From Verrucomicrobiota bacterium (GTDB lineage Bacteria > Verrucomicrobiota > Verrucomicrobiia > Verrucomicrobiales > Akkermansiaceae): 64,000 nt of DNA. The notes beneath the pieces were generated by a model. That model saw only the letters and a program-made list of their open reading frames with translations, did no database searches and was not told the DNA's origin. The stretch lies in contig JAURPJ010000074.1 in NCBI GenBank assembly GCA_030835305.1, positions 1-64,000 on the forward strand, given 5' to 3'. Shown piece after piece: positions 1 through 64,000 of this stretch. How positions within the stretch are numbered: position 1 is the stretch's first letter; each line of letters opens with the position of its first letter. A program made the translations under genes and the position numbers.

Positions 1-1745
1 AGTTCGATGAATTTCTTGGCAATTCTCGTGAAGGGCTCGCCAAACGACCACGGTTCCTGCTCGTTTTGATCCCCCGAGCTATGCACGCGGCAGAAGGGGT
101 GAAAAACTCCCATCTGCAACCAACGAACGAACAACTCGCCGTCGGAGACCCCCGAGAAACCACCAATATCGGTTCCGACAAAGGAGTAGCCAGAGAGCGC
201 CAGGCGCTGACATTGGATATTACCGATTTTAAGATGCTCCCAGGTCGACTCAATATCACCGGTCCATGCCGAACTGTAACGTTGCGTTCCGGCATAAGCC
301 GAACGAGTGATCACAAATGGACGCTTCTCCGGCAGGGCTCTCCGAACACCATCTTGGGTCGCACGGGACATCTGCATCCCATAGACATTGTGGGCCTTCC
401 GGTGGGAGCAAGGGTGGCCATCGAAATCGTGACGAACATCACGAGGAAAAGTCTTTTCCTCATTGAAAACAGCAGGTTCGTTCATGTCCGTCCAGATCCC
501 GGCCAAGCCACTCTCCTGCATGAAAGGGGGGAAAAGGTCAGCCCACCAGTCGCGCACTTCGGGATGGGTGAAATCAGGAAAATGACACGGCCCCGGCCAG
601 ACGTTTCCGGTCATCAACGGACCGTCCATCCTCTGGCAAAACATGCCACCATTCTTACCACTCTGGCAAACCTCGTACTTGGGGTCAATTTTGATCCCCG
701 GATCAATAATCGCGACCGTTTTGATGCCGTCTTTCTCAAGTCGCTCCGTCATCCGCCGGGGATTCGGGTAGCAATCGACATCCCGGTTCCAGGTAAAGCA
801 ACGGAACCCGTCCATGTAATCGATATCGACATAGATGGCATCACAAGGGATCTCCCGCTTTTTAAAACCATCGGCAATCGCCATCACCTCGCCCTCGCTC
901 TTATAAGACCACTTGCACTGATGAAAACCCAGCGCCCAAAGAGGCGGCAACTCCGGTTTCCCGGTGAGGTGGCTGTATTCCCGGACGACCCCGGGAACTG
1001 AAGGCCCGTGCATAAAGTAAAAATTCATCTCGCCGCCTTGCGCCCAAAAACTACTCACCGCCGCACGCTCACCTCCGAAGTCGTAGAACGAGCGGAAGGT
1101 GTTATCAAAAAAGATTCCGTAAGCCTGTCCGTGGTGTATCCCGATGAAAAACGGGATATTTTTGTAAAGCGGATTAGTGTCGGCATTGTAGCCATAGACA
1201 TCACTTCCCCAGAGCTGCCGGCGTTGACCCCGCAGATTCTTATGTCCGGGAATGTCACCCAACCCATAAAAGTGCTCACGCGATTGAATCACCCGGCTCA
1301 TCATCACGACTTCGCCACCGTAAGCGTCGTTGTGATACCAATGAAATCCCTTCTCGTCGTCCGAAAGCAAAATGCCTTCATTATCTTCGATTCGAATCCT
1401 CAACCCCTCGCGTGAAATCGAAACCACCAACTCACCGGTTTTAATGACGTAGTGGCTTTCCGTTTCCGAGACCTCGGGCGAAACCGATCTCCCCAGAGCT
1501 TCCGGCACCACCGCATAGGAAAAATCGTCCGGAAAATCACCATTTGGGGCAAAGCGGAAACGGACTGTGCGCAAATCGATACAAGTCACCGCGAGTGCAC
1601 AGAAATTGTCGCATAAAAACACCTGCCGGGCTCCTTCATCAAGGTGATCCACCACAATCCCCGGGAAGAGTTCTCCAGCTTCCACTGGCATACCGGTCTC
1701 TATATAGTTATCCTTATCGAAGGTTGCTTCATCAGCCGCTTGCAT
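1..1745 (-). CDS. alpha-glucosidase, glycoside hydrolase family 31 (3' end outside window)
   Basis: Retaining alpha-glycosidase that releases glucose (or xylose) from the non-reducing end of alpha-glucans. I translated the reverse strand: an open frame runs from an ATG at 1745 to the window edge, about 581 codons of an expected 700-800. Seen in order: an N-terminal beta-domain with HFYGLGD and PFFIGIHHG; the barrel start PPLWALGFHQCKWSY; the IYVDIDYMDGFRCFTW strand; and the GH31 signature GIWTDMNEPAVF, whose Asp is the family nucleophile. RVHSSGD follows near the edge, as in intact family members. No signal peptide is visible, so it is probably cytoplasmic. It is divergent from the glycosyltransferase at 1830, 84 bp away, which suggests shared glucan metabolism. 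The exact substrate cannot be read from sequence. The family call is firm. Confidence 0.94.
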   Translation of the reverse strand, partial: MQAADEATFDKDNYIETGMPVEAGELFPGIVVDHLDEGARQVFLCDNFCALAVTCIDLRTVRFRFAPNGDFPDDFSYAVVPEALGRSVSPEVSETESHYVIKTGELVVSISREGLRIRIEDNEGILLSDDEKGFHWYHNDAYGGEVVMMSRVIQSREHFYGLGDIPGHKNLRGQRRQLWGSDVYGYNADTNPLYKNIPFFIGIHHGQAYGIFFDNTFRSFYDFGGERAAVSSFWAQGGEMNFYFMHGPSVPGVVREYSHLTGKPELPPLWALGFHQCKWSYKSEGEVMAIADGFKKREIPCDAIYVDIDYMDGFRCFTWNRDVDCYPNPRRMTERLEKDGIKTVAIIDPGIKIDPKYEVCQSGKNGGMFCQRMDGPLMTGNVWPGPCHFPDFTHPEVRDWWADLFPPFMQESGLAGIWTDMNEPAVFNEEKTFPRDVRHDFDGHPCSHRKAHNVYGMQMSRATQDGVRRALPEKRPFVITRSAYAGTQRYSSAWTGDIESTWEHLKIGNIQCQRLALSGYSFVGTDIGGFSGVSDGELFVRWLQMGVFHPFCRVHSSGDQNEQEPWSFGEPFTRIAKKFIE

Positions 1746-1829
1746 CTCACAGAATAATAAGCACACCCCATGCCTCACACCATCGCAGATCCAATCCAGA
1801 TGCAAAAAAAACGCGCAAAATGAACCCTC

Positions 1830-2963
1830 ATGGCTAAAATCCGCATACTCATGCTCGGCTGGGAATTCCCTCCGCTTATCAATGGGGGGCTGGGCGTTGC
1901 TTGCGAGGGACTGGCAGACGCACTCGCCCGAAAATCCGAGCTCAACCTGATTCTTCCCGGAGCCGGTCATGCTGCTCCAAAAAGCCCGTTCCGGATTATT
2001 TCGACCGAGCATGGCATTCATTCGTCTGGCCTCCAGCCCTATTGGGATGCAGATCCGGCTGAAGATCTCTATCGTGGCGACTTGGAGCAAAAAGTGATGC
2101 GTTATGCCCGGCAGGCCCTGGAGATATCGCAAAAAATCCCCTTCGATATCATTCACGCCAACGATTGGATGACCGCAATCGCAGGTCTCCAAATCAGGAA
2201 ACAATCAGGCAAGCCTCTCGTGTTTCACGTTCATTCCCTCAGCTACGATCGGGCCGGTCCCGAGGAAAAGGGTTGGATCCATCACCTCGAGAAACGAGTC
2301 ATTCACGAAGCCGATCTCGTCGTTGCAGTCAGTCACTATACCCGGGGAATCTGTGTCGGGCACTACGACGCCGACCCGGTCCAAACAACCGTCATTCATA
2401 ACGGCATCTCCCCCGTTGAGGCCTATCGCAGTCCCAAACCATTTGCAGATCAACTCGTCGTTTTTCTAGGGAGAATGACAAGGCAGAAAGGCCCCATGCA
2501 TTTTTTGGAGATTGCCCGAGAAGTCCTGTCCCGGAATCCAAATGTCCGCTTTACGATGGCCGGAACGGGCGACCAACTCGACGCATTGATGGCCGGAAGC
2601 GTCCGGCTCGGAATCGCAGATCGATGCCATTTCACGGGATTTCTCGGTCGCAAGCAAATTCACGACCTCCTCTCCATGGCCGACGTCTACTGCATGCCTT
2701 CCCTGTCGGAGCCGTTCGGACTTTCCGCTCTCGAAGCCGCACAATTTGGAGTCCCTTGTGTCATTTCGAATCAATCCGGAGTCGCCGAAATCCTTCCCGG
2801 GGCCCAAACTGCAAATGCTTTCGATACCGGGCAAATGGCGCTTGCAATTCTAACACAACTGGAGGCCGGCATCGCCGGGCAGCCTCTGGAAATTCGCAGC
2901 TGGGAAAAGGCCGCAACCGACGTGCTGACCCAGTACGAAATTCTCTTGAGCCGCCCTATTTGA
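1830..2963 (+). CDS. glycosyltransferase family 4 protein
   Basis: GT-B fold glycosyltransferase of 377 aa, the usual size for GT4. The N-terminal Rossmann half opens with MLGWEFPPLINGGLG, a glycogen-synthase-like donor/acceptor loop. It continues with FDIIHANDWMT and VVAVSHYTR. The C-terminal half has VVFLGRMTRQKGP and the EPFGLSALE motif (E-x7-E) that contacts the nucleotide-sugar donor. The start ATG gives a compact N-terminus beginning directly at the first beta strand; no signal peptide or membrane segment is seen. It is divergent from the GH31 gene and overlaps the convergent gpmI stop by 8 bp. An ADP- or UDP-glucose donor and alpha-glucan or trehalose-type product would fit the neighbour, but the acceptor is not predictable. 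Confidence 0.88.
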   Translation: MAKIRILMLGWEFPPLINGGLGVACEGLADALARKSELNLILPGAGHAAPKSPFRIISTEHGIHSSGLQPYWDADPAEDLYRGDLEQKVMRYARQALEISQKIPFDIIHANDWMTAIAGLQIRKQSGKPLVFHVHSLSYDRAGPEEKGWIHHLEKRVIHEADLVVAVSHYTRGICVGHYDADPVQTTVIHNGISPVEAYRSPKPFADQLVVFLGRMTRQKGPMHFLEIAREVLSRNPNVRFTMAGTGDQLDALMAGSVRLGIADRCHFTGFLGRKQIHDLLSMADVYCMPSLSEPFGLSALEAAQFGVPCVISNQSGVAEILPGAQTANAFDTGQMALAILTQLEAGIAGQPLEIRSWEKAATDVLTQYEILLSRPI

Positions 2964-4491
2964 TCAAGCTCTTGCCGGTCATCTCCTTCGGCTGCTCCAG
3001 GCCTATCATATCGAGCAAGGTAGGCGCGACATCAGCGAGAATCCCATCCTCAACCATCCGGTCCTTGGCATCTTCGGCGACATACCAAAGGTGAACCAGA
3101 TTGGTAGTGTGTGCGGTGTGGGGAGAGCCATCGGCATTACGCATGAACTCACAATTTCCGTGATCCGCCGTGATGAGCAATTTGCCGCCAAGCTTCAAAG
3201 TTTCCTCCGTGATCGCCCGAACCGCGGCATCAATCCGGGTGACTGCCTTCTTGGCAGCCTCAACCACTCCGGTGTGCCCCACCATATCCGGATTGGCGAA
3301 GTTGATGATGACCAGATCATAATCCTTAAGGTGTCCGAGAACAAATTTCTCCACCTCTTCCGAACTCATTTCGGGTTTCAAATCGTAAGTCGCGACATCC
3401 TTCGGCGAAGGGATGACCTTACGATCTTCACCTGGATAGGGAGTCTCTTCTCCCCCGTTGAAGAAATAGGAAACGTGCGGGTATTTCTCGGTTTCGGCAA
3501 TTCGGAGCTGTTTTTTGCCGGCCTTTGCCACCGCCTCACCAAGGGTCATCGCGATCGTTTCCGGCGGAAAGATCGCAGGGCAATCGTAGGTCTCATCATA
3601 CTCGGTCAGCGTGAAGAAATTGACCTTGGGAATCTCGCCGGTTTCGAAACTGTCGAATTTTCCGCCACTGAGGAAAACCTCGGAAAGTTGACGAGCCCGG
3701 TCCGCCCTAAAATTAAAAAAGAGCACCACGTCACCGTCATTGATCCTCTGGGTCTCGTGATCGAAGAAGATCATGGGCGCGAGAAACTCGTCGGTTTTGT
3801 CTTCGGCATATTGCTCCGCAATTGCTTCGCTGGCCAAGACTTCGCACTTTGCGCCTTTGCCGTGAACGATGGCATCCCAGGCCAGACTGGTTCGCTCCCA
3901 GCGTTTGTCGCGATCCATCGCGTAATAGCGCCCGATCACGGTGCCAATACGAGCATCACATTTCGCCAATTCATCCTCCACGTAGTTCAGATACCCTTTC
4001 CCACCCGTTGGAGAAGTGTCGCGACCGTCGGTGATCGCGTGGACCATGATGTCTTCACATCCGGACTCGCGAGCAGCTTTTGCCAGGGCAATAAGCTGGT
4101 CCTGGTGGCTGTGGACCCCTCCGTCAGAGACGAGACCAATGAAGTGGAGCCGGTGCCCCCTAGCCTTCTCGTAGGCCTGCTTGAGAATTTCATTACCCTT
4201 CAGGGTATCATCAGCAATTGATTTATTAATCCTCGTAAGATCCTGATAAACAATCCTTCCAGCACCAAGATTCAGGTGCCCCACTTCGGAATTTCCCATC
4301 TGCCCATCGGGCAAGCCCACATCCATTCCGGAGGCTGAAAGGCAACCCTTGGGGTAAATCCCCTCCATTTCATCGTGAAAGGGAGTGTCTGCCAACTCGA
4401 CGGCGTTACCATCTCGTACAGCGCTTTCTTTTCCACTGGGGTTGAGCCCCCAGCCGTCACGGATGATAAGAACGACAGGTTTGTGAGCCAT
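2956..4491 (-). CDS. gpmI: 2,3-bisphosphoglycerate-independent phosphoglycerate mutase
   Basis: Interconverts 3- and 2-phosphoglycerate in cytoplasmic glycolysis and gluconeogenesis with two Mn ions and a phosphoserine intermediate. Its 511 aa match the family length of about 510. The N-terminus LIIRDGWG carries the first metal Asp. GNSEVGH around residue 68 holds the phosphorylated Ser. HAITDGRDTSP lies in the transferase domain. NFANPDMVGHTG and ITADHGNCE supply the C-terminal metal ligands. The gene follows the thioesterase at 4547-4945 on the same strand after about 55 bp, so co-transcription is likely. Its stop overlaps the convergent glycosyltransferase stop. Confidence 0.97.
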   Translation of the reverse strand: MAHKPVVLIIRDGWGLNPSGKESAVRDGNAVELADTPFHDEMEGIYPKGCLSASGMDVGLPDGQMGNSEVGHLNLGAGRIVYQDLTRINKSIADDTLKGNEILKQAYEKARGHRLHFIGLVSDGGVHSHQDQLIALAKAARESGCEDIMVHAITDGRDTSPTGGKGYLNYVEDELAKCDARIGTVIGRYYAMDRDKRWERTSLAWDAIVHGKGAKCEVLASEAIAEQYAEDKTDEFLAPMIFFDHETQRINDGDVVLFFNFRADRARQLSEVFLSGGKFDSFETGEIPKVNFFTLTEYDETYDCPAIFPPETIAMTLGEAVAKAGKKQLRIAETEKYPHVSYFFNGGEETPYPGEDRKVIPSPKDVATYDLKPEMSSEEVEKFVLGHLKDYDLVIINFANPDMVGHTGVVEAAKKAVTRIDAAVRAITEETLKLGGKLLITADHGNCEFMRNADGSPHTAHTTNLVHLWYVAEDAKDRMVEDGILADVAPTLLDMIGLEQPKEMTGKSLIK

Positions 4492-4546
4492 TGCGCCCCC
4501 GTGTTACGGCCTTCCCGCCAAACCTTAAAGCGAAAACGGGGAAATC

Positions 4547-4945
4547 TCAGGTCCAGTCGAAGAGCAGACGCTGTGGCCGCCCCTGCGGCATTTGCACCAA
4601 AGCAAGAGCCTGCCGACAGGTAATGATCGGCCGTTCTTCCCCTATTCGAATCACCGTGAAATCGCACCAAAACTTCACCTTTCCGATCTCGCTCACATGT
4701 CCGTGGATTTTGAGGTGATCGCCAAGTTTGGCAGGCTGCTTGTAGTCGATCTCGGTCCGAACGACCACGGGGAAAAGTTGGGTTCGGGCCATCGTCTTCA
4801 AATCCATCCCCATGAGGCCCGCCAGCCTGGTCCGACAAGTTTCGATCATCCGGAGATAAGCAATATTATGAACGACGCCACCACAGTCGGTGTCAAAAAA
4901 CATGACCTCTTCCTCGGTCGTCAGCTTTAAGTCTTCAAGTTTCAT
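4547..4945 (-). CDS. acyl-CoA thioesterase, YbgC/4-hydroxybenzoyl-CoA thioesterase type
   Basis: Hot-dog fold thioesterase of 132 aa. The catalytic loop is intact: FFDTDCGGVVHNIAYLRMIE supplies the active-site Asp and the GVV-H turn of the YbgC group. The central helix and the strands VVRTEIDYKQPAKLGD and KVKFWCDFTVIR follow the family pattern. It should be a soluble homotetramer that hydrolyses acyl-CoAs; YbgC homologues are often linked to the Tol-Pal and phospholipid system, but no such genes lie here. It begins 3 nt after the stop of the short ATPase-like gene and is followed by gpmI, so the three are probably one transcript. The native substrate is unknown. Confidence 0.88.
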   Translation of the reverse strand: MKLEDLKLTTEEEVMFFDTDCGGVVHNIAYLRMIETCRTRLAGLMGMDLKTMARTQLFPVVVRTEIDYKQPAKLGDHLKIHGHVSEIGKVKFWCDFTVIRIGEERPIITCRQALALVQMPQGRPQRLLFDWT

Positions 4946-4948
4946 TCT

Positions 4949-5377
4949 TTACCAAGCAGGCTGCTCTTCGTCGTTATAGGGAAGCCAAACCAAGGCCACT
5001 GCCCGCAGATCAATGTCCTTTTTGAAAGGTTTGATCGGCTCCAGCTCAAGCTCGGTGGTAAAAGCATCAAATTCCTCCTCCAAATTCCGGATCTCGCCCG
5101 CCAAATGGGCCTCCAGCTCCACCAAATCTTCGTTAATTAACTCCCTCTTGGGATCGATCACAATCGCCGGGATATTGTCCCTGATCGCCTCCTCAAGCAA
5201 TCCGATGCAGATTCTGGTCTTTCCGGAACCCGTCATTCCCAAAACTACCCGGTGGGTGACCAAATCCTTGGATTCGTAAAGGAGGAGATCGTCGATCACC
5301 TCACGTTTTTCGATATCGTACTCGTTTCCCAAATAAAAAGATCCCAACTTTTCGTATTCGCTCACCATCTCTGACAC
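4949..5377 (-). pseudogene. internally deleted DUF87/HerA-type ATPase, 142 aa remnant
   Basis: Related ATP-binding proteins of this type are, from memory, several hundred residues long. Here the open frame is only 142 aa, yet it looks like both ends of such a protein joined together. Residues 8-57 look like the start: [18 protein letters not shown], then [17 protein letters not shown] and a perfect Walker A (GMTGSGKT). AIVIDPKRE about residue 75 replaces the usual IDPKGDL. From about residue 80 the sequence becomes the acidic coiled coil and closing strand expected at the extreme C-terminus ([15 protein letters not shown], ending QPAW). The sensor, arginine-finger and most core residues are absent, so ATPase activity is doubtful. 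The frame is intact, with no stop or shift, so a small expressed product cannot be excluded. Identification rests on recall of the family. Confidence 0.6.
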
Positions 5378-5438
5378 GCCGGTTCATAGCGAACGATTTG
5401 GGAATTTCTAATTCCTAATTTCCAATTATTCTTACTCC

Positions 5439-6524
5439 GTGACTGAATCACCTCCACGTGCCTGGGCAGAAATCGACCGTTCCGCACTCCATCAAAATCT
5501 CCAGTTTGCCCGCAGGCACTCCGGCAAAGAGATCATGGCAGTTATTAAAGGAGGAGCCTATGGTCACGGTCTCGTTGAAATTGCAAAAGAGCTGGATTCC
5601 CAAAACCTCCCCTTTTTGGGTGTCGCGAATGCCGGAGAAGCCCGACGCCTTTTCAAAAAAGGCATTCGGACCCGACCCTACATCCTCGGTGCTACGCTAC
5701 CCTCCGAGCGGGAAGAAATTGCCGCTTGCGGCTGGACCCCATGTCTCTGTTCCTTTGAAGAAATGGAGCACTTTAACCAACTGGGGAACGACTCTCCGAT
5801 CAAGGCCCATCTCGCGCTCGATACCGGGATGGGACGGGGAGGCTTCCAGCCCCACCAGCTCGGCGAAGCTCTGGAGAAGCTCAGCCACTGTCCTGGGATC
5901 ATACTCACTGGAGTGGGCTCGCACCTACCTGTCGCCGATGAAGATACGGAATTCACTCGAAAGCAATTCGAACTCTTCGATTCAATGGTGGAGAGTATTC
6001 CCGGACGGAACGAAACATTCCACGTCCACCTCAGCAACTCGGCCGGCCTCCTCGATTATCACAGCCGTACCGCCAATCTCGTTCGCCCCGGGCTTCTGCT
6101 TTATGGGATCTCCCCCTTATCCACCCACCAGGACAACCTTAAGCCGGCCATGACCTTCAAATCCCGGGTCTCGGTGGTCAACCATCTTCCCAAAGGTCAC
6201 GGCGTTTCCTATGGACGCACCATCCTCGAACGCGATACCAGGGCCGCCGTCCTTGGCCTCGGCTACGGCGACGGCTACCCCAGATCTCTCTCGGGAAAAG
6301 GGGTTCACGTTCTCCTAAACAACTCACTTTGTCCACTCCTCGGACGCGTCACCATGGATCAGATCATTGTCGATGTGACCAAACTCGAAAACTGCCAACC
6401 CGGTGACGAAGCCGAACTCTTTGGCCCAAATCTCCTCGTCTCGGATCTGGCTGTAAAAGCGGGAACCATCCCCTGGGAAATTCTCACTCAAATCACTCCA
6501 AGAGTGACCCGGCTCTATCGCTGA
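5439..6524 (+). CDS. alr: alanine racemase
   Basis: PLP enzyme making D-alanine for peptidoglycan. Its 361 aa are normal for Alr. The PLP lysine is Lys37 in AVIKGGAYGHG; the usual motif reads KANAYGHG, so two residues after the lysine are changed while Lys, Tyr and His are kept. The barrel continues with LDTGMGRGGF and HLSNSAGLLDYHSR. The C-terminal beta domain supplies the second catalytic Tyr in GVSYGRT (about residue 260), then RVTMDQIIVDVT and a closing GTIPWEILTQITPRV. It is divergent from the ATPase remnant and overlaps the convergent comEC stop by 10 bp. The call is secure despite the altered lysine motif. Confidence 0.95.
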   Translation: MTESPPRAWAEIDRSALHQNLQFARRHSGKEIMAVIKGGAYGHGLVEIAKELDSQNLPFLGVANAGEARRLFKKGIRTRPYILGATLPSEREEIAACGWTPCLCSFEEMEHFNQLGNDSPIKAHLALDTGMGRGGFQPHQLGEALEKLSHCPGIILTGVGSHLPVADEDTEFTRKQFELFDSMVESIPGRNETFHVHLSNSAGLLDYHSRTANLVRPGLLLYGISPLSTHQDNLKPAMTFKSRVSVVNHLPKGHGVSYGRTILERDTRAAVLGLGYGDGYPRSLSGKGVHVLLNNSLCPLLGRVTMDQIIVDVTKLENCQPGDEAELFGPNLLVSDLAVKAGTIPWEILTQITPRVTRLYR

Positions 6525-8740
6525 AGCACCACCCGCCTATCGTCATCAAGAAAGGCTCGAATCGTTGCCTCTTCATCCGAAAAATCCATAATAACCGAAC
6601 CGGTCTCCCATTGATTGAAGAGATGGTAGCCCTCTTCTCTCAAATGGCGGATCCAACTCTCCCGCGGCATTTCATATCCCGGATAGCTGGCACCGCTTGA
6701 GATCACCACTTCCGCACCGCTCGCTTCAAGAAATTGGTGCTGCCCGGAAAAGCCCCATTCATGGTGTCCCATCAGGACGATATCCGCACTTAAATCGATC
6801 CCACGAGCGATCAATTCGAGTTCGCCCACCATGCCCAAATCCCCCGTCACAAGAATCTTCCAACCCTTCCAATAAACTTTCATTACCATGTTTCGGTTGT
6901 CGGCAATATTGCGTATCCCCTTCTCCCCCTCACATAGAATTTCGACCCAGACCTCGTCGGCCAAATCAATCCGCTCTCCGGTCTTTCCTACGCCAGCCTT
7001 GCAGCCACAGGATTTTGCCAGGGAAAAGAACTCACGGTAACCAGGACTCAGAGCTTCATCCACCGGAGAAATCACCTTGCTAAGCATCCCCTCGTTCAGC
7101 ATTTCCGGAAGAGCCCCGACATGATCGCCATCAGGATGGGTCAGAAAAGCGAGCGTGGGCTCCGTTTCCCAACGGCGCAATATCGGGCGTAGCTCGCTCG
7201 TGAAAAACCTTTTGCTCCCGACATCAATCATCGCGCCTCCCTGCACATCAAGAAACGAGGCCGAACCTCCGTCGTGAGTATCAAATACCACCCAATCCCC
7301 CGGTGTCAGACGCCGTGACCGCCAATGACCCAGAGGAATTTTCGAAAAACCCTTGGCGATATAAAATGCACTCGAGGCAACCCCTCCGTTGACACGGTTC
7401 ACCCCCGCCCCCAAACGATCATCAAGAGCGCCCACTAGCGCCGCAAAAAAAGCCAGCGCAAGAATCACCATTGTCGCGGGAATCAGGAGCAAGCTCGTGA
7501 GGACTGCCACCGGAGTCACAATTCCAAAGTGCCAAATCATGATGGGCATTGACCCCAACCAAGCGGCCAAAGAACTAGCTCCCAGATTCGAAAAATAGGT
7601 ACGCACATTCAAAACCTTCCGCTGACCGTCACTCAACAATCGCGACGGAAAAAACGGATCCAGCTCCGCGATCTTTCCCGTCAACTTGAGCGCAATCCCA
7701 ACTCCCGCTCCGATGGCAAGGAGCACACCATACGACAGCTGAAAGCCCACATCAAAAACCTGCAAGGGCTTCCAGCAAACAACCAGTGCGAAACTCAGAG
7801 CGAGAGCGTTAAAGACCGATGGTCTTCGCCGAAAAAAGAATGCCCCCAAAAAGCACACCGCCATCAAGGTGGCCCGTACAGCCGGAGGCCTCAATCCCGT
7901 GACGAGCGCGTAGGTCATCATGGCCAGAATCACAATAAAGACACCCACTCTGCGGGGAATAGGTAGATGCATCAGCACCATCCAGAAGATCGCCCCCACC
8001 AGGGTAACATGGAGCCCGCTCACCGCAAAAACGTGCATGGCACCGCTCTCGCGGAAAGCGGTGCTGATCTCGGAATTCCGGGGAGGCTTCTCACCCAGGA
8101 CCATTGCCATAATGACATCACGACCCGAGCTACCGGCTGGCAGTCCCCTCGTAATCGAAACCAACAATTTTTCTCGAAGACCCTCAGCCCAACGATAAGG
8201 GGCCGAAGACCAATTTACGGATTCCAAAGTACTCTTTTCGATCCAAAGCGCGCCATAAACACCATCCCGCTCCCAAAACTTGATCCGGGGAAACAAACCC
8301 GGATTGCGTTCGCGGGACGGAACAAAGAACTTCCCCTTGATTCGCCTAACCTCACCCGGTCGAAATTCTTCCGCTTCCAGAACGATAACTTTACGTTTGA
8401 CGCCGTCTTCATCGAGAACTCCAAAGCGCTCCGCTTGAGTCTGACTGCTTTTCCGGCCCACCGTGAGAACCCCGTCAACGAATTCGCTGGAAGATGCGGC
8501 AAGACTCTTCTGCACCGGTGATTCCAAAACCTCCGATCTCCAGGCAACAACCACTGCCACAATGACAATTCCAATCCACCACCGGAGGGCCGGACGAGCC
8601 GTCGCAAAGGCAAGCCCCGAGAAAAACACCGTCAAAACGGGAGACTGGCCTAAGACTGCTCCAGCCAAACATGCCAGAGCAATTGGAACAAAAGGAGCAA
8701 CCGCCAGCAGACGCCACCGCGCTTTCTTTATCCGCCCCAC
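6515..8740 (-). CDS. comEC: ComEC/Rec2 family DNA-uptake channel protein
   Basis: Inner-membrane channel that carries single-stranded DNA into the cytoplasm during natural transformation. Its 741 aa suit a full three-part ComEC. The N-terminal membrane segments and OB-like DUF4131 region span about residues 1-190. The Competence domain follows, with FRESGAMHVFAVSGLHVTLVG and many hydrophobic helices (about 200-470). A metallo-beta-lactamase-like domain runs from about 490, with the metal motif THPDGDHVGALPE and later LVTGDLG and GHHEWGFSG. The start is GTG at 8740; TTG or ATG alternatives would cut the first membrane helix. It lies 3 nt after the upstream membrane/TPR gene, so the two are probably co-transcribed. 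No other competence genes are present. Confidence 0.92.
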   Translation of the reverse strand: MGRIKKARWRLLAVAPFVPIALACLAGAVLGQSPVLTVFFSGLAFATARPALRWWIGIVIVAVVVAWRSEVLESPVQKSLAASSSEFVDGVLTVGRKSSQTQAERFGVLDEDGVKRKVIVLEAEEFRPGEVRRIKGKFFVPSRERNPGLFPRIKFWERDGVYGALWIEKSTLESVNWSSAPYRWAEGLREKLLVSITRGLPAGSSGRDVIMAMVLGEKPPRNSEISTAFRESGAMHVFAVSGLHVTLVGAIFWMVLMHLPIPRRVGVFIVILAMMTYALVTGLRPPAVRATLMAVCFLGAFFFRRRPSVFNALALSFALVVCWKPLQVFDVGFQLSYGVLLAIGAGVGIALKLTGKIAELDPFFPSRLLSDGQRKVLNVRTYFSNLGASSLAAWLGSMPIMIWHFGIVTPVAVLTSLLLIPATMVILALAFFAALVGALDDRLGAGVNRVNGGVASSAFYIAKGFSKIPLGHWRSRRLTPGDWVVFDTHDGGSASFLDVQGGAMIDVGSKRFFTSELRPILRRWETEPTLAFLTHPDGDHVGALPEMLNEGMLSKVISPVDEALSPGYREFFSLAKSCGCKAGVGKTGERIDLADEVWVEILCEGEKGIRNIADNRNMVMKVYWKGWKILVTGDLGMVGELELIARGIDLSADIVLMGHHEWGFSGQHQFLEASGAEVVISSGASYPGYEMPRESWIRHLREEGYHLFNQWETGSVIMDFSDEEATIRAFLDDDRRVVLQR

Positions 8741-8743
8741 GTT

Positions 8744-9436
8744 TTAGCCTGCCTCCAATTCCCGCAGCCTGTGAGCGGCATTTCCCGCGTGGCGGGTCCC
8801 CTCCAATTCTTTCACCACCCGTTTCATCACAGCCATCACCTTCTCTTTGTCACCCAGGTCTTCTTCGTAGATATCGGCAATTCGAAACATCAAAAACGCC
8901 GCATCATCCTCTGGCCAGTCGTTCTCGTTCAAGCCTTCCTCAATTGTGCTCACCGCAGCGGCAGGACTCTTCAAATGATCCCGTTGAATTTTGGCTATCT
9001 CAACCAAAGGACGTCTTTCATCCGGGTTCTCCAGCCAAAATTTCCGGTAAACCGCAATGGCTTCGGGATACTCTCCGTCGGCCACCGCGGCGCGGGCTTC
9101 GTCGAGCGGATCGTCGTCAACCTCTGCCGTGGAACCCATCATCTCCTCGCTCACCCTGTCGACAATCACCGGCAGAAGGTATAAAACCGAGAGGATCCCT
9201 CCGTAAATCACCGTGACCAAGATAGGAATTCCAACTTTAACCATGCCGGCAGCAGTATCCTGCCGATTCTCACCCATCTTCACCTCGGCCCATGGGTCCG
9301 ATTGACCATTATCGGCAGCTTTTTTCGCAGCCGCCTCGGCATTCCTTTCATTACGCTTCACACCCGTCCATGCGATGATCGTGTAGATGATCAAAGCACC
9401 CAGCATCAAACAATGGAACATCCCCTTCTTACTCAT
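8744..9436 (-). CDS. membrane-anchored tetratricopeptide-like protein
   Basis: About 230 aa from the ATG at 9436. A longer frame starting at a TTG (9475) adds 13 polar residues and looks less likely. There are two membrane segments: FHCLMLGALIIYTIIAWTG near the N-terminus and VGIPILVTVIYGGILSVLYL about residues 70-90. They enclose a short charged loop. The remaining ~130 residues are acidic and helical, in the style of TPR units (ARAAVADGEYPEAIAVYRKF; DDAAFLMFRIADIYEEDLGD). Such proteins usually scaffold partner proteins at the cytoplasmic membrane. It precedes comEC by 3 nt. I do not recognise a specific family, so function is open. Confidence 0.7.
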   Translation of the reverse strand: MSKKGMFHCLMLGALIIYTIIAWTGVKRNERNAEAAAKKAADNGQSDPWAEVKMGENRQDTAAGMVKVGIPILVTVIYGGILSVLYLLPVIVDRVSEEMMGSTAEVDDDPLDEARAAVADGEYPEAIAVYRKFWLENPDERRPLVEIAKIQRDHLKSPAAAVSTIEEGLNENDWPEDDAAFLMFRIADIYEEDLGDKEKVMAVMKRVVKELEGTRHAGNAAHRLRELEAG

Positions 9437-9511
9437 TTTCGTCGGCAGAGTATCTGATTTGGAGACGGAATGCAAAACAACTCATCAAACCCGGAAAATC
9501 GCCATACAAAG

Positions 9512-9546
9512 AAAAACCCCGATGGATTGGATCCACGGGGGCTTTT
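9512..9546. terminator. rho-independent terminator, bidirectional form
   Basis: The arms CCCCG-TGGAT and ATCCA-CGGGG pair imperfectly around 9517-9541. An A tract lies on one side and TTTT on the other. It sits just past the end of the LamG gene, which is read leftward and stops at 9573, and is best placed to end that transcript. Confidence 0.65.
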
Positions 9547-9572
9547 GCAAGTTAAGTCTCCTTGCCTTACGG

Positions 9573-11756
9573 TTACTCTGCTAAGCGAATGCGATAGAAA
9601 ACCCTGGAATTTTCGGTATTGGGCGCGATGAAGCTGTCAATGGCTGTCGCACTGGTTTCACCGGGAAGAATCGACTCGCTATCACTGAGCTCAAGCCAAC
9701 TTCCCGGGGTCAGATCAAGGGAATACTCGAAGAAGTAGTCGCCCGGAGTCCCTATCCAGTCGATCGCAACATTTCCATTTTGGAGCTGGCGGATTGCGGT
9801 GACTCTGAGCTCTTGGTCAGCACCCGGCTCAAGCAACGCTCTGATTTCGTCCTCGCTCAATGCCCGGTCGTAGATTCTGATATCATCCATCTTCCCGGCC
9901 ACCGCGCGTCCCGGAAAAGTCCGGGCATTTCCAATGCGCACCCCATTGCTTGCGTTGGTATTGACGGTCGTTCCACCTTGAGCGGTCAAGGCGTCAAGAC
10001 TCCCATCAAGATAAAAAAGGGCGTCTCCAATCGTAGTCCCGAGAACCGGATCAAAAACAACCGCACAGTGATGCCACTCGCCGTCCACAATGGAAGTTGT
10101 GGCATTCGATCCCGACCCGGCAACCTCCGTTCTCAGCTGGCTAACTCCCGCAGTGTTAATCCGGGTATCAAACCTGGCTCCGGTCGCACCGGTTCCCCAG
10201 GAAACCAAAGTGGCGTTCAAGTTTGGCTGGACCAGATCTCCCTTAAACCAGAAAGCCAGAGTCCGGGCTGCATCACCTCCGACGCCATCGTATCCGGCGA
10301 CATCCACCCAACTTCCCGCCCCATCAAATACGATGGACGCAGTCGAGCCTCCGGGAGCAGGATCGTCGGTATCAAAGGTGGGGTTCCCCACAAAGATCCC
10401 GTCAAACGCTGCGCCACCTTCGCCAACCAAAATATCTCCGTCCAACTCTCCCGGGGCCTCTCCCACCTTCCAGTGAGCCACCGGAAGAGAGGCATCAACC
10501 AAGGTGATTGTGATGGACTCGGTCACATTTCCTTGTGAATTGGAAGCGGCCAAAGTGAAAGTTGTCTCCTCGTCCACCGATACAATCACACTGCCCGAGA
10601 CCGAATCCACTTCACCAATACCATTATCGATGACGACGGTGGAGCCATTGGTGACATCCCATGAGAGAGTGACATTTGAGCCAGGGCTCACTTCGGTGAC
10701 GTTCGAGGTAAAGGAATTGATGACGGCGACTTCGTCGACCGTGACAATTACTTCGAGGGACTCCGAACCAAGAGGCCCGGTCCCGGTCAGGGTGTAGGTT
10801 GTCGTCGCCGTTGGGGAAACGTCCAACGATCCCTCGCAGTCGATCGTTTGAGCCAGCACATCAACCGGCCCGGTCCCGTCATCAAGCGTCAATGCGGTAA
10901 GCTCGGGAGAAACCAACCAAGTCAACTCGGCGCTTTGTCCGGCATCCAAATATGCGGTCTTGGACCCAAAGGTTCCCAACGTGATTGAGTCGGAAAGAAA
11001 AGCTTTGTAGTGTTCTCCGATCTTTGAGTCCGAACTATCGCCATCGCCATCGGGATCATCCAGACGAGTCCCGTAGATCGCGACATCATCGACCACTCCA
11101 TTAAAAAACTGCGAGATGAGGTTTTTGTTGGAACCAATGACCCAACTTCCGTTCGCGGACTCGGGGACAGCCGTTCCGGTACCAGCTTCCACTCCATTCA
11201 CGTAAAACCGGAAGGTTGGATCCAAGCCACCGGCCACCGAACTTTGGTCAAAGGTCAAAACGATATGATCGAAACCATCTTCTGTATTGGTAACTCCAGA
11301 GTTCGTTGTCAATCCACCGGAAAATGTCGTAAAAAAGCCTCCCAGGTTCACTACTAAATTACTGCGACCGGGTCCTAGCGTCCCGTCCTGATTTGCGATG
11401 ACCACACCTTCGGCCACGGTATTGCCATTTGATTTAACAATTGCCTCAATCGTGAAATCCCCCGCCGATGGATCGAGGTCCAAGGGCGATATCAGATAAC
11501 CGTCACGATTGAATGTGACCCCTGCGCCGACGGCACCATCCTCACCGAAAACCGTCGTTCCCACGGGAGCGGAGTTATCGATATTAAGGTTGTTGCCGCT
11601 GGAATCGACAATCGTGGTGGCTCCCGGTCCTTCTTCAAAGCGATAGTAAACCAGTGGATTTGAGGAGAGGACGGTTGCAGGATAATCTGCAAACGCCGTG
11701 GGACCGACCAGAAGGGCGGCAAGCGTCGCTAGTTTCATGGGTTCTAATTTCATCAT
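9573..11756 (-). CDS. secreted LamG-domain (concanavalin A-like) protein
   Basis: 727 aa with an N-terminal signal peptide (LATLAALLVGPTAFA). The first LamG/Laminin_G_3 jelly roll (about 28-255) opens with NPLVYYRFEEGPGATTIVD. A middle stretch has two Ig-like or PKD-like units (INSFTSNVTEVSPGSNVTLSW). A second LamG domain (about 430-650) contains TLAFWFKGDL and GKMDDIRIYDRALSEDEI. The C-terminal ~70 residues form a small beta module ending FYRIRLAE. LamG domains bind carbohydrate or protein ligands at the cell surface. There is no PEP-CTERM anchor. The stop of the larger CotH gene lies 11 bp upstream, so the two form a pair. The specific ligand is unknown. Confidence 0.82.
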   Translation of the reverse strand: MMKLEPMKLATLAALLVGPTAFADYPATVLSSNPLVYYRFEEGPGATTIVDSSGNNLNIDNSAPVGTTVFGEDGAVGAGVTFNRDGYLISPLDLDPSAGDFTIEAIVKSNGNTVAEGVVIANQDGTLGPGRSNLVVNLGGFFTTFSGGLTTNSGVTNTEDGFDHIVLTFDQSSVAGGLDPTFRFYVNGVEAGTGTAVPESANGSWVIGSNKNLISQFFNGVVDDVAIYGTRLDDPDGDGDSSDSKIGEHYKAFLSDSITLGTFGSKTAYLDAGQSAELTWLVSPELTALTLDDGTGPVDVLAQTIDCEGSLDVSPTATTTYTLTGTGPLGSESLEVIVTVDEVAVINSFTSNVTEVSPGSNVTLSWDVTNGSTVVIDNGIGEVDSVSGSVIVSVDEETTFTLAASNSQGNVTESITITLVDASLPVAHWKVGEAPGELDGDILVGEGGAAFDGIFVGNPTFDTDDPAPGGSTASIVFDGAGSWVDVAGYDGVGGDAARTLAFWFKGDLVQPNLNATLVSWGTGATGARFDTRINTAGVSQLRTEVAGSGSNATTSIVDGEWHHCAVVFDPVLGTTIGDALFYLDGSLDALTAQGGTTVNTNASNGVRIGNARTFPGRAVAGKMDDIRIYDRALSEDEIRALLEPGADQELRVTAIRQLQNGNVAIDWIGTPGDYFFEYSLDLTPGSWLELSDSESILPGETSATAIDSFIAPNTENSRVFYRIRLAE

Positions 11757-11766
11757 TTAATGTGTG

Positions 11767-14700
11767 TTAAGGATTTCGAATGACCCGAACGCGAAGGAAC
11801 TGCCGGGTTTCTACCGGAAAAGAATTTGGGCTGCTATAGGTCACTTTCTCAAGACCATTTCCCTGTGACGCCGAATCCGTAAGATCCGCCAAAGTCGACC
11901 AGTCCACCAAATCAGAAGAAACCTGGACGGTCAGATTTAGGTCGGGAGTTTTCATTAGACGATCGAATTGAAGCGAAACAACTCCGTCCTTTACCACGAC
12001 GTCAGCGAACGAACCAGACAAGAACTGCTTCGGATCAACACCTAGGGCATAGTGCATGAGATTGGTGAAACCATCGCCATTGGCATCCACCCCAGGTGCA
12101 CTGGCGGAGGGGTCCGTAAGTTCACTTTCCGAGAAATACGCTTGAATCCACGACTCGTAATCATTGCTGTGCGGGAGAGGATTGGTGGCACCGGGAGACC
12201 CTCCCACCTCGCGACTTGTCGCCCAACTGAGGCGATTGTCCCAAGTCGACCAATCGGCCGTCTCATCACGAAAATCCAAACTATAACCGGAATCCCGCGC
12301 GGCCGGGAACCATCCACCCCCGTAGTCAAACGAGAGAATATTCTCCCCCGCCGTATCTCGCAGAGTAACCTGCTCCCCTCCGTTATTCAAAGCTCCTGAA
12401 AAGACCCCCACGATTTTGACTCCAGGAAAATGAGCGGGATTGGAAACCACTAATCCAAGCTCTCCGGGAGCAAGCGAACCGTCGAGTTGGGCTTCCACAC
12501 CGTCCGTGAAACGAATCCCGGCGAGATCCAATGCCCCAGGACCAATATTCACCAACTCAATAAACTCAAAATCTCTCCCTCCCAGCGGAGCAAAATGCAT
12601 CTCAGTGATGCGAAGATACTTCTGCGGATCACTTTCCTCCGATGGCGTAAGGAGATCATCGACGACGATGCCTTCGGCATTGGTCAGGGTAATCACTTCC
12701 CCACGAGCGGAAACCTGTCCGGCATAGTCGCCCTCCACATTCAAGCCCTCCCCCCCGGTCGGGCTGGTTGCACGACTTCGGAACACCTCCACCTTCGGAC
12801 TAAGGTATAGGCTGCCATTGGCCTCAAGAATGGTGCCCGGCAGGAATTCCAACTCAACCCCGCCGCTAATGGTCCAGCCACTAAGATCAATCGCCTCATC
12901 CGAGGCATTCACGACCTCGATATACTCCTCGTCTTGGTTCAGAGAAGGTGGAGTTCCCTCAACCTCGCCAAATGTCACCGGAGTCTCTGCTCTCACCGGC
13001 CCTGGCAGCAGTGCCGAGCTTGTCTGCGGAGTCGGATAGCTGGCCAAATTCGCCGCCATGTGCGTTACCGAAAGATGGGTTCTTCGAGGGGCCAAATAAT
13101 CATCCCTAAGAACAGAAAGAGCCTGGGCCAGGGATTGCGACTGACCAAACTGCCCCCACTTGGCCCGGTCCAAAACAGCATCGTTGCCAAGCATCATCTC
13201 CATGAAATCAAGTCGATCATCCACCACCTGGCTCATCAGAACTTCATCCACCAGGGTCTGCAAACGTCGACGAAACATATTCTTCACCCGGTCGTTTTCG
13301 AGGAGCTTATCGATGAGGCGGTTCCAATTTCGATTGCCCGGCAATTCCTGGATACCCACGAAAGGATGACTCGGTGAAATACGCACATTCGCATTCCGTC
13401 CACCCAAAACATAATCCGACGTCGCCCAGATCCCATCGTGGGCAATATTGTCATTCGTCATAAAATGACTTCCCCAGGTCAAGTCGGTATCCCAAGGCAA
13501 CTGCGTCCATTCACCGCTCCCTTCGGTATCCCGATACAGGTAGTAGTTCTTCGACATATTGTCGTTGTTCTGAGTTAGAACAGTCGCTGCGAGATAGTTC
13601 AGCTGACGGGGCAGGTCGACATGATCGAAGATGAAATTCTCAAGCGTGGCCCCGCTCGAATTCATCCCGCTCAAGAAGGCCGAGAGATCGGCATTGGATT
13701 CAAAACGACGATTTTTCTTCTCCACCCCCGAGGTCCCGCTCGTCCCGGGGTTGAACATTTTGTAGAGAGCCCCATCGTCATCCATACGACCTTCACGGCG
13801 CAGCAACCTCTTGTCGACCTGCTCGGTATAGGCAGCCGCGCTGAAGAATTGACCATTTTGTTCAACGCGCATGAGGAAACATTCGGGACCCGGCGAGCCA
13901 GATAGATCATAAACCTCATAAGTCAGCGGCTGCCTTACGTATGCTTTATCCGTCCACGTTGTGTTGAGATTAAACTCCTCGGCCCTCACTCCACCCAACT
14001 GGTCGACCGTCCGGAAATGATGTCCCGTATTGAAATCAAACTTGTAGCTCTTCTTGGAAAGCCCCGCCGATGACCCACCGCGGATTCGGCAAAAAACATT
14101 ATCGTAAAATTCGCCCAAATGCATCACCGCGACTCTCGTCCCGGTTCGGGTGTTGGCTGCACCGGGATTTTCAACAAACCACTCCAGAACCGGCAGGTCG
14201 GAATCCATTGCCGGGTCAAGCGCAACCGTCCCGTAATACTCGGGCGAATTGAGCGGATCAAAAAAGAAAGGGTTTGCCGAGACCAGGCCGCTGACGTCGC
14301 GGGACTCCACACGCCACCGGATCATTTCACCCGCCTGCAATCCCATCAGCGGAAGATCAGCCGAATAAACTCCATCTCCCGCAAACTCATCGGGAGAAAC
14401 TCCATCGTCCAACATCTCAAGTGAGCTTTCCACCAGATATCCACGCCGATAAATAAGATCCACTCGTGCAATCGCATTCTCACTTGCGGAAACTTCAGCG
14501 GTGATCGTCAAAGAACTCTGAGAAGAGAGATCCGGGCGCTCTGGATTTTCGGTCACTTTGCGTATGACTGGCCCCAGATCAGTCGAACCACCTCCGTTGA
14601 CTTCTCCGGGAGAAGGAGTCGGCATATAAATCAGTTCACTTGCGCCATCCCCACTGACCTGCGCAGTCAACTCGCCGTCGAAAAGAAAATCGGAACTCGA

Positions 14701-15672
14701 CGGGCTGCTATTCAAACCATGCACCGCAAGGATATTTTCTCCCGTCACCAAACTAACCTGACTCAAATCAATCGTAAAAGGCTCCTGTGCGATAGCCTCG
14801 GTATCATTGTGATTGCCTCGCGCCCTCGCTTCGAAATCCCAGACCCCGTCACTGGGCTCAAATGCCGACACTAGGATTGGGCTACCGTTGATGTAAATTG
14901 CAAAGCCGTCGTCATATCGGGCCTTAAATTGCAGTGCCGCGATTGCAGCCGGATCAGCAACCGCAAATGGAACCCGGAGATAAACCGTGGTATTTTCTAA
15001 ATAAAGAGGCTCCTGCAGATCTCCACCCGTCCCGATAAAATCATCATAGGCGTCCGAACTCGCGGTGGCGTAGCCCACCCCCATCCGGGCGCCCGTCCAT
15101 CCGCTGTCATCAAAACCTAATTCGTGAAACGGAGCCGCTCCACCTACATCATAGTTGGCATTCTCCGGGACCAAATAGCGCAAAAGCGTCTCTGCCCCGA
15201 CCAGGGTCACTGAACTGGAATCCACCGCGCCAATTCCGAAGGAAACGTCCGAGTATTGCACCGGATAGCTTGGCCCGTATTCCGACTCGATGGTGACACC
15301 ATCCGGACGGACCAGACCGAGGTATTCACCTGAAGCACTCAACTTAAAATCGGTGTGCAATTCGTGGCCCGCGATTGCGCGGTCCTTTCCCGAAGCAAAA
15401 ATCACCAACTTTTCACCGGGAGCCAAACTCACCTGCGGAATCAACCATCTTTGTAACTCGTCTGCGTCATCCGTGAGTGCCCACCCGAAGAGATCGAGAG
15501 TTCCACCCGAGAGATTCGAAAGCTCAATCCAATCGGAATTTTCACCATCTTCATCCGTAATGCCGGAAACATTGGAAGCCAGAAATTCACTAATTACCGC
15601 ATCTTGAGCACTTGCAAAGGTGAGCCCAAGATGAGAAAGAAATAGCGTGATGAGGGGAAGACGTGGGATCAT
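11767..15672 (-). CDS. secreted lamin-tail and CotH-domain protein
   Basis: 1301 aa with a signal peptide (LPLITLFLSHLGLTFASA). A lamin-tail domain follows at about 22-130 (DAVISEFLASNVSGITDEDG, DWIELSNLSGG). A second jelly-roll region has sugar-binding-like features (AVHGLNSSPSSSDFLFDGEL). The CotH kinase-like domain covers about 480-820, with KKSYKFDFN, TWTDKAYVRQPLTYEVYD and QLPWDTDLTWGSH. Two more lamin-tail units occur at about 900-1140 (EEYIEVVNASDEAIDLSGWT; FEFIELVNIGPGALDLAGI). A Ca-loop-like DANGDGFTNLMHYALGVDP precedes a C-terminal beta module ending FLRVRVIRNP. CotH proteins include spore-coat protein kinases; here the export signal implies an extracellular role, and whether it phosphorylates anything is unknown. 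The gene starts at the ATG at 15672 and pairs with the LamG gene downstream. Confidence 0.84.
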   Translation of the reverse strand: MIPRLPLITLFLSHLGLTFASAQDAVISEFLASNVSGITDEDGENSDWIELSNLSGGTLDLFGWALTDDADELQRWLIPQVSLAPGEKLVIFASGKDRAIAGHELHTDFKLSASGEYLGLVRPDGVTIESEYGPSYPVQYSDVSFGIGAVDSSSVTLVGAETLLRYLVPENANYDVGGAAPFHELGFDDSGWTGARMGVGYATASSDAYDDFIGTGGDLQEPLYLENTTVYLRVPFAVADPAAIAALQFKARYDDGFAIYINGSPILVSAFEPSDGVWDFEARARGNHNDTEAIAQEPFTIDLSQVSLVTGENILAVHGLNSSPSSSDFLFDGELTAQVSGDGASELIYMPTPSPGEVNGGGSTDLGPVIRKVTENPERPDLSSQSSLTITAEVSASENAIARVDLIYRRGYLVESSLEMLDDGVSPDEFAGDGVYSADLPLMGLQAGEMIRWRVESRDVSGLVSANPFFFDPLNSPEYYGTVALDPAMDSDLPVLEWFVENPGAANTRTGTRVAVMHLGEFYDNVFCRIRGGSSAGLSKKSYKFDFNTGHHFRTVDQLGGVRAEEFNLNTTWTDKAYVRQPLTYEVYDLSGSPGPECFLMRVEQNGQFFSAAAYTEQVDKRLLRREGRMDDDGALYKMFNPGTSGTSGVEKKNRRFESNADLSAFLSGMNSSGATLENFIFDHVDLPRQLNYLAATVLTQNNDNMSKNYYLYRDTEGSGEWTQLPWDTDLTWGSHFMTNDNIAHDGIWATSDYVLGGRNANVRISPSHPFVGIQELPGNRNWNRLIDKLLENDRVKNMFRRRLQTLVDEVLMSQVVDDRLDFMEMMLGNDAVLDRAKWGQFGQSQSLAQALSVLRDDYLAPRRTHLSVTHMAANLASYPTPQTSSALLPGPVRAETPVTFGEVEGTPPSLNQDEEYIEVVNASDEAIDLSGWTISGGVELEFLPGTILEANGSLYLSPKVEVFRSRATSPTGGEGLNVEGDYAGQVSARGEVITLTNAEGIVVDDLLTPSEESDPQKYLRITEMHFAPLGGRDFEFIELVNIGPGALDLAGIRFTDGVEAQLDGSLAPGELGLVVSNPAHFPGVKIVGVFSGALNNGGEQVTLRDTAGENILSFDYGGGWFPAARDSGYSLDFRDETADWSTWDNRLSWATSREVGGSPGATNPLPHSNDYESWIQAYFSESELTDPSASAPGVDANGDGFTNLMHYALGVDPKQFLSGSFADVVVKDGVVSLQFDRLMKTPDLNLTVQVSSDLVDWSTLADLTDSASQGNGLEKVTYSSPNSFPVETRQFLRVRVIRNP

Positions 15673-15749
15673 GGAAAAAATAAAACGACCTTCGTTTAAG
15701 AAGAGCCGCCTTGAAAGAAGTCAAAGGCTTGACGCCGATTAATCTCTGA

Positions 15750-16442
15750 TTACTTCCGGCGACGGATGGTCAGACCCAGCAGCCCCAGTGCCGCAAGTAG
15801 AGATGAACTGGGCTCGGGTACGGCTGCAATCGCGGTCGCCGTAGTTCCACTGAATGTCAAAATTGAGGGATCCTCCGCAAAGGTAATACCCCCGACCACA
15901 ATATCGGCCCCTTGTTCGGTAAACTCAGCGACAGTCGGGAGAGTCAGTTGAGCTCCGGGCTGAAGGACGATCGTAGTCTTTTCCGTCTGACTGTTGATGG
16001 GATCACCGCCACCTCGGAAGGTCAGGCTACTCGTCGAATCGACGTTAATTTCGATTCCCACCGAAGCAAACTGAGCGTTCATACTTGAGCCTCCGAGAAT
16101 GTTCAAAGTTGAAACTGCATCCCCGGCATCATTCACGCCTGTGAAACCATTATTATTGGTAAAGGTCAATGAAGTAGCGGAAAGGGTTACAGAAAATCCG
16201 TCTCCAATATCAAGATTGGTGAAGGCCCCGCTCGGTTCATTGATCGTCGCATCAGAAATTATGATATCATCGTCGGTCGGCTCGGAAACAGAAGCAGATC
16301 CGGACCCGGAAAAATCCCAATTGGCAGTGTCATAAAAGTCATCGTTGGTTCCTCCCCCAGTCCAAGTAATCACCCCCTGACATGAAAGACACGTTACGAG
16401 GATTAGGGATCCTTTAAGAATCAATGTTCTTTTTATAGTCAT
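15750..16442 (-). CDS. PEP-CTERM sorting-signal protein, autotransporter-like beta repeats
   Basis: 230 aa from the ATG at 16442, which begins a good signal peptide (MTIKRTLILKGSLILVTCLS). Mature sequence starts ITWTGGGTNDDFYDTANWD, the opening of many passenger-like beta-helix proteins. The body is Thr/Ser/Gly-rich beta structure. The C-terminus is a textbook PEP-CTERM signal: AAVPEPSSSLL, a short hydrophobic helix, then RRRK. Such proteins are processed by an exosortase and held in or shed from the envelope. No exosortase gene lies in this window. The molecular role of the body is unknown. Confidence 0.85.
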   Translation of the reverse strand: MTIKRTLILKGSLILVTCLSCQGVITWTGGGTNDDFYDTANWDFSGSGSASVSEPTDDDIIISDATINEPSGAFTNLDIGDGFSVTLSATSLTFTNNNGFTGVNDAGDAVSTLNILGGSSMNAQFASVGIEINVDSTSSLTFRGGGDPINSQTEKTTIVLQPGAQLTLPTVAEFTEQGADIVVGGITFAEDPSILTFSGTTATAIAAVPEPSSSLLAALGLLGLTIRRRK

Positions 16443-16523
16443 GGGAGAAATGAAAAGCATATCAAGAAAGGTAAAAAAAGCCTCAAATACTATTTTTCAA
16501 CGATTCAGCTCATTGGTCATATG

Positions 16524-16554
16524 AAAAAGCCGGACGGTTTCCCGTCCGGCTTTT
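16524..16554. terminator. strong hairpin terminator after groEL
   Basis: AAAAGCCGGACGG-TTT-CCCGTCCGGCTTTT forms a near-perfect stem with A and T tracts on either side. It follows the groEL stop at 16587 in the leftward direction and marks the end of the chaperonin transcript. Confidence 0.88.
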
Positions 16555-16586
16555 GAATGATTTGCGGGAGGCAAACCGGCGATAAC

Positions 16587-18233
<1,647 letters not shown>

Positions 18234-18255
18234 TTAAATTTTGAGGGTTGATTGA

Positions 18256-18549
18256 TTAGTCTTCGAGGACACCGAGGATGTCGGACTGGGAGAGGATAAG
18301 TTGATCTTCTCCGTTCACTTTGACATCGGTGCCACCGTATTTGGAGATGAGAACCTTGTCGCCGACTTTGACATCGAAGACGATATCTTTGCCATTTTCG
18401 TCGGTACCCCCGGTGCCGAGAGCGGTCACTTCAGCTTCTTGGGGTTTTTCCTGAGCGGAGTCAGGAAGAACGATGCCTCCCGCGGAGACTGCTTCTGCTT
18501 CGAGCCGCTTCACGAGGACGCGGTTTCCGAGTGGTTTTATACTAGCCAT
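18256..18549 (-). CDS. groES: co-chaperonin GroES
   Basis: 97 aa heptameric lid for GroEL. The start ASIKPLGNRVLVKRLEAE, the mobile-loop region AVSAGGIVLPDSAQEKPQEA, and the KVGDKVLISKYGGTDVKV strand are all in place. It is first in the groES-groEL pair and follows dnaK on the same strand after an 82-bp gap that holds a hairpin. No CIRCE operator (TTAGCACTC-N9-GAGTGCTAA) is visible in that gap. Confidence 0.97.
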   Translation of the reverse strand: MASIKPLGNRVLVKRLEAEAVSAGGIVLPDSAQEKPQEAEVTALGTGGTDENGKDIVFDVKVGDKVLISKYGGTDVKVNGEDQLILSQSDILGVLED

Positions 18550-18585
18550 TGTTTTTAGTTTATTGGTTTGTTTTTGGTTGTTTTA

Positions 18586-18615
18586 CGCGCTCCCCTTGAA
18601 ACAAGGGGGGGCGCG
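18586..18615 (-). terminator. GC-rich hairpin between dnaK and groES
   Basis: Arms GCGCTCCCCTTG and CAAGGGG(G)GGCGC pair around AAA. It could terminate dnaK or attenuate read-through into groES. The 3' side on the transcribed strand is A-rich, not a clean U run, so termination is uncertain. Confidence 0.5.
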
Positions 18616-18631
18616 AGATTCTTTCAGTGGT

Positions 18632-20560
18632 TTATTTGTCGGCATCGACGACCTCGGCGTCGACAACCTTGCCTTTTGCCTGACGGGGTTCGCCGTCCTC
18701 ATCATCAGCGGGCTCGACCTCCGGCGCTCCATCCATATCGGGCATCTGGGCACCAGCCGCTTGCGCGGCCTGAACGAGTTCGCCAAGTGACTTTTCAAGC
18801 TCCTCAGTAGTGGACTTGATAAGTTCGAGATCGTCGGCCTTGAGAGCTCCTTTGACGGCATCCACCTTGGCAGTGAGAGACTCCTTGAGCTCTGCCGGTG
18901 CTTCTTCGGGAAGCTCGCCCAGCTGTTTCTCGACCTGATAGACGATAGACTCCGCCTTGTTCTTGGTGTCGACTGCTTCGGCACGCTTCTTATCGTCCTC
19001 GGCGTGAGCTTCGGCTTCGCGCTTGGCCTTCTCGATCTCCTCTTCGGAGAGACCGCTGGAACCTTCGATGGAAATCTTCTGTTCCTTGCCAGATTTCTTG
19101 TCCGTCGCAGAGACGTGTAGAATCCCGTTGGCATCAATGTCGAAGGTCACCTCAATCTGCGGCATGCCGCGGGGGGCGGCTTCGAGTCCCGAAAGCTGGA
19201 AGTTACCGAGAAGTTTGTTGTCGGCGAACAGCGGGCGCTCGCCCTGACAGATGCGGATGTCGACGGCAGGCTGGTTATCAGCTGCGGTGGAGAAGATTTG
19301 TGACTTCTTCACCGGAACAGTCGTGTTCCGCTCGATCATCGCGGTGGCGCGGCTGCCCTCGGTCTCGATGGAGAGGGTGAGAGGAGTCACGTCAAGAAGG
19401 AGGACGTCCTTCACGTCGCCCTGGAGAACCCCCCCCTGAATGGCAGCACCGATGGCGACCACTTCATCGGGGTTCACACCTTGGTGGGGAGCCTTGCTGG
19501 CGAGTTCTTCGGCAGTCTCAACCACCTTTGGCATGCGGGTCATTCCGCCGACCAGAACGAGTTCGTCGAGTTCACCTGCGCTCACGCCGGCTTCCTTGAG
19601 ACAATCAGTAACCGGCTTTTTGGTCCGGGAGAAAAGGTGATCAGTGAGCTGCTCGAGCTTGTTGCGGCTCAAGCCAAGCTGGATGTGCTTGGGCCCTGTG
19701 GCATCCGCGGTGATAAAGGGCAGGTTGAGATCGTAGTTTTGTGAGGAAGAGAGAGCAATCTTCGCCTTCTCAGCCTCTTCCTTTATCCGCTGAAGGGCGT
19801 CGGGTTGACCAGAAAGATCAATCCCTTCCTTCTCTTTGAAGTCGGCTACAATGAAGTCGATGAGAGCGTTGTCCCAATCGTCACCACCGAGCTGGGTGTC
19901 ACCGTCGGTTGCGAGGACCTCGAAAACACCGTCCGAGATCTCGAGGACCGAGATGTCGAAAGTCCCCCCACCGAGATCATAAATTGCCACTTTCTGGTCG
20001 GCTTTGGAATCAAGACCGTAGGCCAAAGAGGCCGCTGTTGGCTCGTTGATGATGCGGCGCACCTTCAGACCGGCGATTTCCCCGGCAGCCTTGGTTGCGT
20101 TCCGCTGGGAGTCGTTGAAATAGGCTGGAACCGTGATAACCGCTTCAGTGATGGTCTCACCGAGCTTGGCTTCTGCGTCCGACTTGAGCTTGCCGAGGAC
20201 GATCGCGGCGATCTCCTGCGGTGAGAAAACCTTCTTTCCGCCTTCAACGTCGACCTCGATGTGAGCGTCGCCGTTGTCTGCCTTCACGATGGTGTAAGGC
20301 ACGCGTTTATCCTCAGCGGTGAGTTCGTCGTATTTACGACCAATGAGGCGCTTAGCCGAGAAAACGGTGTTTTTCGCGTTGGTGACGGCTTGGCGCTTGG
20401 CAGCCTGCCCGACAAGGCGCTCACCATTTTTCGCGAAAGCGACTACTGAAGGAGTGGTGCGTGCGCCTTCCGAGTTTTCAAGAACGGTAGCTTCACCACC
20501 CTCCATGACAGACATACAGGAGTTTGTGGTGCCTAAATCAATTCCGAGAATTTTACCCAT
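18632..20560 (-). CDS. dnaK: molecular chaperone DnaK (Hsp70)
   Basis: 642 aa, full length. The ATPase domain begins [21 protein letters not shown] and contains [42 protein letters not shown] and [12 protein letters not shown]. The linker [15 protein letters not shown] leads into the substrate-binding domain, with the helical lid after residue 510. The acidic tail lacks the extreme E. coli EEVKDKK end and ends [13 protein letters not shown]. The upstream region (20561 onward) shows one good half of a CIRCE-like site (GAGTGCAAA on the minus strand) but no convincing second half. dnaJ, grpE and hrcA are not nearby. Confidence 0.98.
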
Positions 20561-21203
20561 GATCTTATTTCTTTCTGGTTAACTTGTTTTGGAAAACTGG
20601 TCTTGCGGCCGATACTATTTGCACTCCTATGGCAAGAGATGTGCCAATCACCGAAATCGTTGAACTAAGGGCAAAACATCGAGGTGGATTGACAGAATTG
20701 CGCCAAAATGTCACATTTCAAACTAAGCTCGAACGACAAGGTGTCACACTTGGCCGGCTTTCGCGTCTTTTCGCTTCCTCCGGGGTATTCTGCTGAAGCT
20801 CTTGCCTTTTGCAAGAAAGCCCTGTACAAACAAACGCCACTGGAAAATTTTTGCGGCATCGATCAAAAGAACTGCCTCCGGAGCGGCCACTCTGATTTCA
20901 GAGATCGAAGATCAAGATCTCATCCGAAATTCAGCCGGGATCCCGGATGCCAAACCCCCTGCTACGGCCCTCAACTGGCTCCGCACACCTCCCGGAAACG
21001 AGCCTGCCGAGGAGGCGATTCGGAACACTCTTTCCTCCCAACATGTCGGCGCCTGGAGATGCCAAATTCGTCATCAAAAGGGTGAGGCCTGAAAACATGG
21101 CATGGCTTCGGGCGAACTTCACAGAGTAGCTCCCTGGTCAAAAGCAGATCAACCACAAGGCTGGTCTTGAGGTCTGGCGATCACTCGCCTAGCCTTCCTC
21201 CCT
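20561..21203. other. 643-bp gap with no confident gene
   Basis: Only short competing frames are present. On the plus strand, 20629-20796 reads as a 55-residue charged peptide (MARDVPITEIVELRAKHRGG...) and 20802-21092 as 96 residues (including EIEDQDLIRNSAGIPDAKPP). The second looks somewhat protein-like and could be a remnant, but neither has a clear start or known family. Two TGTCAC words (20709-20714 and 20742-20747) lie 33 bp apart, and a TTGACA occurs at 20689-20694. The part next to 20560 must hold the dnaK promoter. Confidence 0.45.
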
Positions 21204-21491
21204 ATGAGTGATTCTCCTCCCGAAGCGGAAAGCCCCGACGAACGGTTCGCGGCCTTTGTCTATTTGCAGGCCCAAAATGGAGGTCTTTTCCTCGGGCGCA
21301 TTCCAAATCCCGCCACCGGTGAGACCTCGGTGAACATCAGGGCAGCCAAAAGCGTCGTAGATTCACTGGAAATGCTAACTGAAAAAACAAAGGGCAACCT
21401 CAACCAGGCCGAGGTAAATATGCTCAAGGTCGCCACCAAAAATGTCCGAAAGCTTTTCAATGAAATAGCCGTTGACCACCCCAAGGCATGA
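21204..21491 (+). CDS. DUF1844 family protein
   Basis: Small 95-aa protein. The family core is clear: FAAFVYLQAQNGGLFLGRIP, NPATGETSVNIRAAKSVVDS, LEMLTEKTKGNLNQAE. DUF1844 proteins occur in verrucomicrobia, planctomycetes, acidobacteria and deltaproteobacteria and have no firm function. The stop overlaps the kdsA start in ATGA, so translation is coupled. This makes it the first gene of the Kdo/LPS-export operon and hints at a role in envelope synthesis, which is inference from position. Confidence 0.85.
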   Translation: MSDSPPEAESPDERFAAFVYLQAQNGGLFLGRIPNPATGETSVNIRAAKSVVDSLEMLTEKTKGNLNQAEVNMLKVATKNVRKLFNEIAVDHPKA

Positions 21492-22309
21492 ACACCTTCA
21501 AACTTGGAAACTTCACTGTCGGCTCGGGCGATCCCTTTTTCATCCTCGGTCCCTGTGGACTTGAAGAGGAAGACTTCGCCTGGCGAATGGCTCGGGCTTT
21601 GAAAGAAATCGCCGACCGACTCGAAATTAAATTTGTCTTCAAAGCCTCTTACGACAAAGCCAACCGGACTTCGGTTGATTCCTACCGCGGCCCCGGAGTC
21701 GAGGAAGGCTGCCGCATTCTTGGCGAGATCGGTCAGAAGCTCGGAGTGCCCGTCACCACAGACGTTCACACGCCCGAAGAAATCGAAATCGCGGCCAACA
21801 CCATCGACCTCCTGCAAATCCCAGCTTTCCTTTGCCGTCAAACCGATCTCCTCGCCGCCGCTGCCAAAAGCGGGCGCCCGGTGAACGTCAAAAAGGGCCA
21901 ATTTCTTGCGCCCTGGGACATCGATCCCATCCTTGGGAAGCTCCGCCACTTCGATTGCCATCAATTCGCCATCACCGAGCGCGGCACCACCTTTGGCTAC
22001 AACAACCTTGTTGCCGACATGCGTTCGCTCCCCTGGATGCGCGAGAATGAAGTGCCGGTCATCTTTGACGCCACCCATTCAGTCCAACGGCCCGGAGGAC
22101 TCGGGGGCACCACCGGGGGTGATGGCGTCCTTGCACCCGTGCTGGCCCGATGCGCCGTTGCCGCCGGAGTCGATGGCATCTTCATGGAGGTGCACGAAGA
22201 CCCTTCCAAAGCCTTATCGGACGGCCCGAACCAAATTCCGCTCGATCAAATCGAACACGTCTTAACGCGCCTCCTTGCCATCCATCGCGCCGCTCACCCG
22301 GAGTCATGA
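21488..22309 (+). CDS. kdsA: 3-deoxy-8-phosphooctulonate synthase
   Basis: Condenses phosphoenolpyruvate with arabinose 5-phosphate to Kdo-8-phosphate, the first committed step of LPS inner-core Kdo. 273 aa. Motifs: FFILGPCGLE, FKASYDKANRTS, YRGPGVEEG, VTTDVHTPEE, LCRQTDLL, VKKGQFLAPWD, ITERGTTFGYNNLV and FDATHSVQRPGG. Cys23 in GPC is the metal ligand of the metal-dependent (Aquifex-type) class, where the E. coli enzyme has Asn. Translationally coupled by ATGA overlaps on both sides. It implies the organism makes Kdo-containing LPS. Confidence 0.96.
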   Translation: MNTFKLGNFTVGSGDPFFILGPCGLEEEDFAWRMARALKEIADRLEIKFVFKASYDKANRTSVDSYRGPGVEEGCRILGEIGQKLGVPVTTDVHTPEEIEIAANTIDLLQIPAFLCRQTDLLAAAAKSGRPVNVKKGQFLAPWDIDPILGKLRHFDCHQFAITERGTTFGYNNLVADMRSLPWMRENEVPVIFDATHSVQRPGGLGGTTGGDGVLAPVLARCAVAAGVDGIFMEVHEDPSKALSDGPNQIPLDQIEHVLTRLLAIHRAAHPES

Positions 22310-22833
22310 AATGTCTCCTTCTTCTTTCGCTTCTCTTCGCCCTACCCTCTTGTCAGGAGGAAAGGAAGCGGGTGAGACCGCAGGCCCATCAAAAATCAAA
22401 GGAAAACGATCCGGCCGAAGAAAAAAAGAAATCCCTCCTCAACGTCCCCGCCGGAGCTGTCATCGAAGACCTCGTTCTTCCCTATTTGGATGATGATGAA
22501 AATAAGGTCTCACTTCTTACAATTAGAGAACTCACTGTCACAGATGATGTCCGTACCGAAACGACCATTCTCAAAGGCAACGACCTTAAGCTCTGGCTCT
22601 TCGACGAAGAAGGCGAAATCAAGAGCACGACCACCATCGCCACTGCCGACTACCTAGTCGACAAAGAACAAATCGTTGCCAAAAGCGAGGTCCTTATGAT
22701 TGGCTCCAATGGGAAATTCGCAACCAGATCCGAAGGTGGTATTTTCTCCCTCGCCACCGGCCAGGCCATCCTGCTGGGTCCGGCCACCTCGAAATTCACA
22801 ATCCCGCCAAAGAAAGAAAAGAACGCCCCATGA
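22306..22833 (+). CDS. LptC-like lipoprotein of the LPS export operon
   Basis: 175 aa from ATG 22306, which overlaps the kdsA stop. A longer frame upstream only reads kdsA out of frame. The signal ends in a lipobox, FALPSC with Cys16, so a lipoprotein is expected. A Lys/Glu-rich linker (about 20-50) is followed by beta strands in the LptC/OstA manner (LTVTDDVRTETTILKGNDLK; ATADYLVDKEQIVAKSEVLM). Sequence alone is weak. The order kdsA - this gene - lptA-like - lptB is the main argument. LptC would be a bitopic membrane protein in E. coli; a lipoprotein here is a variation. Confidence 0.65.
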   Translation: MKCLLLLSLLFALPSCQEERKRVRPQAHQKSKENDPAEEKKKSLLNVPAGAVIEDLVLPYLDDDENKVSLLTIRELTVTDDVRTETTILKGNDLKLWLFDEEGEIKSTTTIATADYLVDKEQIVAKSEVLMIGSNGKFATRSEGGIFSLATGQAILLGPATSKFTIPPKKEKNAP

Positions 22834-23684
22834 AACTTCACCCTCTCCTTATCCTCGCAGCCATCCCGATTTTGGTCGCAGCCCCGCCCTCCCGAGTCAC
22901 TGATGATGAACTCGAGCGCTTTGAACGCCTCATTAAACCCCAAAAAAAACCTGATCTTGGTGCAACAGAAGGCTATGAGAAAGCAGAAGCCCTCAACAAA
23001 GCCTCTGCCCGGCAAATGGCGGAGTTCTTAACCTCCGTCGATCAATCCGCACTCATCTCCCAACTCGACGCCCCGACACCTACAGAAGATAAGGTCAACG
23101 ACCCGCTTGATGGGCTTTTTGAGCCAGCCCCCAACTCCCTTCTGATCTCCTGCAGCAAGGGCATCTATCTGGATGGTGAATCTTATACCATTGACTATCT
23201 GGGCAAAGTGAAAATCCAAGGCAAAGGGCTTACCATGACCTGTGACCAACAGCTGAAAGCTCTATTCTACCCACCCGAAAAAAAGGAGACGGAAAAGAAA
23301 CCTAAAACCCCCGATGAGAAAAAAGATCCTCTCGCCAAATTTGGAGGATTTGGAGACCTTAAACAATTCACGGCAAGCGGCAATGTCCGGGTCAACGGCA
23401 AGACCGAAAACGGGCAGAAAGTCTATATGGGTGGGGATGATGCTCTTTATGAAATGAGCAAAGACGGCGAACTGGAGAATTCAACGATCACTTTTCGCGG
23501 GAAGAAAATCGGCTTTATGATGGGGGACATCACTAACAAAGAAGCCAAGGACACTTCATACGCCATGACCTCCATTTCCGACGACGCATGGATCAAAGCC
23601 GTCGTTCGTGGCCAGACCCTCTTTGTCGAATGGAGTCCCACCGGATGGCTCACCAAGGTCGGATTCCCTCCAAAAAAAAATTAA
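22830..23684 (+). CDS. LptA/OstA-like periplasmic LPS transport protein
   Basis: 284 aa with a short signal peptide (LHPLLILAAIPILVAAPP). The body carries paired beta-strand units of the OstA type: YLDGESYTIDYLGKVKIQGK, LTMTCDQQLKALFYPP, then FTASGNVRVNGKTENGQK and YMGGDDALYEMSKDGELENS. A highly charged Lys/Glu/Pro insertion of about 20 residues (KKETEKKPKTPDEKKDP) splits the two halves. It overlaps the LptC-like gene by ATGA and is 7 bp before lptB. It probably forms part of the periplasmic bridge carrying LPS to the outer membrane. It is longer than E. coli LptA (about 185 aa). Confidence 0.7.
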   Translation: MKLHPLLILAAIPILVAAPPSRVTDDELERFERLIKPQKKPDLGATEGYEKAEALNKASARQMAEFLTSVDQSALISQLDAPTPTEDKVNDPLDGLFEPAPNSLLISCSKGIYLDGESYTIDYLGKVKIQGKGLTMTCDQQLKALFYPPEKKETEKKPKTPDEKKDPLAKFGGFGDLKQFTASGNVRVNGKTENGQKVYMGGDDALYEMSKDGELENSTITFRGKKIGFMMGDITNKEAKDTSYAMTSISDDAWIKAVVRGQTLFVEWSPTGWLTKVGFPPKKN

Positions 23685-23691
23685 GAAACGA

Positions 23692-24432
23692 ATGAGCAAG
23701 ACATCCCCTCTCCTGCAAGTCGAAGGACTCCAAAAATCATACGGTGGCCGGAAGGTTGTCGATGACGTTGATCTTCGTGTAAATCCGGGCGAAATCGTGG
23801 GCTTGCTTGGACCCAACGGAGCAGGGAAAACCACCACATTTTATATGGTCGCCGGCTTGGTTCGCCCCGATCACGGACGAGTCTCCTTTCTTTCGCAGGA
23901 AATCACCCGCCAACCCATGCACAAGCGAGCGCGGCACGGTATGGGATACCTCCCGCAGGAAGAATCAATTTTCAGAAAACTGAGCGTCGAGGACAACCTG
24001 CTGGCTGTTCTTGAAACGCGCAGGGGAATGTCGAAAAAGCAGCGCAACGAGCGGACCGACTCTCTCCTCGATCGCTTTGGCATCGACCACGTTCGCAAGT
24101 CCATGGCCCTGGCCCTCTCGGGCGGAGAAAAACGCCGGCTCTCACTCGCCCGCTGCCTTTGCACTGACCCAAAACTCCTGCTTCTCGACGAACCATTTGT
24201 CGGAATCGACCCGATTGCCGTTCAGGAAATCCACAAGATCATTCGCGAACTCCGGGACAACGATGGCCTGTCCATCCTCATTACCGACCACCAAGTACGA
24301 GAAACCCTCGAAATCGTCGACCGCGCTTCCCTACTGGTGGAAGGAAAAGTCATGCTGGAAGGCTCTTCCGATGATTTGGTAAACAACGAAACCGCGCGTA
24401 AGATTTACTTCGGTAAAGACTTCCGTTTTTAA
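23692..24432 (+). CDS. lptB: LPS export ABC transporter ATP-binding protein
   Basis: ATPase subunit that energises LPS extraction with LptFG. 246 aa from ATG 23692; upstream codons in frame belong to the overlap with the previous gene. Walker A LLGPNGAGKTT (about 37-47), the Q-loop region GYLPQEESIFRKLSVEDNLL (LptB-specific), the signature LSGGEKRR, Walker B LLLLDEPFVGIDP and the switch His in LITDHQVRETL. The C-terminal IYFGKDFRF is also typical. The paired permeases LptF/LptG are not in this window. Confidence 0.95.
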   Translation: MSKTSPLLQVEGLQKSYGGRKVVDDVDLRVNPGEIVGLLGPNGAGKTTTFYMVAGLVRPDHGRVSFLSQEITRQPMHKRARHGMGYLPQEESIFRKLSVEDNLLAVLETRRGMSKKQRNERTDSLLDRFGIDHVRKSMALALSGGEKRRLSLARCLCTDPKLLLLDEPFVGIDPIAVQEIHKIIRELRDNDGLSILITDHQVRETLEIVDRASLLVEGKVMLEGSSDDLVNNETARKIYFGKDFRF

Positions 24433-24475
24433 GGATTAGCCAAAAGCTCCAGCTTACGAGATTCTCAGGGCCTCC

Positions 24476-24503
24476 AAAGGCCGGGGGCTTTCGGCTGCCT
24501 TTC
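24476..24503. terminator. possible convergent terminator between lptB and the HAD gene
   Basis: AAAGGC(CG) and (CGGCT)GCCTTT pair imperfectly around a GGGGCTTT loop. It lies in the 71-bp gap where two genes meet tail to tail. The bulged stem leaves this uncertain. Confidence 0.4.
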
Positions 24504-25154
24504 TTAAAGCGAGAAACCGGCGAGATCAGAAACAACCCGATCCGCTCCGCAGGCGACGAGTTGCTCTGTGTTAAAACTCCCGGTGGCGACCGCGATGCAT
24601 TTTGCTCCGAAAGCATGAGCACATGCGACGTCCTTCGGGGTATCGCCGATCACCAGCGTTTCATCAGAAGAATACTTTCTCCCTGTCGATTCCTCGGCCC
24701 GCTTCAGCGCGATGGGACCCAACATATTCCGGTCCCAGTGATCATCTCCATAAGCCCCAAATTGAAAGTACCCGGCAATTCCATAATGTGCCACCTTGAT
24801 CATGGCACCCCTATCGATATTACCGGTCAGGAGACCCAAGGTGTGCCCGTCTTCCTTAAGTGAGGCCAATACCTCGGTCACCCCGTCAAGAAGACGGCCT
24901 CGGAACTTGGGATCTCCCAAATTGGAGCTCATCCGGGCAAGGTAGGATTGGTAAAACTCCTCCTCAACCTCCGGAACATAGTCTCGCCCAAAGTACTCAA
25001 AAAATCCACGAACGATGCCGCCGTCAGTGCACCCTGCGAGATCGAGAGGCGGCCCCTCCCTACCGAAAACCTCAATCGCCGCCTCTTGCATAGCGGTAAG
25101 ACCGGCACCTCCGGCATCAACCAGGGTGCCGTCAATATCGAAGAGCAGCAGCAT
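24504..25154 (-). CDS. HAD-superfamily phosphatase, phosphoglycolate-phosphatase type
   Basis: 216 aa. The catalytic motif I, LLFDIDGTLVDAGGAG, is at the extreme N-terminus, with the nucleophile Asp6 and general acid Asp8. The helical cap follows (AIEVFGREGPPLDLAGCTDG). Motif II Thr is in GLLTGNIDRGA; the Lys motif is probably in ALKRAEEST; motif IV is TLVIGDTPKDVACA. It is soluble. The start lies 20 bp after the infC stop, so it is probably the last gene of a thrS-infC-HAD transcript. In most bacteria infC is followed by rpmI and rplT, which are missing here. Substrate could be phosphoglycolate or another small phosphoester. Confidence 0.85.
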   Translation of the reverse strand: MLLLFDIDGTLVDAGGAGLTAMQEAAIEVFGREGPPLDLAGCTDGGIVRGFFEYFGRDYVPEVEEEFYQSYLARMSSNLGDPKFRGRLLDGVTEVLASLKEDGHTLGLLTGNIDRGAMIKVAHYGIAGYFQFGAYGDDHWDRNMLGPIALKRAEESTGRKYSSDETLVIGDTPKDVACAHAFGAKCIAVATGSFNTEQLVACGADRVVSDLAGFSL

Positions 25155-25174
25155 GAGAAGATGAAAAAGTAATC

Positions 25175-25846
25175 CTACTCCTCTTCGCCTTCATGAGCCT
25201 CTTCGTTGTCAATATCATCGTCGTTGTCAAACTCGTGATCCCTCGCCTCGTCCTCGTGAATCAGCTCGCCGTGGGAAAGCATGAAACGACGCTCGCGCTT
25301 CTCGGCTGGGATTGGTGAAAGAACCATTCCGATGGCACGTCCGGCCAACTTGGGTTCCATGTCGACGTGGGACATTCCGGCAAGATCGTTTTTGACACGT
25401 TCCATGACCTCGAAGCCAATGTCACGGTGGGCATTTTCGCGACCACGAAACTGCAGCTGGACACGCACCTTGTTGCCCTCGTCGAGGAACTTCTCGGCAC
25501 GAGCGCACTTGATGTTGTAATCATGCTCCTCGGTGCGGACGCGGAATTTCACTTCCTTCATCTTCACCGGACCTTTGCTCTTCGAAGTCTTCTTAAGCTT
25601 GGACTGCTCGTATTTGTACTTTCCGTAGTCGACAATCCGGCAAACCGGAGGATCAGCGTTGGGAGCAATCTCAACAAGATCGAGCCCCACGGACTTGGCC
25701 TTATCAATGGCTTCACGAGTCGTCATGACACCAAGCTGTTGACTGTCTTCACCGTAAACAACACGGATTCTGGGAGCACGAATACGCTCGTTCACCCGGG
25801 TCATATCCCGGCGTGCTCTTTTGAACTTCTTTTTCTTCTTAGCTAT
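25175..25846 (-). CDS. infC: translation initiation factor IF-3, apparent AUA start
   Basis: IF-3 binds the 30S subunit, blocks premature 50S joining and checks the start codon. Domains: the N-domain VNERIRAPRIRVVYGEDSQQ, the linker YKYEQSKLKKTSK, and the C-domain KEVKFRVRTEEHDYNIK. An acidic tail of about 25 residues is added. The first ATG (25804) would cut off a typical basic N-terminus. In frame upstream is ATA (25844-25846) then GCT AAG AAG..., giving (M)AKKKKKFKRARRD, with a stop (TAA) 7 codons before it and no ATG/GTG/TTG between. Non-AUG starts (AUU, AUC, AUA) are the known basis of infC autoregulation. Hence 223 aa rather than 209. It follows thrS, as in E. coli. Confidence 0.9.
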   Translation of the reverse strand: MAKKKKKFKRARRDMTRVNERIRAPRIRVVYGEDSQQLGVMTTREAIDKAKSVGLDLVEIAPNADPPVCRIVDYGKYKYEQSKLKKTSKSKGPVKMKEVKFRVRTEEHDYNIKCARAEKFLDEGNKVRVQLQFRGRENAHRDIGFEVMERVKNDLAGMSHVDMEPKLAGRAIGMVLSPIPAEKRERRFMLSHGELIHEDEARDHEFDNDDDIDNEEAHEGEEE

Positions 25847-25993
25847 GGTCTTGGCAGGTTGTAGTTATCGGGGGGAGGAACTAAGAAGGCACGAGGCCAC
25901 CTTGAGTCCCAAGGGATCAGAATCGCCCCAAGCGGGGCGGGTGCAAGAATCATCTCTCATACGTGGGACACGCGTCTGGATGAAAGCCGGCGA

Positions 25994-27874
25994 TCAAAGC
26001 GACCGGCTGGAGATGTCTTGGGAAATCTTGGTGACGAAATCATTCGTGGAAATACTGCCGAGATCGCCTTGATCCCGATGGCGCACACTAACAGAGTTTT
26101 CCTCCACCTCGCGCGCGCCGAGAACGGCAAGGTAGGGAATCCGGTCCATGCGTGCAAGGCGAATCTTGGCACCAATTTTGTCACCAGCATGATCGACAGT
26201 CACGCGTACGCCCAACTCGGCGAGTTCCTTGGCCAGTTCATCAGCCTCTCTGGAATACTTTTCCGAGATCGGAAGCACCCTCACCTGCTCGGGAGCGAGC
26301 CACGTGGGGAACTTACCTTCGAAGTGCTCGATCAGGAGGCCGACGAACCGCTCCAGTGAACCAAAGGGAGCACGGTGGATCATGACCGGGCGGTGTGCTT
26401 TATTGTCCGAGCCAACGTAGCTGAGATCAAATCGCTCCGGCAGATTATAGTCCACTTGGACCGTTCCGAGCTGCCAATCGCGCCCGATGACGTCCTTGAC
26501 GACAAAGTCGATCTTGGGACCGTAAAAGGCGGCCTCTCCGGGCTCCTCGGTGTAATCCACGCCGAGAGTCTGAACGGCTTCGCGCAGCGCGGCCTCGGCC
26601 TTATCCCAATTCGCGGGATTACCGACATATTTGTCGCTGTCGGGATCACGGAGAGAAAGTCGCACCCCATAATCAGTTATCCCAAGAGTGCTGAGGACCT
26701 TTTTGACGAGACCCAAACACCCTTGGATTTCACCGCCCACCTGCTCCGGGGTGCAGAAAAGATGGGCATCGTCCTGGGTAAAACTCCGCACGCGGGTCAG
26801 CCCACCAAGCTCGCCGGACTGTTCCCAACGGTAAACAGTCCCAAATTCCGCGAGCCGCACCGGCAGGTCACGATAAGAACGATGTTCACTGTCAAAAATC
26901 TTGATGTGGTGCGGGCAATTCATCGGCTTGAGGAGGAAGCCCTCAATCTCGCCGGTGGAAATAAAATTTACCAGGTCACTGCACTTCGCGCCGTCATCAG
27001 CGAGTTGCCTTATGGCATCCCGCTCCACGATGGGCGGGAATTGGCTGTCCTCGTAATACGGGAAGTGCCCGGAAGTCCGGTAAAGATCCAACTTGCCAAT
27101 ATGAGGGGTGAAGACCTGAAAGTAGCCTTGTTTGTCGAGCTCCTCCGAAATGAAGTCCTGCAACTCGCGGCGAATGATTCCGCCTTTCGGCTTCCAAAGC
27201 GGAAGTCCCTGTCCCACCGACTCATCAAAGGCAAAGAGATTCATCTCCTTGCCCAGACGGCGGTGATCACGCTTCTTGGCTTCTTCAAGTCGCTCGAGGT
27301 GCTCATCAAGAAGCGTCCGATTCTTGAAACAAGTCCCGTAAATCCGTTGGAGCGACTGCTTATCCTTGTCACCCTTGTAAAACGCGCTTGCAACCGACAT
27401 CACCTTGAAGGCCTTACAATTCCCGGTGCGGCCCACGTGCGGGCCGGCGCAAAGATCCCAAAAATCACCATTTTTAAAAATCGAGATTTCCTCGTCCTCG
27501 GGAATGTCATTGAGAAGGTCGACTTTAAAAACCGACTCCACCTCGCGCTCGGCCACCGAGGCCAAACGGCCCGACTTGGCCAAAGCCATCGCGTCGTCAC
27601 GACTTACCACGATGCGCTCGAAGGGAGCATTTTCCTTCACCACCTTCTTCATCTCCGCTTCGATCTGCGCGAAGTCATCGGGCGTAATCCGGTGCCCGAG
27701 ATCGACATCGTAATAGAATCCACCCTCAACCGGGGGGCCGGCAGCGAATTGAGCATCCGGCCAGATCCGCGAAACCGCGGTCGCCAGCACGTGAGCACAG
27801 GAGTGGCGCAAGCGCTCCAGATCGGACATCTGGTGGCGTTCCTCTAAGGTTTTACGGTCATTTTTGTCTGCCAT
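25994..27874 (-). CDS. thrS: threonyl-tRNA synthetase lacking the TGS domain
   Basis: Class II synthetase charging tRNA-Thr. 626 aa from ATG 27874 (MADKNDRK). The editing domain begins at once: HSCAH at 24-28 and DLCAGPHVG carry the zinc and editing residues. The catalytic core has motif 2 VYRWEQSGELGGLTRVRSFTQDD, MNCPHH (E. coli NCPGH), and the motif 3 area PVMIHRAPFGSLERF. The anticodon-binding domain closes with WLAPEQVRVLPI and EKIGAKIR-like GDKIGAKIRLAR. The ~60-residue TGS domain of E. coli ThrRS is absent, while an insertion of 20-odd residues (around ERDAIRQLADDGAKCSD) enlarges the core. No frame upstream restores TGS. Confidence 0.95.
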   Translation of the reverse strand: MADKNDRKTLEERHQMSDLERLRHSCAHVLATAVSRIWPDAQFAAGPPVEGGFYYDVDLGHRITPDDFAQIEAEMKKVVKENAPFERIVVSRDDAMALAKSGRLASVAEREVESVFKVDLLNDIPEDEEISIFKNGDFWDLCAGPHVGRTGNCKAFKVMSVASAFYKGDKDKQSLQRIYGTCFKNRTLLDEHLERLEEAKKRDHRRLGKEMNLFAFDESVGQGLPLWKPKGGIIRRELQDFISEELDKQGYFQVFTPHIGKLDLYRTSGHFPYYEDSQFPPIVERDAIRQLADDGAKCSDLVNFISTGEIEGFLLKPMNCPHHIKIFDSEHRSYRDLPVRLAEFGTVYRWEQSGELGGLTRVRSFTQDDAHLFCTPEQVGGEIQGCLGLVKKVLSTLGITDYGVRLSLRDPDSDKYVGNPANWDKAEAALREAVQTLGVDYTEEPGEAAFYGPKIDFVVKDVIGRDWQLGTVQVDYNLPERFDLSYVGSDNKAHRPVMIHRAPFGSLERFVGLLIEHFEGKFPTWLAPEQVRVLPISEKYSREADELAKELAELGVRVTVDHAGDKIGAKIRLARMDRIPYLAVLGAREVEENSVSVRHRDQGDLGSISTNDFVTKISQDISSRSL

Positions 27875-27954
27875 GCGAAGCGGAGATAAAGCAGGTCGAT
27901 GACGGAATTGCAAGCGTTGCTCATTGCGGAAATACGAGTATCAATGATGCTCGA

Positions 27955-28683
27955 ATGAGAACTCCCACCCTAGAGGACAGACTTGCTGTCCGCGAAAAGC
28001 CCACCGGCTCTCCTGTCATGTTTCAAAAGTGGAGCAATCTCCTTTTTCTTCACTGGGAGATCGAACCGGGTGAAATCACGAAAAGAATACCCGATCGGCT
28101 GTCGATCGATTTACATAAGGGCAAAACCTACCTCGGACTCGTGCCCTTTTTTATGAGAAAAGTCCGCCCCCGCTTTCTACCGCAAATGCCGTGGCTTTCA
28201 AATTTCCTCGAATTGAACGTCCGCGCTTACGTTTACGACGAGTACGGTCGACCGGGCGTTTGGTTTTTCTCGCTCGACTGCGACCAGCCGATCGCAGTCG
28301 AACTAGCACGAAAATTTTTCCACCTTCCCTACCGGCATTCCCGGATGTCGGCCGCAGGTTCGATTTACCGCTGTCAGCGAAAGTGCCAGGACGAAGAAGC
28401 TATTTACGACTACAAGGGCTCCGGCACCCTTCGGACTGCAGAGCCAGGCTCGCTAGAATTCTTCCTCCTGGAGCGCTACCTCCTTTTTTCAGAATCACGG
28501 AACGGCAAGATTCATTGCGGTCAGGTGTATCACGAGCCCTATCAATTCACCGAGGCCAAGGTCAGGAAATATAGCACCGCCCCCATTGAGTGGGGCAATC
28601 TCCGGGTGAGTGGCGAGCCGATTTCCAAACTCTACAGCCCGCGTGTTCCGGTCAACATCCACCCGCTTCGCAAGGTCAAATGA
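27955..28683 (+). CDS. DUF2071 family protein (YqjF-like)
   Basis: 242 aa. Family features: QKWSNLLFLHWEIEPGEI near the start, RIPDRLSIDLHKGKTYLGLV, LELNVRAYVYDEYGRPGVWF and FSLDCDQPIAVELARKFFHL. The C-terminus has FTEAKVRKYSTAPIEW. DUF2071 proteins are soluble, often about 240 aa, with an acetoacetate-decarboxylase-like fold; their reaction is not established. It is divergent from thrS with 80 bp between. No partner gene is apparent. Confidence 0.86.
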   Translation: MRTPTLEDRLAVREKPTGSPVMFQKWSNLLFLHWEIEPGEITKRIPDRLSIDLHKGKTYLGLVPFFMRKVRPRFLPQMPWLSNFLELNVRAYVYDEYGRPGVWFFSLDCDQPIAVELARKFFHLPYRHSRMSAAGSIYRCQRKCQDEEAIYDYKGSGTLRTAEPGSLEFFLLERYLLFSESRNGKIHCGQVYHEPYQFTEAKVRKYSTAPIEWGNLRVSGEPISKLYSPRVPVNIHPLRKVK

Positions 28684-28724
28684 CGAAGCGACTGTCTTCA
28701 AATTACCCTCTCTCAAAATCTGAC

Positions 28725-28931
28725 TTACTGATCACACCACGAAAAAATCCGCTCAATCAAGGACGGGTTTGAGGGGTAGAAATCCTGGTCGAAAACCTGG
28801 CGACGGCGACACGCGAGACCAAGCAGTCCCGCGAAGGCCACACCAAGAAGGGAGGATGGTTCCGAAATTCCAGCAGCATTGGCCTGGGCGTCACCGACGT
28901 CCGCTCCCGCCAGAGCAACAATTCTTCCCCC
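28725..28931 (-). pseudogene. orphan PEP-CTERM anchor remnant
   Basis: On the minus strand an open stretch of 68 codons between two stops encodes GADVGDAQANAAGISEPSSL, a hydrophobic helix (LGVAFAGLLGLA) and CRRRQ, the three-part PEP-CTERM signal. It then runs on about 20 residues to a TAA at 28725-28727. There is no start codon, signal peptide or protein body. The same frame continues upstream into the SGNH/DUF1080 gene, separated by its TGA (28956-28958) and a TAG (28932-28934). A deleted PEP-CTERM gene is the simplest reading. Confidence 0.6.
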
Positions 28932-28955
28932 CTAGAGTTTAGGGCACTCCCGGAT

Positions 28956-30215
28956 TCACTTTTTAATTCGGATCCGGCGATATTCCATCTGACCGCGATC
29001 TCCTTCCAGCCCAATCGGCCCACTGGCGGGTAGCTTGAACTCTTTCTCGAGAATCTCCCCGTTACACGTGCAGTGCGCCGTGCGTCCTTTGACGACAACC
29101 ACGATTTCATTCCAATCACCCGGTTTGTAGCTTTTCAGATTCTTATATGGACCGGCGACCAGATAGTCGCGGCATTGCAATTGCGGACGGCGAATAAAGA
29201 CCCCGCTATCCGCATTCGCATTGGCACGAAATTCAAGCTTCAGGGTAAAATCCATATCGAACTCCTGGTGTGTCCAAAGCTGGGCAAAACTTCGTCCTTC
29301 CGGCGGAGTGGTCACGATGAGACGACCATCCTTTGCCAGGTAGCGCCCCTCACTACTCGCCACCTTTCCATCAAAACTTTCCATCTTCGCAAACGACTTT
29401 TTATTCCGATATCCCCACCCCGTTAAATCGCTTCCGTTTAAGAGAAGTTCGTATCCCTCCTCGGGCTTAAAGTCATCCACGGGTACCTCAACGAGGTCCA
29501 GGGTCTCAAGAACGGGACGCAGGGTGTTTGCCCACATTTCGTAACCCAATGCGTTGGGGTGAAGCAGGTCCGGGAACTCCGCCTTCCGTGCATTTCCATC
29601 CTCATTGGCAAACATCGACCAAGTATCGATCAAAGTGACCTGCTTGTCCCCCTTCACAGCCTCTGCGTAAAGCGTATTGATTTTTTTAATCTGCTCCGCC
29701 GAACGTCTTTTCGACTCATGACTCGGGAAAACGTTACAAAGAATAATCGGCATCTCCTTATTCGAGGCTTTAAGCTCCTTAAGGATGAGCTTCAGATTCC
29801 CCGTAATCACCTCCGGGGTCGCCCCCTCCTCAAGATCATTCGTTCCCATCAAAAGCACCACTCCGGTTGGTTTGAGGACCAGCACATCTTCCGGCATCCG
29901 ATAAAGCATTCCCCGGGTTGTGTCTCCGCTAATCCCCCGATTGGCCACCTTGGTCTTACCAAACGCCCCCTTTAAGTCATCGCCCCAACCCTGAGTGATG
30001 GAGTCTCCCAAAAACACCAATGCCCCCTGCTTGGCCTCGACTTCCTTGACCCAGGACGTGCGCTTGTTTTTCCAAAGATTCCGAAACCAATCGTATCGCC
30101 GAACCGGTCCCGACCCGGCAATTTCGGAATCCGCGGGAATCACCTCCACCGGCTCACGGGCCATGAGCGAAGAAAGCGGAAGAACAACAACAACGAAGGT
30201 ATTAAGCAAACGCAT
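28956..30215 (-). CDS. secreted SGNH esterase fused to a DUF1080 (3-keto-disaccharide hydrolase) domain
   Basis: 419 aa from ATG 30215 (MRLLNTFVVVV); in-frame ATGs lie 12 and 18 bp further upstream. The signal peptide ends near LSSLMA. The SGNH domain (about 40-235) has ALVFLGDSITQGWGDD with the nucleophile Ser, the Gly block NRGISGDTT, LLMGTNDLEEG with the Asn, and LLHPNALGYEMW with the Asp-His pair region. The second domain (about 245-419) has YELLLNGSDLTGWGYRNKK, FDMDFTLKLEFRANANADSG and PGDWNEIVVVVKGRTAHCTC. DUF1080 is a jelly roll linked to 3-keto-glycoside hydrolysis in planctomycetes and verrucomicrobia. It is probably a periplasmic carbohydrate deacetylase/hydrolase combination. Confidence 0.86.
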   Translation of the reverse strand: MRLLNTFVVVVLPLSSLMAREPVEVIPADSEIAGSGPVRRYDWFRNLWKNKRTSWVKEVEAKQGALVFLGDSITQGWGDDLKGAFGKTKVANRGISGDTTRGMLYRMPEDVLVLKPTGVVLLMGTNDLEEGATPEVITGNLKLILKELKASNKEMPIILCNVFPSHESKRRSAEQIKKINTLYAEAVKGDKQVTLIDTWSMFANEDGNARKAEFPDLLHPNALGYEMWANTLRPVLETLDLVEVPVDDFKPEEGYELLLNGSDLTGWGYRNKKSFAKMESFDGKVASSEGRYLAKDGRLIVTTPPEGRSFAQLWTHQEFDMDFTLKLEFRANANADSGVFIRRPQLQCRDYLVAGPYKNLKSYKPGDWNEIVVVVKGRTAHCTCNGEILEKEFKLPASGPIGLEGDRGQMEYRRIRIKK

Positions 30216-30269
30216 CCCTGCGATCATGGGCAAACCTCGACCCTATGACGAGAATGGAATACGCCCGGA

Positions 30270-31268
30270 TTACCGGCGCCTCCCGCGAAAACGATCACGG
30301 GGATCTTCTTCCTTTTCCTCCTCGTCCTTGTAGCCAAGAATCCCTCCCTTTTTGAGATTACGAACGAAATCCTTCATGTCGGTCTTAAGTTGCTTGTCAG
30401 CGACCAAAGCTCCCAGGGCGCCATCCTGGTCGTCGATTTTTTCAATGGCCGCCGTTGCGGAATCGGCCGTGCGCTCGATGGAGGCCAGAACCCGCGGGAC
30501 CTCTTGCAGCGCCGGGCTCACCCGTGCGATCGCCGATTGTGCCGTTTGATTGGTCTCTCGAACCTCATTGATCGCCAATCGAAAATCCCCGATCGCCGGC
30601 TCAAGTTTTTCTCCAAGCTTCGCAAATGAGGCCGACGTTTTTTCAAGATTCGCGAGCGTCCCGTCGAACCTCCGGATATTCTCGGCCGAAAGAATCTGCC
30701 CGTTTACCTTATCCACCGTTTTAGACAGCTTGGAAGCCACGATCTTCACCTCATCAACTGACTCCTCAATTTTTGAAAGCGCCACCTCTGCAGCTTCGAT
30801 AACCTCCCGCGTGCTTCCCGCGATTAATTCAGCCTCGCTCTGGAGAAAATCAAGACCACCCGGCCCGGCTCCCTTGACCGTCTCGCCTTGCTCGATGAAG
30901 TCGTCCGTCCCGATCGAAGGCGGCGTGATCAAAATTTCCTTATCCCCAAGAAGACTGGCCTGGCTAATCCTCATAAAGGACCCCTTTTCAATACGATGAT
31001 CCTCATCTATCGCGAGAATCACTTGAATCATTGAGCTATCTACCAGCTTGGGTTTCTCCGCCACTTCTCCGATCTTGGCTCCCCTCAAGCGTACGGTGCT
31101 CCCCTTGATAATGCCGGCAGCTTCCTTGAAATTCACTTTGATTTCATAGCGCTTCTTAAACAGATCGCTGATATTCCCAAACAGGAGAATGATCGTCCCG
31201 AGCATCGCGAGCCCGAGGAACAGAAAGACCCCAACCAGCGTTTCGGTCTTTTTAGAATTGGTCGCCAT
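30270..31268 (-). CDS. MlaD-type MCE-domain substrate-binding protein
   Basis: 332 aa. One N-terminal membrane helix (TLVGVFLFLGLAMLGTIILL) anchors it in the inner membrane. The MCE domain follows at about 38-120: YEIKVNFKEAAGIIKGSTVR, LRGAKIGEVAEKPK, GSFMRISQASLLGDKEILI. A long helical tail (about 140-300) should form the periplasmic coiled-coil needle seen in larger MCE proteins, and the end is basic (RFRGRRR). It probably shuttles phospholipids across the periplasm. It lies 29 bp after the ATPase gene, so the two are one operon. Confidence 0.88.
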   Translation of the reverse strand: MATNSKKTETLVGVFLFLGLAMLGTIILLFGNISDLFKKRYEIKVNFKEAAGIIKGSTVRLRGAKIGEVAEKPKLVDSSMIQVILAIDEDHRIEKGSFMRISQASLLGDKEILITPPSIGTDDFIEQGETVKGAGPGGLDFLQSEAELIAGSTREVIEAAEVALSKIEESVDEVKIVASKLSKTVDKVNGQILSAENIRRFDGTLANLEKTSASFAKLGEKLEPAIGDFRLAINEVRETNQTAQSAIARVSPALQEVPRVLASIERTADSATAAIEKIDDQDGALGALVADKQLKTDMKDFVRNLKKGGILGYKDEEEKEEDPRDRFRGRRR

Positions 31269-31297
31269 GAAGCAACTATGCCCCCTCGAAGCCTAAA

Positions 31298-32053
31298 TCA
31301 CAAATCCGAATCCTCTGAATGACCTGCCACGAAATTCACCAGCACCGGATCTTTGCTGGCCTTTAACTCATCGGGGGTTCCCTCCCAGTAATTCAGACCA
31401 TCCTTCATAAAAACTAGACGATCCGCAATTCGAAGAGCGCTGCGAATTTCATGAGTAATCACCACATTGGTAATGCCATGATCATGCGCCAGATCTTTTA
31501 TGAGATGATCAATCGAATCCCCGGTCACCGGGTCCAACCCCGCGTGAGGCTCGTCATAAAGGACACAACACGGCTCCCCCACCACCGCCCGTGCCAAAGC
31601 CACCCTCTTGCGCATCCCTCCGGAAAGATCAGCGGGCATCTTGTTCTCCTGACCTTCCAGACGGACAATTTTGAGGGCCTCACTTACCCGACGGGCCAAC
31701 TCGTCAGGATCCTTGACCCCGGCCTCCTGCAGAGGAAAAGCAACATTCTCCGCGACCGTCATCGAGTCAAACAAGGCCCCGCTCTGAAACATCATGCTGA
31801 TCTTTTTCCGGACCCAACTTAGCTCCCGCTCCGAAAGATCCGAGATTACTCGTCCTTCCAGGGTCACTGTACCCCCATCCGGCTGAAGCAATCCCATAAT
31901 ATGCTTCATTAGCACAGTTTTCCCGCCACCCGAGCCCCCGAGCAACACCAATATTTCTCCTCGTTTGACAACCAGATCCACTCCGCGAAGCACAACCTGA
32001 TCACCAAAGCTCTTCTTGATTCCACGCATCTGTAGAAAAACCTCACCTTTCAT
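31298..32053 (-). CDS. MlaF-type phospholipid-transport ABC ATPase
   Basis: 251 aa. Walker A LLGGSGGGKTVLMKHIMGLL, the Q-loop ISMMFQSGALFDSMTVAENV (a typical Mla/Ttg2A sequence), the signature LSGGMRKRVALAR, Walker B CVLYDEPHAGLDPVTGDSID and the switch VVITHEIRSA. It energises lipid movement with a MlaE permease and the MlaD protein encoded next. The MlaE permease that usually adjoins these genes is not in this window: upstream of the ATPase is a divergent flavoprotein gene. The start ATG at 32053 is 64 bp from that gene's start. Confidence 0.9.
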   Translation of the reverse strand: MKGEVFLQMRGIKKSFGDQVVLRGVDLVVKRGEILVLLGGSGGGKTVLMKHIMGLLQPDGGTVTLEGRVISDLSERELSWVRKKISMMFQSGALFDSMTVAENVAFPLQEAGVKDPDELARRVSEALKIVRLEGQENKMPADLSGGMRKRVALARAVVGEPCCVLYDEPHAGLDPVTGDSIDHLIKDLAHDHGITNVVITHEIRSALRIADRLVFMKDGLNYWEGTPDELKASKDPVLVNFVAGHSEDSDL

Positions 32054-32117
32054 GGACCTCTTCTAGGCACTCGAATGAAGAATTGCACTCCAGGAAATTT
32101 CCGATTTGCTCAACGCG

Positions 32118-33377
32118 ATGAGTTCCTCGCCACATCCCCACAACCTGATCGTGATCGGAGGCGGCGCCGCAGGCTTTTTCGGAGCGATCTCGGCTGCCCA
32201 AGCTGGTCTCCAAAAGATCCTGATCCTCGAACGCGGTCCTGAAATCCTTACCAAGGTCCGCATCTCGGGTGGCGGCCGATGTAATATCACCCACGACTGC
32301 TACGACCCGAGCGAACTTGTCGCAAACTATCCTCGCGGAGTCAAAAACCTCATCGGTGCCTTTCACCGTTTCCAACCCTCAGACACCATCACCTGGTTTG
32401 AAGAACAGGGCGTCGAACTCAAAGTCGAATCCGATGGCCGTATTTTCCCGACCACCGATAATTCCGAAACAATCATCAACGCGCTGACCTCCGCCGCCCG
32501 AAGAAACAATGTGACCTGGCACACCCGTTGTGGAGTCGAAAAAGTCCGTATGGTCGACGGAATTTTCCAACTCAAAACAACCGACGGAACGACCTACCTC
32601 ACCAAGTCGCTCCTCGTGGCTACCGGCGGGATTCGCAGCAAGCACGCCCGTATTCCCGCCGAAGACCTCGGCCATAAACTCAGCCCTCCCGTTCCCTCTC
32701 TCTTCACCTTTAAGATCGAAGACTCCCGCCTTCACGGACTTCCGGGAGTATCAGCGCCCAACGCCTCGCTCCGTGCCGGAAAAATAGAAACTCAAGGCCC
32801 GCTTCTTATCACCCACTGGGGACTCAGCGGCCCAGCCACCCTCAAAGCCTCGGCGTGGGGAGCTCGGGAACTCTCGGAAATCAATTACCACTTCGATCTC
32901 GAAGTCAATTGGACCGGTAGCGAGACACCGGATTCCCTAAAGCAGAAATTCGCGAAACAACGTCGCGAACACGGGAAACGAAAGGTGAAAAAACGCAGTA
33001 TTATCGAAGGTATTACCCGCCGACTTTGGCAAAGCATGACCGAAGCCGCCAGGATCAGCGAAGAAACGACCTGGGCAAACCTCACCCGGGAGCAATCGGA
33101 AAGCCTCACCCGCGAATTGGCAGCAGCCAAATTTAAAGTCACCGGCAAAAGTCTCAACAAAGAAGAATTTGTCACCTGCGGCGGAGTGTCGCTGGATGAT
33201 CTCAACCTGAAGACGATGGAGAGCAAGTCCGTCCCCAACCTCTACTTCGCCGGCGAAGTCCTCGACGTCGATGGCGTCACCGGTGGCTTCAATTTCCAAT
33301 CAGCCTGGACCACCGGCCACCTCGTAGGCCTCGCCGTCAATGAACGACTGCATTGCAATTCCAGCGGGATCGTCTAA
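32118..33377 (+). CDS. NAD(P)/FAD-dependent oxidoreductase, HI0933/aminoacetone-oxidase type
   Basis: 419 aa from ATG 32118 (a TTG 12 bp upstream is a weaker choice). The FAD dinucleotide fold NLIVIGGGAAGFFGAISAAQ starts the protein. The family motif ISGGGRCNITHDC follows near residue 50. LVATGGIRSKHARIPAEDLG is mid-protein, LITHWGLSGPATLKASAWG later. The C-terminus has FVTCGGVSLDDLN, NLYFAGEVLDVDGVTGGFNFQSAWTTG (FAD contacts). The family is widespread with an unclear substrate. Its stop is 9 bp before the M3 peptidase start, so the two are co-transcribed. Confidence 0.92.
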   Translation: MSSSPHPHNLIVIGGGAAGFFGAISAAQAGLQKILILERGPEILTKVRISGGGRCNITHDCYDPSELVANYPRGVKNLIGAFHRFQPSDTITWFEEQGVELKVESDGRIFPTTDNSETIINALTSAARRNNVTWHTRCGVEKVRMVDGIFQLKTTDGTTYLTKSLLVATGGIRSKHARIPAEDLGHKLSPPVPSLFTFKIEDSRLHGLPGVSAPNASLRAGKIETQGPLLITHWGLSGPATLKASAWGARELSEINYHFDLEVNWTGSETPDSLKQKFAKQRREHGKRKVKKRSIIEGITRRLWQSMTEAARISEETTWANLTREQSESLTRELAAAKFKVTGKSLNKEEFVTCGGVSLDDLNLKTMESKSVPNLYFAGEVLDVDGVTGGFNFQSAWTTGHLVGLAVNERLHCNSSGIV

Positions 33378-33386
33378 ATCATCGCC

Positions 33387-35423
33387 ATGAGCGATTCCCA
33401 TCCCTTCCTCGCACAGGATTTCAAAATCAAATGGTCCACCCTGACTCCCGATCACATCAAGGCCGATGTCTCCAAGGCCATCGAATCCGGCAGGGCGAAC
33501 ATCGATGCCATTAAAACCATCACTCCCGATGAAGCCACTTTTGAAAATACCTTCGGAGCCCTGGAATCCGCCACCGACGATCTCGACCGCTCTTGGGGAC
33601 GAGTCAATCATCTTGATTCTGTCGCCAACTCCGACGAGCTCCGCGAAGCCCTCAACAAAATGCTTCCCCTTGTCTCGGAATTTTCTTCATCCATTTCTCT
33701 CGATGACGAACTCTGGAAGGTCCTTAAATCCTATTCTGAATCCGACGCCGTCAACTCACTCTCCGAAATCCAAAAACGTTTCGTCCAAGAGACTTGCGAT
33801 GACTTCAAAGCTGCCGGAGCCGACCTTGCAGCGGAATCCAAAAAGCGCATGTTCGAAATCAACAGCGAGCTCGCCAAAGTCACCCAGAAGTTCGGTGAGA
33901 ATGTTCTCGATTCTACGAACGCTTGGGAACTTTACGTCGAGGACGGAGCCGAATTGGCAGGACTTCCCGAATCCGCAAAAACCGGCGCTGCTGAAGACGC
34001 CAAGAGCAAAGGAAAAGAAGGCCAGTGGCGTTTTACCCAGCAATTCCCCTCGATGTATCCCGTCATGCAATATGCCGAGAGCACAGAGCTGCGCAAAAAA
34101 ATCTGGGAAGGCGGAGGCTCCATCGGAAACGGTGGCGACAACGACAATACCGAAAACATCTGGAGCATCCTGAAACTGCGCCAGGAGAAAGCCGAACTTC
34201 TTGGCTTCAATAATTTCGCCGACCACGTGCTAAATCGCCGCATGGCCAAGTCCGGAACCGGCGCGCTCAAATTCACCGAAGACCTTCACTCCAAAATCAG
34301 CGCGAGCTTCCAAGAGGATATGAAGAGCCTCGAATCTTACTGGATCGAAAAGACCAGAGCCACAAGCGGTCCCATGGAGCCCTGGGATGTCTCTTATTGG
34401 GCTGAGAAGCGTCGCAAGGAACTTTATGAGTTCGATGACGAAGCCCTCCGGCCCTACTTCCCTGTTGATCAAGTTATGGACGGCCTTTTCTCACTCACCT
34501 CCAAGCTTTTCGGTATCAAAATCTCTAATTCGGAAGCGGAGGCTTGGCATCCTGAAGTGAAGTTTTACGAAATCCACGACAGCGCATCCGGCGACCACCT
34601 CGGCTCATTCTACGCCGACTGGCATCCTCGCGAATCAAAACGCGGCGGAGCTTGGATGAACTACCTCGAAACCGGGCAACCTATTCCCCGAACTCCCCAT
34701 CTTGGACTCATCTGCGGCAACATGTCCAAGCCCACGGGAGACAAACCAGCCCTCCTCACTCATAACGAAGTGGAGACCGTCTTCCACGAGTTTGGCCACC
34801 TGCTTCACCATCTTCTGTCCGACATCGAGATCAGGTCGCTCGCCGGTGTCAATGTTCCTTGGGACTTCGTCGAACTACCATCCCAGATCATGGAAAATTT
34901 CTGCTGGGATCGGGAATCTCTCGACTTCTTCGCCAAACACTACGAGACCGGAAAAACGATCCCCGACGAACTCTTCGACAAGATGATCGCGGCCCGCAAC
35001 TACATGTCCGCCACAGCTTTCATGAGACAACTCTCACTCGGAAAACTCGATCTCGAATTACACGTTCATCCGGAGAAACATCTCGGTAGAGATCTCGACG
35101 AGGTGGACCGCGAAATCCTTGCCGACTACAAAGCCCAACTGGCCACTCAGGGCCCCTCGATGGCACGTCGTTTCAACCATCTCTTCTCCTCACCGGTTGG
35201 ATACGCCGCGGGTTACTATTCCTATAAGTGGGCCGAGGTTCTAGACGCCGATGCCTTCACCCGCTTCAGCCGGGAAGGCGTGCTCAATTCCGAAACCGGC
35301 ATGAGCTTTCGAAAAGAAATCCTGGCCAAAGGAAATTCGCGCCCCGTCGACGAATCCTACCGGCAGTTCATGGGCCGCGATCCCGAGCAAACCGCTCTTC
35401 TCGAAAGGTCCGGTCTCGCGTAG
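33387..35423 (+). CDS. prlC: M3-family oligopeptidase (oligopeptidase A type)
   Basis: Zinc metallopeptidase that degrades short peptides, including cleaved signal peptides, in the cytoplasm. 678 aa, the usual OpdA length. The N-terminal helical half has ITPDEATFENTFGALESATD. The active site VETVFHEFGHLLHHLL places the zinc His467 and the catalytic Glu. The third ligand follows in PWDFVELPSQIMENFCWD. The end includes YYSYKWAEVLDADAFTRF and FMGRDPEQTALL, both typical. No signal peptide. It is followed by a strong terminator. Confidence 0.95.
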   Translation: MSDSHPFLAQDFKIKWSTLTPDHIKADVSKAIESGRANIDAIKTITPDEATFENTFGALESATDDLDRSWGRVNHLDSVANSDELREALNKMLPLVSEFSSSISLDDELWKVLKSYSESDAVNSLSEIQKRFVQETCDDFKAAGADLAAESKKRMFEINSELAKVTQKFGENVLDSTNAWELYVEDGAELAGLPESAKTGAAEDAKSKGKEGQWRFTQQFPSMYPVMQYAESTELRKKIWEGGGSIGNGGDNDNTENIWSILKLRQEKAELLGFNNFADHVLNRRMAKSGTGALKFTEDLHSKISASFQEDMKSLESYWIEKTRATSGPMEPWDVSYWAEKRRKELYEFDDEALRPYFPVDQVMDGLFSLTSKLFGIKISNSEAEAWHPEVKFYEIHDSASGDHLGSFYADWHPRESKRGGAWMNYLETGQPIPRTPHLGLICGNMSKPTGDKPALLTHNEVETVFHEFGHLLHHLLSDIEIRSLAGVNVPWDFVELPSQIMENFCWDRESLDFFAKHYETGKTIPDELFDKMIAARNYMSATAFMRQLSLGKLDLELHVHPEKHLGRDLDEVDREILADYKAQLATQGPSMARRFNHLFSSPVGYAAGYYSYKWAEVLDADAFTRFSREGVLNSETGMSFRKEILAKGNSRPVDESYRQFMGRDPEQTALLERSGLA

Positions 35424-35435
35424 TTCTTCCTTGAT

Positions 35436-35473
35436 AAAAAAAGCTCCAAATCCGCAAGGATGGGAGCTTTTTT
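35436..35473. terminator. strong bidirectional terminator
   Basis: AAAAAAGCTCC ... GGGAGCTTTTTT with an inner ATCC/GGAT pair. It separates the M3 peptidase from the tail of the long TonB operon and can serve both convergent transcripts. Confidence 0.9.
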
Positions 35474-35492
35474 CCTGGAGATTTTCAGGCAG

Positions 35493-36098
35493 CTATCGGG
35501 AGCAGCCAAGAAGCAAATTCGTATTGTGACGAAGAGCAGCCGCCAGATCTGCACTCTGGTAACCTGTACCAAAGACCCGGCTGAAAACATCTTTTTTCCC
35601 TTCCTGATCACGCTTGGAAAGCTTCGCAAACTCGGCGTCGAGAGAAGTAAAAAGATCATCCACCATCTTGGTGGTGGGAGTATGCCATGGTTCCAGATCG
35701 AGCTCGGGAGCCTCGCCCACAGCAGATGGAGCCTTCAAAGCGGGGCGTGAAATCAGCCCGGAATTCAGACGCATGTCACCGGACATCACCCGGATCTGGG
35801 CCGACTGCAGAGCCCCGTCAGCGCTGTAATTAAGCTCAATGTATGAGGTCAGCTTCTTGCCGAAGCGTGGCTTGTGCTCGACGCGGGTCGAAACGAAAAT
35901 CCCACCCCCGGCATTTGGCGTCACCGTGGGTTTGTGGGTAAGGTAGGAATGGTTATCGATGCTGTAAGATGCGGTCCGATTCTTACGCCAGCCGTTCAGG
36001 GCCGCGCCCAGGGAATCAATATCAACGATAACTGCCGAAGCAGGCACGAAAAGAGAAAGGCCGGTCAGGGCCGTCATGAGGAAGTTCTTTGTGGTCAT
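35493..36098 (-). CDS. small secreted protein, last gene of the TonB operon
   Basis: 201 aa from ATG 36098, giving the signal peptide TTKNFLMTALTGLSLFVPAS. The mature part looks like beta structure (SIDNHSYLTHKPTVTPNAGG; FVSTRVEHKPRFGKKLTSYI; AQIRVMSGDMRLNSG), then a helical C-terminus (KMVDDLFTSLDAEFAKLSKR). I do not recognise the family. It starts 13 bp after the porin stop and precedes the terminator, so it belongs with the porin and TonB genes. An accessory or ligand-binding role at the outer membrane is only inference. Confidence 0.7.
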   Translation of the reverse strand: MTTKNFLMTALTGLSLFVPASAVIVDIDSLGAALNGWRKNRTASYSIDNHSYLTHKPTVTPNAGGGIFVSTRVEHKPRFGKKLTSYIELNYSADGALQSAQIRVMSGDMRLNSGLISRPALKAPSAVGEAPELDLEPWHTPTTKMVDDLFTSLDAEFAKLSKRDQEGKKDVFSRVFGTGYQSADLAAALRHNTNLLLGCSR

Positions 36099-36111
36099 GG
36101 TATTTGTGGTT

Positions 36112-37356
36112 TTAAAAGGCATATCTGGCAAAAGTGTTCCATCCCCAGGAGCTCAAGGTCTCGTTATCCTCCCCCACTTCGGAGAGCGAACGATATTCCA
36201 CTCCGGTGCCGAGGATGAGATTGTCATCATCAAAGTGAATGTTCACCCCGGCGTATAATATCGAGCTCAACTGCGCAGCCGTCGTAATCTCGGGGAAGGC
36301 AGTCGGGAAAATGGCGTCCGATCCAGTGTCCGGAATTCCCCAGTAGGAATAAATCCCACCCGGGTCGCGGGAACGGGCATATTGGTAGCGGGAAACGAAG
36401 CTCACCGCATCCTGGAGGAGCCAGTAACGGCCCGCAGCGGTAACCCCGTAAGCAGTATTGCCGGAACCACGGGCAGCGAGAAACTCGGTGTAAAAATCAA
36501 AGCGCCCCGAGCTATACTCGGCGCCCGCGGAAAGCAGATGACGATAGCCCTGCGCGATACTCTCACTCGTGGAACCATCCATATTGTATATATAATCGAG
36601 GTGCCACCGTCGATAGTTGGCCTCAGGAGCGCCTTCGACTCCTCCTCGATTCCGAGAACTTGCAATGCTCGCCAGAATGTAGCCGTCACCGTCAAGCGAG
36701 GGAAGGCTGCGATCAACTTCGGAACCAAACCATCCAAGCTTCCAGTCCAGCTTTGATCCTCTGCCTTCAAACATAAATCCAAGGCTGCTTGCGGGAGCCA
36801 TCTGTGCAGCCAGTGGCGAGAGAGTCGGGAACCATCGAACTGCCGCATCGCGACTGTATTCGGTCGAAAACGGGGGAGGAAACTTACCGCCGGTAAGGCG
36901 CATTTCCTCGCCAATGGGAACGCTGGCACGCAATGTCTCCCAACCTTCATACTGGCCCGAGCTCGACAAAAGGGCGTCTGCCAGGATTTCGATTCCGTAA
37001 TAGGTCTGGAGAGCCATTCCAACCCGGGCCCGACTCAGTTTGGTTCCCTTTCCAAGAGAACGATCGTAGACCTGATACTCGAATAAACCGCGGGGCGCAA
37101 AAGTCGTTCGCGACCCCGCTTCGATTGGAAACTTGGGAGCCAACTCGGTCCGCCATCGCGTGGGAAACTGAACGTTCACCGGCTCCAGTTTCTCCGCCTT
37201 CACCTCAATGGCCTTGCGGGAGGCTGGAAGACGCGCCGCCTGCTCAAAAACGTTTTGCGCAGAATCCGCTTCCTGCTCGAGGAGTTTTAGCGCTTCATTC
37301 GCGCCTGTCGGTAAAACCAGGGCGGTGGAGAACATCAAGAATCCAGCCTTCATCAC
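36112..37356 (-). CDS. outer-membrane porin, possibly porin O/P (phosphate-selective) type
   Basis: 414 aa. A signal peptide (AGFLMFSTALVLPTGA) is followed by a short helical segment (about 20-50, LLEQEADSAQNVFEQAARL), then alternating beta strands through to a terminal Phe (WGWNTFARYAF), the outer-membrane insertion signature. Strand pairs such as RARVGMALQTYYGIEILADA, GEEMRLTGGKFPPPFSTEYS and FYTEFLAARGSGNTAYGVTA fit the porin O/P family. Its ATG overlaps the TPR gene's stop by ATGA, which ties it to the TonB operon. Selectivity for phosphate is a family-level possibility, not shown by sequence. Confidence 0.75.
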   Translation of the reverse strand: MMKAGFLMFSTALVLPTGANEALKLLEQEADSAQNVFEQAARLPASRKAIEVKAEKLEPVNVQFPTRWRTELAPKFPIEAGSRTTFAPRGLFEYQVYDRSLGKGTKLSRARVGMALQTYYGIEILADALLSSSGQYEGWETLRASVPIGEEMRLTGGKFPPPFSTEYSRDAAVRWFPTLSPLAAQMAPASSLGFMFEGRGSKLDWKLGWFGSEVDRSLPSLDGDGYILASIASSRNRGGVEGAPEANYRRWHLDYIYNMDGSTSESIAQGYRHLLSAGAEYSSGRFDFYTEFLAARGSGNTAYGVTAAGRYWLLQDAVSFVSRYQYARSRDPGGIYSYWGIPDTGSDAIFPTAFPEITTAAQLSSILYAGVNIHFDDDNLILGTGVEYRSLSEVGEDNETLSSWGWNTFARYAF

Positions 37357-38966
37357 TCCCCTTCCTTCTTTTCGTCATCTTGGGCGCCTGATTTCCCATC
37401 GCCCTCTTTTGCTTCCTTGATCTTGGCATCCTTGGCCTTTTTTTCCTCCCCGGCCTTCGCCTCTGCCTCCTCGGTTTTTTCAAGAGCCTCGCGCGTTTCA
37501 CGACGCTTCTGCTCGAGACGCTCTTCTCTCTCCCTCTGACGGGCGGCGGCGCGTTCCACCCGGCGCTTGTATTGCTCGATTGATTCCTTGCCCCCGGTTT
37601 TCAATCGAATCGCTTCCTCGATCAATGGCAGGGCTTCGGTGTATTTCTGAGCCTTCACGAGCATACTCGCGAGCCGGAGGTTTGCCTTATATCCCACCTT
37701 GGGATCAGTGTCGCCGGTGGCTTGCTTGAAGGCCGTGCGGGCTTCCACCTTGAGCTCCTTGATCTTCTTGTCATCGGTCGCTTCCTCGGCGAGTTTGGTG
37801 TACATCTCCCCAAGCTTGAGGCGACTTTCGCCACTGGCAGGACTCACCAACAGCGCTTGTTTCAAAAACTCGGCGGCATTTTCATAACGCTTTTCCGCAT
37901 CAGCAATATCCGAATCAACTACAAAAGCCGCCACCTTCTGGTCTTTGCTGAGAGTTTCCCCCGCTTTGGCCCGCAATGTCACCATCAATCTGGCAGCCTC
38001 CTGGGGGGCCTCAAGCTGCAAAAGATAGCCGGCCGATTTCAGGGTGCGATCAACATCAATGGTCTCACTGAGACGAATCGCGCTGAGGTAAGCTCCCAGA
38101 GCCAAAAGCGGTTCCTCCTGATTGGAATAAATGTCACCGAGCGTGTTCAAGGAAGCCTCGTCGGCAATCCCCTTCAGACGAAGAACCTCGTAGTTTTCGG
38201 CAGCCCGCATGACATCACCCATCTGAATATAGCAGTTGGCTTGCTGCTTCCACATCACGGGATCGGCAGGATTATCATCGATCAATGACTGCATCATGCT
38301 GGCGGCCTGAGGCCAGTCCTCTTTGACCAAAAGAGCCTGCACCAATCCAACCTGCCAATCCTTCTCGTCTGGGTTGGTCAGGTAGGCCTGGCGAAAGGCA
38401 GCCTCGGCAGCGAGTGCCTTTTCTTCGGCTAACATTGCGTGCCCCAGAAGGCCATAGCTGAGGTGGTCGGCATCACCCAGCTCCATCGCTTTAATCAAGT
38501 GTGGCTTGGCCTGCGTCATGCGATCGGATCGGGCATAAACAAGAGCAAGGTTTTTGTGCGCGCGACGATACTCGGGAAAGCGCTTGATAGCCGTCTTGTA
38601 GGCGGACTCGGCCTCAGCCGCGCGTCCATTTTGATAGTAGAGGTTACCCAGAGTAAAAACGAGAGCGGCCGACACATCCTTGGCCTCAACCTCGGGATCG
38701 ATCGGATTCTTTCTCTCTTTGATAAAAGCGAGCAAACGGGTCTCGGCCTCCTTGTAACGCTGGGCCGAAAGAATTTCGGACAGCTCGGCGATGAGAGCTG
38801 CTTCCTCCTGATCCACCTTGGGCTCGACCTTGGGAAGGAAGCCATAGCTCCCGACGAATTTCTCCCTAAACTCGGGGGTCCGGAACCATTCGGGGGAAAC
38901 CTTCACCGCTTGGGCAAAAAGCGATGGCAAGGCGAGAGATAAGAGACAAAGGGAGCGAAGGATCAT
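37353..38966 (-). CDS. exported tetratricopeptide-repeat protein of the TonB operon
   Basis: 537 aa. A signal peptide (LRSLCLLSLALPSLFAQA) is followed by a run of about a dozen TPR-like helix pairs: LVFTLGNLYYQNGRAAEAES, AYKTAIKRFPEYRRAHKNLA, LVYARSDRMTQAKPHLIKAM and so on to about residue 460. The end is a strongly charged Glu/Lys/Arg coiled coil (RREREERLEQKRRETREALE). TPR proteins close TtpC-type TonB operons in marine gammaproteobacteria, in the same position. It should sit in the periplasm and organise the TonB complex or couple it to receptors. It lies 63 bp after tonB and overlaps the porin start. Confidence 0.86.
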   Translation of the reverse strand: MILRSLCLLSLALPSLFAQAVKVSPEWFRTPEFREKFVGSYGFLPKVEPKVDQEEAALIAELSEILSAQRYKEAETRLLAFIKERKNPIDPEVEAKDVSAALVFTLGNLYYQNGRAAEAESAYKTAIKRFPEYRRAHKNLALVYARSDRMTQAKPHLIKAMELGDADHLSYGLLGHAMLAEEKALAAEAAFRQAYLTNPDEKDWQVGLVQALLVKEDWPQAASMMQSLIDDNPADPVMWKQQANCYIQMGDVMRAAENYEVLRLKGIADEASLNTLGDIYSNQEEPLLALGAYLSAIRLSETIDVDRTLKSAGYLLQLEAPQEAARLMVTLRAKAGETLSKDQKVAAFVVDSDIADAEKRYENAAEFLKQALLVSPASGESRLKLGEMYTKLAEEATDDKKIKELKVEARTAFKQATGDTDPKVGYKANLRLASMLVKAQKYTEALPLIEEAIRLKTGGKESIEQYKRRVERAAARQREREERLEQKRRETREALEKTEEAEAKAGEEKKAKDAKIKEAKEGDGKSGAQDDEKKEGE

Positions 38967-39029
38967 TGACGGCGATGGAGAGTGTGAAATGTGGAATCGG
39001 TTGGGAGGGCTGGATTTGTGACGAAGACG

Positions 39030-39695
39030 TCACCCAACCCGAACTTCGAAGGGAATCTTAATGCGGGCCTTAGCCTTGCGTCCGTTACGGACCGCCGCCT
39101 TGAACTTGTATCGAAGAACCGCCTTGACGGCAGACTCATCAAGTGCCGGGATCCCCGAACCCTTGGAGATCTTGGCTTCCAGAAGCTTGCCATTCTCATC
39201 GATAAGACCAGAAACGATAAAGCGGACCGTTCCGCGCTTTTGAAGGGCCTTATTTGCCGCATTGGGCACGTTGAGTGGAGCCTTGGAACTGACCACCGGG
39301 TCAGAGTCGACTCCGGTGGATTCCATTCCCCCTCCGCCGCCAAGAGCCACCGCCGGGGTCACATTAAGGAGAACACGACCACCGGTTCCCAGCTGCAGGT
39401 CGGCCAGATCCATCGGTTCGACAACAGCTTCGTCTTGAGCTTCCGCGATCTCGGGTTCCTCAACCTCCTCCTCGATCTCCTCTTCAAGTTCGGGCTCAAT
39501 GTATTCTTCAGGTTGCTCGGGAGCGACCGTTGCGGTCAGCTCCGGCTCCTCGGGTCGCATTCCCTCCTCGAGCTTCTGCATGAGCGGGATGAAGTAGAAG
39601 ACCATGAAGGTCAGGATGGCGCCCCCTCCAAAAATGATGGCGGTGCTGAGAAAGCGATTTCTCCGGGGAGGGCGATCAACGTGACGGACGTTCAT
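39030..39695 (-). CDS. tonB: energy transducer TonB
   Basis: 221 aa. A short basic cytoplasmic start (NVRHVDRPPRRNRFLS) leads into one membrane helix (TAIIFGGGAILTFMVFYFIP). The periplasmic stretch, about 45-110, is Glu/Pro-rich (EEYIEPELEEEIEEEVEEPE) instead of the Pro/Lys type of E. coli. The C-terminal TonB domain occupies the last ~85 residues: KRGTVRFIVSGLIDENGKLL, ALDESAVKAVLRYKFKAAVR, KIPFEVRVG. It links ExbB/ExbD energy to outer-membrane receptors. The start overlaps the exbD stop by ATGA. Confidence 0.94.
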   Translation of the reverse strand: MNVRHVDRPPRRNRFLSTAIIFGGGAILTFMVFYFIPLMQKLEEGMRPEEPELTATVAPEQPEEYIEPELEEEIEEEVEEPEIAEAQDEAVVEPMDLADLQLGTGGRVLLNVTPAVALGGGGGMESTGVDSDPVVSSKAPLNVPNAANKALQKRGTVRFIVSGLIDENGKLLEAKISKGSGIPALDESAVKAVLRYKFKAAVRNGRKAKARIKIPFEVRVG

Positions 39696-40108
39696 GAGTC
39701 GGTAAGGGTGATTTTTGTGGGTTTGGCACCACCTTCGAGGCAGGCATTTTGAACCTCGTAAGTCACTCCATTACGTGACTGCGGATGGCTTTGAATAATA
39801 ATGGGGCTGCGGTCCTCACGCTGGAGTTGCGATTCGACGATCCCCGAAACCGCACTGAGAGGCACAACACGTCCATCATGGATAATCTGACTGTCCTTGC
39901 GTATCACCAAAACGAGCGTTTGATCATCATTTGCCTGGGCCGAATTTTCAGAGTCCTCCGGACGATTCACGACAAATCCGTCTTCTTCTACAAAGGTCGC
40001 GGTCACGATAAAGAAAATCAAAAGAATGAAGACGCAATCGATCATCGGCGACAAATCCGGTTCCGGATCGTTGTCGTCAATTTCAAACCTATCCTTTCCG
40101 AGTGGCAT
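39692..40108 (-). CDS. exbD: ExbD-family biopolymer transport protein (second copy)
   Basis: 138 aa. Short cytoplasmic start with paired acidic residues (EIDDNDPEPDLSPMIDCVFI) carrying the conserved membrane Asp, then the helix LLIFFIVTATF and a periplasmic domain ending in KITLTDS. It is very like the adjacent upstream copy in the N-terminal half but differs in the periplasmic half. It begins 1 bp after the first exbD stop and overlaps tonB. Two different ExbD in one operon suggests a hetero-oligomer. Confidence 0.92.
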   Translation of the reverse strand: MPLGKDRFEIDDNDPEPDLSPMIDCVFILLIFFIVTATFVEEDGFVVNRPEDSENSAQANDDQTLVLVIRKDSQIIHDGRVVPLSAVSGIVESQLQREDRSPIIIQSHPQSRNGVTYEVQNACLEGGAKPTKITLTDS

Positions 40109-40109
40109 C

Positions 40110-40526
40110 TTACTGGGTGGCTGCGGTTAGTTTGTTCTTCTTCACTCCGGCAAGAAGACACTGCTTCTCGACATCGGAAACGATTCCCCGGAAAGCATTG
40201 GTATCGGCCTGAATAATGACCGGAAGTTCCTCGTCCTCCAAAAGCATGGGGCGAACGACATTCTGAACTCCTCCCACCCCAACTTCCTGTCCGCCGTAGA
40301 AAACCTTGTTCTCGGCAGTCACCGCGAGGAGGATGGAATTCTTTTCCAGGCGCGCAACCTTGCTGGCTCTTGCCCGGGTCACCTCAACACCCGGAGGCTT
40401 CTGGAAAACGGTGGTCACGATGAAGAAAATCAAAAGAATGAAAACACAATCGATCATCGGAGAGAGATCGGGTTTGGGTTCATCATCCTCGCTGAAAAAG
40501 GAACCGCTGCGGCGAACTGAACTCAT
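40110..40526 (-). CDS. exbD: ExbD-family biopolymer transport protein (first copy)
   Basis: 138 aa. The start contains FFSEDDEPKPDLSPMIDCVF with the proton-relay Asp, followed by the membrane helix ILLIFFIVTTVF. The periplasmic domain includes NSILLAVTAENKVFYGGQEV and VIIQADTNAFRGIVSDVEKQ. It couples the proton gradient to TonB with the ExbB proteins. Overlaps the short ExbB stop by ATGA. Confidence 0.93.
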   Translation of the reverse strand: MSSVRRSGSFFSEDDEPKPDLSPMIDCVFILLIFFIVTTVFQKPPGVEVTRARASKVARLEKNSILLAVTAENKVFYGGQEVGVGGVQNVVRPMLLEDEELPVIIQADTNAFRGIVSDVEKQCLLAGVKKNKLTAATQ

Positions 40527-41128
40527 ACGTTCCGGAATTTTGTAGTGACAATGATGCTTTGAAGCTGCGCCAAAGTGGTGTCAATTTTGTTGCGCCGCTC
40601 CCGCACCATGAGGGACATGAACATTCCCGGGAGGGCGATGACGAGCCCGGTAAGAGTGGTAAAAAGCGCCTTTTTCATCCCCGAGGCAATCAGCCCCATA
40701 CTCTGCTTCCCGCCCCCGGCGGCGAGACCATCAAACATATCCAGCATTCCTCCCACCGTTCCGAGGAGTCCGGTCATGGGAGCAGCGGCCACAAGGGTGG
40801 TGATGATAATGAGGCGGCGATCAATCGAGGCGATGAGGATCTCGCGCATCTCGTCAAAGCGACGCTGCACACGCTTGATCGAGAGCTTTTTTCCGTGGAT
40901 CGCATAGCGAATAATTTCGCCAACCCGCCCTTCCGCAGACTCGGGATCATTAATCCAATCCGCCCACTGGCTTTTTTGCTTGTGGTTTAAATTGCCTCGA
41001 AAGACGAAATACAAGGAAGCCGTTGCGGTGGTGTAAAGCAGGAAGGCCACAATGGCGAGAGCCGCCATGACGGTGCCTCCATCAGTGAAGATGTCGACAA
41101 CTTCCTGGAGATTACCGAGAATGAACAT
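40523..41128 (-). CDS. exbB: MotA/TolQ/ExbB proton-channel protein, short form
   Basis: 201 aa. Three membrane helices: about 15-40 (DGGTVMAALAIVAFLLYTTA), about 105-130 (LIIITTLVAAAPMTGLLGTV) and about 145-170 (KKALFTTLTGLVIALPGMFM). The family signature GLLGTVGGMLDMF and the Pro-containing third helix are in place. The stop-start junction with the long form is TAATG, so the two are translationally coupled. Forms the proton channel with ExbD. Confidence 0.94.
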   Translation of the reverse strand: MFILGNLQEVVDIFTDGGTVMAALAIVAFLLYTTATASLYFVFRGNLNHKQKSQWADWINDPESAEGRVGEIIRYAIHGKKLSIKRVQRRFDEMREILIASIDRRLIIITTLVAAAPMTGLLGTVGGMLDMFDGLAAGGGKQSMGLIASGMKKALFTTLTGLVIALPGMFMSLMVRERRNKIDTTLAQLQSIIVTTKFRNV

Positions 41129-42561
41129 TAGGCTGGTGAGAGTTCTGCTTCGTCAAGATCCTCCGGTTCGTCATCTGACGAGTCCTTGCCGGGTGATTCA
41201 TCAAGCTCGGTGGTGCCGTTCAGAATGGAGAGAGCGACCCCTTCAGCCTGACCGAATTTGGACTTCGCAAGACTCTTAAGCATTCCGTGAATAATGATCA
41301 CCGGGATGGCCACGATGAGACCCATCGCGGTGGTAATGAGAGCCTCACTGATGCCCGCTGAGAAGGACTTGGAATCACCCGAGTCACCAACCGACATCAT
41401 CGCAAAGGTTTTCATAATTCCGAGAACCGTTCCCAGCAGTCCCATCATGGGGGCTGCCGCCGCGACAAGCGCGAGGAATGGCAGGAAGCGCTCAAGTCTT
41501 GGTTGAATCATGCCCAGCTTTTCAAGAAGGGCATCTTCAAGAATCCGCCGCTTGTCGTAAAAGTAGGTGACTCCGGACTCCACCATCTGACCACCAAGAC
41601 CTTTGAACGCCTTGGCTTTTGCGGTGGCGGCGTCGGTATCGTGCAACAAAAGATCGTCAAGAATGAGGTTGAGCTTCTTACGATTCGGAATCGGGAAGCG
41701 GTTGATCTCAATCACCTTCCACACCGCAATCAAAAGGGCAAAAAGACCAATCGCAAGGATTCCATACCCGACCAGACCACCACCCTCAACGTAGTCAGAG
41801 ATCGATTTCTTAACGCGCGCCACTTGAATTGCCTTCCCCATGGAAGCATCGACCGGAACGATTGCGGATCCTGATTTCACCAGATCGGCAATGGGCTCGC
41901 CGCCTTCCTTCACCAGGGCCAGGTTTGGATAATCGACTCCCTCGGCGGTCGCGATCGCAGTGAAGCCGAATACCTCGTTGTCGTCGGAGGCAAAGTATCC
42001 CAGCGGACCAGCAACTGCAAACTTCCCTTCTTTAATCACAGCACCTTCAGTGACCGCACTTCCCTCAAAGCGATCGCCACCCGAAATATTTTGGAGTCGC
42101 TCGGCTGACAGATGAAGTAGGAACAAACGATTCCTAATCTCCATCACGAGATCGTCAGTTGAACCATCAGCCATCTTCTGACGCTTGGACAGTTCGACAC
42201 CAAAGGATTGTTTTTCGGCAGGATGGATTCGATCCTTCAAACCGCTCCCGAAGCTCCGCAAGGTGGAGAGGGTGTATTCAAACTCCCCTTTCCGGCGTGC
42301 CAGCTCGTTATTCAACTGCCGCTGCTCTCCGGCGACGTTGTCTTCGGCTTTCAGAAGATCGGCAAGCGTCTTGGTCTGCGCCAGAACCTGGTCATCAATA
42401 GTCTCAACCTCCTTGATCAGACCTCCCGCTTCTTTGGTGATTTCCGCTTGCAGCGAAAGAAGTTGCTGCTGGGCAAGACGAAGATCCTGCTCCGCCTTCT
42501 CCTGAGCCGTCTGGGCAAACACGCCCCCGGTCAAAGCAAGTGAAAGTAAAATACGTTTCAT
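41128..42561 (-). CDS. MotA/TolQ/ExbB-family protein, long TtpC-type form
   Basis: 477 aa from ATG 42561; upstream codons add no plausible signal. It has a cleavable signal peptide (KRILLSLALTGGVFA), a periplasmic coiled coil (about 18-105, KAEQDLRLAQQQLLSLQAEI), and a middle beta-like domain (FAVAGPLGYFASDDNEVFGF). Three ExbB membrane helices follow in the last ~220 residues, with LVGYGILAIGLFALLIAVWK and AAAAPMMGLLGTVLGIMKTF. This layout matches TtpC of the TonB2-type systems of Vibrio and relatives. TtpC is needed in addition to the ordinary ExbB there. It starts 10 bp after the DUF3450 stop. Confidence 0.9.
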   Translation of the reverse strand: MKRILLSLALTGGVFAQTAQEKAEQDLRLAQQQLLSLQAEITKEAGGLIKEVETIDDQVLAQTKTLADLLKAEDNVAGEQRQLNNELARRKGEFEYTLSTLRSFGSGLKDRIHPAEKQSFGVELSKRQKMADGSTDDLVMEIRNRLFLLHLSAERLQNISGGDRFEGSAVTEGAVIKEGKFAVAGPLGYFASDDNEVFGFTAIATAEGVDYPNLALVKEGGEPIADLVKSGSAIVPVDASMGKAIQVARVKKSISDYVEGGGLVGYGILAIGLFALLIAVWKVIEINRFPIPNRKKLNLILDDLLLHDTDAATAKAKAFKGLGGQMVESGVTYFYDKRRILEDALLEKLGMIQPRLERFLPFLALVAAAAPMMGLLGTVLGIMKTFAMMSVGDSGDSKSFSAGISEALITTAMGLIVAIPVIIIHGMLKSLAKSKFGQAEGVALSILNGTTELDESPGKDSSDDEPEDLDEAELSPA

Positions 42562-42571
42562 GTAAAAAAAT

Positions 42572-43375
42572 CTACTTTGCGATTTCGAGAGGAAGTTCCA
42601 CCAACCGCACTTCACCGCTGGCATTTCCCACATCAATCAACTCTCGAATTTTCGCCACCGTTTCGGGGTCCGAAATCTCCTTCTTCTCCCAACCTTCGGG
42701 ACTTGGGTCGAGCCGGTAGGCCACCTTTCCCTGTTCGTCGGAAGCGAAGCCCATCGCGAGACCAAAATAGATTCCGTCCAGGATGACTTGATCTCCACCC
42801 ACATCAGCGGTGAGCCCTCCGCCCTTGAACGGTGTCACCACCTGATTAAACTTCTCCGCCTCAAGCAGGATCGTAATCATCGAAGTCAGCCGGGCATTCA
42901 GCGCGATCTTGTCCTTATCGGTGCGTTTCACAAACCCGAGATGATCAGCAATGGCCTTCTCAATCTTACCCTCCTTGGTCAATTGTTTTGGAAGAAGAGG
43001 AATCACGGCAGAAACCTTGGCATCGAGATCATTGAGCCCGTCGCGCAGTGCTTCGCGGGCGGCATCGTAGCTCTTTTTCTCCGCAAGCTTGTCCGCGGAC
43101 TGCACATCGAGCTTCTTCTGACGATCAAAAGCCGCCAAAATCTCGCTTTCAAGCTGGGCGGTTTCGGCCTCCAACGACGCCTTGGAGTCCAGCAGGATCT
43201 CTTTCTTTTCCTTCCACTCTTTTTGTTTTTCTTGGGTCTCCTTCATGACGGAGATCCATTTCTGGACGGTAGCCCGGAGTTTTTTATTGGCTTCGACTCC
43301 GCCATCCTGAGCATGCAGGGGCAAAAACGAGACGATGACGACAGGTAAAAGAGCGAACTTCATTTGTGAGCTCAT
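42572..43375 (-). CDS. DUF3450 family periplasmic coiled-coil protein
   Basis: 267 aa (263 if the internal ATG at 43363 is used). A signal peptide (KFALLPVVIVSFLPLHA) is followed by a long coiled coil (about 35-115, KEKKEILLDSKASLEAETAQ; AAREALRDGLNDLDAKVSAV) and a C-terminal globular part (ADVGGDQVILDGIYFGLAMG; AYRLDPSPEGWEKKEISDPE). DUF3450 genes occur just before the TtpC-ExbB-ExbD-TonB-TPR set in marine gammaproteobacteria. The order here is identical, which makes the call firm although its biochemical role is unknown. A hairpin terminator and a paired half-site element lie upstream, so an operon promoter starts here. Confidence 0.9.
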   Translation of the reverse strand: MSSQMKFALLPVVIVSFLPLHAQDGGVEANKKLRATVQKWISVMKETQEKQKEWKEKKEILLDSKASLEAETAQLESEILAAFDRQKKLDVQSADKLAEKKSYDAAREALRDGLNDLDAKVSAVIPLLPKQLTKEGKIEKAIADHLGFVKRTDKDKIALNARLTSMITILLEAEKFNQVVTPFKGGGLTADVGGDQVILDGIYFGLAMGFASDEQGKVAYRLDPSPEGWEKKEISDPETVAKIRELIDVGNASGEVRLVELPLEIAK

Positions 43376-43414
43376 TTACTAACCCAGAGCTTTCAAGGAT
43401 GGAGAAATTCCTCA

Positions 43415-43431
43415 GGTGACACGTTTGTCAC
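43415..43431 (-). promoter_or_regulatory. paired NGTNAC operator-like site before DUF3450
   Basis: On the minus strand it reads GTGACAAACGTGTCACC, that is (A)GTGAC and TGTCAC half-sites 11 bp apart. The site is 40-56 bp before the DUF3450 start and after the upstream terminator. It also forms a palindrome GTGACA-N4-TGTCAC. It matches the site at 45339-45355 at 13 of 17 positions. An OmpR/PhoB-type regulator is plausible. Confidence 0.5.
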
Positions 43432-43462
43432 TTTCGAAAACAATTCGATGGAGATTGGGACA

Positions 43463-43501
43463 AAAAAGAGCCGCTTCACCTCCCGGCGAAACGGCTCTTT
43501 T
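43463..43501 (-). terminator. hairpin terminator after the secreted partner gene
   Basis: AAAAGAGCCG and CGGCTCTTTT enclose an 18-bp loop. It lies 29 bp after the stop at 43530 in the leftward direction and separates that gene from the DUF3450 operon. Confidence 0.85.
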
Positions 43502-43529
43502 ATTGGATTACCTGGGAAAGGTATTGCGT

Positions 43530-45248
43530 TTAATTCTTCTCCACGCGGAAGAAGAGCTTGCTCGCGCCGCCCTGGGGCTCGAAGGAAATCGAGGCATTGA
43601 CCGGGGCATCGGCAAGAGTGGCTCCGGCAACATCGGCGAAAGCACCTTCCATGGTTGCCGACTGGGTCACCTTATAGCTCGCTCCGGCCTCGGCGACGAA
43701 GTTAATGGTGTAAGTCGTCCCATCAAACGCAGTCGAGATAATCTCGAGTGCGTCGCCTGTAACGAATTCGTCTACGAAGATCCCATTGGCATCAGCATAG
43801 GTCCAACCTGCGGCCCAGTTCTCGCTACCAAAGGCTCCTCGATAGTTCGTTGAGGATGGTGCTCCGGCAGTCAGTCCGCTGGTCCAAGCAAGCGATCCCT
43901 TCCTCGGACGTGGATCAATCTGAGTCACTTCGCCCACCTCATTACGGGTGACCGCACTGAACTGGACATCAACATCAGTCTGATTGCCAGATTGCGCCAG
44001 AAGCGCAGCTTCAGCTTCAGCATTCGCGTTCCCGCTATTGCTGGTTTCAGCATCCGCTGGGGTTCCAAACAGATTATTAGTGAAGTTCAGATTAACACCC
44101 ACTTGAGCAATCGTCGATGCGTCGTCAATTCGCACAATATCATCACCACTACTCGTGAAGATTCCATTATGGAACTGTCCCGCAAAGTTATCCTTCAACC
44201 GGAAGGTGTCGGATGATCCGCTCACATCTCCAGCTCCACTCGCTCCCACATAGGTCGCGTTGAAGATCTTCGTGCTACTCAGTGGCTCGCCAGTCTTGAC
44301 TCCCGATCCGGTGCGGTTCCCCCCATCAGCCTCGGTGCCGTAATCACTGTTGTTTGACTGAACTGCAAACCAGAACTGGTGCGTTCCCTGGTGACCTTCG
44401 TCGATATCGAAGGACTCGTCCTGACAGTAGAGTGCGAAGAGGTGGCTGGTATTCACCGTGCCTCCGAACCATTCGAATCCGTCGTCAGTATTTGCAACAA
44501 CCTCCACGTGGTCGATTGTTGTGCCAGATCCCACTCCGCCCATTGTCAGGCCGTTAATCTCTTCATCAACCGCAAACTCAAATCCTCCAAAGCGGATCGA
44601 GACGTAGCGTAAGATTCCTGAGTTATCATCGGGGACGTTACCTCCATAGAGGATGTCGTCACCAGCAGCATTCTGGGCAAAACCTTCAATCGCATTCGAG
44701 TTCAGGTTGTTCGTCGGAGTGTTGTAGTAGTTAATGGGGGCATTTCCAAGAATGATCACACCTCCCCACTGACCTCCGTCGCTTCCGTCATCATCGCCAC
44801 CGATTGGATCGGGCTTAACTGTATTGATACCTCCTCCGTCGATGTCGACGTTGTAGAGATACTCCGCTTCCGCAGCACTCGTGAAGACAATCGGCGCGTC
44901 GGCAGTTCCCTCCGCATTGATCGATCCAGTCTGAGCAATCACAAGCGATCCCACATCAAGACCGTCAGTGCCTGTAAAGGATCCGGTAGCCGCGATAATC
45001 GTGCCTGGCTCAATCGTCAATGTCGGGCGATCCGCTCCTCCACTGAAGTTCCCAACAAATACCGCTTCATCAAGATAGTAGATGGTATCGATGACACCAT
45101 CATCGTTTGTGTCCGAGTCCCAAACTGTATCGGTATCGATAGTGTTCGGGGGTTGTATAATTGTCGGCATTGCCGATAAAACATTCGCTAGCCCGAATCC
45201 TAAGATCGCGGAAAGCGTGAACGTTTGGCGTTTTGTCTGATATTTCAT
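43530..45248 (-). CDS. secreted beta-helix-like protein paired with the TonB-dependent receptor
   Basis: 572 aa from ATG 45248 (MKYQTKRQTFTLSAILGFGL, a signal peptide). After a DTVWDSDTNDDGVIDTIYYL segment the protein follows a repeated plan of short strands and Gly/Asp turns: LTIEPGTIIAATGSFTGTDG, LVIAQTGSINAEGTADAPIV, GGQWGGVIILGNAPINYYNT, ISIRFGG-like YVSIRFGGFEFAVDEEING and HVEVVANTDDGFEWFGGTVN. This is a right-handed parallel beta-helix pattern. A C-terminal beta module ends KLFFRVEKN. Proteins of this type stand next to TonB receptors in several marine bacteria. There is no PEP-CTERM anchor or lipobox. A substrate-capture role is inference. Confidence 0.78.
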   Translation of the reverse strand: MKYQTKRQTFTLSAILGFGLANVLSAMPTIIQPPNTIDTDTVWDSDTNDDGVIDTIYYLDEAVFVGNFSGGADRPTLTIEPGTIIAATGSFTGTDGLDVGSLVIAQTGSINAEGTADAPIVFTSAAEAEYLYNVDIDGGGINTVKPDPIGGDDDGSDGGQWGGVIILGNAPINYYNTPTNNLNSNAIEGFAQNAAGDDILYGGNVPDDNSGILRYVSIRFGGFEFAVDEEINGLTMGGVGSGTTIDHVEVVANTDDGFEWFGGTVNTSHLFALYCQDESFDIDEGHQGTHQFWFAVQSNNSDYGTEADGGNRTGSGVKTGEPLSSTKIFNATYVGASGAGDVSGSSDTFRLKDNFAGQFHNGIFTSSGDDIVRIDDASTIAQVGVNLNFTNNLFGTPADAETSNSGNANAEAEAALLAQSGNQTDVDVQFSAVTRNEVGEVTQIDPRPRKGSLAWTSGLTAGAPSSTNYRGAFGSENWAAGWTYADANGIFVDEFVTGDALEIISTAFDGTTYTINFVAEAGASYKVTQSATMEGAFADVAGATLADAPVNASISFEPQGGASKLFFRVEKN

Positions 45249-45338
45249 AAAAACCTGGATTTCAAAAAAGACTCGGCACGGAGTTGCAAGTCGTGATGTT
45301 TTACTAATGCCACGAGACACGAAAGAAACCGGAACTCC

Positions 45339-45355
45339 GTGACAACTTTGTTACG
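45339..45355 (-). promoter_or_regulatory. paired NGTNAC operator-like site before the secreted partner gene
   Basis: Minus strand CGTAACAAAGTTGTCAC: CGTAAC and TGTCAC with 11-bp spacing, 91-107 bp before the ATG at 45248 and just past the receptor gene's stop. It shares 13 of 17 bases with the site at 43415-43431. Confidence 0.5.
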
Positions 45356-45367
45356 TGTCGAAATTGT

Positions 45368-48300
45368 TTAGAACTTAGCCTCGAACGTGAGACCAAACTC
45401 ACGTCCCGGAGAGTATGCCTCGGCAGGGGCAATCGAGGAGGCCAGCCCCTCGTAGGAAGCCTCCACGTCTGAATCTAGGATATTTCGTACTTGGAACTTC
45501 AACTTGTAATCGGCCCACTTTGTTTCCCACCGCTTGCTGACATTCCAATCGAGAGACTGAAACGGTTTGCGAACTTCGTTGGGCAGAGCCGATCCGGGTT
45601 GCCCCACAAATCCGAGGCTAGCCACGGTGAGATACTCTCCGGTATAATTGTAAATCAAGTTGGTCGAGAGACCCATGTCGTCATTCTCCCATGACAGAAT
45701 CAAATTTCCCAAAAGATCAGGCTGGCCTTCCAATCGATCAATCCGACCGAGAAAATCCTGTCGGTTAATGGTCACGATGCCCGGTTGCGCCGTGGCTTCG
45801 ATAAAACTCAAATTACCGGTCACCGAAAAGCCAGCTCCAAGATCATAGCTTCCTTCCAATTCAACTCCGGACACTTCGGTTTCACCGAGGTTCACGAAAG
45901 TTCGGTCAGCCACTCCTGAAGGATCATTAATGGTAAAAATTGGATCCGTGATGATCTTATGGAAGGCGTTGATCCCAGCGTAATTCTTGTCTCGCTTCCA
46001 GGTCAAACTAAAGTCGAAGTTCTGAGCTTGAGTCTCCCGAAGGTCGCGATTACCCACGAAAACTCGTTGATTGGTCAAATCGAGAATTCTCGCCGGAATG
46101 AATTCATAGAAGGTCGGGCGTACCACTGTTTGGGAATAGTTCAGGGTCGCTTTAACCTCACGATCCACACCAAAGAAGCGACCAAGCTCAAACGATGGAT
46201 AGATATCGTCTGAGACAGTGGTTTTTGAAGTCCCCCGTCGCCCTCCCGGAATGCTGAAAGCTCTGGTTTCTTCCTCGAATCGAAATCCTCCCAAAAGAAC
46301 CCAACTGTCCCACTCCGCGTCGAGACCAACATAAAGGGAATCAATTAGGTTGGAACCAAAGTACGTGGGGGTTACCCCAAGAGCCGAAGATCCCGGGACG
46401 AAACCTGCGGTTGATTGAATGGAATTCGAAGATCCGGTTTCCTGATCGTTTAAAAGTCTGTCGGTCGCCGCGATTCCGCGCTCAACCGTTGACAGTGATC
46501 CTCCACTCGCGATAATTGCAGCCTTGGTGTTACTCCGCCGGTCCCGGCGATACTGTCCGAATCCACCGGCAAGATTCAGCTTCCTTTTTTCAGTCGCCTC
46601 CATCAGAGGGAGCACCCCATCCAATTTAAATTGAGAAGACTCATCAACGGTATCAAACTGAATCAAGTTGGAACTGTTGGGGTTGGCTATGTTTGCAGGG
46701 TTGGGAATTGAGATTCCCGAAATTGGATCAACATCATTATTTAGCTCCCGGAGGAAATACCCCAACAATTCATAACTCCTCGGCGATGATTCATTGGTCT
46801 CACTGTGATAGGCATTCCAGTTTAAAATCGCCCCTTCCCTCCAATCATCGAAACGTAAGGCGCCTCCAAGCTGACCGAACTGGAGTTCGCGGTAAATCAA
46901 GTCATAGATTTGGCGATAGCTGTTTGCCTGAAATCCCTCGAGAACAACATCTCCGCGGGCGAGCGAATCCCCTGCATCAATGTCAAAATCGCTAAGCCTC
47001 GTCACTCCATTGTCTATCAAGGTATAGGTCGCGTTTCCGGAGCGGAAATTAAAGAAACTTCCATTCAGCTCCAGATTATCACCAATGTTCAGACTTCCGG
47101 AAAGTAGCATACTCAACTCCTCGGTGTCCGTGTAGGATTCCTGAGCAAAGTTACCCACCAGACCATCGAAGACGGTCAATCCGGCAAGCTGTCTCAGCGA
47201 GCTGGTGTCCGCAAATCGAGGATTCAGAGTGACTGATCCGAGACTTCCGCTCAATGGGATGGCATTCTGAAAACGAGACTGCTCAAATTGCTGGTAACGC
47301 TGCTGTGAAGTCTTCCCGATCGTTCCCAATAAGTTAAAACTGCTATTTCCACTCAGCTCCCAAGTCTTGGAAAACGAAGCGGTGATACTTCGATCAAGAT
47401 TGGGATCGCTTTCCCTCGGGCGGAACTTCACTGCATCGAAAAAAGCCTGTCGTTGACGCTGGGCTTCCGCTCCAGAGGCATTCGTTCGCAGCGTGGGTAA
47501 CGGAGCAGGATTTGAAGACTTCAGATCAGAACTGAGCTCAAGCCCAGGCACGGTGAGGAACCGCCCGTGACCATGGGTAATTTGATCAAAGGTCGTGCCC
47601 ACTTTAACTCTGAAAAAATCTTCTTCGCCCTTTGTCAAAGTTTGAAGCTGAACCAATCCGCCCACGAAGTCAGCAGGCAGACCGGGTGCCGCCGTTTTTT
47701 TGATGGCCACTCCTTCAAGCGCATTAGAGGGGAACAAGTCCAACTGCACCGCCTTCCGCGAAGTTTCGGGACTTGGCACGAGTCCACCATTCAAGGTGGT
47801 GTTGTTATAACGATCACCCAAACCACGAACGACAACAAACTTTCCACCCACCACGTTTGCTCCAGAAATTTTCCCAACGGCACCAGCCGCATCACCTGCT
47901 CCGGCTTTCGAAAGGAAGTCTTTTGAAAGTCCCCCACCCGCCAAACCCGGACCAGTATCCGGAATGATTCCCGGTCCGGATGCCTCCTCTTCGACCGGAT
48001 CGAGAACTACTTCCTCAGTATCCAGCAAATACTCGCCGTCAGCGAGCTCCACAGGTTTCAATTCCAGCGGAGTATTGATTTTTGTCTCACCTTCTCCCCG
48101 AATTTGCAGAACATCCACCTTGATCTGATACCCTTCTCTCAGGAATTCCGCCGTCACCCCGGCCGCAGGAAGCCCGGTGACCCGGTAGCTGCCGTCAGGA
48201 CCAGTCCTGGTCTGCTTGCCCCCCAACTCGGGAAAGGTGATAATGACATTCGCGATTCCCTTGCCATCCTTGTTCGAGACAACGCCCTCTAGCACTCCCG

Positions 48301-48673
48301 GCCCCTCACCCACACTCAGCGGTGGCAAAATTCCCGGCCCTACCGGCTCCGCCGCCGGGTTGGCAGGATCGTCAATGGGAGGGGCCTCATCACCAGTGGG
48401 TAATTCTTCCTCGCCTTTAGGGCCCTCCCTGGGCTCATCACCTTGATCTGTCGAATCTGTCACACTGTCCCTCTCCGGGTCGTCGACCATTTCGGGCTCG
48501 GTCGGAGGCAACAAGGGATCCAGCAAATCTGCCCGCCCCAACCAAGGTAGAATATCCGCCTCCTTCTCCTCTTTTTTAACAAGTTCAGCCGCAGGAGCCC
48601 GTCCATCTCCTGAAAGTGGCTGGATTAAAAGCAGGCCCGCAACCGGGACCATACGTCGATAAAATTGAGGCAT
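45368..48673 (-). CDS. TonB-dependent receptor with N-terminal carboxypeptidase-regulatory-like domain
   Basis: 1101 aa. After the N-terminus (RRMVPVAGLLLIQPLSGDG) comes an unusual acidic, Pro-rich stretch (about 35-125). A CarboxypepD_reg-like beta domain follows (about 125-205; GVLEGVVSNKDGKGIANVII, DGSYRVTGLPAAGV). The plug (about 240-345) contains GGKFVVVRGLGDRYNNTTLN and LDLFPSNALEGVAIKKTAAP. The rest is a 22-strand-type barrel ending FGLTFEAKF with the terminal Phe. It imports a ligand too large or scarce for porins, driven by TonB. It heads a block with the secreted partner and a complete TonB/ExbBD set. The ligand is not readable from sequence. Confidence 0.93.
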   Translation of the reverse strand: MPQFYRRMVPVAGLLLIQPLSGDGRAPAAELVKKEEKEADILPWLGRADLLDPLLPPTEPEMVDDPERDSVTDSTDQGDEPREGPKGEEELPTGDEAPPIDDPANPAAEPVGPGILPPLSVGEGPGVLEGVVSNKDGKGIANVIITFPELGGKQTRTGPDGSYRVTGLPAAGVTAEFLREGYQIKVDVLQIRGEGETKINTPLELKPVELADGEYLLDTEEVVLDPVEEEASGPGIIPDTGPGLAGGGLSKDFLSKAGAGDAAGAVGKISGANVVGGKFVVVRGLGDRYNNTTLNGGLVPSPETSRKAVQLDLFPSNALEGVAIKKTAAPGLPADFVGGLVQLQTLTKGEEDFFRVKVGTTFDQITHGHGRFLTVPGLELSSDLKSSNPAPLPTLRTNASGAEAQRQRQAFFDAVKFRPRESDPNLDRSITASFSKTWELSGNSSFNLLGTIGKTSQQRYQQFEQSRFQNAIPLSGSLGSVTLNPRFADTSSLRQLAGLTVFDGLVGNFAQESYTDTEELSMLLSGSLNIGDNLELNGSFFNFRSGNATYTLIDNGVTRLSDFDIDAGDSLARGDVVLEGFQANSYRQIYDLIYRELQFGQLGGALRFDDWREGAILNWNAYHSETNESSPRSYELLGYFLRELNNDVDPISGISIPNPANIANPNSSNLIQFDTVDESSQFKLDGVLPLMEATEKRKLNLAGGFGQYRRDRRSNTKAAIIASGGSLSTVERGIAATDRLLNDQETGSSNSIQSTAGFVPGSSALGVTPTYFGSNLIDSLYVGLDAEWDSWVLLGGFRFEEETRAFSIPGGRRGTSKTTVSDDIYPSFELGRFFGVDREVKATLNYSQTVVRPTFYEFIPARILDLTNQRVFVGNRDLRETQAQNFDFSLTWKRDKNYAGINAFHKIITDPIFTINDPSGVADRTFVNLGETEVSGVELEGSYDLGAGFSVTGNLSFIEATAQPGIVTINRQDFLGRIDRLEGQPDLLGNLILSWENDDMGLSTNLIYNYTGEYLTVASLGFVGQPGSALPNEVRKPFQSLDWNVSKRWETKWADYKLKFQVRNILDSDVEASYEGLASSIAPAEAYSPGREFGLTFEAKF

Positions 48674-48727
48674 AAGAGTATGGCTCTCTAGCTAAACCTG
48701 CCCCATAACGAGGGAAAAGCACACCAC

Positions 48728-48744
48728 TGTCACGGAGTCGTCAC
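48728..48744 (-). promoter_or_regulatory. paired NGTNAC operator-like site before the TonB-dependent receptor
   Basis: Minus strand GTGACGACTCCGTGACA: GTGAC repeats 11 bp apart (TGTGAC-N5-CGTGAC), 55-71 bp before the receptor ATG. The intergenic region is shared with the divergent ferredoxin gene at 48808, so either gene could be the target. Confidence 0.45.
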
Positions 48745-48807
48745 ATTTCAGCTTGGTCTATTCATTTTTACCTCGTCCCGTGAAGCCATCGGGCTTTACT
48801 TCCAGCC

Positions 48808-49158
48808 ATGCCCGACGTCCTGACTGCCACCGGCAAGACCCTTAATCTTGATAATTACAAAAAACACATTTTCCTTTGCGCGACCTCCGAAAAAGCAAAG
48901 TGCTGCGATAACATCGAGGGGGCCAAATCATGGCAATTTCTCAAAACACGTCTCGCCGAACTAAAACTCAACGGTCCGAAAGCTCTCATACATCGCTCAA
49001 AAGCCGACTGCCTCAGGATCTGCACCCTAGGCCCAATCGCAGTCGTTTACCCGGAGGCAGTTTGGTATCACTCCTGTACTCCGGAAAACCTTGAGCGTAT
49101 CATTCAGGAACACCTCATCGGAGGCCAACCGGTCGAAGATCTCCGCGTCTCGCCTTGA
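48808..49158 (+). CDS. thioredoxin-like [2Fe-2S] ferredoxin
   Basis: 116 aa. Four cluster cysteines in the thioredoxin-fold pattern: Cys24 and Cys32/33 in [16 protein letters not shown], then Cys68 and Cys72 in [24 protein letters not shown] follows with an extra Cys. Domain-alone proteins of this size act as electron carriers or as folding/cluster partners; their redox partner is unknown. It precedes holA by 30 bp, so the two may be co-transcribed. Confidence 0.9.
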
Positions 49159-49188
49159 ACCTCCCGCTCCCTCTGCCTACTCTCTGCC

Positions 49189-50253
49189 ATGCCTGTCCAC
49201 GTTATCACCGGAACTGATGAAGGCCGCGTCTCAGAAGAGGCTGCCGCTCTTTTTGTGGAGCTGAAGGCGCCGGGCAGCGACGATTTTTCAAATGAAATCA
49301 TCGAGGGTGTTGCGGACAATGCGGAAGACGCCTTCCAGAAATGCTCGCAAGCCATAGAAGCTCTCCAAACCTTGGGCCTCTTTGCAGCCAATAAAGTCGT
49401 CTGGCTGAAAGGTGCGAACTTCTTTGGCACCGACCGCACCAGCGAAGCCGAACGTGCGGTGTCTGGCGTTGAAAATCTTCTTGAGGTCCTCCAGAACAAC
49501 CTGCCTGACGAGGTGAATTTCCTTCTGAGTGCCACTGGGATAAATGGAGTGCGGCGCTTTGGGAAATGGGCGAAAAAGAATACGAGCTACCAGTCCTTCG
49601 ATAAGATCGACGTCTCCAAGGAAGGCTGGGAAGAACAAGTCGCTCGCATCGTCAAGAGAGTCGCCGGCGAGAAGGGACTCAGCATTCAAGGTGAGGCTCT
49701 TGAGCTCTTTGTCCAAAGAGCCGGTGCTGAGACCCGGCAAATCACAAACGAAATCGACAAGATCGACCTTTACCTCGGTGACAGCCGCCGGGAAGTCACG
49801 GTCAACGATGTTACCCTGATGGTTTCAGTGAGTCACAAGGGAGTCATTTGGGAAATCTCCCGGGCCGTCGAGAAACGAAATGCCAAGCGAGCGATCGAAC
49901 TCATCGATTCGCTTATCGCAAAAAACGAAAACGCCGTAGGGCTGATCAAGGCCTCGATCATACCAACGGTTCGGAATCTCTTTTTTGCCAAACTCGTCTC
50001 AGCCTATGGCTCGGCCAACCGGGCTCCTGCCGGTATTCAAGCCGTTCTTCCAAAGAAGAAGGACGGCACCGTAAATACCTGGGGACTTAAAATGGCTTCA
50101 GCAGGGGCAAAAAATTTCACCCTTCCCCAGCTACAACAAGGCATGAACGACTGCCTCGATGCCGATAAAGCCCTCGTGACCTCGGGCCAGGATCCAAGAA
50201 TGGTGCTGCACAAACTCTTAATTCGCCTCTGCGACGGTAAACGCGCCGCTTGA
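49189..50253 (+). CDS. holA: DNA polymerase III delta subunit
   Basis: Clamp-loader subunit that opens the beta clamp. 354 aa, normal length. N-terminal nucleotide-binding-fold strand VHVITGTDEGRVSEEAAALF; VVWLKGANFFG; the linker ALELFVQRAGAETRQITNEI and DKIDLYLGD; and the C-terminal helical collar (VSHKGVIWEISRAVEKRNAK; AIELIDSLIAKNENAVGLIK). The Walker A motif is degenerate, as usual for delta. The ATG at 49189 follows the ferredoxin gene; a strong terminator comes after the stop. Confidence 0.92.
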   Translation: MPVHVITGTDEGRVSEEAAALFVELKAPGSDDFSNEIIEGVADNAEDAFQKCSQAIEALQTLGLFAANKVVWLKGANFFGTDRTSEAERAVSGVENLLEVLQNNLPDEVNFLLSATGINGVRRFGKWAKKNTSYQSFDKIDVSKEGWEEQVARIVKRVAGEKGLSIQGEALELFVQRAGAETRQITNEIDKIDLYLGDSRREVTVNDVTLMVSVSHKGVIWEISRAVEKRNAKRAIELIDSLIAKNENAVGLIKASIIPTVRNLFFAKLVSAYGSANRAPAGIQAVLPKKKDGTVNTWGLKMASAGAKNFTLPQLQQGMNDCLDADKALVTSGQDPRMVLHKLLIRLCDGKRAA

Positions 50254-50277
50254 GCCCCCTGGGTCCATGGACAAAAA

Positions 50278-50317
50278 AAGAGATTCGAGAGTCACTCGAA
50301 TCTCTTACGATTTTTTT
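50278..50317. terminator. strong bidirectional terminator after holA
   Basis: AAGAGATTCGAG-AGTCA-CTCGAATCTCTT followed by ACGATTTTTTT. A perfect 12-bp stem between two convergent genes. Confidence 0.93.
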
Positions 50318-50332
50318 GAATCTTAATCGTTT

Positions 50333-50956
50333 CTAGGATCGTCGACGACGCAAGGCCGTTGCAGCAAGCCCCATGATAATCAATACGCTTTGGGTCGGCT
50401 CAGGAACCGCAGCAACTGCTAGCGGCTCACCAGTATCATCATAGGCCCAGCTGTGGATCATTCCGGGTGTATCATTGTTCTGTAATGTCACTTCCACCCA
50501 ACCGTAGGCCACCGTCTCATTCCCATCATCCAGGATGAGCGAAAAGCCAACGTAGCCTCTCTCACCGGGGGTGAAGTTCGCGAAGTTGTCGGTTGAACCA
50601 CCAAAACTGCTTGAAACAGTCGAGGACGGACCGACTTCAACTCCAACTCCCAGATTTTCAAGGACACCAGTGTTCCCGCTATCTGCTCGGACCGGCTGCC
50701 AACTTGGCGTGGTGGCATTTTGATCGGCATCATTACTGAAGGCCTGGCCACCAAACACGAAGTTTAAATCCCCGCCTGCAAGACCCTCGAGCGAGACACT
50801 CGAGACTCCAGTTTCCAGATCGAGCGAAACTCCTGCGAAATCGGTTGGAATTGCGATATTCTCATTGATAAAGGAGACTACCGCGGCGCTGGTAGACATC
50901 GTAGACCCCGCCAGCAGGACTGTGAATGCAAAGAGGGATGTTGTTTTTGTTTCCAT
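50333..50956 (-). CDS. PEP-CTERM sorting-signal protein
   Basis: 207 aa from ATG 50956 (ETKTTSLFAFTVLLAGSTMS, a signal peptide). The mature body is beta-rich: FINENIAIPTDFAGVSLDLE, GGDLNFVFGGQAFSNDADQN, GERGYVGFSLILDDGNETVA and YGWVEVTLQNND. The C-terminus has AAVPEPTQSVL, a hydrophobic helix and RRRRS, the PEP-CTERM tripartite signal. Proteins with this FDxN-like strand plan are common among verrucomicrobial PEP-CTERM proteins, but no enzymatic function is known. Confidence 0.85.
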   Translation of the reverse strand: METKTTSLFAFTVLLAGSTMSTSAAVVSFINENIAIPTDFAGVSLDLETGVSSVSLEGLAGGDLNFVFGGQAFSNDADQNATTPSWQPVRADSGNTGVLENLGVGVEVGPSSTVSSSFGGSTDNFANFTPGERGYVGFSLILDDGNETVAYGWVEVTLQNNDTPGMIHSWAYDDTGEPLAVAAVPEPTQSVLIIMGLAATALRRRRS

Positions 50957-51023
50957 TTGTGTGTGTTTGGTTAGGACCAATTTCTAGTGGATTGCTGTGA
51001 GTTAATATGACGCTTGCCTGAGC

Positions 51024-54000
51024 TTACTCGGCTACAACCTGCAGACGGGCAAAGCGGGCTTTCCGGCCACTTGCTGGCAGGATCAGCGGGAATTCGACAA
51101 CCACTGCCTCAATGGCGGCGCCACTGGCTCCGGTTCCGGTTGCCACCACGATCGGAGCAACGGTGTTGTCCTCATAATCTTCGACATTCGGGCTGAATTG
51201 CTCGGTCAGTGTCAGAGGAATCGCGGCAAAATCAGTCCGGCGAGTGTAGCGGAAGTAGATTTTGCCATCGGCAGGATCAGTCCAAACTTGTGGTGGGCCA
51301 AGCGTCGTGATTGTTCCAGCAATGCCGTTAACATCAAGAGTCCCTTGAGTTTCATTTGGATCGAGATCGGCAGCAAAATTGACTAGATTGCTCAAACCAT
51401 TTGCTGCGACTGCTGCATCAGCTCCATCACCAGTGTTGTCGATACTTCCATAGTTTGCCAGACGCCAGTCTTCCTGAATGGTGTTGCCCTGAATGGTCAC
51501 GTTAACGGAACCAGTTCCACCTGATGTAGTGTAAGTGAACGAATCACTCAAAGATGCCCCAGTCGCCAAAGAAGTCCCGGTGTAGTCAACGCTAACGGTG
51601 CCGTCAGCATTGAGCGTAACAGCTGCACCCTCACCTGTGGTTTGTGAACTAACACCAGTAATGGCATTACTCGCACTATCGAAGTTCGCTGCCATCTCGG
51701 TTGGAGTGAGAACACGATCATAAACCCGAAACGCTGCTATCTGACCAGCTGTTGCCGGGAAATTTTCATTAAGAGCGGTGGTCCCCTGGGTCGCGTTCAA
51801 TCCGCCTAAATCGGTTCCAGCCCAATCATTGGCAATACCGGCAGCATTTACTCCAGAACCATCAACAGTGGCATCAAAGCCTGCGAGAGGATCGTTGTTC
51901 ACGTAAACCGTGAGGAGATCTTCAAACACAAGGGGAGATCCAGCAACTTCATCTCCAGCATTGGGCTGGATGACGACGATGAGCTGATTAAACTCTGAAG
52001 TTAAAATCCCTCCAGCAGTCACCACGATACTAGCTGTAGTATCATCTCCACCATCAACATTCGCGGTCACTTCGTTTGTATCAGCATCGAAAACGATTGA
52101 GAATCCATTGCCGTTACCTCCAGTTTCAAACAAAGTGGACTTCCCAGTCTGCCCGGCATCCGGCTTAAACCAAAGCTCAAGTGTGGCATCACCAGTTGAA
52201 ATTGGATCGAGGGTCCCCAAATTGGTTCCAGTCGATCCAGCTCCAATCATTTGGAAACCGCTCGTGAGGTCCGGAGCGTTTACAATCGATCCGACGATCG
52301 TTCCATTGAAACCGACACCGCTTCCAACATTCGTCCATGTTCCTCCACTTAGACCGTATGAAGGAAGGTCGATATATGCGCCGGGAGTTGCCACAAACTC
52401 ATCATTTCGAAGAAGCTCGTTAGGAGTATAGGTAACAACCTTTCCGTTCTTGGCCAACACATCATCATCAATGGGGTTCGCAATGCCTGTAATTGTCACC
52501 TTAACCTCTGAGATTGCGGTTCCACCATTCCCGTCCGTGATTTGATAGGTGAATGTATCAAATACGGTTTGTCCCGGAGCTAGCGAGAAGGCCCCGTTTG
52601 GATTGTAGTCAAAGGAACCGGTATTGTTAGTCATGGTAACCAGAGCACCCGAAGAGAGGGTCGCCTCAGTTCCAATCTCAACGAGATTCCCATCCGCATC
52701 GATGACTCCAGCAGTTGTAATGGTATCCCCCTCAATATCGGTATCACCATCGACCGCCTTGAAGTTTTGGTGCACCAGTCGAGGGGTCAACAAACCTGAA
52801 TAAAGGCGCACAATCGCCATCTGTCCAAGGAACGGTGCATTGTAAGCGGTCGCTGCGGCCCCGTTGGTGAAACCTCCATGATTGGTCCCCCTATAGATCC
52901 CGAGTCCGGCGGCATCGCCACCGTCCCAGTCGTTGCCGGTGCCGGAAGTAGTCTCGTCGACCTTCACTCCGTTGACATAGAGGGCGATTCCTCCGCCACG
53001 AATGTCAATCGCTACAACATATTGGTTGAATTCGGTGGTTGGATCTCCTCCCACCAGATTCAGAGGATCGGCGACCAAATCATAGCTGACGTAGCTACCA
53101 GTTTTCGGGCCTCCATCCAACTCAGTGGCAGCTTCAAGAACCCCATTATTGATGATCATACCAAATCCAGTTCCACCACCGCTCTCGAAAAGAGTCATCA
53201 CTGAAGTCGTATTGGCTGGCTTGACCCAGAATTCCCATGTGGCGTCTTGAGTATCCTCAGCACCACTGAGATTGTTCTGGATGGAGCCTCCATTCGGCAT
53301 AGAGGCGATATCCTCAATGCTATCCCACTCATAGGCCGCGGAAATTTGTGCACGTGCCGTGACGGGGCTTGAGTCGAGAGTCACTCCATCGAGCAACCAG
53401 TCAGCATTAGTGCCACCGCTGGTGCCCTGATTCTCCCAACGACCACTGCCCGCCGAATTAGCAGCGTCATAATTCAGAAGCAGATCATCAACCGGATAGC
53501 TTCCCGGCGCGCTCCCGATCACGGTTACCTCGCTAAGAGTCAGAATACTCCCATTGCCTGCATTTAGATCGGCCTCGTCAGTGTCACGCGTAATAACAAT
53601 GCGACGTCCAGTGAGCGGCCCACCAAAATCGACGAAAAGCGTCCCTCCCGAATTGCCGGTAAACCCTTCGGCATTCCCAGGATTAAGAACGGAGGAGTCA
53701 AAAATTTCAGCATCAAGAGCGTCAAAGACCCGAACTGTAATATCGCGAAGACGCTCTCCACAGCAGTCCTGCCGGTTAGTCATCGTCAGACTTTCAAGCG
53801 AGACATCTTGGCCAAAGTCGACCTCCCAAGAGTGATCGACAGTATTATTGTTCGATTGAGTGTGAGTAAAGGTTCCAAGGTTACCATCGAAAGCATTCTC
53901 AGGGAAACCATTCCCTGGAGGAGTTCCCACACTTGGAGACTGTGAAACGACCTTGCCAGGGAGAAGGCGTAAATCGCTACCGGGAGGGAAGGTCAAATCA

Positions 54001-56312
54001 ATCAGCTGATCACGGTAGCTTCCATCGTTGGCAGTCAGATCGCGAGTGCTGACAAACGCGCTGGCATTTTCAAGCGGTCCATTGTTGAGCACGTCAGGCA
54101 TCGCTTCCGGAGCGTCGTTGAGTCCGGCCACCGTCAAAGTGACGGTCGCGGTTGCAGTTTTACCGATTGTGTCAGTGACAGTATAGTCAAAGCTATCGGA
54201 GCTGCTGTCTCCACTGGATGTCTGCTGAAACAAGACGATACCTGTCGGATCGTAGCTGAACGTGCCGTCAGAATTGACAGTCACCGGAGCGCCCAACGCA
54301 CTAGTGGAATCAAAAGAAGTAACGGTAAGGTCGGAGCCAGTGTCATTTGAGAGGAGATTCGCACCTACTGTCAGTTGTGCTTGGGTAGTGATTGTGTCTT
54401 CGTCCGTCGCTACTGCATCTCCTGTCAACGCGATTGCCAAGGCAACACGGACCACGAAAGTTCCGCTTTCAGCGTTCAGACCGAGGTCTCTAACGGTGAA
54501 GTCAAAGCCCCCCGAATCTGTCTCCGAAGCGCCTACTTCAAAAGTAAGCAAACCGTTATCGATGTCATCCTGGGAGAAGGTGTCTCCGTTATTTAGCGTC
54601 ACTCCGGAACGCTGAAGGACTCCACCACTAGGCTGGCTGTCGATTGTGTAGGTCAATTCTGCCGGGGTGTTATCACTGTCGGTAGTTCCGAGGTCAGTGT
54701 TCGCAATCGTATAGGTCGCCTCATTGGTGCTCAGCCCAACAGTATTATTAACAGCAATGACGGGCACTGGAGGCGGCATAGAAATCGAGGCAATATTGAG
54801 CGCCTGCACGGAAGGCACAGCATCGATCGCCCCTGCCACACCAAACTGCTCCGTAGTCACTTCGACTCCATCTCCGATCGAGAGACCGGAAAGAATCGCT
54901 CCAGACCAGTTGCCGACAGCTTGGGCACCATCTGCCGCTGTGAAAGCCTGATTCCGAGCATATGAACTACTCGCACCATAGGATACCGCCCCCCCGGAGG
55001 TTGTGCTGAAACCTTGCCGAACGACACCCCGGGTAGTGGGCGCACTCGCTGCAAAGAAGGAGGAAAGGAAAAGCACATCGTCAGTCTTGTTCACGACGAC
55101 CTGACTGGCGCTAGTGCCTGAAGTGTAGCTAAAGGAAGCATTGCTAACGTCAGAAGAAGACGAAAAGTCGCGAGCGGTTGCTGCACTACTGTTCACACCT
55201 TGAGAGGCGCCGTTCAGAGTGATGAATTCCCCGTAAGTAGGGAGTTTGGCGATGGCTAGACCAGTACGGGTATGGTCTACCGATACCGCCGAACCAGAGT
55301 TATTGTTATCACGAGTAACCTCGACGGTAAGCACGGAATCAGGAGACGTCACCTCAACGATAACACCCACAGAAACAGCTCCTTGAGAGCTCAGCCCGCC
55401 AAGCCCATCATTTGCGTTTGAATTTCGCAGGTAGACCTGTGTCACACCGCCATCAATTGCAGCACCATTGAGCTTTAAGGTCTGTGTAATGGCATTGCGT
55501 TGCGAGGTAGGAGCGATCGAGAAACCCGTATTGGCAAAAACAAGGTAGTGCCCAGTGCCTTTGAGTGTAATCTGCTCCGGGTTCGCCGAGATACTATGAT
55601 CGAAGCTCGAAGCTGAGATTTCATCCTGCACTTCGTAGGAAATCGCCGTCGGTCCCTCGTTACCCCCAGGCATGACTGTGGTGGACGAAGATCTGCTCAA
55701 ACGGAGAAAATCGAGTCCCTCATCATCGAGCTTGAGCAATTGCAAGTCACCATCGACCTGCGTCATGGGCCGATTCTCATCTACTTGATAAATATCAGTC
55801 CGGAGTGACTCAACCTCAAGATAGTCGCCCTGAGAAACATTGATGATCGTCCCTCCGCGAACAACGGTCTCTGTGGTACTAAGGTCCCGAGTATAGCCTG
55901 AGGCAACACCGTAAGGGACCGCTGCACCATTGATTTTCAGGTAATTGACAGGTGTTGATCGTTCATTCACCGTGTCCCAACGACCGCCATGGATAACAAG
56001 GTGGTGACCAGCAGTAAGGAAGACCTTGGTTTCATCATCCCCGCCTTCGGCACCGAGGGCGAAGCTGTCGGAATTATCGGTGAGGATTGAACTAGTATCG
56101 TCAAAATCCCAAGTGAGAGTTGCACTGGGAAGAGCTCTTACGTCGTCAATTACCCCTAACTTACCGGCAGGTAGCGAGTAGACAGCCCGGTCACCCGGTG
56201 TCCCGCTAGCGGCAAGTTGGGCACTAGATAGAGACGAGGAGACTAAAGAGAGCAATCCGACCAAACAACTGGCTTTGGCTTGGAATAATGAATGTTTCAT
56301 TGTGTGTTTCAT
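51024..56312 (-). CDS. giant secreted protein with cadherin-like, discoidin and LamG domains
   Basis: 1762 aa from ATG 56312 (MKHTMKHSLF); a second ATG 12 bp later also fits the signal peptide (ASCLVGLLSLVSSSLSS). The first ~500 residues hold repeated jelly-roll units (AGHHLVIHGGRWDTVNERST). Cadherin/VCBS-like repeats (about 550-760) include VTVNSDGTFSYDP and DSFDYTVTDTIGKTATATVT. A discoidin-like region about 800-930 has PENAFDGNLGTFTHTQSNNN. Two LamG domains about 1000-1180 and 1330-1540 (ATWEFWVKPANTTSVMTLFE; ATLELWFKPDAGQTGKSTLF). The end is a beta module (EDWRLANYGSIDNTGDGADA; KARFARLQVVAE). Likely a cell-surface or matrix adhesin. No PEP-CTERM anchor. Confidence 0.82.
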   Translation of the reverse strand: MKHTMKHSLFQAKASCLVGLLSLVSSSLSSAQLAASGTPGDRAVYSLPAGKLGVIDDVRALPSATLTWDFDDTSSILTDNSDSFALGAEGGDDETKVFLTAGHHLVIHGGRWDTVNERSTPVNYLKINGAAVPYGVASGYTRDLSTTETVVRGGTIINVSQGDYLEVESLRTDIYQVDENRPMTQVDGDLQLLKLDDEGLDFLRLSRSSSTTVMPGGNEGPTAISYEVQDEISASSFDHSISANPEQITLKGTGHYLVFANTGFSIAPTSQRNAITQTLKLNGAAIDGGVTQVYLRNSNANDGLGGLSSQGAVSVGVIVEVTSPDSVLTVEVTRDNNNSGSAVSVDHTRTGLAIAKLPTYGEFITLNGASQGVNSSAATARDFSSSSDVSNASFSYTSGTSASQVVVNKTDDVLFLSSFFAASAPTTRGVVRQGFSTTSGGAVSYGASSSYARNQAFTAADGAQAVGNWSGAILSGLSIGDGVEVTTEQFGVAGAIDAVPSVQALNIASISMPPPVPVIAVNNTVGLSTNEATYTIANTDLGTTDSDNTPAELTYTIDSQPSGGVLQRSGVTLNNGDTFSQDDIDNGLLTFEVGASETDSGGFDFTVRDLGLNAESGTFVVRVALAIALTGDAVATDEDTITTQAQLTVGANLLSNDTGSDLTVTSFDSTSALGAPVTVNSDGTFSYDPTGIVLFQQTSSGDSSSDSFDYTVTDTIGKTATATVTLTVAGLNDAPEAMPDVLNNGPLENASAFVSTRDLTANDGSYRDQLIDLTFPPGSDLRLLPGKVVSQSPSVGTPPGNGFPENAFDGNLGTFTHTQSNNNTVDHSWEVDFGQDVSLESLTMTNRQDCCGERLRDITVRVFDALDAEIFDSSVLNPGNAEGFTGNSGGTLFVDFGGPLTGRRIVITRDTDEADLNAGNGSILTLSEVTVIGSAPGSYPVDDLLLNYDAANSAGSGRWENQGTSGGTNADWLLDGVTLDSSPVTARAQISAAYEWDSIEDIASMPNGGSIQNNLSGAEDTQDATWEFWVKPANTTSVMTLFESGGGTGFGMIINNGVLEAATELDGGPKTGSYVSYDLVADPLNLVGGDPTTEFNQYVVAIDIRGGGIALYVNGVKVDETTSGTGNDWDGGDAAGLGIYRGTNHGGFTNGAAATAYNAPFLGQMAIVRLYSGLLTPRLVHQNFKAVDGDTDIEGDTITTAGVIDADGNLVEIGTEATLSSGALVTMTNNTGSFDYNPNGAFSLAPGQTVFDTFTYQITDGNGGTAISEVKVTITGIANPIDDDVLAKNGKVVTYTPNELLRNDEFVATPGAYIDLPSYGLSGGTWTNVGSGVGFNGTIVGSIVNAPDLTSGFQMIGAGSTGTNLGTLDPISTGDATLELWFKPDAGQTGKSTLFETGGNGNGFSIVFDADTNEVTANVDGGDDTTASIVVTAGGILTSEFNQLIVVIQPNAGDEVAGSPLVFEDLLTVYVNNDPLAGFDATVDGSGVNAAGIANDWAGTDLGGLNATQGTTALNENFPATAGQIAAFRVYDRVLTPTEMAANFDSASNAITGVSSQTTGEGAAVTLNADGTVSVDYTGTSLATGASLSDSFTYTTSGGTGSVNVTIQGNTIQEDWRLANYGSIDNTGDGADAAVAANGLSNLVNFAADLDPNETQGTLDVNGIAGTITTLGPPQVWTDPADGKIYFRYTRRTDFAAIPLTLTEQFSPNVEDYEDNTVAPIVVATGTGASGAAIEAVVVEFPLILPASGRKARFARLQVVAE

Positions 56313-56427
56313 GGGAAATCGAGTTAAAGAGCCTTTGATGAGTTTCCACCACCGGCACATTGATTAGAAGTAATTGACTTGTTGTTAGTGTTGTTGGAAA
56401 TAGCAGAAATTGCCACCACGGTCTCTC

Positions 56428-56673
56428 TCAGGGGATCGGGGTATTTTCAGAATTGTGTGGGTGCAGAGCGCTTTCCTCCAAACGCGTAGTGAATAATCTA
56501 ACAAGAAGATTCGACAGTCGCCAAGCATAGAATTCATCAAAGGCTATTTTTTTTACCCATTCCTCCACGAGATCGACTTGACCTTCATTTCCGGCTTCTG
56601 GTGAGCAGCCCCTTGACGGATCGATATCGAAAGATGAGAGTTCGTCGATTTTACCGCGTATGAAAATCCCCAT
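56428..56673 (-). CDS. possible small protein of unknown family
   Basis: The 347-bp gap before the PQQ gene holds an 81-codon minus-strand frame from ATG 56673 to 56428. Its composition is protein-like (VDLVEEWVKKIAFDEFYAWR; LSNLLVRLFTTRLEESALHP). The start overlaps the divergent PQQ gene's start by 14 bp, which weakens it. No recognisable domain, signal peptide or Shine-Dalgarno. A chance frame is quite possible. Confidence 0.25.
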   Translation of the reverse strand: MGIFIRGKIDELSSFDIDPSRGCSPEAGNEGQVDLVEEWVKKIAFDEFYAWRLSNLLVRLFTTRLEESALHPHNSENTPIP

Positions 56674-58951
56674 GACATTCCGCACTCTCGCCCTCGGCCT
56701 CCTTGCCACCACCTCCATCGCCTCGGCCGACGTCAGCGGCTGGCTCAACTGGCGTGGCCCCAATCAAAACGGAACCTCCGACGAAACAGACCTCACCGAT
56801 TCCTGGAAGCCCGGTTCCGATTCCCAGCTTTGGAAATACGATCTAAATGGCGCGGGAGCTCCGGTCATCGCTGATGGGAAGCTCTTTATCTTCGGATACG
56901 GCCAATTCGGGGACGACCCGGCAGAGGATGTGCAGGAAACCCTCCTCTGCCTTGATGCCAACACCGGTAAGAAAATCTGGGAAAAGCGCTTCTCCGATTA
57001 CATTTCCGACGTGGTCTACAACCGATACGGCGTCGGTTCACCGGTCATCGATCCTGAAACCGGCAACGTTTACCTTCAAACTTCAAACGGTCGCTGCGTG
57101 GCCTTCACTTCGGATGGTGATCCGATTTGGGAAATCTCTCTGATTGAGAAACTGGCTCGACTCACCTTCCCCAACGGGCGGACAGGCTCACCGGCGGTTT
57201 TTGAAAACCTTGTCATCTTCCATTGCGTGACCGCCAACTGGGGTACCACCGGTCCCGCCCAAGACCGTTTTTACGCCTTCGACAAACTGTCCGGCGACCT
57301 CGTCTGGTATTCCAGCCCAGGCGTCCGACCGGTGGATAGTTCCTATTCAATGCCAGTGTTCGGCACACTCGGCGACCAAGCCGTATTCTATGCCGGTACG
57401 GGTTGCGGAAACGTCGTCTGCGTCAACGCCCGCACCGGCGAGCCAGTCTGGCGCTTTCAGCTTTCCCAAGGCGGCGTCAACTCCCAGATCCTCCTGTATG
57501 GACAAGACAAACTGATCGCGCTTCACGGAAAAGAGAACATCGACGCAACCTCAAAGGGTCGCCTTGTTTGCCTGAAAATCCCGACCGAATACCCAAGTGA
57601 GCAACTCGTCCTCGATCCCAAGGTCGAAATCTGGCGCAATGATGACCATATCGGTTTCACCAGCTCCCCCATACTCGTCAAAGATCGTGTTTATACCACT
57701 AACTTCACTGGAGAACTGATCGCGGTCGATGCCGACTCCGGCAAGACCCTCTGGCAGGACAAGCAAGCTCCTGACCAAATCCACGCCTCCCCGGTTTACG
57801 GAGACGGGAAAATCTACGCTCCGTGGTTCGAAGGCTCCTTCGTCATCACAAAGCCCTCCGATGAGAAAGCAAACGTCACCTCCCATGCTGACATTAAAGC
57901 AGGCGATGGATCCGGCGTGAAGTGTCTCGCTCAACCCACCATTTGGGCCGGCAAAGTTTACCTCTCAACCCGTGATGGTCTCTTCTGCTTCGGTAACCAG
58001 GACGGCAAGTTTACAGCCAAAGAACCTTGGCCTCCGAAAAAAGCCAACGGCCCAATTAGTCAACTTCAAATCGTTCCCGCCGAATTCGCCATCGCCCCCG
58101 GGCAGAGCCAGAAGTTTCAAGTCTGGGGCCTCAACAAATCCGGCCGCCGCCTTTCACTAATCACTGATGATCTTTCCTGGGAAAAATTCATCCCGCCAAC
58201 TGCCAAGGTAAAAGCGGAGGTGGATGCCACTCTCGATACCAGCACCGGCACTGTTTCCGCGGGAGCGAATGCCAAGATCTCCGCCGGAGCCCTCAAGGTC
58301 ACTTACAAGGGCATGTCCGCCACGACCCGCGGCCGCATCCATGCCGGTTCAGGATACAGCGAAGACTTCGAAGCAGTCCCGCTCAAGATGGAGTCCCCTT
58401 CCGGAGAGAAGGTCAACTTCCCTCCTCTTGCCTGGCTGGGCGCCCGCATCAAGTGGTATGTCCTTGAAAAGGATGGCTCCAAGGTCATCGCCAACCGCCT
58501 CGACAATGTCCTTTTCCAGCGGACCATGAACTTCTTCGGCGATCCCGAGATGAGCGACTACGTTCTCTCAGCCGACGTCATGACCGATGGTAACCGCCGT
58601 ATCAAATCGACCGTCGGACTCGTCAACCAACGCTACCTCATCACGCTCGTCGGAAACCAAAACATCCTCGAAGTTTCCTCCAACCACGAGCGCGTGAAAT
58701 CATCAGTCAGCTTCCCCATCAAAGCCAACACGTGGTATTCCCTGAAGACTCACGTTAAGGCCAACGCGGATGGATCGGGAGAAGTCCGTGCCAAGGCCTG
58801 GCCAAAAGGTGAAGACGAGCCTACTGATTGGACCATCAAGGTCCCCGTCAAGCGCGTCCACCCGAAAGGCTCAGCCGGTGTCTTCGCTTTCTCACCCCAG
58901 GCCCAAAAGCGGGTCTTCCTCGACAACATCAAACTCAACGCAGCCAAGTAA
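56660..58951 (+). CDS. secreted PQQ-binding-like beta-propeller protein
   Basis: 763 aa. A signal peptide (FRTLALGLLATTSIASA) and the motif WLNWRGPNQNGTSDETDL open the mature protein, as in many planctomycete and verrucomicrobial propellers. Blades follow with PVIADGKLFIFGYG, TLLCLDANTGKKIWEKRFSD, YTTNFTGELIAVDADSGKTL and others through about residue 450, each with the W-motif-like Asp/Gly turn. The last ~250 residues are a separate beta sandwich (DFEAVPLKMESPSGEKVNFP). No residues for PQQ chemistry can be claimed, so it may be a scaffold. The next gene, 37 bp downstream, is a second propeller, so they are one operon. Confidence 0.85.
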   Translation: MKIPMTFRTLALGLLATTSIASADVSGWLNWRGPNQNGTSDETDLTDSWKPGSDSQLWKYDLNGAGAPVIADGKLFIFGYGQFGDDPAEDVQETLLCLDANTGKKIWEKRFSDYISDVVYNRYGVGSPVIDPETGNVYLQTSNGRCVAFTSDGDPIWEISLIEKLARLTFPNGRTGSPAVFENLVIFHCVTANWGTTGPAQDRFYAFDKLSGDLVWYSSPGVRPVDSSYSMPVFGTLGDQAVFYAGTGCGNVVCVNARTGEPVWRFQLSQGGVNSQILLYGQDKLIALHGKENIDATSKGRLVCLKIPTEYPSEQLVLDPKVEIWRNDDHIGFTSSPILVKDRVYTTNFTGELIAVDADSGKTLWQDKQAPDQIHASPVYGDGKIYAPWFEGSFVITKPSDEKANVTSHADIKAGDGSGVKCLAQPTIWAGKVYLSTRDGLFCFGNQDGKFTAKEPWPPKKANGPISQLQIVPAEFAIAPGQSQKFQVWGLNKSGRRLSLITDDLSWEKFIPPTAKVKAEVDATLDTSTGTVSAGANAKISAGALKVTYKGMSATTRGRIHAGSGYSEDFEAVPLKMESPSGEKVNFPPLAWLGARIKWYVLEKDGSKVIANRLDNVLFQRTMNFFGDPEMSDYVLSADVMTDGNRRIKSTVGLVNQRYLITLVGNQNILEVSSNHERVKSSVSFPIKANTWYSLKTHVKANADGSGEVRAKAWPKGEDEPTDWTIKVPVKRVHPKGSAGVFAFSPQAQKRVFLDNIKLNAAK

Positions 58952-58988
58952 TCAATCGGCACCCAATTTTTCAAACTAACCTGGAACC

Positions 58989-60488
58989 ATGAAAACCACC
59001 ACCGCCCTCCTCCTATCAGGACTCACCCTCACTGCCGCCGCCAAGGACTGGCCGATGTGGGGCAGCGACCCGACCCGCAACATGATCGGCGAATCAAAGA
59101 ATCTCCCCACCGACATCAACCCCGGTGAGTTGGATGATGAAACCGAAGCCGCCATCCTCGACAGCGCAAAAAATATCAAATGGGCCGCCAAGCTCGGCTC
59201 ACAAGCCTACGGCAACACCGTGGTCGCCGGAGGAAAAGTCTACGTCGGAACCAACAATGAGTCTCCCCGCAACAAAGCCCAGACAGGCGACCGTGGCGTC
59301 CTCATGGCCTTTGACGAAAAAGACGGATCCTTCGATTGGCAGCTTATCATTCCCAAACTCGGCGCCGGCAAGGTGAGCGACTGGGAATACGTCGGACTTT
59401 GTTCTTCCCCCGCGGTCGAAGGCAATCGCATGTGGCTCGTCACCAACCGTGGTGAAGTCGTCTGCCTCGACACCGAAGGTATGGCGAATGGCAATGATGG
59501 GCCTTTTAAAGACGAAGCCAAATACATGGCAGTGAAAGACGAGGTTGTCGAAGTGACGAAAGAACACGCCGACATCATCTGGATTTACGACATGCGCGAA
59601 GAACTTGGCATCTTCCCTCACAACGTTTCCTCGTGCTCGCCCGTCGTCGTTGGCGACGTGCTTTACACCGCGACTTCTAACGGTGTCGATTGGTCCCACA
59701 CCAACATCCCGGCCCCCAATTCACCCGCTCTCGTCGGCCTCGACAAGAATACCGGAAAACTCCTCGGTGAAGAAGCCGCCGGCGTTTCAACCCGCGTTCT
59801 CCACGCCAGTTGGTCCTCCCCTGCCTACGGGAAGATTGGAGGCAAGGACGCCATAGTATGGGGCGGCGGTGACGGATTCACCTACGCCTTCGACCCAAAG
59901 CCGGTCAAGGACGAGGAAGGATTTGACGTCTTCAAAGAGATCTGGCGTCACGACTGCAATCCCGCCGAGTATCGCGAGAAGGAAGGCAAACCCATCAAGT
60001 ATGCCACCTACGCAGGCCCCAGCGAAGTGATCGGAACCACCGTAATTTCCGATGGCCTCGTTTACGCCATCATCGGTCAGGATCCCGAGCACGGCGACGG
60101 GGTGGGACAAATCACCTGCATCGGTCCCGACGGCAAAGCCAAGTGGACCTCGAAAGATACCGGCCGCTCCATCTCAACCGTCAGCGTGGCAGATGGATTG
60201 GTTTACGCAGCCGAGTATGACGGCGACATTCACTGCTTCGACGCCAAGACGGGGAAGCAATATTGGACTCACGAAACCCAGTCCCGAATCTGGGGATCCA
60301 CCCTCGTGGCCGATGGCAAGGTCTGGCTTGGAACCGAGGACGGTGAACTGCACATTCTCAAAGCGGGTAAGGAACTCAAGTCCCTCGCCACCATCGAATT
60401 CCCCGCTCCTATTTACAGCAGTGCAGTGGTGGCCAATGGCGTTGTTTATGTCGCCACCCAGACCCACCTCTACGCGATCGGAAAGTAA
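58989..60488 (+). CDS. secreted PQQ-binding-like beta-propeller protein
   Basis: 499 aa with a signal peptide (TTTALLLSGLTLTAAA). Directly after is DWPMWGSDPTRNMIGESKNL, a usual propeller start. Blades: YGNTVVAGGKVYVGTNNESP, MAFDEKDGSFDWQLIIPKLG, NRMWLVTNRGEVVCLDTEGM, VLYTATSNGVDWSHTNIPAP, LVYAAEYDGDIHCFDAKTGK. The final strands VVYVATQTHLYAIGK close the propeller. It is single-domain, unlike the longer partner. The two are co-directional and followed by a strong terminator. Confidence 0.88.
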   Translation: MKTTTALLLSGLTLTAAAKDWPMWGSDPTRNMIGESKNLPTDINPGELDDETEAAILDSAKNIKWAAKLGSQAYGNTVVAGGKVYVGTNNESPRNKAQTGDRGVLMAFDEKDGSFDWQLIIPKLGAGKVSDWEYVGLCSSPAVEGNRMWLVTNRGEVVCLDTEGMANGNDGPFKDEAKYMAVKDEVVEVTKEHADIIWIYDMREELGIFPHNVSSCSPVVVGDVLYTATSNGVDWSHTNIPAPNSPALVGLDKNTGKLLGEEAAGVSTRVLHASWSSPAYGKIGGKDAIVWGGGDGFTYAFDPKPVKDEEGFDVFKEIWRHDCNPAEYREKEGKPIKYATYAGPSEVIGTTVISDGLVYAIIGQDPEHGDGVGQITCIGPDGKAKWTSKDTGRSISTVSVADGLVYAAEYDGDIHCFDAKTGKQYWTHETQSRIWGSTLVADGKVWLGTEDGELHILKAGKELKSLATIEFPAPIYSSAVVANGVVYVATQTHLYAIGK

Positions 60489-60511
60489 ATCATTCTGATT
60501 CCCGACTTTCC

Positions 60512-60547
60512 AAAACGGGCTTCGCGCAATCGCGGAGCCCGTTTTTT
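60512..60547 (+). terminator. strong terminator after the PQQ-like gene pair
   Basis: AAAACGGGCTTCGCG-CAAT-CGCGGAGCCCGTTTTTT, 24 bp past the stop of the second propeller gene. It also faces the convergent esterase gene. Confidence 0.9.
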
Positions 60548-60580
60548 CCATCCAGGGTGGACTGGATGCGAACAGGAGGG

Positions 60581-61780
60581 CTACTTTTTCCTCAAGTCTT
60601 CCACGGCCTCCGCAAAAGCCTTTCCGATTTGAGCCATGATCTTGGCAGAGCCCTTGTAGTGATAATCAGCATTGGTGATTCCCTTCAGCAACTCACGGTC
60701 ACGCGCCGTAAAAAGCTTGGACTCCATTTTCTCAAGCCGGGCCGAGATCTCTTTTTTCGAAAGACCCTCTTTTTTGAGTTCCCTCTCCTTCGTGCGGAGC
60801 TCTCCCCTCTTCTTATCCACAGCATCAAGTTCTGGATCCCAATATTTCTCAGTCAGCACGGCGGTGACGTTCCCCTTAAACTCGGGCAGAGAAGCCGGAG
60901 CAGCCATGGCGTCGCGGAAACTTTGGTGGATCGTATTGTAACGAGGTGACTCGTAATCGGCAGTTGGGCCACCCGCTCCCATCACGCCAATCACAAAGGG
61001 CAACCCTGGAGACTTCAGCTCCTTGCGAACATCATGGATAAAATGAGCCAACACTTCACTGTATTGGTCGTAACCGCCTTCCTTGCCACGATCGGGGTAA
61101 GTGCCGCCATCGACCATGTCGTTCCACCCCTGGAACCAAACAAACCCTCCTAACTCAAATCCCTCCGAGGCATCGTATCCCGGATGGATCTTACCGGGAT
61201 CAGACAGGACCGACTTCACATGCTCCATCATCATGCGATAATAGCGCCCCGTTGCCTCCTCTTTCTCGGCCTTGATTGTGGCAAAATCCTTTCCTTGCTT
61301 CTTATAGTTCTCCAGCTGCTTCTCATTGAATGAGTAAGGCCCTGCACTTGGCGGACGAAAATCCGTGTTGATCGATTTACCACCCCAAGCCGTCTTGATA
61401 ATCAGAATGGGCTCGTTCACCAACTTACGAGTGTAAATCCCGAAGGTGAATTCTGGACCAATTTTTTCGCCGGGCTCGGTTGACACTCTCCGCGATCCAA
61501 AGCCCGCGGTTAGTTTCCCCACTCCCGGTTGGTCCTCCTCTTTGCCGGTCCGGTAAGTGATCCACACATCATCCAGGACAGCGGACTCTCCATCCTCCCC
61601 CCGCATCTCCTCTAAAATCGGAGACGTCTTAGGGTCCATCCCGATGTGATCGAACGAGGAGAGCTTGGCGTGCCCTTCCATATTCGACTGCCCAGCAAGA
61701 ATGTAGACTTTTAACGGGGCTGCTCCCGAAAAAGGAGCCAAAACCACTGCAAAACAAAAACCTAAAATTGAGCGTTTCAT
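60581..61780 (-). CDS. secreted sialate O-acetylesterase-like SGNH enzyme
   Basis: 399 aa from ATG 61780, where the signal peptide (KRSILGFCFAVVLAPFSGA) begins; upstream codons are dispensable. The SASA/DUF303 domain shows the nucleophile in KVYILAGQSNMEGHAKL, the Gly block in LIIKTAWGGKSINTDFRPPS, and FVWFQGWNDMVDGGTYPDRG. The catalytic His region is in ITNADYHYKGSAKIMAQIGK. It should remove acetyl groups from glycans in the periplasm or outside. Divergent from the FKBP gene. Confidence 0.88.
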   Translation of the reverse strand: MKRSILGFCFAVVLAPFSGAAPLKVYILAGQSNMEGHAKLSSFDHIGMDPKTSPILEEMRGEDGESAVLDDVWITYRTGKEEDQPGVGKLTAGFGSRRVSTEPGEKIGPEFTFGIYTRKLVNEPILIIKTAWGGKSINTDFRPPSAGPYSFNEKQLENYKKQGKDFATIKAEKEEATGRYYRMMMEHVKSVLSDPGKIHPGYDASEGFELGGFVWFQGWNDMVDGGTYPDRGKEGGYDQYSEVLAHFIHDVRKELKSPGLPFVIGVMGAGGPTADYESPRYNTIHQSFRDAMAAPASLPEFKGNVTAVLTEKYWDPELDAVDKKRGELRTKERELKKEGLSKKEISARLEKMESKLFTARDRELLKGITNADYHYKGSAKIMAQIGKAFAEAVEDLRKK

Positions 61781-61872
61781 ACCACCAGAATGCACAGCGC
61801 ACGCGTGAAACCAATCATTAATCCCGCCTTGATTCCACTCGATGGGATGCGAGCATTCCTCACCACCACACC

Positions 61873-62307
61873 ATGAAAGTCGCAATTCCACTTTTATTGT
61901 TCATCTCCCTCGTTCTTGCCTCTTGCAATCAAAACATGAAGGAAGCCGCCCCTGCCAAGCCTCTTCCACCGGGAGTCCAAAAAACCTATAGCGGCTTGAA
62001 GCACAAGCTCCTCCGTTCCGGTCAGGGCGGCCCCACCCCGAACTCGCTCAGCACGGTCATACTGCACTACGTTGGCAAGACGAAAGACAGCAAGGTCTTC
62101 GACAGTTCCTACGAGCGCGGTGAGCCTGCCGAATTTAGGCTCGATCAAGTCATCGAAGGTTGGACCGAAGGCATCCAACTTATGACCAAAGGAGAAAAAC
62201 GCCGTTTTTGGATCCCTGCAAATCTCGCCTACGGTGAGAACCCTGGCTTCGGAAAACCCGGCGGCGAGCTCACCTTTGACGTCGAGCTTCTCGAATTCCA
62301 CCAGTAG
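61873..62307 (+). CDS. FKBP-type peptidyl-prolyl isomerase, lipoprotein
   Basis: 144 aa. Signal with lipobox LVLASC (Cys18), so it is anchored to an envelope membrane. The FKBP domain fills the rest: STVILHYVGKTKDSKVFDSS, FRLDQVIEGWTEGIQLMTKG, WIPANLAYGENPGFGKPGGE and LTFDVELLEF. The active-site Tyr, Phe, Asp and Trp positions are all conserved. It catalyses proline isomerisation of envelope proteins. Divergent from the esterase gene with 92 bp between. Confidence 0.94.
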   Translation: MKVAIPLLLFISLVLASCNQNMKEAAPAKPLPPGVQKTYSGLKHKLLRSGQGGPTPNSLSTVILHYVGKTKDSKVFDSSYERGEPAEFRLDQVIEGWTEGIQLMTKGEKRRFWIPANLAYGENPGFGKPGGELTFDVELLEFHQ

Positions 62308-62370
62308 GAGCAAGGGAATGGCCCGTTTCCGGAACGGGATTGCCAGTCTCCTCTTCTCCTGCAATACAAA

Positions 62371-63687
62371 ATGAAAATCAAAGCAGCTTTCCTTTCAGGC
62401 CTATTTTCCGGTGTTCTTTACGCTGAGACCTCACTCACCACCGAGCAACAAGTCTTCGGAAGCGGCTTTTCTTTCGAAAACATTCCCCCACCTGCGACCA
62501 ATGACCTTGGATCCCGGGCCCGATGGCAGGTCATCTCCGGGAAGGTTGATCGGAACGGCGGCGGCATCGCGTCCATGCACGACGGCAAGGTGCCCAACGG
62601 CGACGACGAACCGCGGACAAACTTTTTCTTTGCGGCGGGCTCCAACGGCGGGTTGGTTCACGTTAACCTGGGAGATGCCGTCGATCTGAAACGCATCACC
62701 AGTTACTCACGCCACTTTAAAAACAGGGGACCCCAGGTTTTTGATCTCTATGCCTCCTTGTCCGAAAAACCACCCGTCGGTAGCGGGGATCTGAAAACCA
62801 AGGAATGGGTCAAGCTTGCCTCCATCGACACCCGCGACGCCAACCGCTCCATGGGCGGACGCCATACCGCGTCCCTTACCGGAAAAATCGGTCGCTTCCG
62901 CCAGCTCGTTTTCGACATCAAACCGACTGAAAAGAAAACACCGTTTGGTCTCACTTTTTTCAGCGAAATTGACATCGTTGAAGTAAATGGACCGGACCTT
63001 GAACACGTCCCTTCAGGAAATCCACCCAAGGTGATCCGCTTTGCGACGCCTGACAAAAAATACTCTTTCGTCGTCGATGCCACCGATGCCCCCCATTACG
63101 AAAATTGGGTCAAGACCGAGCTCTCGCCCGTCATTTTAGAATGGTACCCCAAGATCGTCGACCTGCTCCCCGGCGATGGCTACGAAGCGCCAACCACAGT
63201 CACCCTGCAATTCAAAAACGACCTACCAGATGGAGTCCCCGCGTATGCCACCGGATCGTTTGTCACCATGAATGCCCCTTGGTTCAAAAACCAACTTGGG
63301 AAAGAGGCCAAAGGATGCGTCGTCCACGAACTTGTCCACGTTGTACAAAACTATTGGCTCGCCCCTCGGCTCAATCCCAACCCAAAACGAACTCCAGGTT
63401 GGGTCACCGAAGGGTTGGCCGATTACATCCGCTGGTTCCTCTACGAACCCGAAACGAAAGGAGCCCACTACACCCCGGCGCAAATTCGCACAATGAAGCA
63501 CGATGCCAGCTACCGAATCTCGGCCAACTTCATCGATTGGGTTTCGAGAAACCATCAGAAAAACATCGCCCGCCTCATCAACGAGGCCGCTCGCACCGGG
63601 CGCTACGAAGACGATCTCTGGAAAAAGCAAACAGGTAGCTCGATAGGAGAACTTGCCCGTGGATGGAAGTCACAAGGACTAAAGTGA
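62371..63687 (+). CDS. secreted basic-secretory-protein metallopeptidase with discoidin-like domain
   Basis: 438 aa. A short signal peptide (KAAFLSGLFSGVLYA) is followed by a discoidin/F5-8-like domain (about 30-215: VHVNLGDAVDLKRITSYSRH; RQLVFDIKPTEKKTPFGLTF). The peptidase (about 230-438) begins YSFVVDATDAPHYENWVK and contains the zinc motif CVVHELVHVVQNYW with His319, then TEGLADYIRWFLYEPETKGA, the third ligand. BSP-family proteins are plant and bacterial secreted proteins with an HExxH site. The Cys before the motif is notable. It probably degrades or remodels extracellular protein. Confidence 0.86.
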   Translation: MKIKAAFLSGLFSGVLYAETSLTTEQQVFGSGFSFENIPPPATNDLGSRARWQVISGKVDRNGGGIASMHDGKVPNGDDEPRTNFFFAAGSNGGLVHVNLGDAVDLKRITSYSRHFKNRGPQVFDLYASLSEKPPVGSGDLKTKEWVKLASIDTRDANRSMGGRHTASLTGKIGRFRQLVFDIKPTEKKTPFGLTFFSEIDIVEVNGPDLEHVPSGNPPKVIRFATPDKKYSFVVDATDAPHYENWVKTELSPVILEWYPKIVDLLPGDGYEAPTTVTLQFKNDLPDGVPAYATGSFVTMNAPWFKNQLGKEAKGCVVHELVHVVQNYWLAPRLNPNPKRTPGWVTEGLADYIRWFLYEPETKGAHYTPAQIRTMKHDASYRISANFIDWVSRNHQKNIARLINEAARTGRYEDDLWKKQTGSSIGELARGWKSQGLK

Positions 63688-63689
63688 AA

Positions 63690-64000
63690 CTAGCGACATC
63701 TCTTCAAAAGCCCGAGCGAGGCTATGACGGCAAGTGCTGCCGTTGCAGCTTCGATAACCGGGCTCCCTTCCGCCCGGGCAAACTAGGACCCGCCCGACCC
63801 GCCACTCTCATTTTCAATCTCATAGCGAACCGATGTGATGATCGATTCCGCTCCTGCGGAGAGTGTTTTAATATCCACCGTTCCCAGGTTGTTGATTGAT
63901 CTGTTGCCAAACTCGGCCAAATGAAATGCGCTCGACTCAAACTCACCTGGAACAAGGAAATCTTAATTGTTCTTGGGATCACTTTTGCGACCATCCTGGC
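63690..64000 (-). pseudogene. decayed secreted protein gene with PEP-CTERM-like anchor, 5' end outside window
   Basis: One reverse frame reads as protein through two internal stops. The codons before TAA (63963-63965) give QDGRKSDPKNN. The next stretch, DFLVPGEFESSAFHLAEFGN to YEIENESGGSGGS, ends at TAG (63783-63785). The frame goes on with FARAEGSPVIE, a hydrophobic stretch (ATAALAVIASLGLL) and KRCR before the final TAG (63690-63692). The tail resembles a PEP-CTERM anchor without a clean PEP. No frame with a start is visible within the window. A degraded gene is the simplest explanation. Confidence 0.55.

Follow-up and report, generated by a model that had tools for sequence, protein, structure and literature searches.

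Does the TonB gene block found on one strand of this verrucomicrobial contig form a single dedicated importer and, if so, for which class of ligand? The window analyzed here is a stretch of 64,000 nt (contig JAURPJ010000074.1 of assembly GCA_030835305.1, Verrucomicrobiota, Akkermansiaceae), and its genome is G000 in our comparison of 24 genomes of the genus (G-numbers). The eleven genes listed in the original prediction are all present on the minus strand within 35493-48673 (~13 kb), in the order given there:

45368..48673, minus strand: TonB-dependent receptor, 1101 aa (PF00593 2.3e-20, PF07715 1.8e-4, PF13620 8e-6)
43530..45248, minus strand: secreted beta-helix partner (ElpS/CC0170-FI type), 572 aa from its likely ATG (homology, model)
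42572..43375, minus strand: DUF3450 protein (TtpB-type), 267 aa (PF11932 1.3e-11, over cut-off)
41128..42561, minus strand: TtpC-type long ExbB, 477 aa from its likely ATG (PF01618, MotA_ExbB, 4e-27, C-terminal part)
40523..41128, minus strand: short ExbB (PF01618 5e-19)
40110..40526, minus strand: ExbD 1 (PF02472 7e-21), transmembrane Asp kept in the translation (SPMIDCVFILLIFF)
39692..40108, minus strand: ExbD 2 (PF02472 3e-19), transmembrane Asp kept in the translation (SPMIDCVFILLIFF)
39030..39695, minus strand: TonB (PF03544, TonB_C, 6e-12)
37353..38966, minus strand: periplasmic TPR protein in TtpD-type position (TPR families down to 8.5e-19)
36112..37353, minus strand: porin, divergent Porin_O_P, 413 aa (orthologue profile matches and profile-profile comparison)
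35493..36098, minus strand: small secreted protein, 201 aa from its likely ATG, with signal peptide (family unrecognized)

The partner probably starts at a corrected ATG (45248), as probably do TtpC (ATG 42561), the porin (ATG 37353), and the small protein (ATG 36098). The gene overlaps reported earlier are real: TAATG joins TtpC and ExbB, ATGA joins ExbB to ExbD 1 and ExbD 2 to TonB, and TGATG joins the TPR protein and the porin. The receptor has a signal peptide, an acidic and proline-rich N-terminal extension, a carboxypeptidase-regulatory-like domain, a plug, and a barrel; against the NCBIfam model TIGR01782 it scores 148 bits, short of the cut-off of 310. Behind the partner, a DUF3450 protein, the only one in the genome, is encoded first, followed in order by a long ExbB with an N-terminal periplasmic part, a short ExbB, ExbD, TonB, and a TPR protein that occupies the same place in all orthologous blocks. 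The resulting order, TtpB(DUF3450)-TtpC-ExbB-ExbD-ExbD-TonB-TPR, suggests a DUF3450-type energizer as power source for TonB-dependent uptake, with a second ExbD (36% identical to the first) that is extra relative to the TtpB-TtpC-ExbB-ExbD-TonB-TtpD definition.

The block is more than a chance arrangement because its gene order is kept across the genus down to ~50% protein identity. Its inheritance is nearly all-or-none: of the 24 genomes, ten carry the receptor together with partner, DUF3450, and porin, G011 carries a divergent version, and thirteen, several of them at least 92% complete, have none of these genes. G017, counted among the ten, lacks the receptor, its contig starting inside the partner, and in G022 the block is in fragments. 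Wherever contigs allow, receptor, partner, energizer, and porin are linked and co-inherited, the opposite of the unlinked genes that the original prediction had named as speaking against it. The search for the same order in other Verrucomicrobiota recovered the association in L083 and L086 and, partly, in L084 and L134. This co-inheritance and linkage, the association in these verrucomicrobia and in Alteromonadales, and a common upstream box (see below) argue against a loose chromosomal grouping in which the energizer would power every receptor that the cell has and the porin would be unrelated. The genome does contain several further ExbB/TolQ genes and no more than six receptors with a plug, so that one energizer could serve several receptors, and between G000 and G021 synonymous divergence shifts abruptly between the partner and DUF3450; overall, we regard a loose grouping as improbable. 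The divergence of receptor and partner in this pair of genomes is more simply read as a putative exchange of a divergent segment, diversifying selection having been considered and rejected (dN/dS 0.06-0.08, dS 1.5-2.3).

We found no published description of the block in Verrucomicrobiota in the literature searched. Nevertheless, the joining of receptor and partner to the energizer core is not the verrucomicrobial specialty it had been taken for, since Alteromonas macleodii pBGP9 carries phoB-phoR-pstS-(2OG oxygenase)-partner-receptor-DUF3450-TtpC-ExbB-ExbD-TonB-TPR, a partner-receptor pair of the same kind, equipped with a DUF3450-type energizer of its own and adjoining phosphate genes. Pseudoalteromonas plasmids carry these genes too, differently ordered. 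The pBGP9 proteins show 24-37% identity to those of the block (TtpC: 25% over 439 aa, E 4e-23), with sequence matches for receptor, partner, TtpC, ExbB, and ExbD and a weak one for TonB. By contrast, pBGP9 has one ExbD, its partner has three fused domains, and the stretch read contains neither porin nor small protein. Judged from these sequences, the porin, the small protein, and the second ExbD are verrucomicrobial additions, whereas the receptor-partner-energizer linkage is not new. In the TtpC tree, which gives no sign of recent transfer between pBGP9 and the block, the genus groups with L134, L084, and L086, L087/L122, although linked, fall with unlinked systems, and the Alteromonadales stand apart on long branches. 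The placement of L087/L122 and of the Alteromonadales speaks against a single origin of the phosphate-linked energizers; more than one recruitment is likely, though not firmly established by the tree.

The neighborhood of the partner points to phosphate. Among 80 genome loci with partner homologues, distributed over about ten phyla, the receptor is adjacent in 59, and pst/phoU genes or a phoB-phoR pair lie within reach in 21. Unbiased clustering of the neighbors ranks PhoB, PstS, PstC/A, PhoR, PstB, and PhoU directly behind the receptor, and PHO4/PitA occurs in 5 loci. Within the genus, the block of G002 and G009 continues on the same strand into Porin_O_P-PstS-PstC-PstA-PstB-PhoU (PstC, PstA, PstB, and PhoU of G009 exceed the NCBIfam equivalog cut-offs), and that of G017 and G006 reaches a Porin_O_P gene, after which the contig stops. 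In G000, the Porin_O_P-pst operon is located elsewhere (contig C11), not adjacent to the block.

The porin of the block belongs to the same family. Searched alone, the sequence of the window has no Pfam or NCBIfam match, and five of nine orthologues match PF07396 (best 2.3e-5). Profile-profile comparison (hhalign) with paralogues that match PF07396 gives 99% (E 3.7e-18). The protein is thus, as far as profiles tell, a distant and divergent member of the phosphate-selective porin O/P family (PF07396), with predicted selectivity, differing from the family in its location within a TonB block and in having no Pfam match of its own.

A repeated box, GTGAC-N6-GT[CG]AC, precedes the receptor, the energizer, and the TPR-porin unit, and a terminator-like hairpin follows the partner:

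48729..48744, minus strand: box GTGACGACTCCGTGAC upstream of the receptor
43416..43431, minus strand: box GTGACAAACGTGTCAC upstream of DUF3450
39018..39033, minus strand: box GTGACGTCTTCGTCAC at the TonB/TPR junction
43376..43529, minus strand: gap between partner and DUF3450 with the hairpin (-28.7 kcal/mol, z -6.7) and a T run after it

The genome has 19 distinct sites in 4.45 Mb, three of which lie in the 13-kb block, where ~0.06 are expected. In sister species, the boxes concentrate in a single stretch that takes in the pst operon as well as the TonB block: G009 has 8 of its 16 boxes within 23 kb, and G002 has 8 of its 17 within 25 kb. The 16-mer upstream of the receptor is identical in G000, G021, G020, G009, G002, and G022 despite differences in the flanks and the receptors. 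Boxes also occur upstream of phoB-phoR in G000 and G021 and of the Na/Pi cotransporter gene in four species, so that the block has a putative upstream operator in common with phoB and pst genes, as members of a PhoB regulon do. The box is direct in some places (at the receptor) and inverted in others; in the direct form, the TGTCA core and the period of 11 bp agree with those of Pho boxes, and the inverted form falls outside that scheme. We consider the box a putative phosphate-regulon operator, probably bound by PhoB, and phosphate-starvation induction of the block is likewise putative, resting on the boxes in common with phoBR and NaPi genes. No box was detected in the 20 kb around the Porin_O_P-pst operon on C11 of G000, and scores for the E. 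coli consensus Pho box did not exceed background in the upstream regions of the Alteromonas and Pseudoalteromonas loci. Because its three intergenic gaps (119, 154, and 63 bp) carry regulatory signals, the block probably comprises three or four transcription units with a common box. The single coordinated block first envisaged stands as regards the box, common to three sites, but probably not as one simple operon, given the strong terminator after the partner. That hairpin was folded separately from a scan for sigma-70 promoters and terminators, which gave little above shuffled sequences and missed it, probably through its loop limit.

Because of the pst, phoBR, and pitA context, the Porin_O_P porin, and the common box, the ligand class can be named, phosphate or a molecule that bears it being the probable ligand. 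The six parts of the energizer, and their gene order, are also those of Vibrio vulnificus TonB2 (TtpB2-TtpC2-ExbB2-ExbD2-TonB2-TtpD2), needed for iron transport (PMC6957404), and weak matches of the receptor to siderophore and heme receptor profiles might likewise indicate an iron (siderophore/heme) uptake system. However, those matches fall far under curated cut-offs, the recurrent neighbors are Pst, Pho, and PitA genes and no iron genes, the box marks phoBR and the Na/Pi cotransporter, and, unlike the Vibrio system, the block has two ExbD and a linked partner and Porin_O_P porin; an iron system is very unlikely indeed.

The partner is predicted to be a right-handed beta-helix (AlphaFold2, pLDDT 82, pTM 0.82), similar to alginate epimerase/lyase, NosD, and pectate lyases (VIA Z 21); it has a single copy of the domain here, whereas in sister species two or three copies are fused. 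Neither the protein alone nor a family of 50 members matched any Pfam family, including the SusD domains PF07980/PF14322, which sets the pair apart from SusCD/PusCD systems, and sequence searches of solved structures yielded no credible match for the partner, the porin, or the small protein. A Phenylobacterium (Caulobacteraceae) homologue (L161, tblastn E 3e-45) lies in the order partner-receptor-gspC-gspD, the position of CC0170. By this homology and the adjoining TonB receptor gene, here and in the 59 loci, the partner most likely belongs with the phosphate-starvation exoproteins ElpS of Caulobacter and FI-FII of Flavobacterium. ElpS (CC0170), induced by Pi starvation, similarly pairs with a TonB receptor (CC0171), but is a lipoprotein whose gene adjoins those for type II secretion, whereas the block has no lipobox or gsp genes and has an energizer and porin instead (PMC2996285). 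In Flavobacterium johnsoniae, PUSIII/PUSIV combine a partner-type exoprotein with a TonB transporter (FI Fjoh_3856 with TBDT Fjoh_3857; FII beside phoBR) and are strongly Pi-induced, FI making up 18.7% of the exoproteome when Pi is depleted; FI-FIII are reported as homologous to ElpS, and, unlike for the block, no dedicated TtpC energizer or Porin_O_P is reported (PMC8115612). Relatives of the partner thus rank among the most strongly induced proteins at phosphate starvation.

Two further readings were considered. The partner could be an enzyme or binder in a system that imports or processes organic phosphorus or phosphorylated or acidic glycans, the released product entering via the receptor. 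Such a role would suit the resemblance of the beta-helix to polysaccharide lyases, epimerases, and polygalacturonases, although this fold also serves many non-enzymatic roles, and the conserved acidic cluster (DDGxE.FGG, D277, and D281 invariant; D283, E306, and D308 nearly so). FI/FII have been proposed to target organic P (PMC8115612), and ElpS overproduction is associated with more secreted alkaline phosphatase activity (PMC2996285). However, the recurrent neighbors are inorganic phosphate transporters, not phosphatases or CAZymes. This reading, a sub-case of phosphate acquisition in its regulation that differs in ligand and partner role, is possible but rather unlikely. Receptor-partner pairs often adjoin phoBR, and a sensing role of CC0171 was considered in the ElpS paper (PMC2996285). 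A surface sensor or signaling system for phosphate starvation instead of a transporter is nonetheless very unlikely, as ElpS induction persisted in Caulobacter after deletion of cc0171 (PMC2996285) and a dedicated energizer and porin are unneeded for sensing.

We therefore return to an importer with TonB and porin routes for one ligand class, as originally proposed and now borne out by co-inheritance, linkage, Porin_O_P membership, and phosphate gene context. The block probably serves Pho-regulated, TonB-powered acquisition of phosphate or a phosphate-bearing ligand across the outer membrane, alongside a porin route. Some findings weigh against this: in Caulobacter, a switch to poor medium brought no detectable change in intracellular phosphate, and deletion of cc0171 had no reported uptake defect (PMC2996285); the block also contains no phosphatase gene, so that organic P would be processed elsewhere. 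When phosphate is limiting, a regulator of the PhoB type would act on the GTGAC-N6-GT[CG]AC boxes and switch on the receptor, the partner, the energizer, and the TPR-porin-small protein unit together with phoBR, the Na/Pi cotransporter, and the Porin_O_P-pstSCAB-phoU genes of sister species. At the cell surface, the secreted partner would catch phosphate, or a ligand that bears it, for the receptor. TtpC, ExbB, ExbD 1, and ExbD 2 would use the proton motive force to drive TonB, and DUF3450 (TtpB) and the TPR protein (TtpD) would act as adaptors in the periplasm. A passive route would run in parallel through the porin of Porin_O_P type, and Pst and Na/Pi systems would complete transport at the inner membrane. 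What we observe are gene content and order, co-inheritance, the modeled beta-helix, the family of the porin, the common box, and recurrent linkage to Pi-transport genes; which protein binds the box, that the ligand is Pi or another compound of P, which way transport runs, and how the labor is divided are what we infer.

Phosphate is usually held to cross the outer membrane by porin diffusion only. A more tentative reading, somewhat less likely than not, is that Pi itself, or a Pi complex held by the partner, is actively pumped across it by the dedicated energizer; if true, this would amount to a widespread TonB pathway specific for phosphate, whose extracellular capture protein belongs to a family without a name. 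The receptor-beta-helix pair, present in about ten phyla, is under-studied and has neither Pfam model nor known mechanism; to this pair the block adds a TonB motor inherited and marked together with it, a porin of Porin_O_P type, and a common putative phosphate-regulon box. TonB-driven outer-membrane transport of phosphorus thereby becomes directly testable, in a family (Akkermansiaceae) with one isolate whose fucoidan degradation is reported to be phosphate-dependent (PMC12872454).

The small secreted protein, unrecognized in the original prediction, matches no Pfam or NCBIfam model, known family, or clear fold in profile and structure searches (Foldseek best E 0.16), and a likeness to OrfX, capping proteins, or SPLUNC/BPI was rejected (VIA best Z 7.0, below the meaningful level). 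Models of three sequences predict a beta-sheet with C-terminal helices (AlphaFold2, pLDDT 77).

All eleven genes that the original prediction had placed on one strand were found, and a further gene diverges from the receptor:

35493-48673, minus strand: uptake block with, in order, a TonB receptor, its secreted partner, a DUF3450 protein (TtpB), TtpC, ExbB, two ExbD, TonB, a TPR protein, a porin and a small protein
48808-49158, plus strand: 116-aa gene, weakly matching thioredoxin-like ferredoxin

Domain searches back the receptor, the DUF3450 protein, the long and short ExbB, both ExbD, TonB and the TPR protein. Taken alone, the block porin has no domain match; five of nine porin orthologues hit PF07396, the family of phosphate-selective porins, and profile-profile comparison with the neighbouring Porin_O_P paralogues gave 99% probability (E 3.7e-18). 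The small protein carries a signal peptide and is conserved in sequence, with no family found for it. The divergent 116-aa gene occupies the same place in four other genomes of the genus (G020, G021, G009, and G022; 71-92% identity).

The partner matches no Pfam family, nor do its 49 relatives share one over the common part. Its AlphaFold2 model is a confident beta-helix (pLDDT 82), with alginate epimerases/lyases, phage tailspikes, NosD, and pectate lyases as best structural relatives (VIA Z ~17-21), and a type IX sorting tail, present in 11 of 50 family members, fits a surface location. In the 572-aa numbering, an acidic cluster comprises invariant D255, D256, E259, D277, and D281 and nearly invariant D283, E306, and D308; a beta-helix with such a cluster could be a binder of a metal-phosphate complex or an enzyme. 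The domain is single in the window's own genome (G000) and G010, duplicated by fusion in G020 and G021 and present in three fused copies in G009 and G002. Across loci L028, L029, L031, L033, L073, L079, and L140, the copy number varies from one to three between close species, and a Flavobacteriales locus encodes a 2475-aa version. The partner belongs with ElpS: its homologues in Indioceanicola, Sphingomonas, and Phenylobacterium have a TonB receptor and then gspC/N-gspD behind them, matching the Caulobacter order CC0170-CC0171-T2SS (PMC2996285). Flavobacterium FI-FIII, reported ElpS homologues, are strongly Pi-induced and lie beside a TBDT or phoBR (PMC8115612), a setting shared by the loci of Salegentibacter (L155) and Psychroflexus (L150).

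Good but circumstantial evidence points to phosphate as the ligand class of the block. Downstream of the block and on its strand, G009 and G002 carry Porin_O_P, PstS, PstC, PstA, PstB, and PhoU genes (PstC, PstA, PstB, and PhoU of G009 exceed NCBIfam cut-offs), and G017 and G006 carry a Porin_O_P gene, after which the contig ends. G000 has its Porin_O_P-pst operon on another contig (C11, L056); ~4.5 kb upstream of that operon lies a second TonB-dependent receptor (L056:2741-4834, 697 aa). Scanning genome contigs with a partner profile yielded 80 loci from Verrucomicrobiota, Bacteroidota, Latescibacterota, Kapaibacterium/Chlorobi/Ignavibacteria, Zixibacteria, Gemmatimonadales, Acidobacteria, Fibrobacterota, Delongbacteria, and Alphaproteobacteria. 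A receptor adjoins the partner in 59 of them, and 21 contain pst/phoU genes or a phoB-phoR pair, with a chance expectation for phosphate neighbours of ~1% by our own estimate if every 3-5 Mb holds a single PhoU or pst operon. When all partner neighbours were clustered without labels, the most recurrent included the receptor, PhoB, PstS, PstC/A, PhoR, energiser parts, PstB, PhoU, and a PHO4 phosphate transporter. Bacteroidales-type loci (L118, L132, L136, L144, L149, and L156) also repeatedly encode, close to the partner, members of an outer-membrane beta-barrel-like family of ~350 aa.

The partner most likely captures phosphate or a phosphorus-bearing molecule outside the cell; the receptor would import this ligand with TonB work from TtpC/ExbB/ExbD, the porin would allow entry by diffusion, and uptake would be completed by Pst or Na/Pi carriers. 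The reading of the block as a dedicated importer is supported in outline. The neighbouring genes encode inorganic phosphate carriers rather than phosphatases, which tilts the gene-context evidence towards Pi or already released Pi, but work on ElpS and FI suggests organic phosphorus, and the ligand may be either.

A repeat (GTGAC-N6-GT[CG]AC, hereafter box) occurs three times in the window, always in gaps of the block, and has 19 distinct sites genome-wide. By our own ORF calls eight boxes are intergenic, and six of these have phosphate-linked genes downstream: three belong to the block, two lie in the interval separating a Na/Pi cotransporter from a Porin_O_P gene, and one stands before phoB-phoR. 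In G009 and G002, a single stretch of 23-25 kb that takes in both the block and the pst operon holds about half of all genomic box sites, some of them at Porin_O_P, pstS, and pstC, and the Na/Pi cotransporter has a box in all four species examined. The receptor's box, located between the receptor and the divergent 116-aa gene, reads the same over 16 bases in six species, among which receptor identity falls to about one half or lower; the partner gap of the window genome holds a degenerate copy. The factor acting on the box would be PhoB. Since the partner unit closes with a 17-bp hairpin (-28.7 kcal/mol) ending in T residues, a single operon should give way to several predicted units: receptor; partner; DUF3450 to TonB; and TPR-porin-small protein. 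Between the Na/Pi cotransporter and a Porin_O_P gene, downstream of the boxes, G000 and G021 have a 118-aa ORF (L165:1653-2009 and L212:2153-2509), PstS-like by its match in G021, which may represent either a gene remnant or a short protein that binds phosphate.

The block represents a variant of a system that is widespread but little studied. Its energiser is the same TtpB-TtpC-ExbB-ExbD-TonB-TtpD set as that described for iron transport by Vibrio TonB2 (PMC6957404). The joining of this core to its own receptor and secreted partner had been thought special to the verrucomicrobium; in Alteromonas macleodii pBGP9, phoB-phoR-pstS already stand together with partner, receptor, and energiser, and Pseudoalteromonas joins the last three, so the linkage is shared. 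The block stands out by its Porin_O_P-type porin, small protein, and second ExbD, and by a tight organisation marked by the box. In a TtpC tree, the Akkermansiaceae block energisers group with those of other verrucomicrobia (L134, L084, and L086; support 95/92), and the remaining linked systems fall elsewhere; receptor-partner loci therefore probably acquired the energiser on more than one occasion, a conclusion that long branches leave less than firm.

Close homologues of the receptor, partner, DUF3450 protein, and porin occur in 10 of 24 genomes of the Akkermansiaceae genus to which the organism belongs, including G017, whose contig begins inside the partner, and G022, whose block is split over contigs; G011 has a divergent version, and the block is absent from the other 13, which include several genomes with a completeness of 92% or more. 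Gene order is identical wherever contigs permit comparison, and related blocks exist in other verrucomicrobia: L083 and L086 have receptor, partner, energiser, and porin, and L084 and L134, whose contigs end in the partner, have partner, energiser, and porin, with two ExbD and the small protein in L134. Relatives within the order have DUF3450-type energisers with one ExbD, apart from any partner. Against L029 (G021), synonymous divergence is ~0-0.26 for the energiser-to-small-protein genes and further downstream, and in window positions 43376-56360 it is 1.2-2.3 for the partner, the receptor, PolIII delta, a PEP-CTERM protein, and a cadherin-like protein; we read this jump as an exchanged divergent segment with its edge in the partner-DUF3450 gap.
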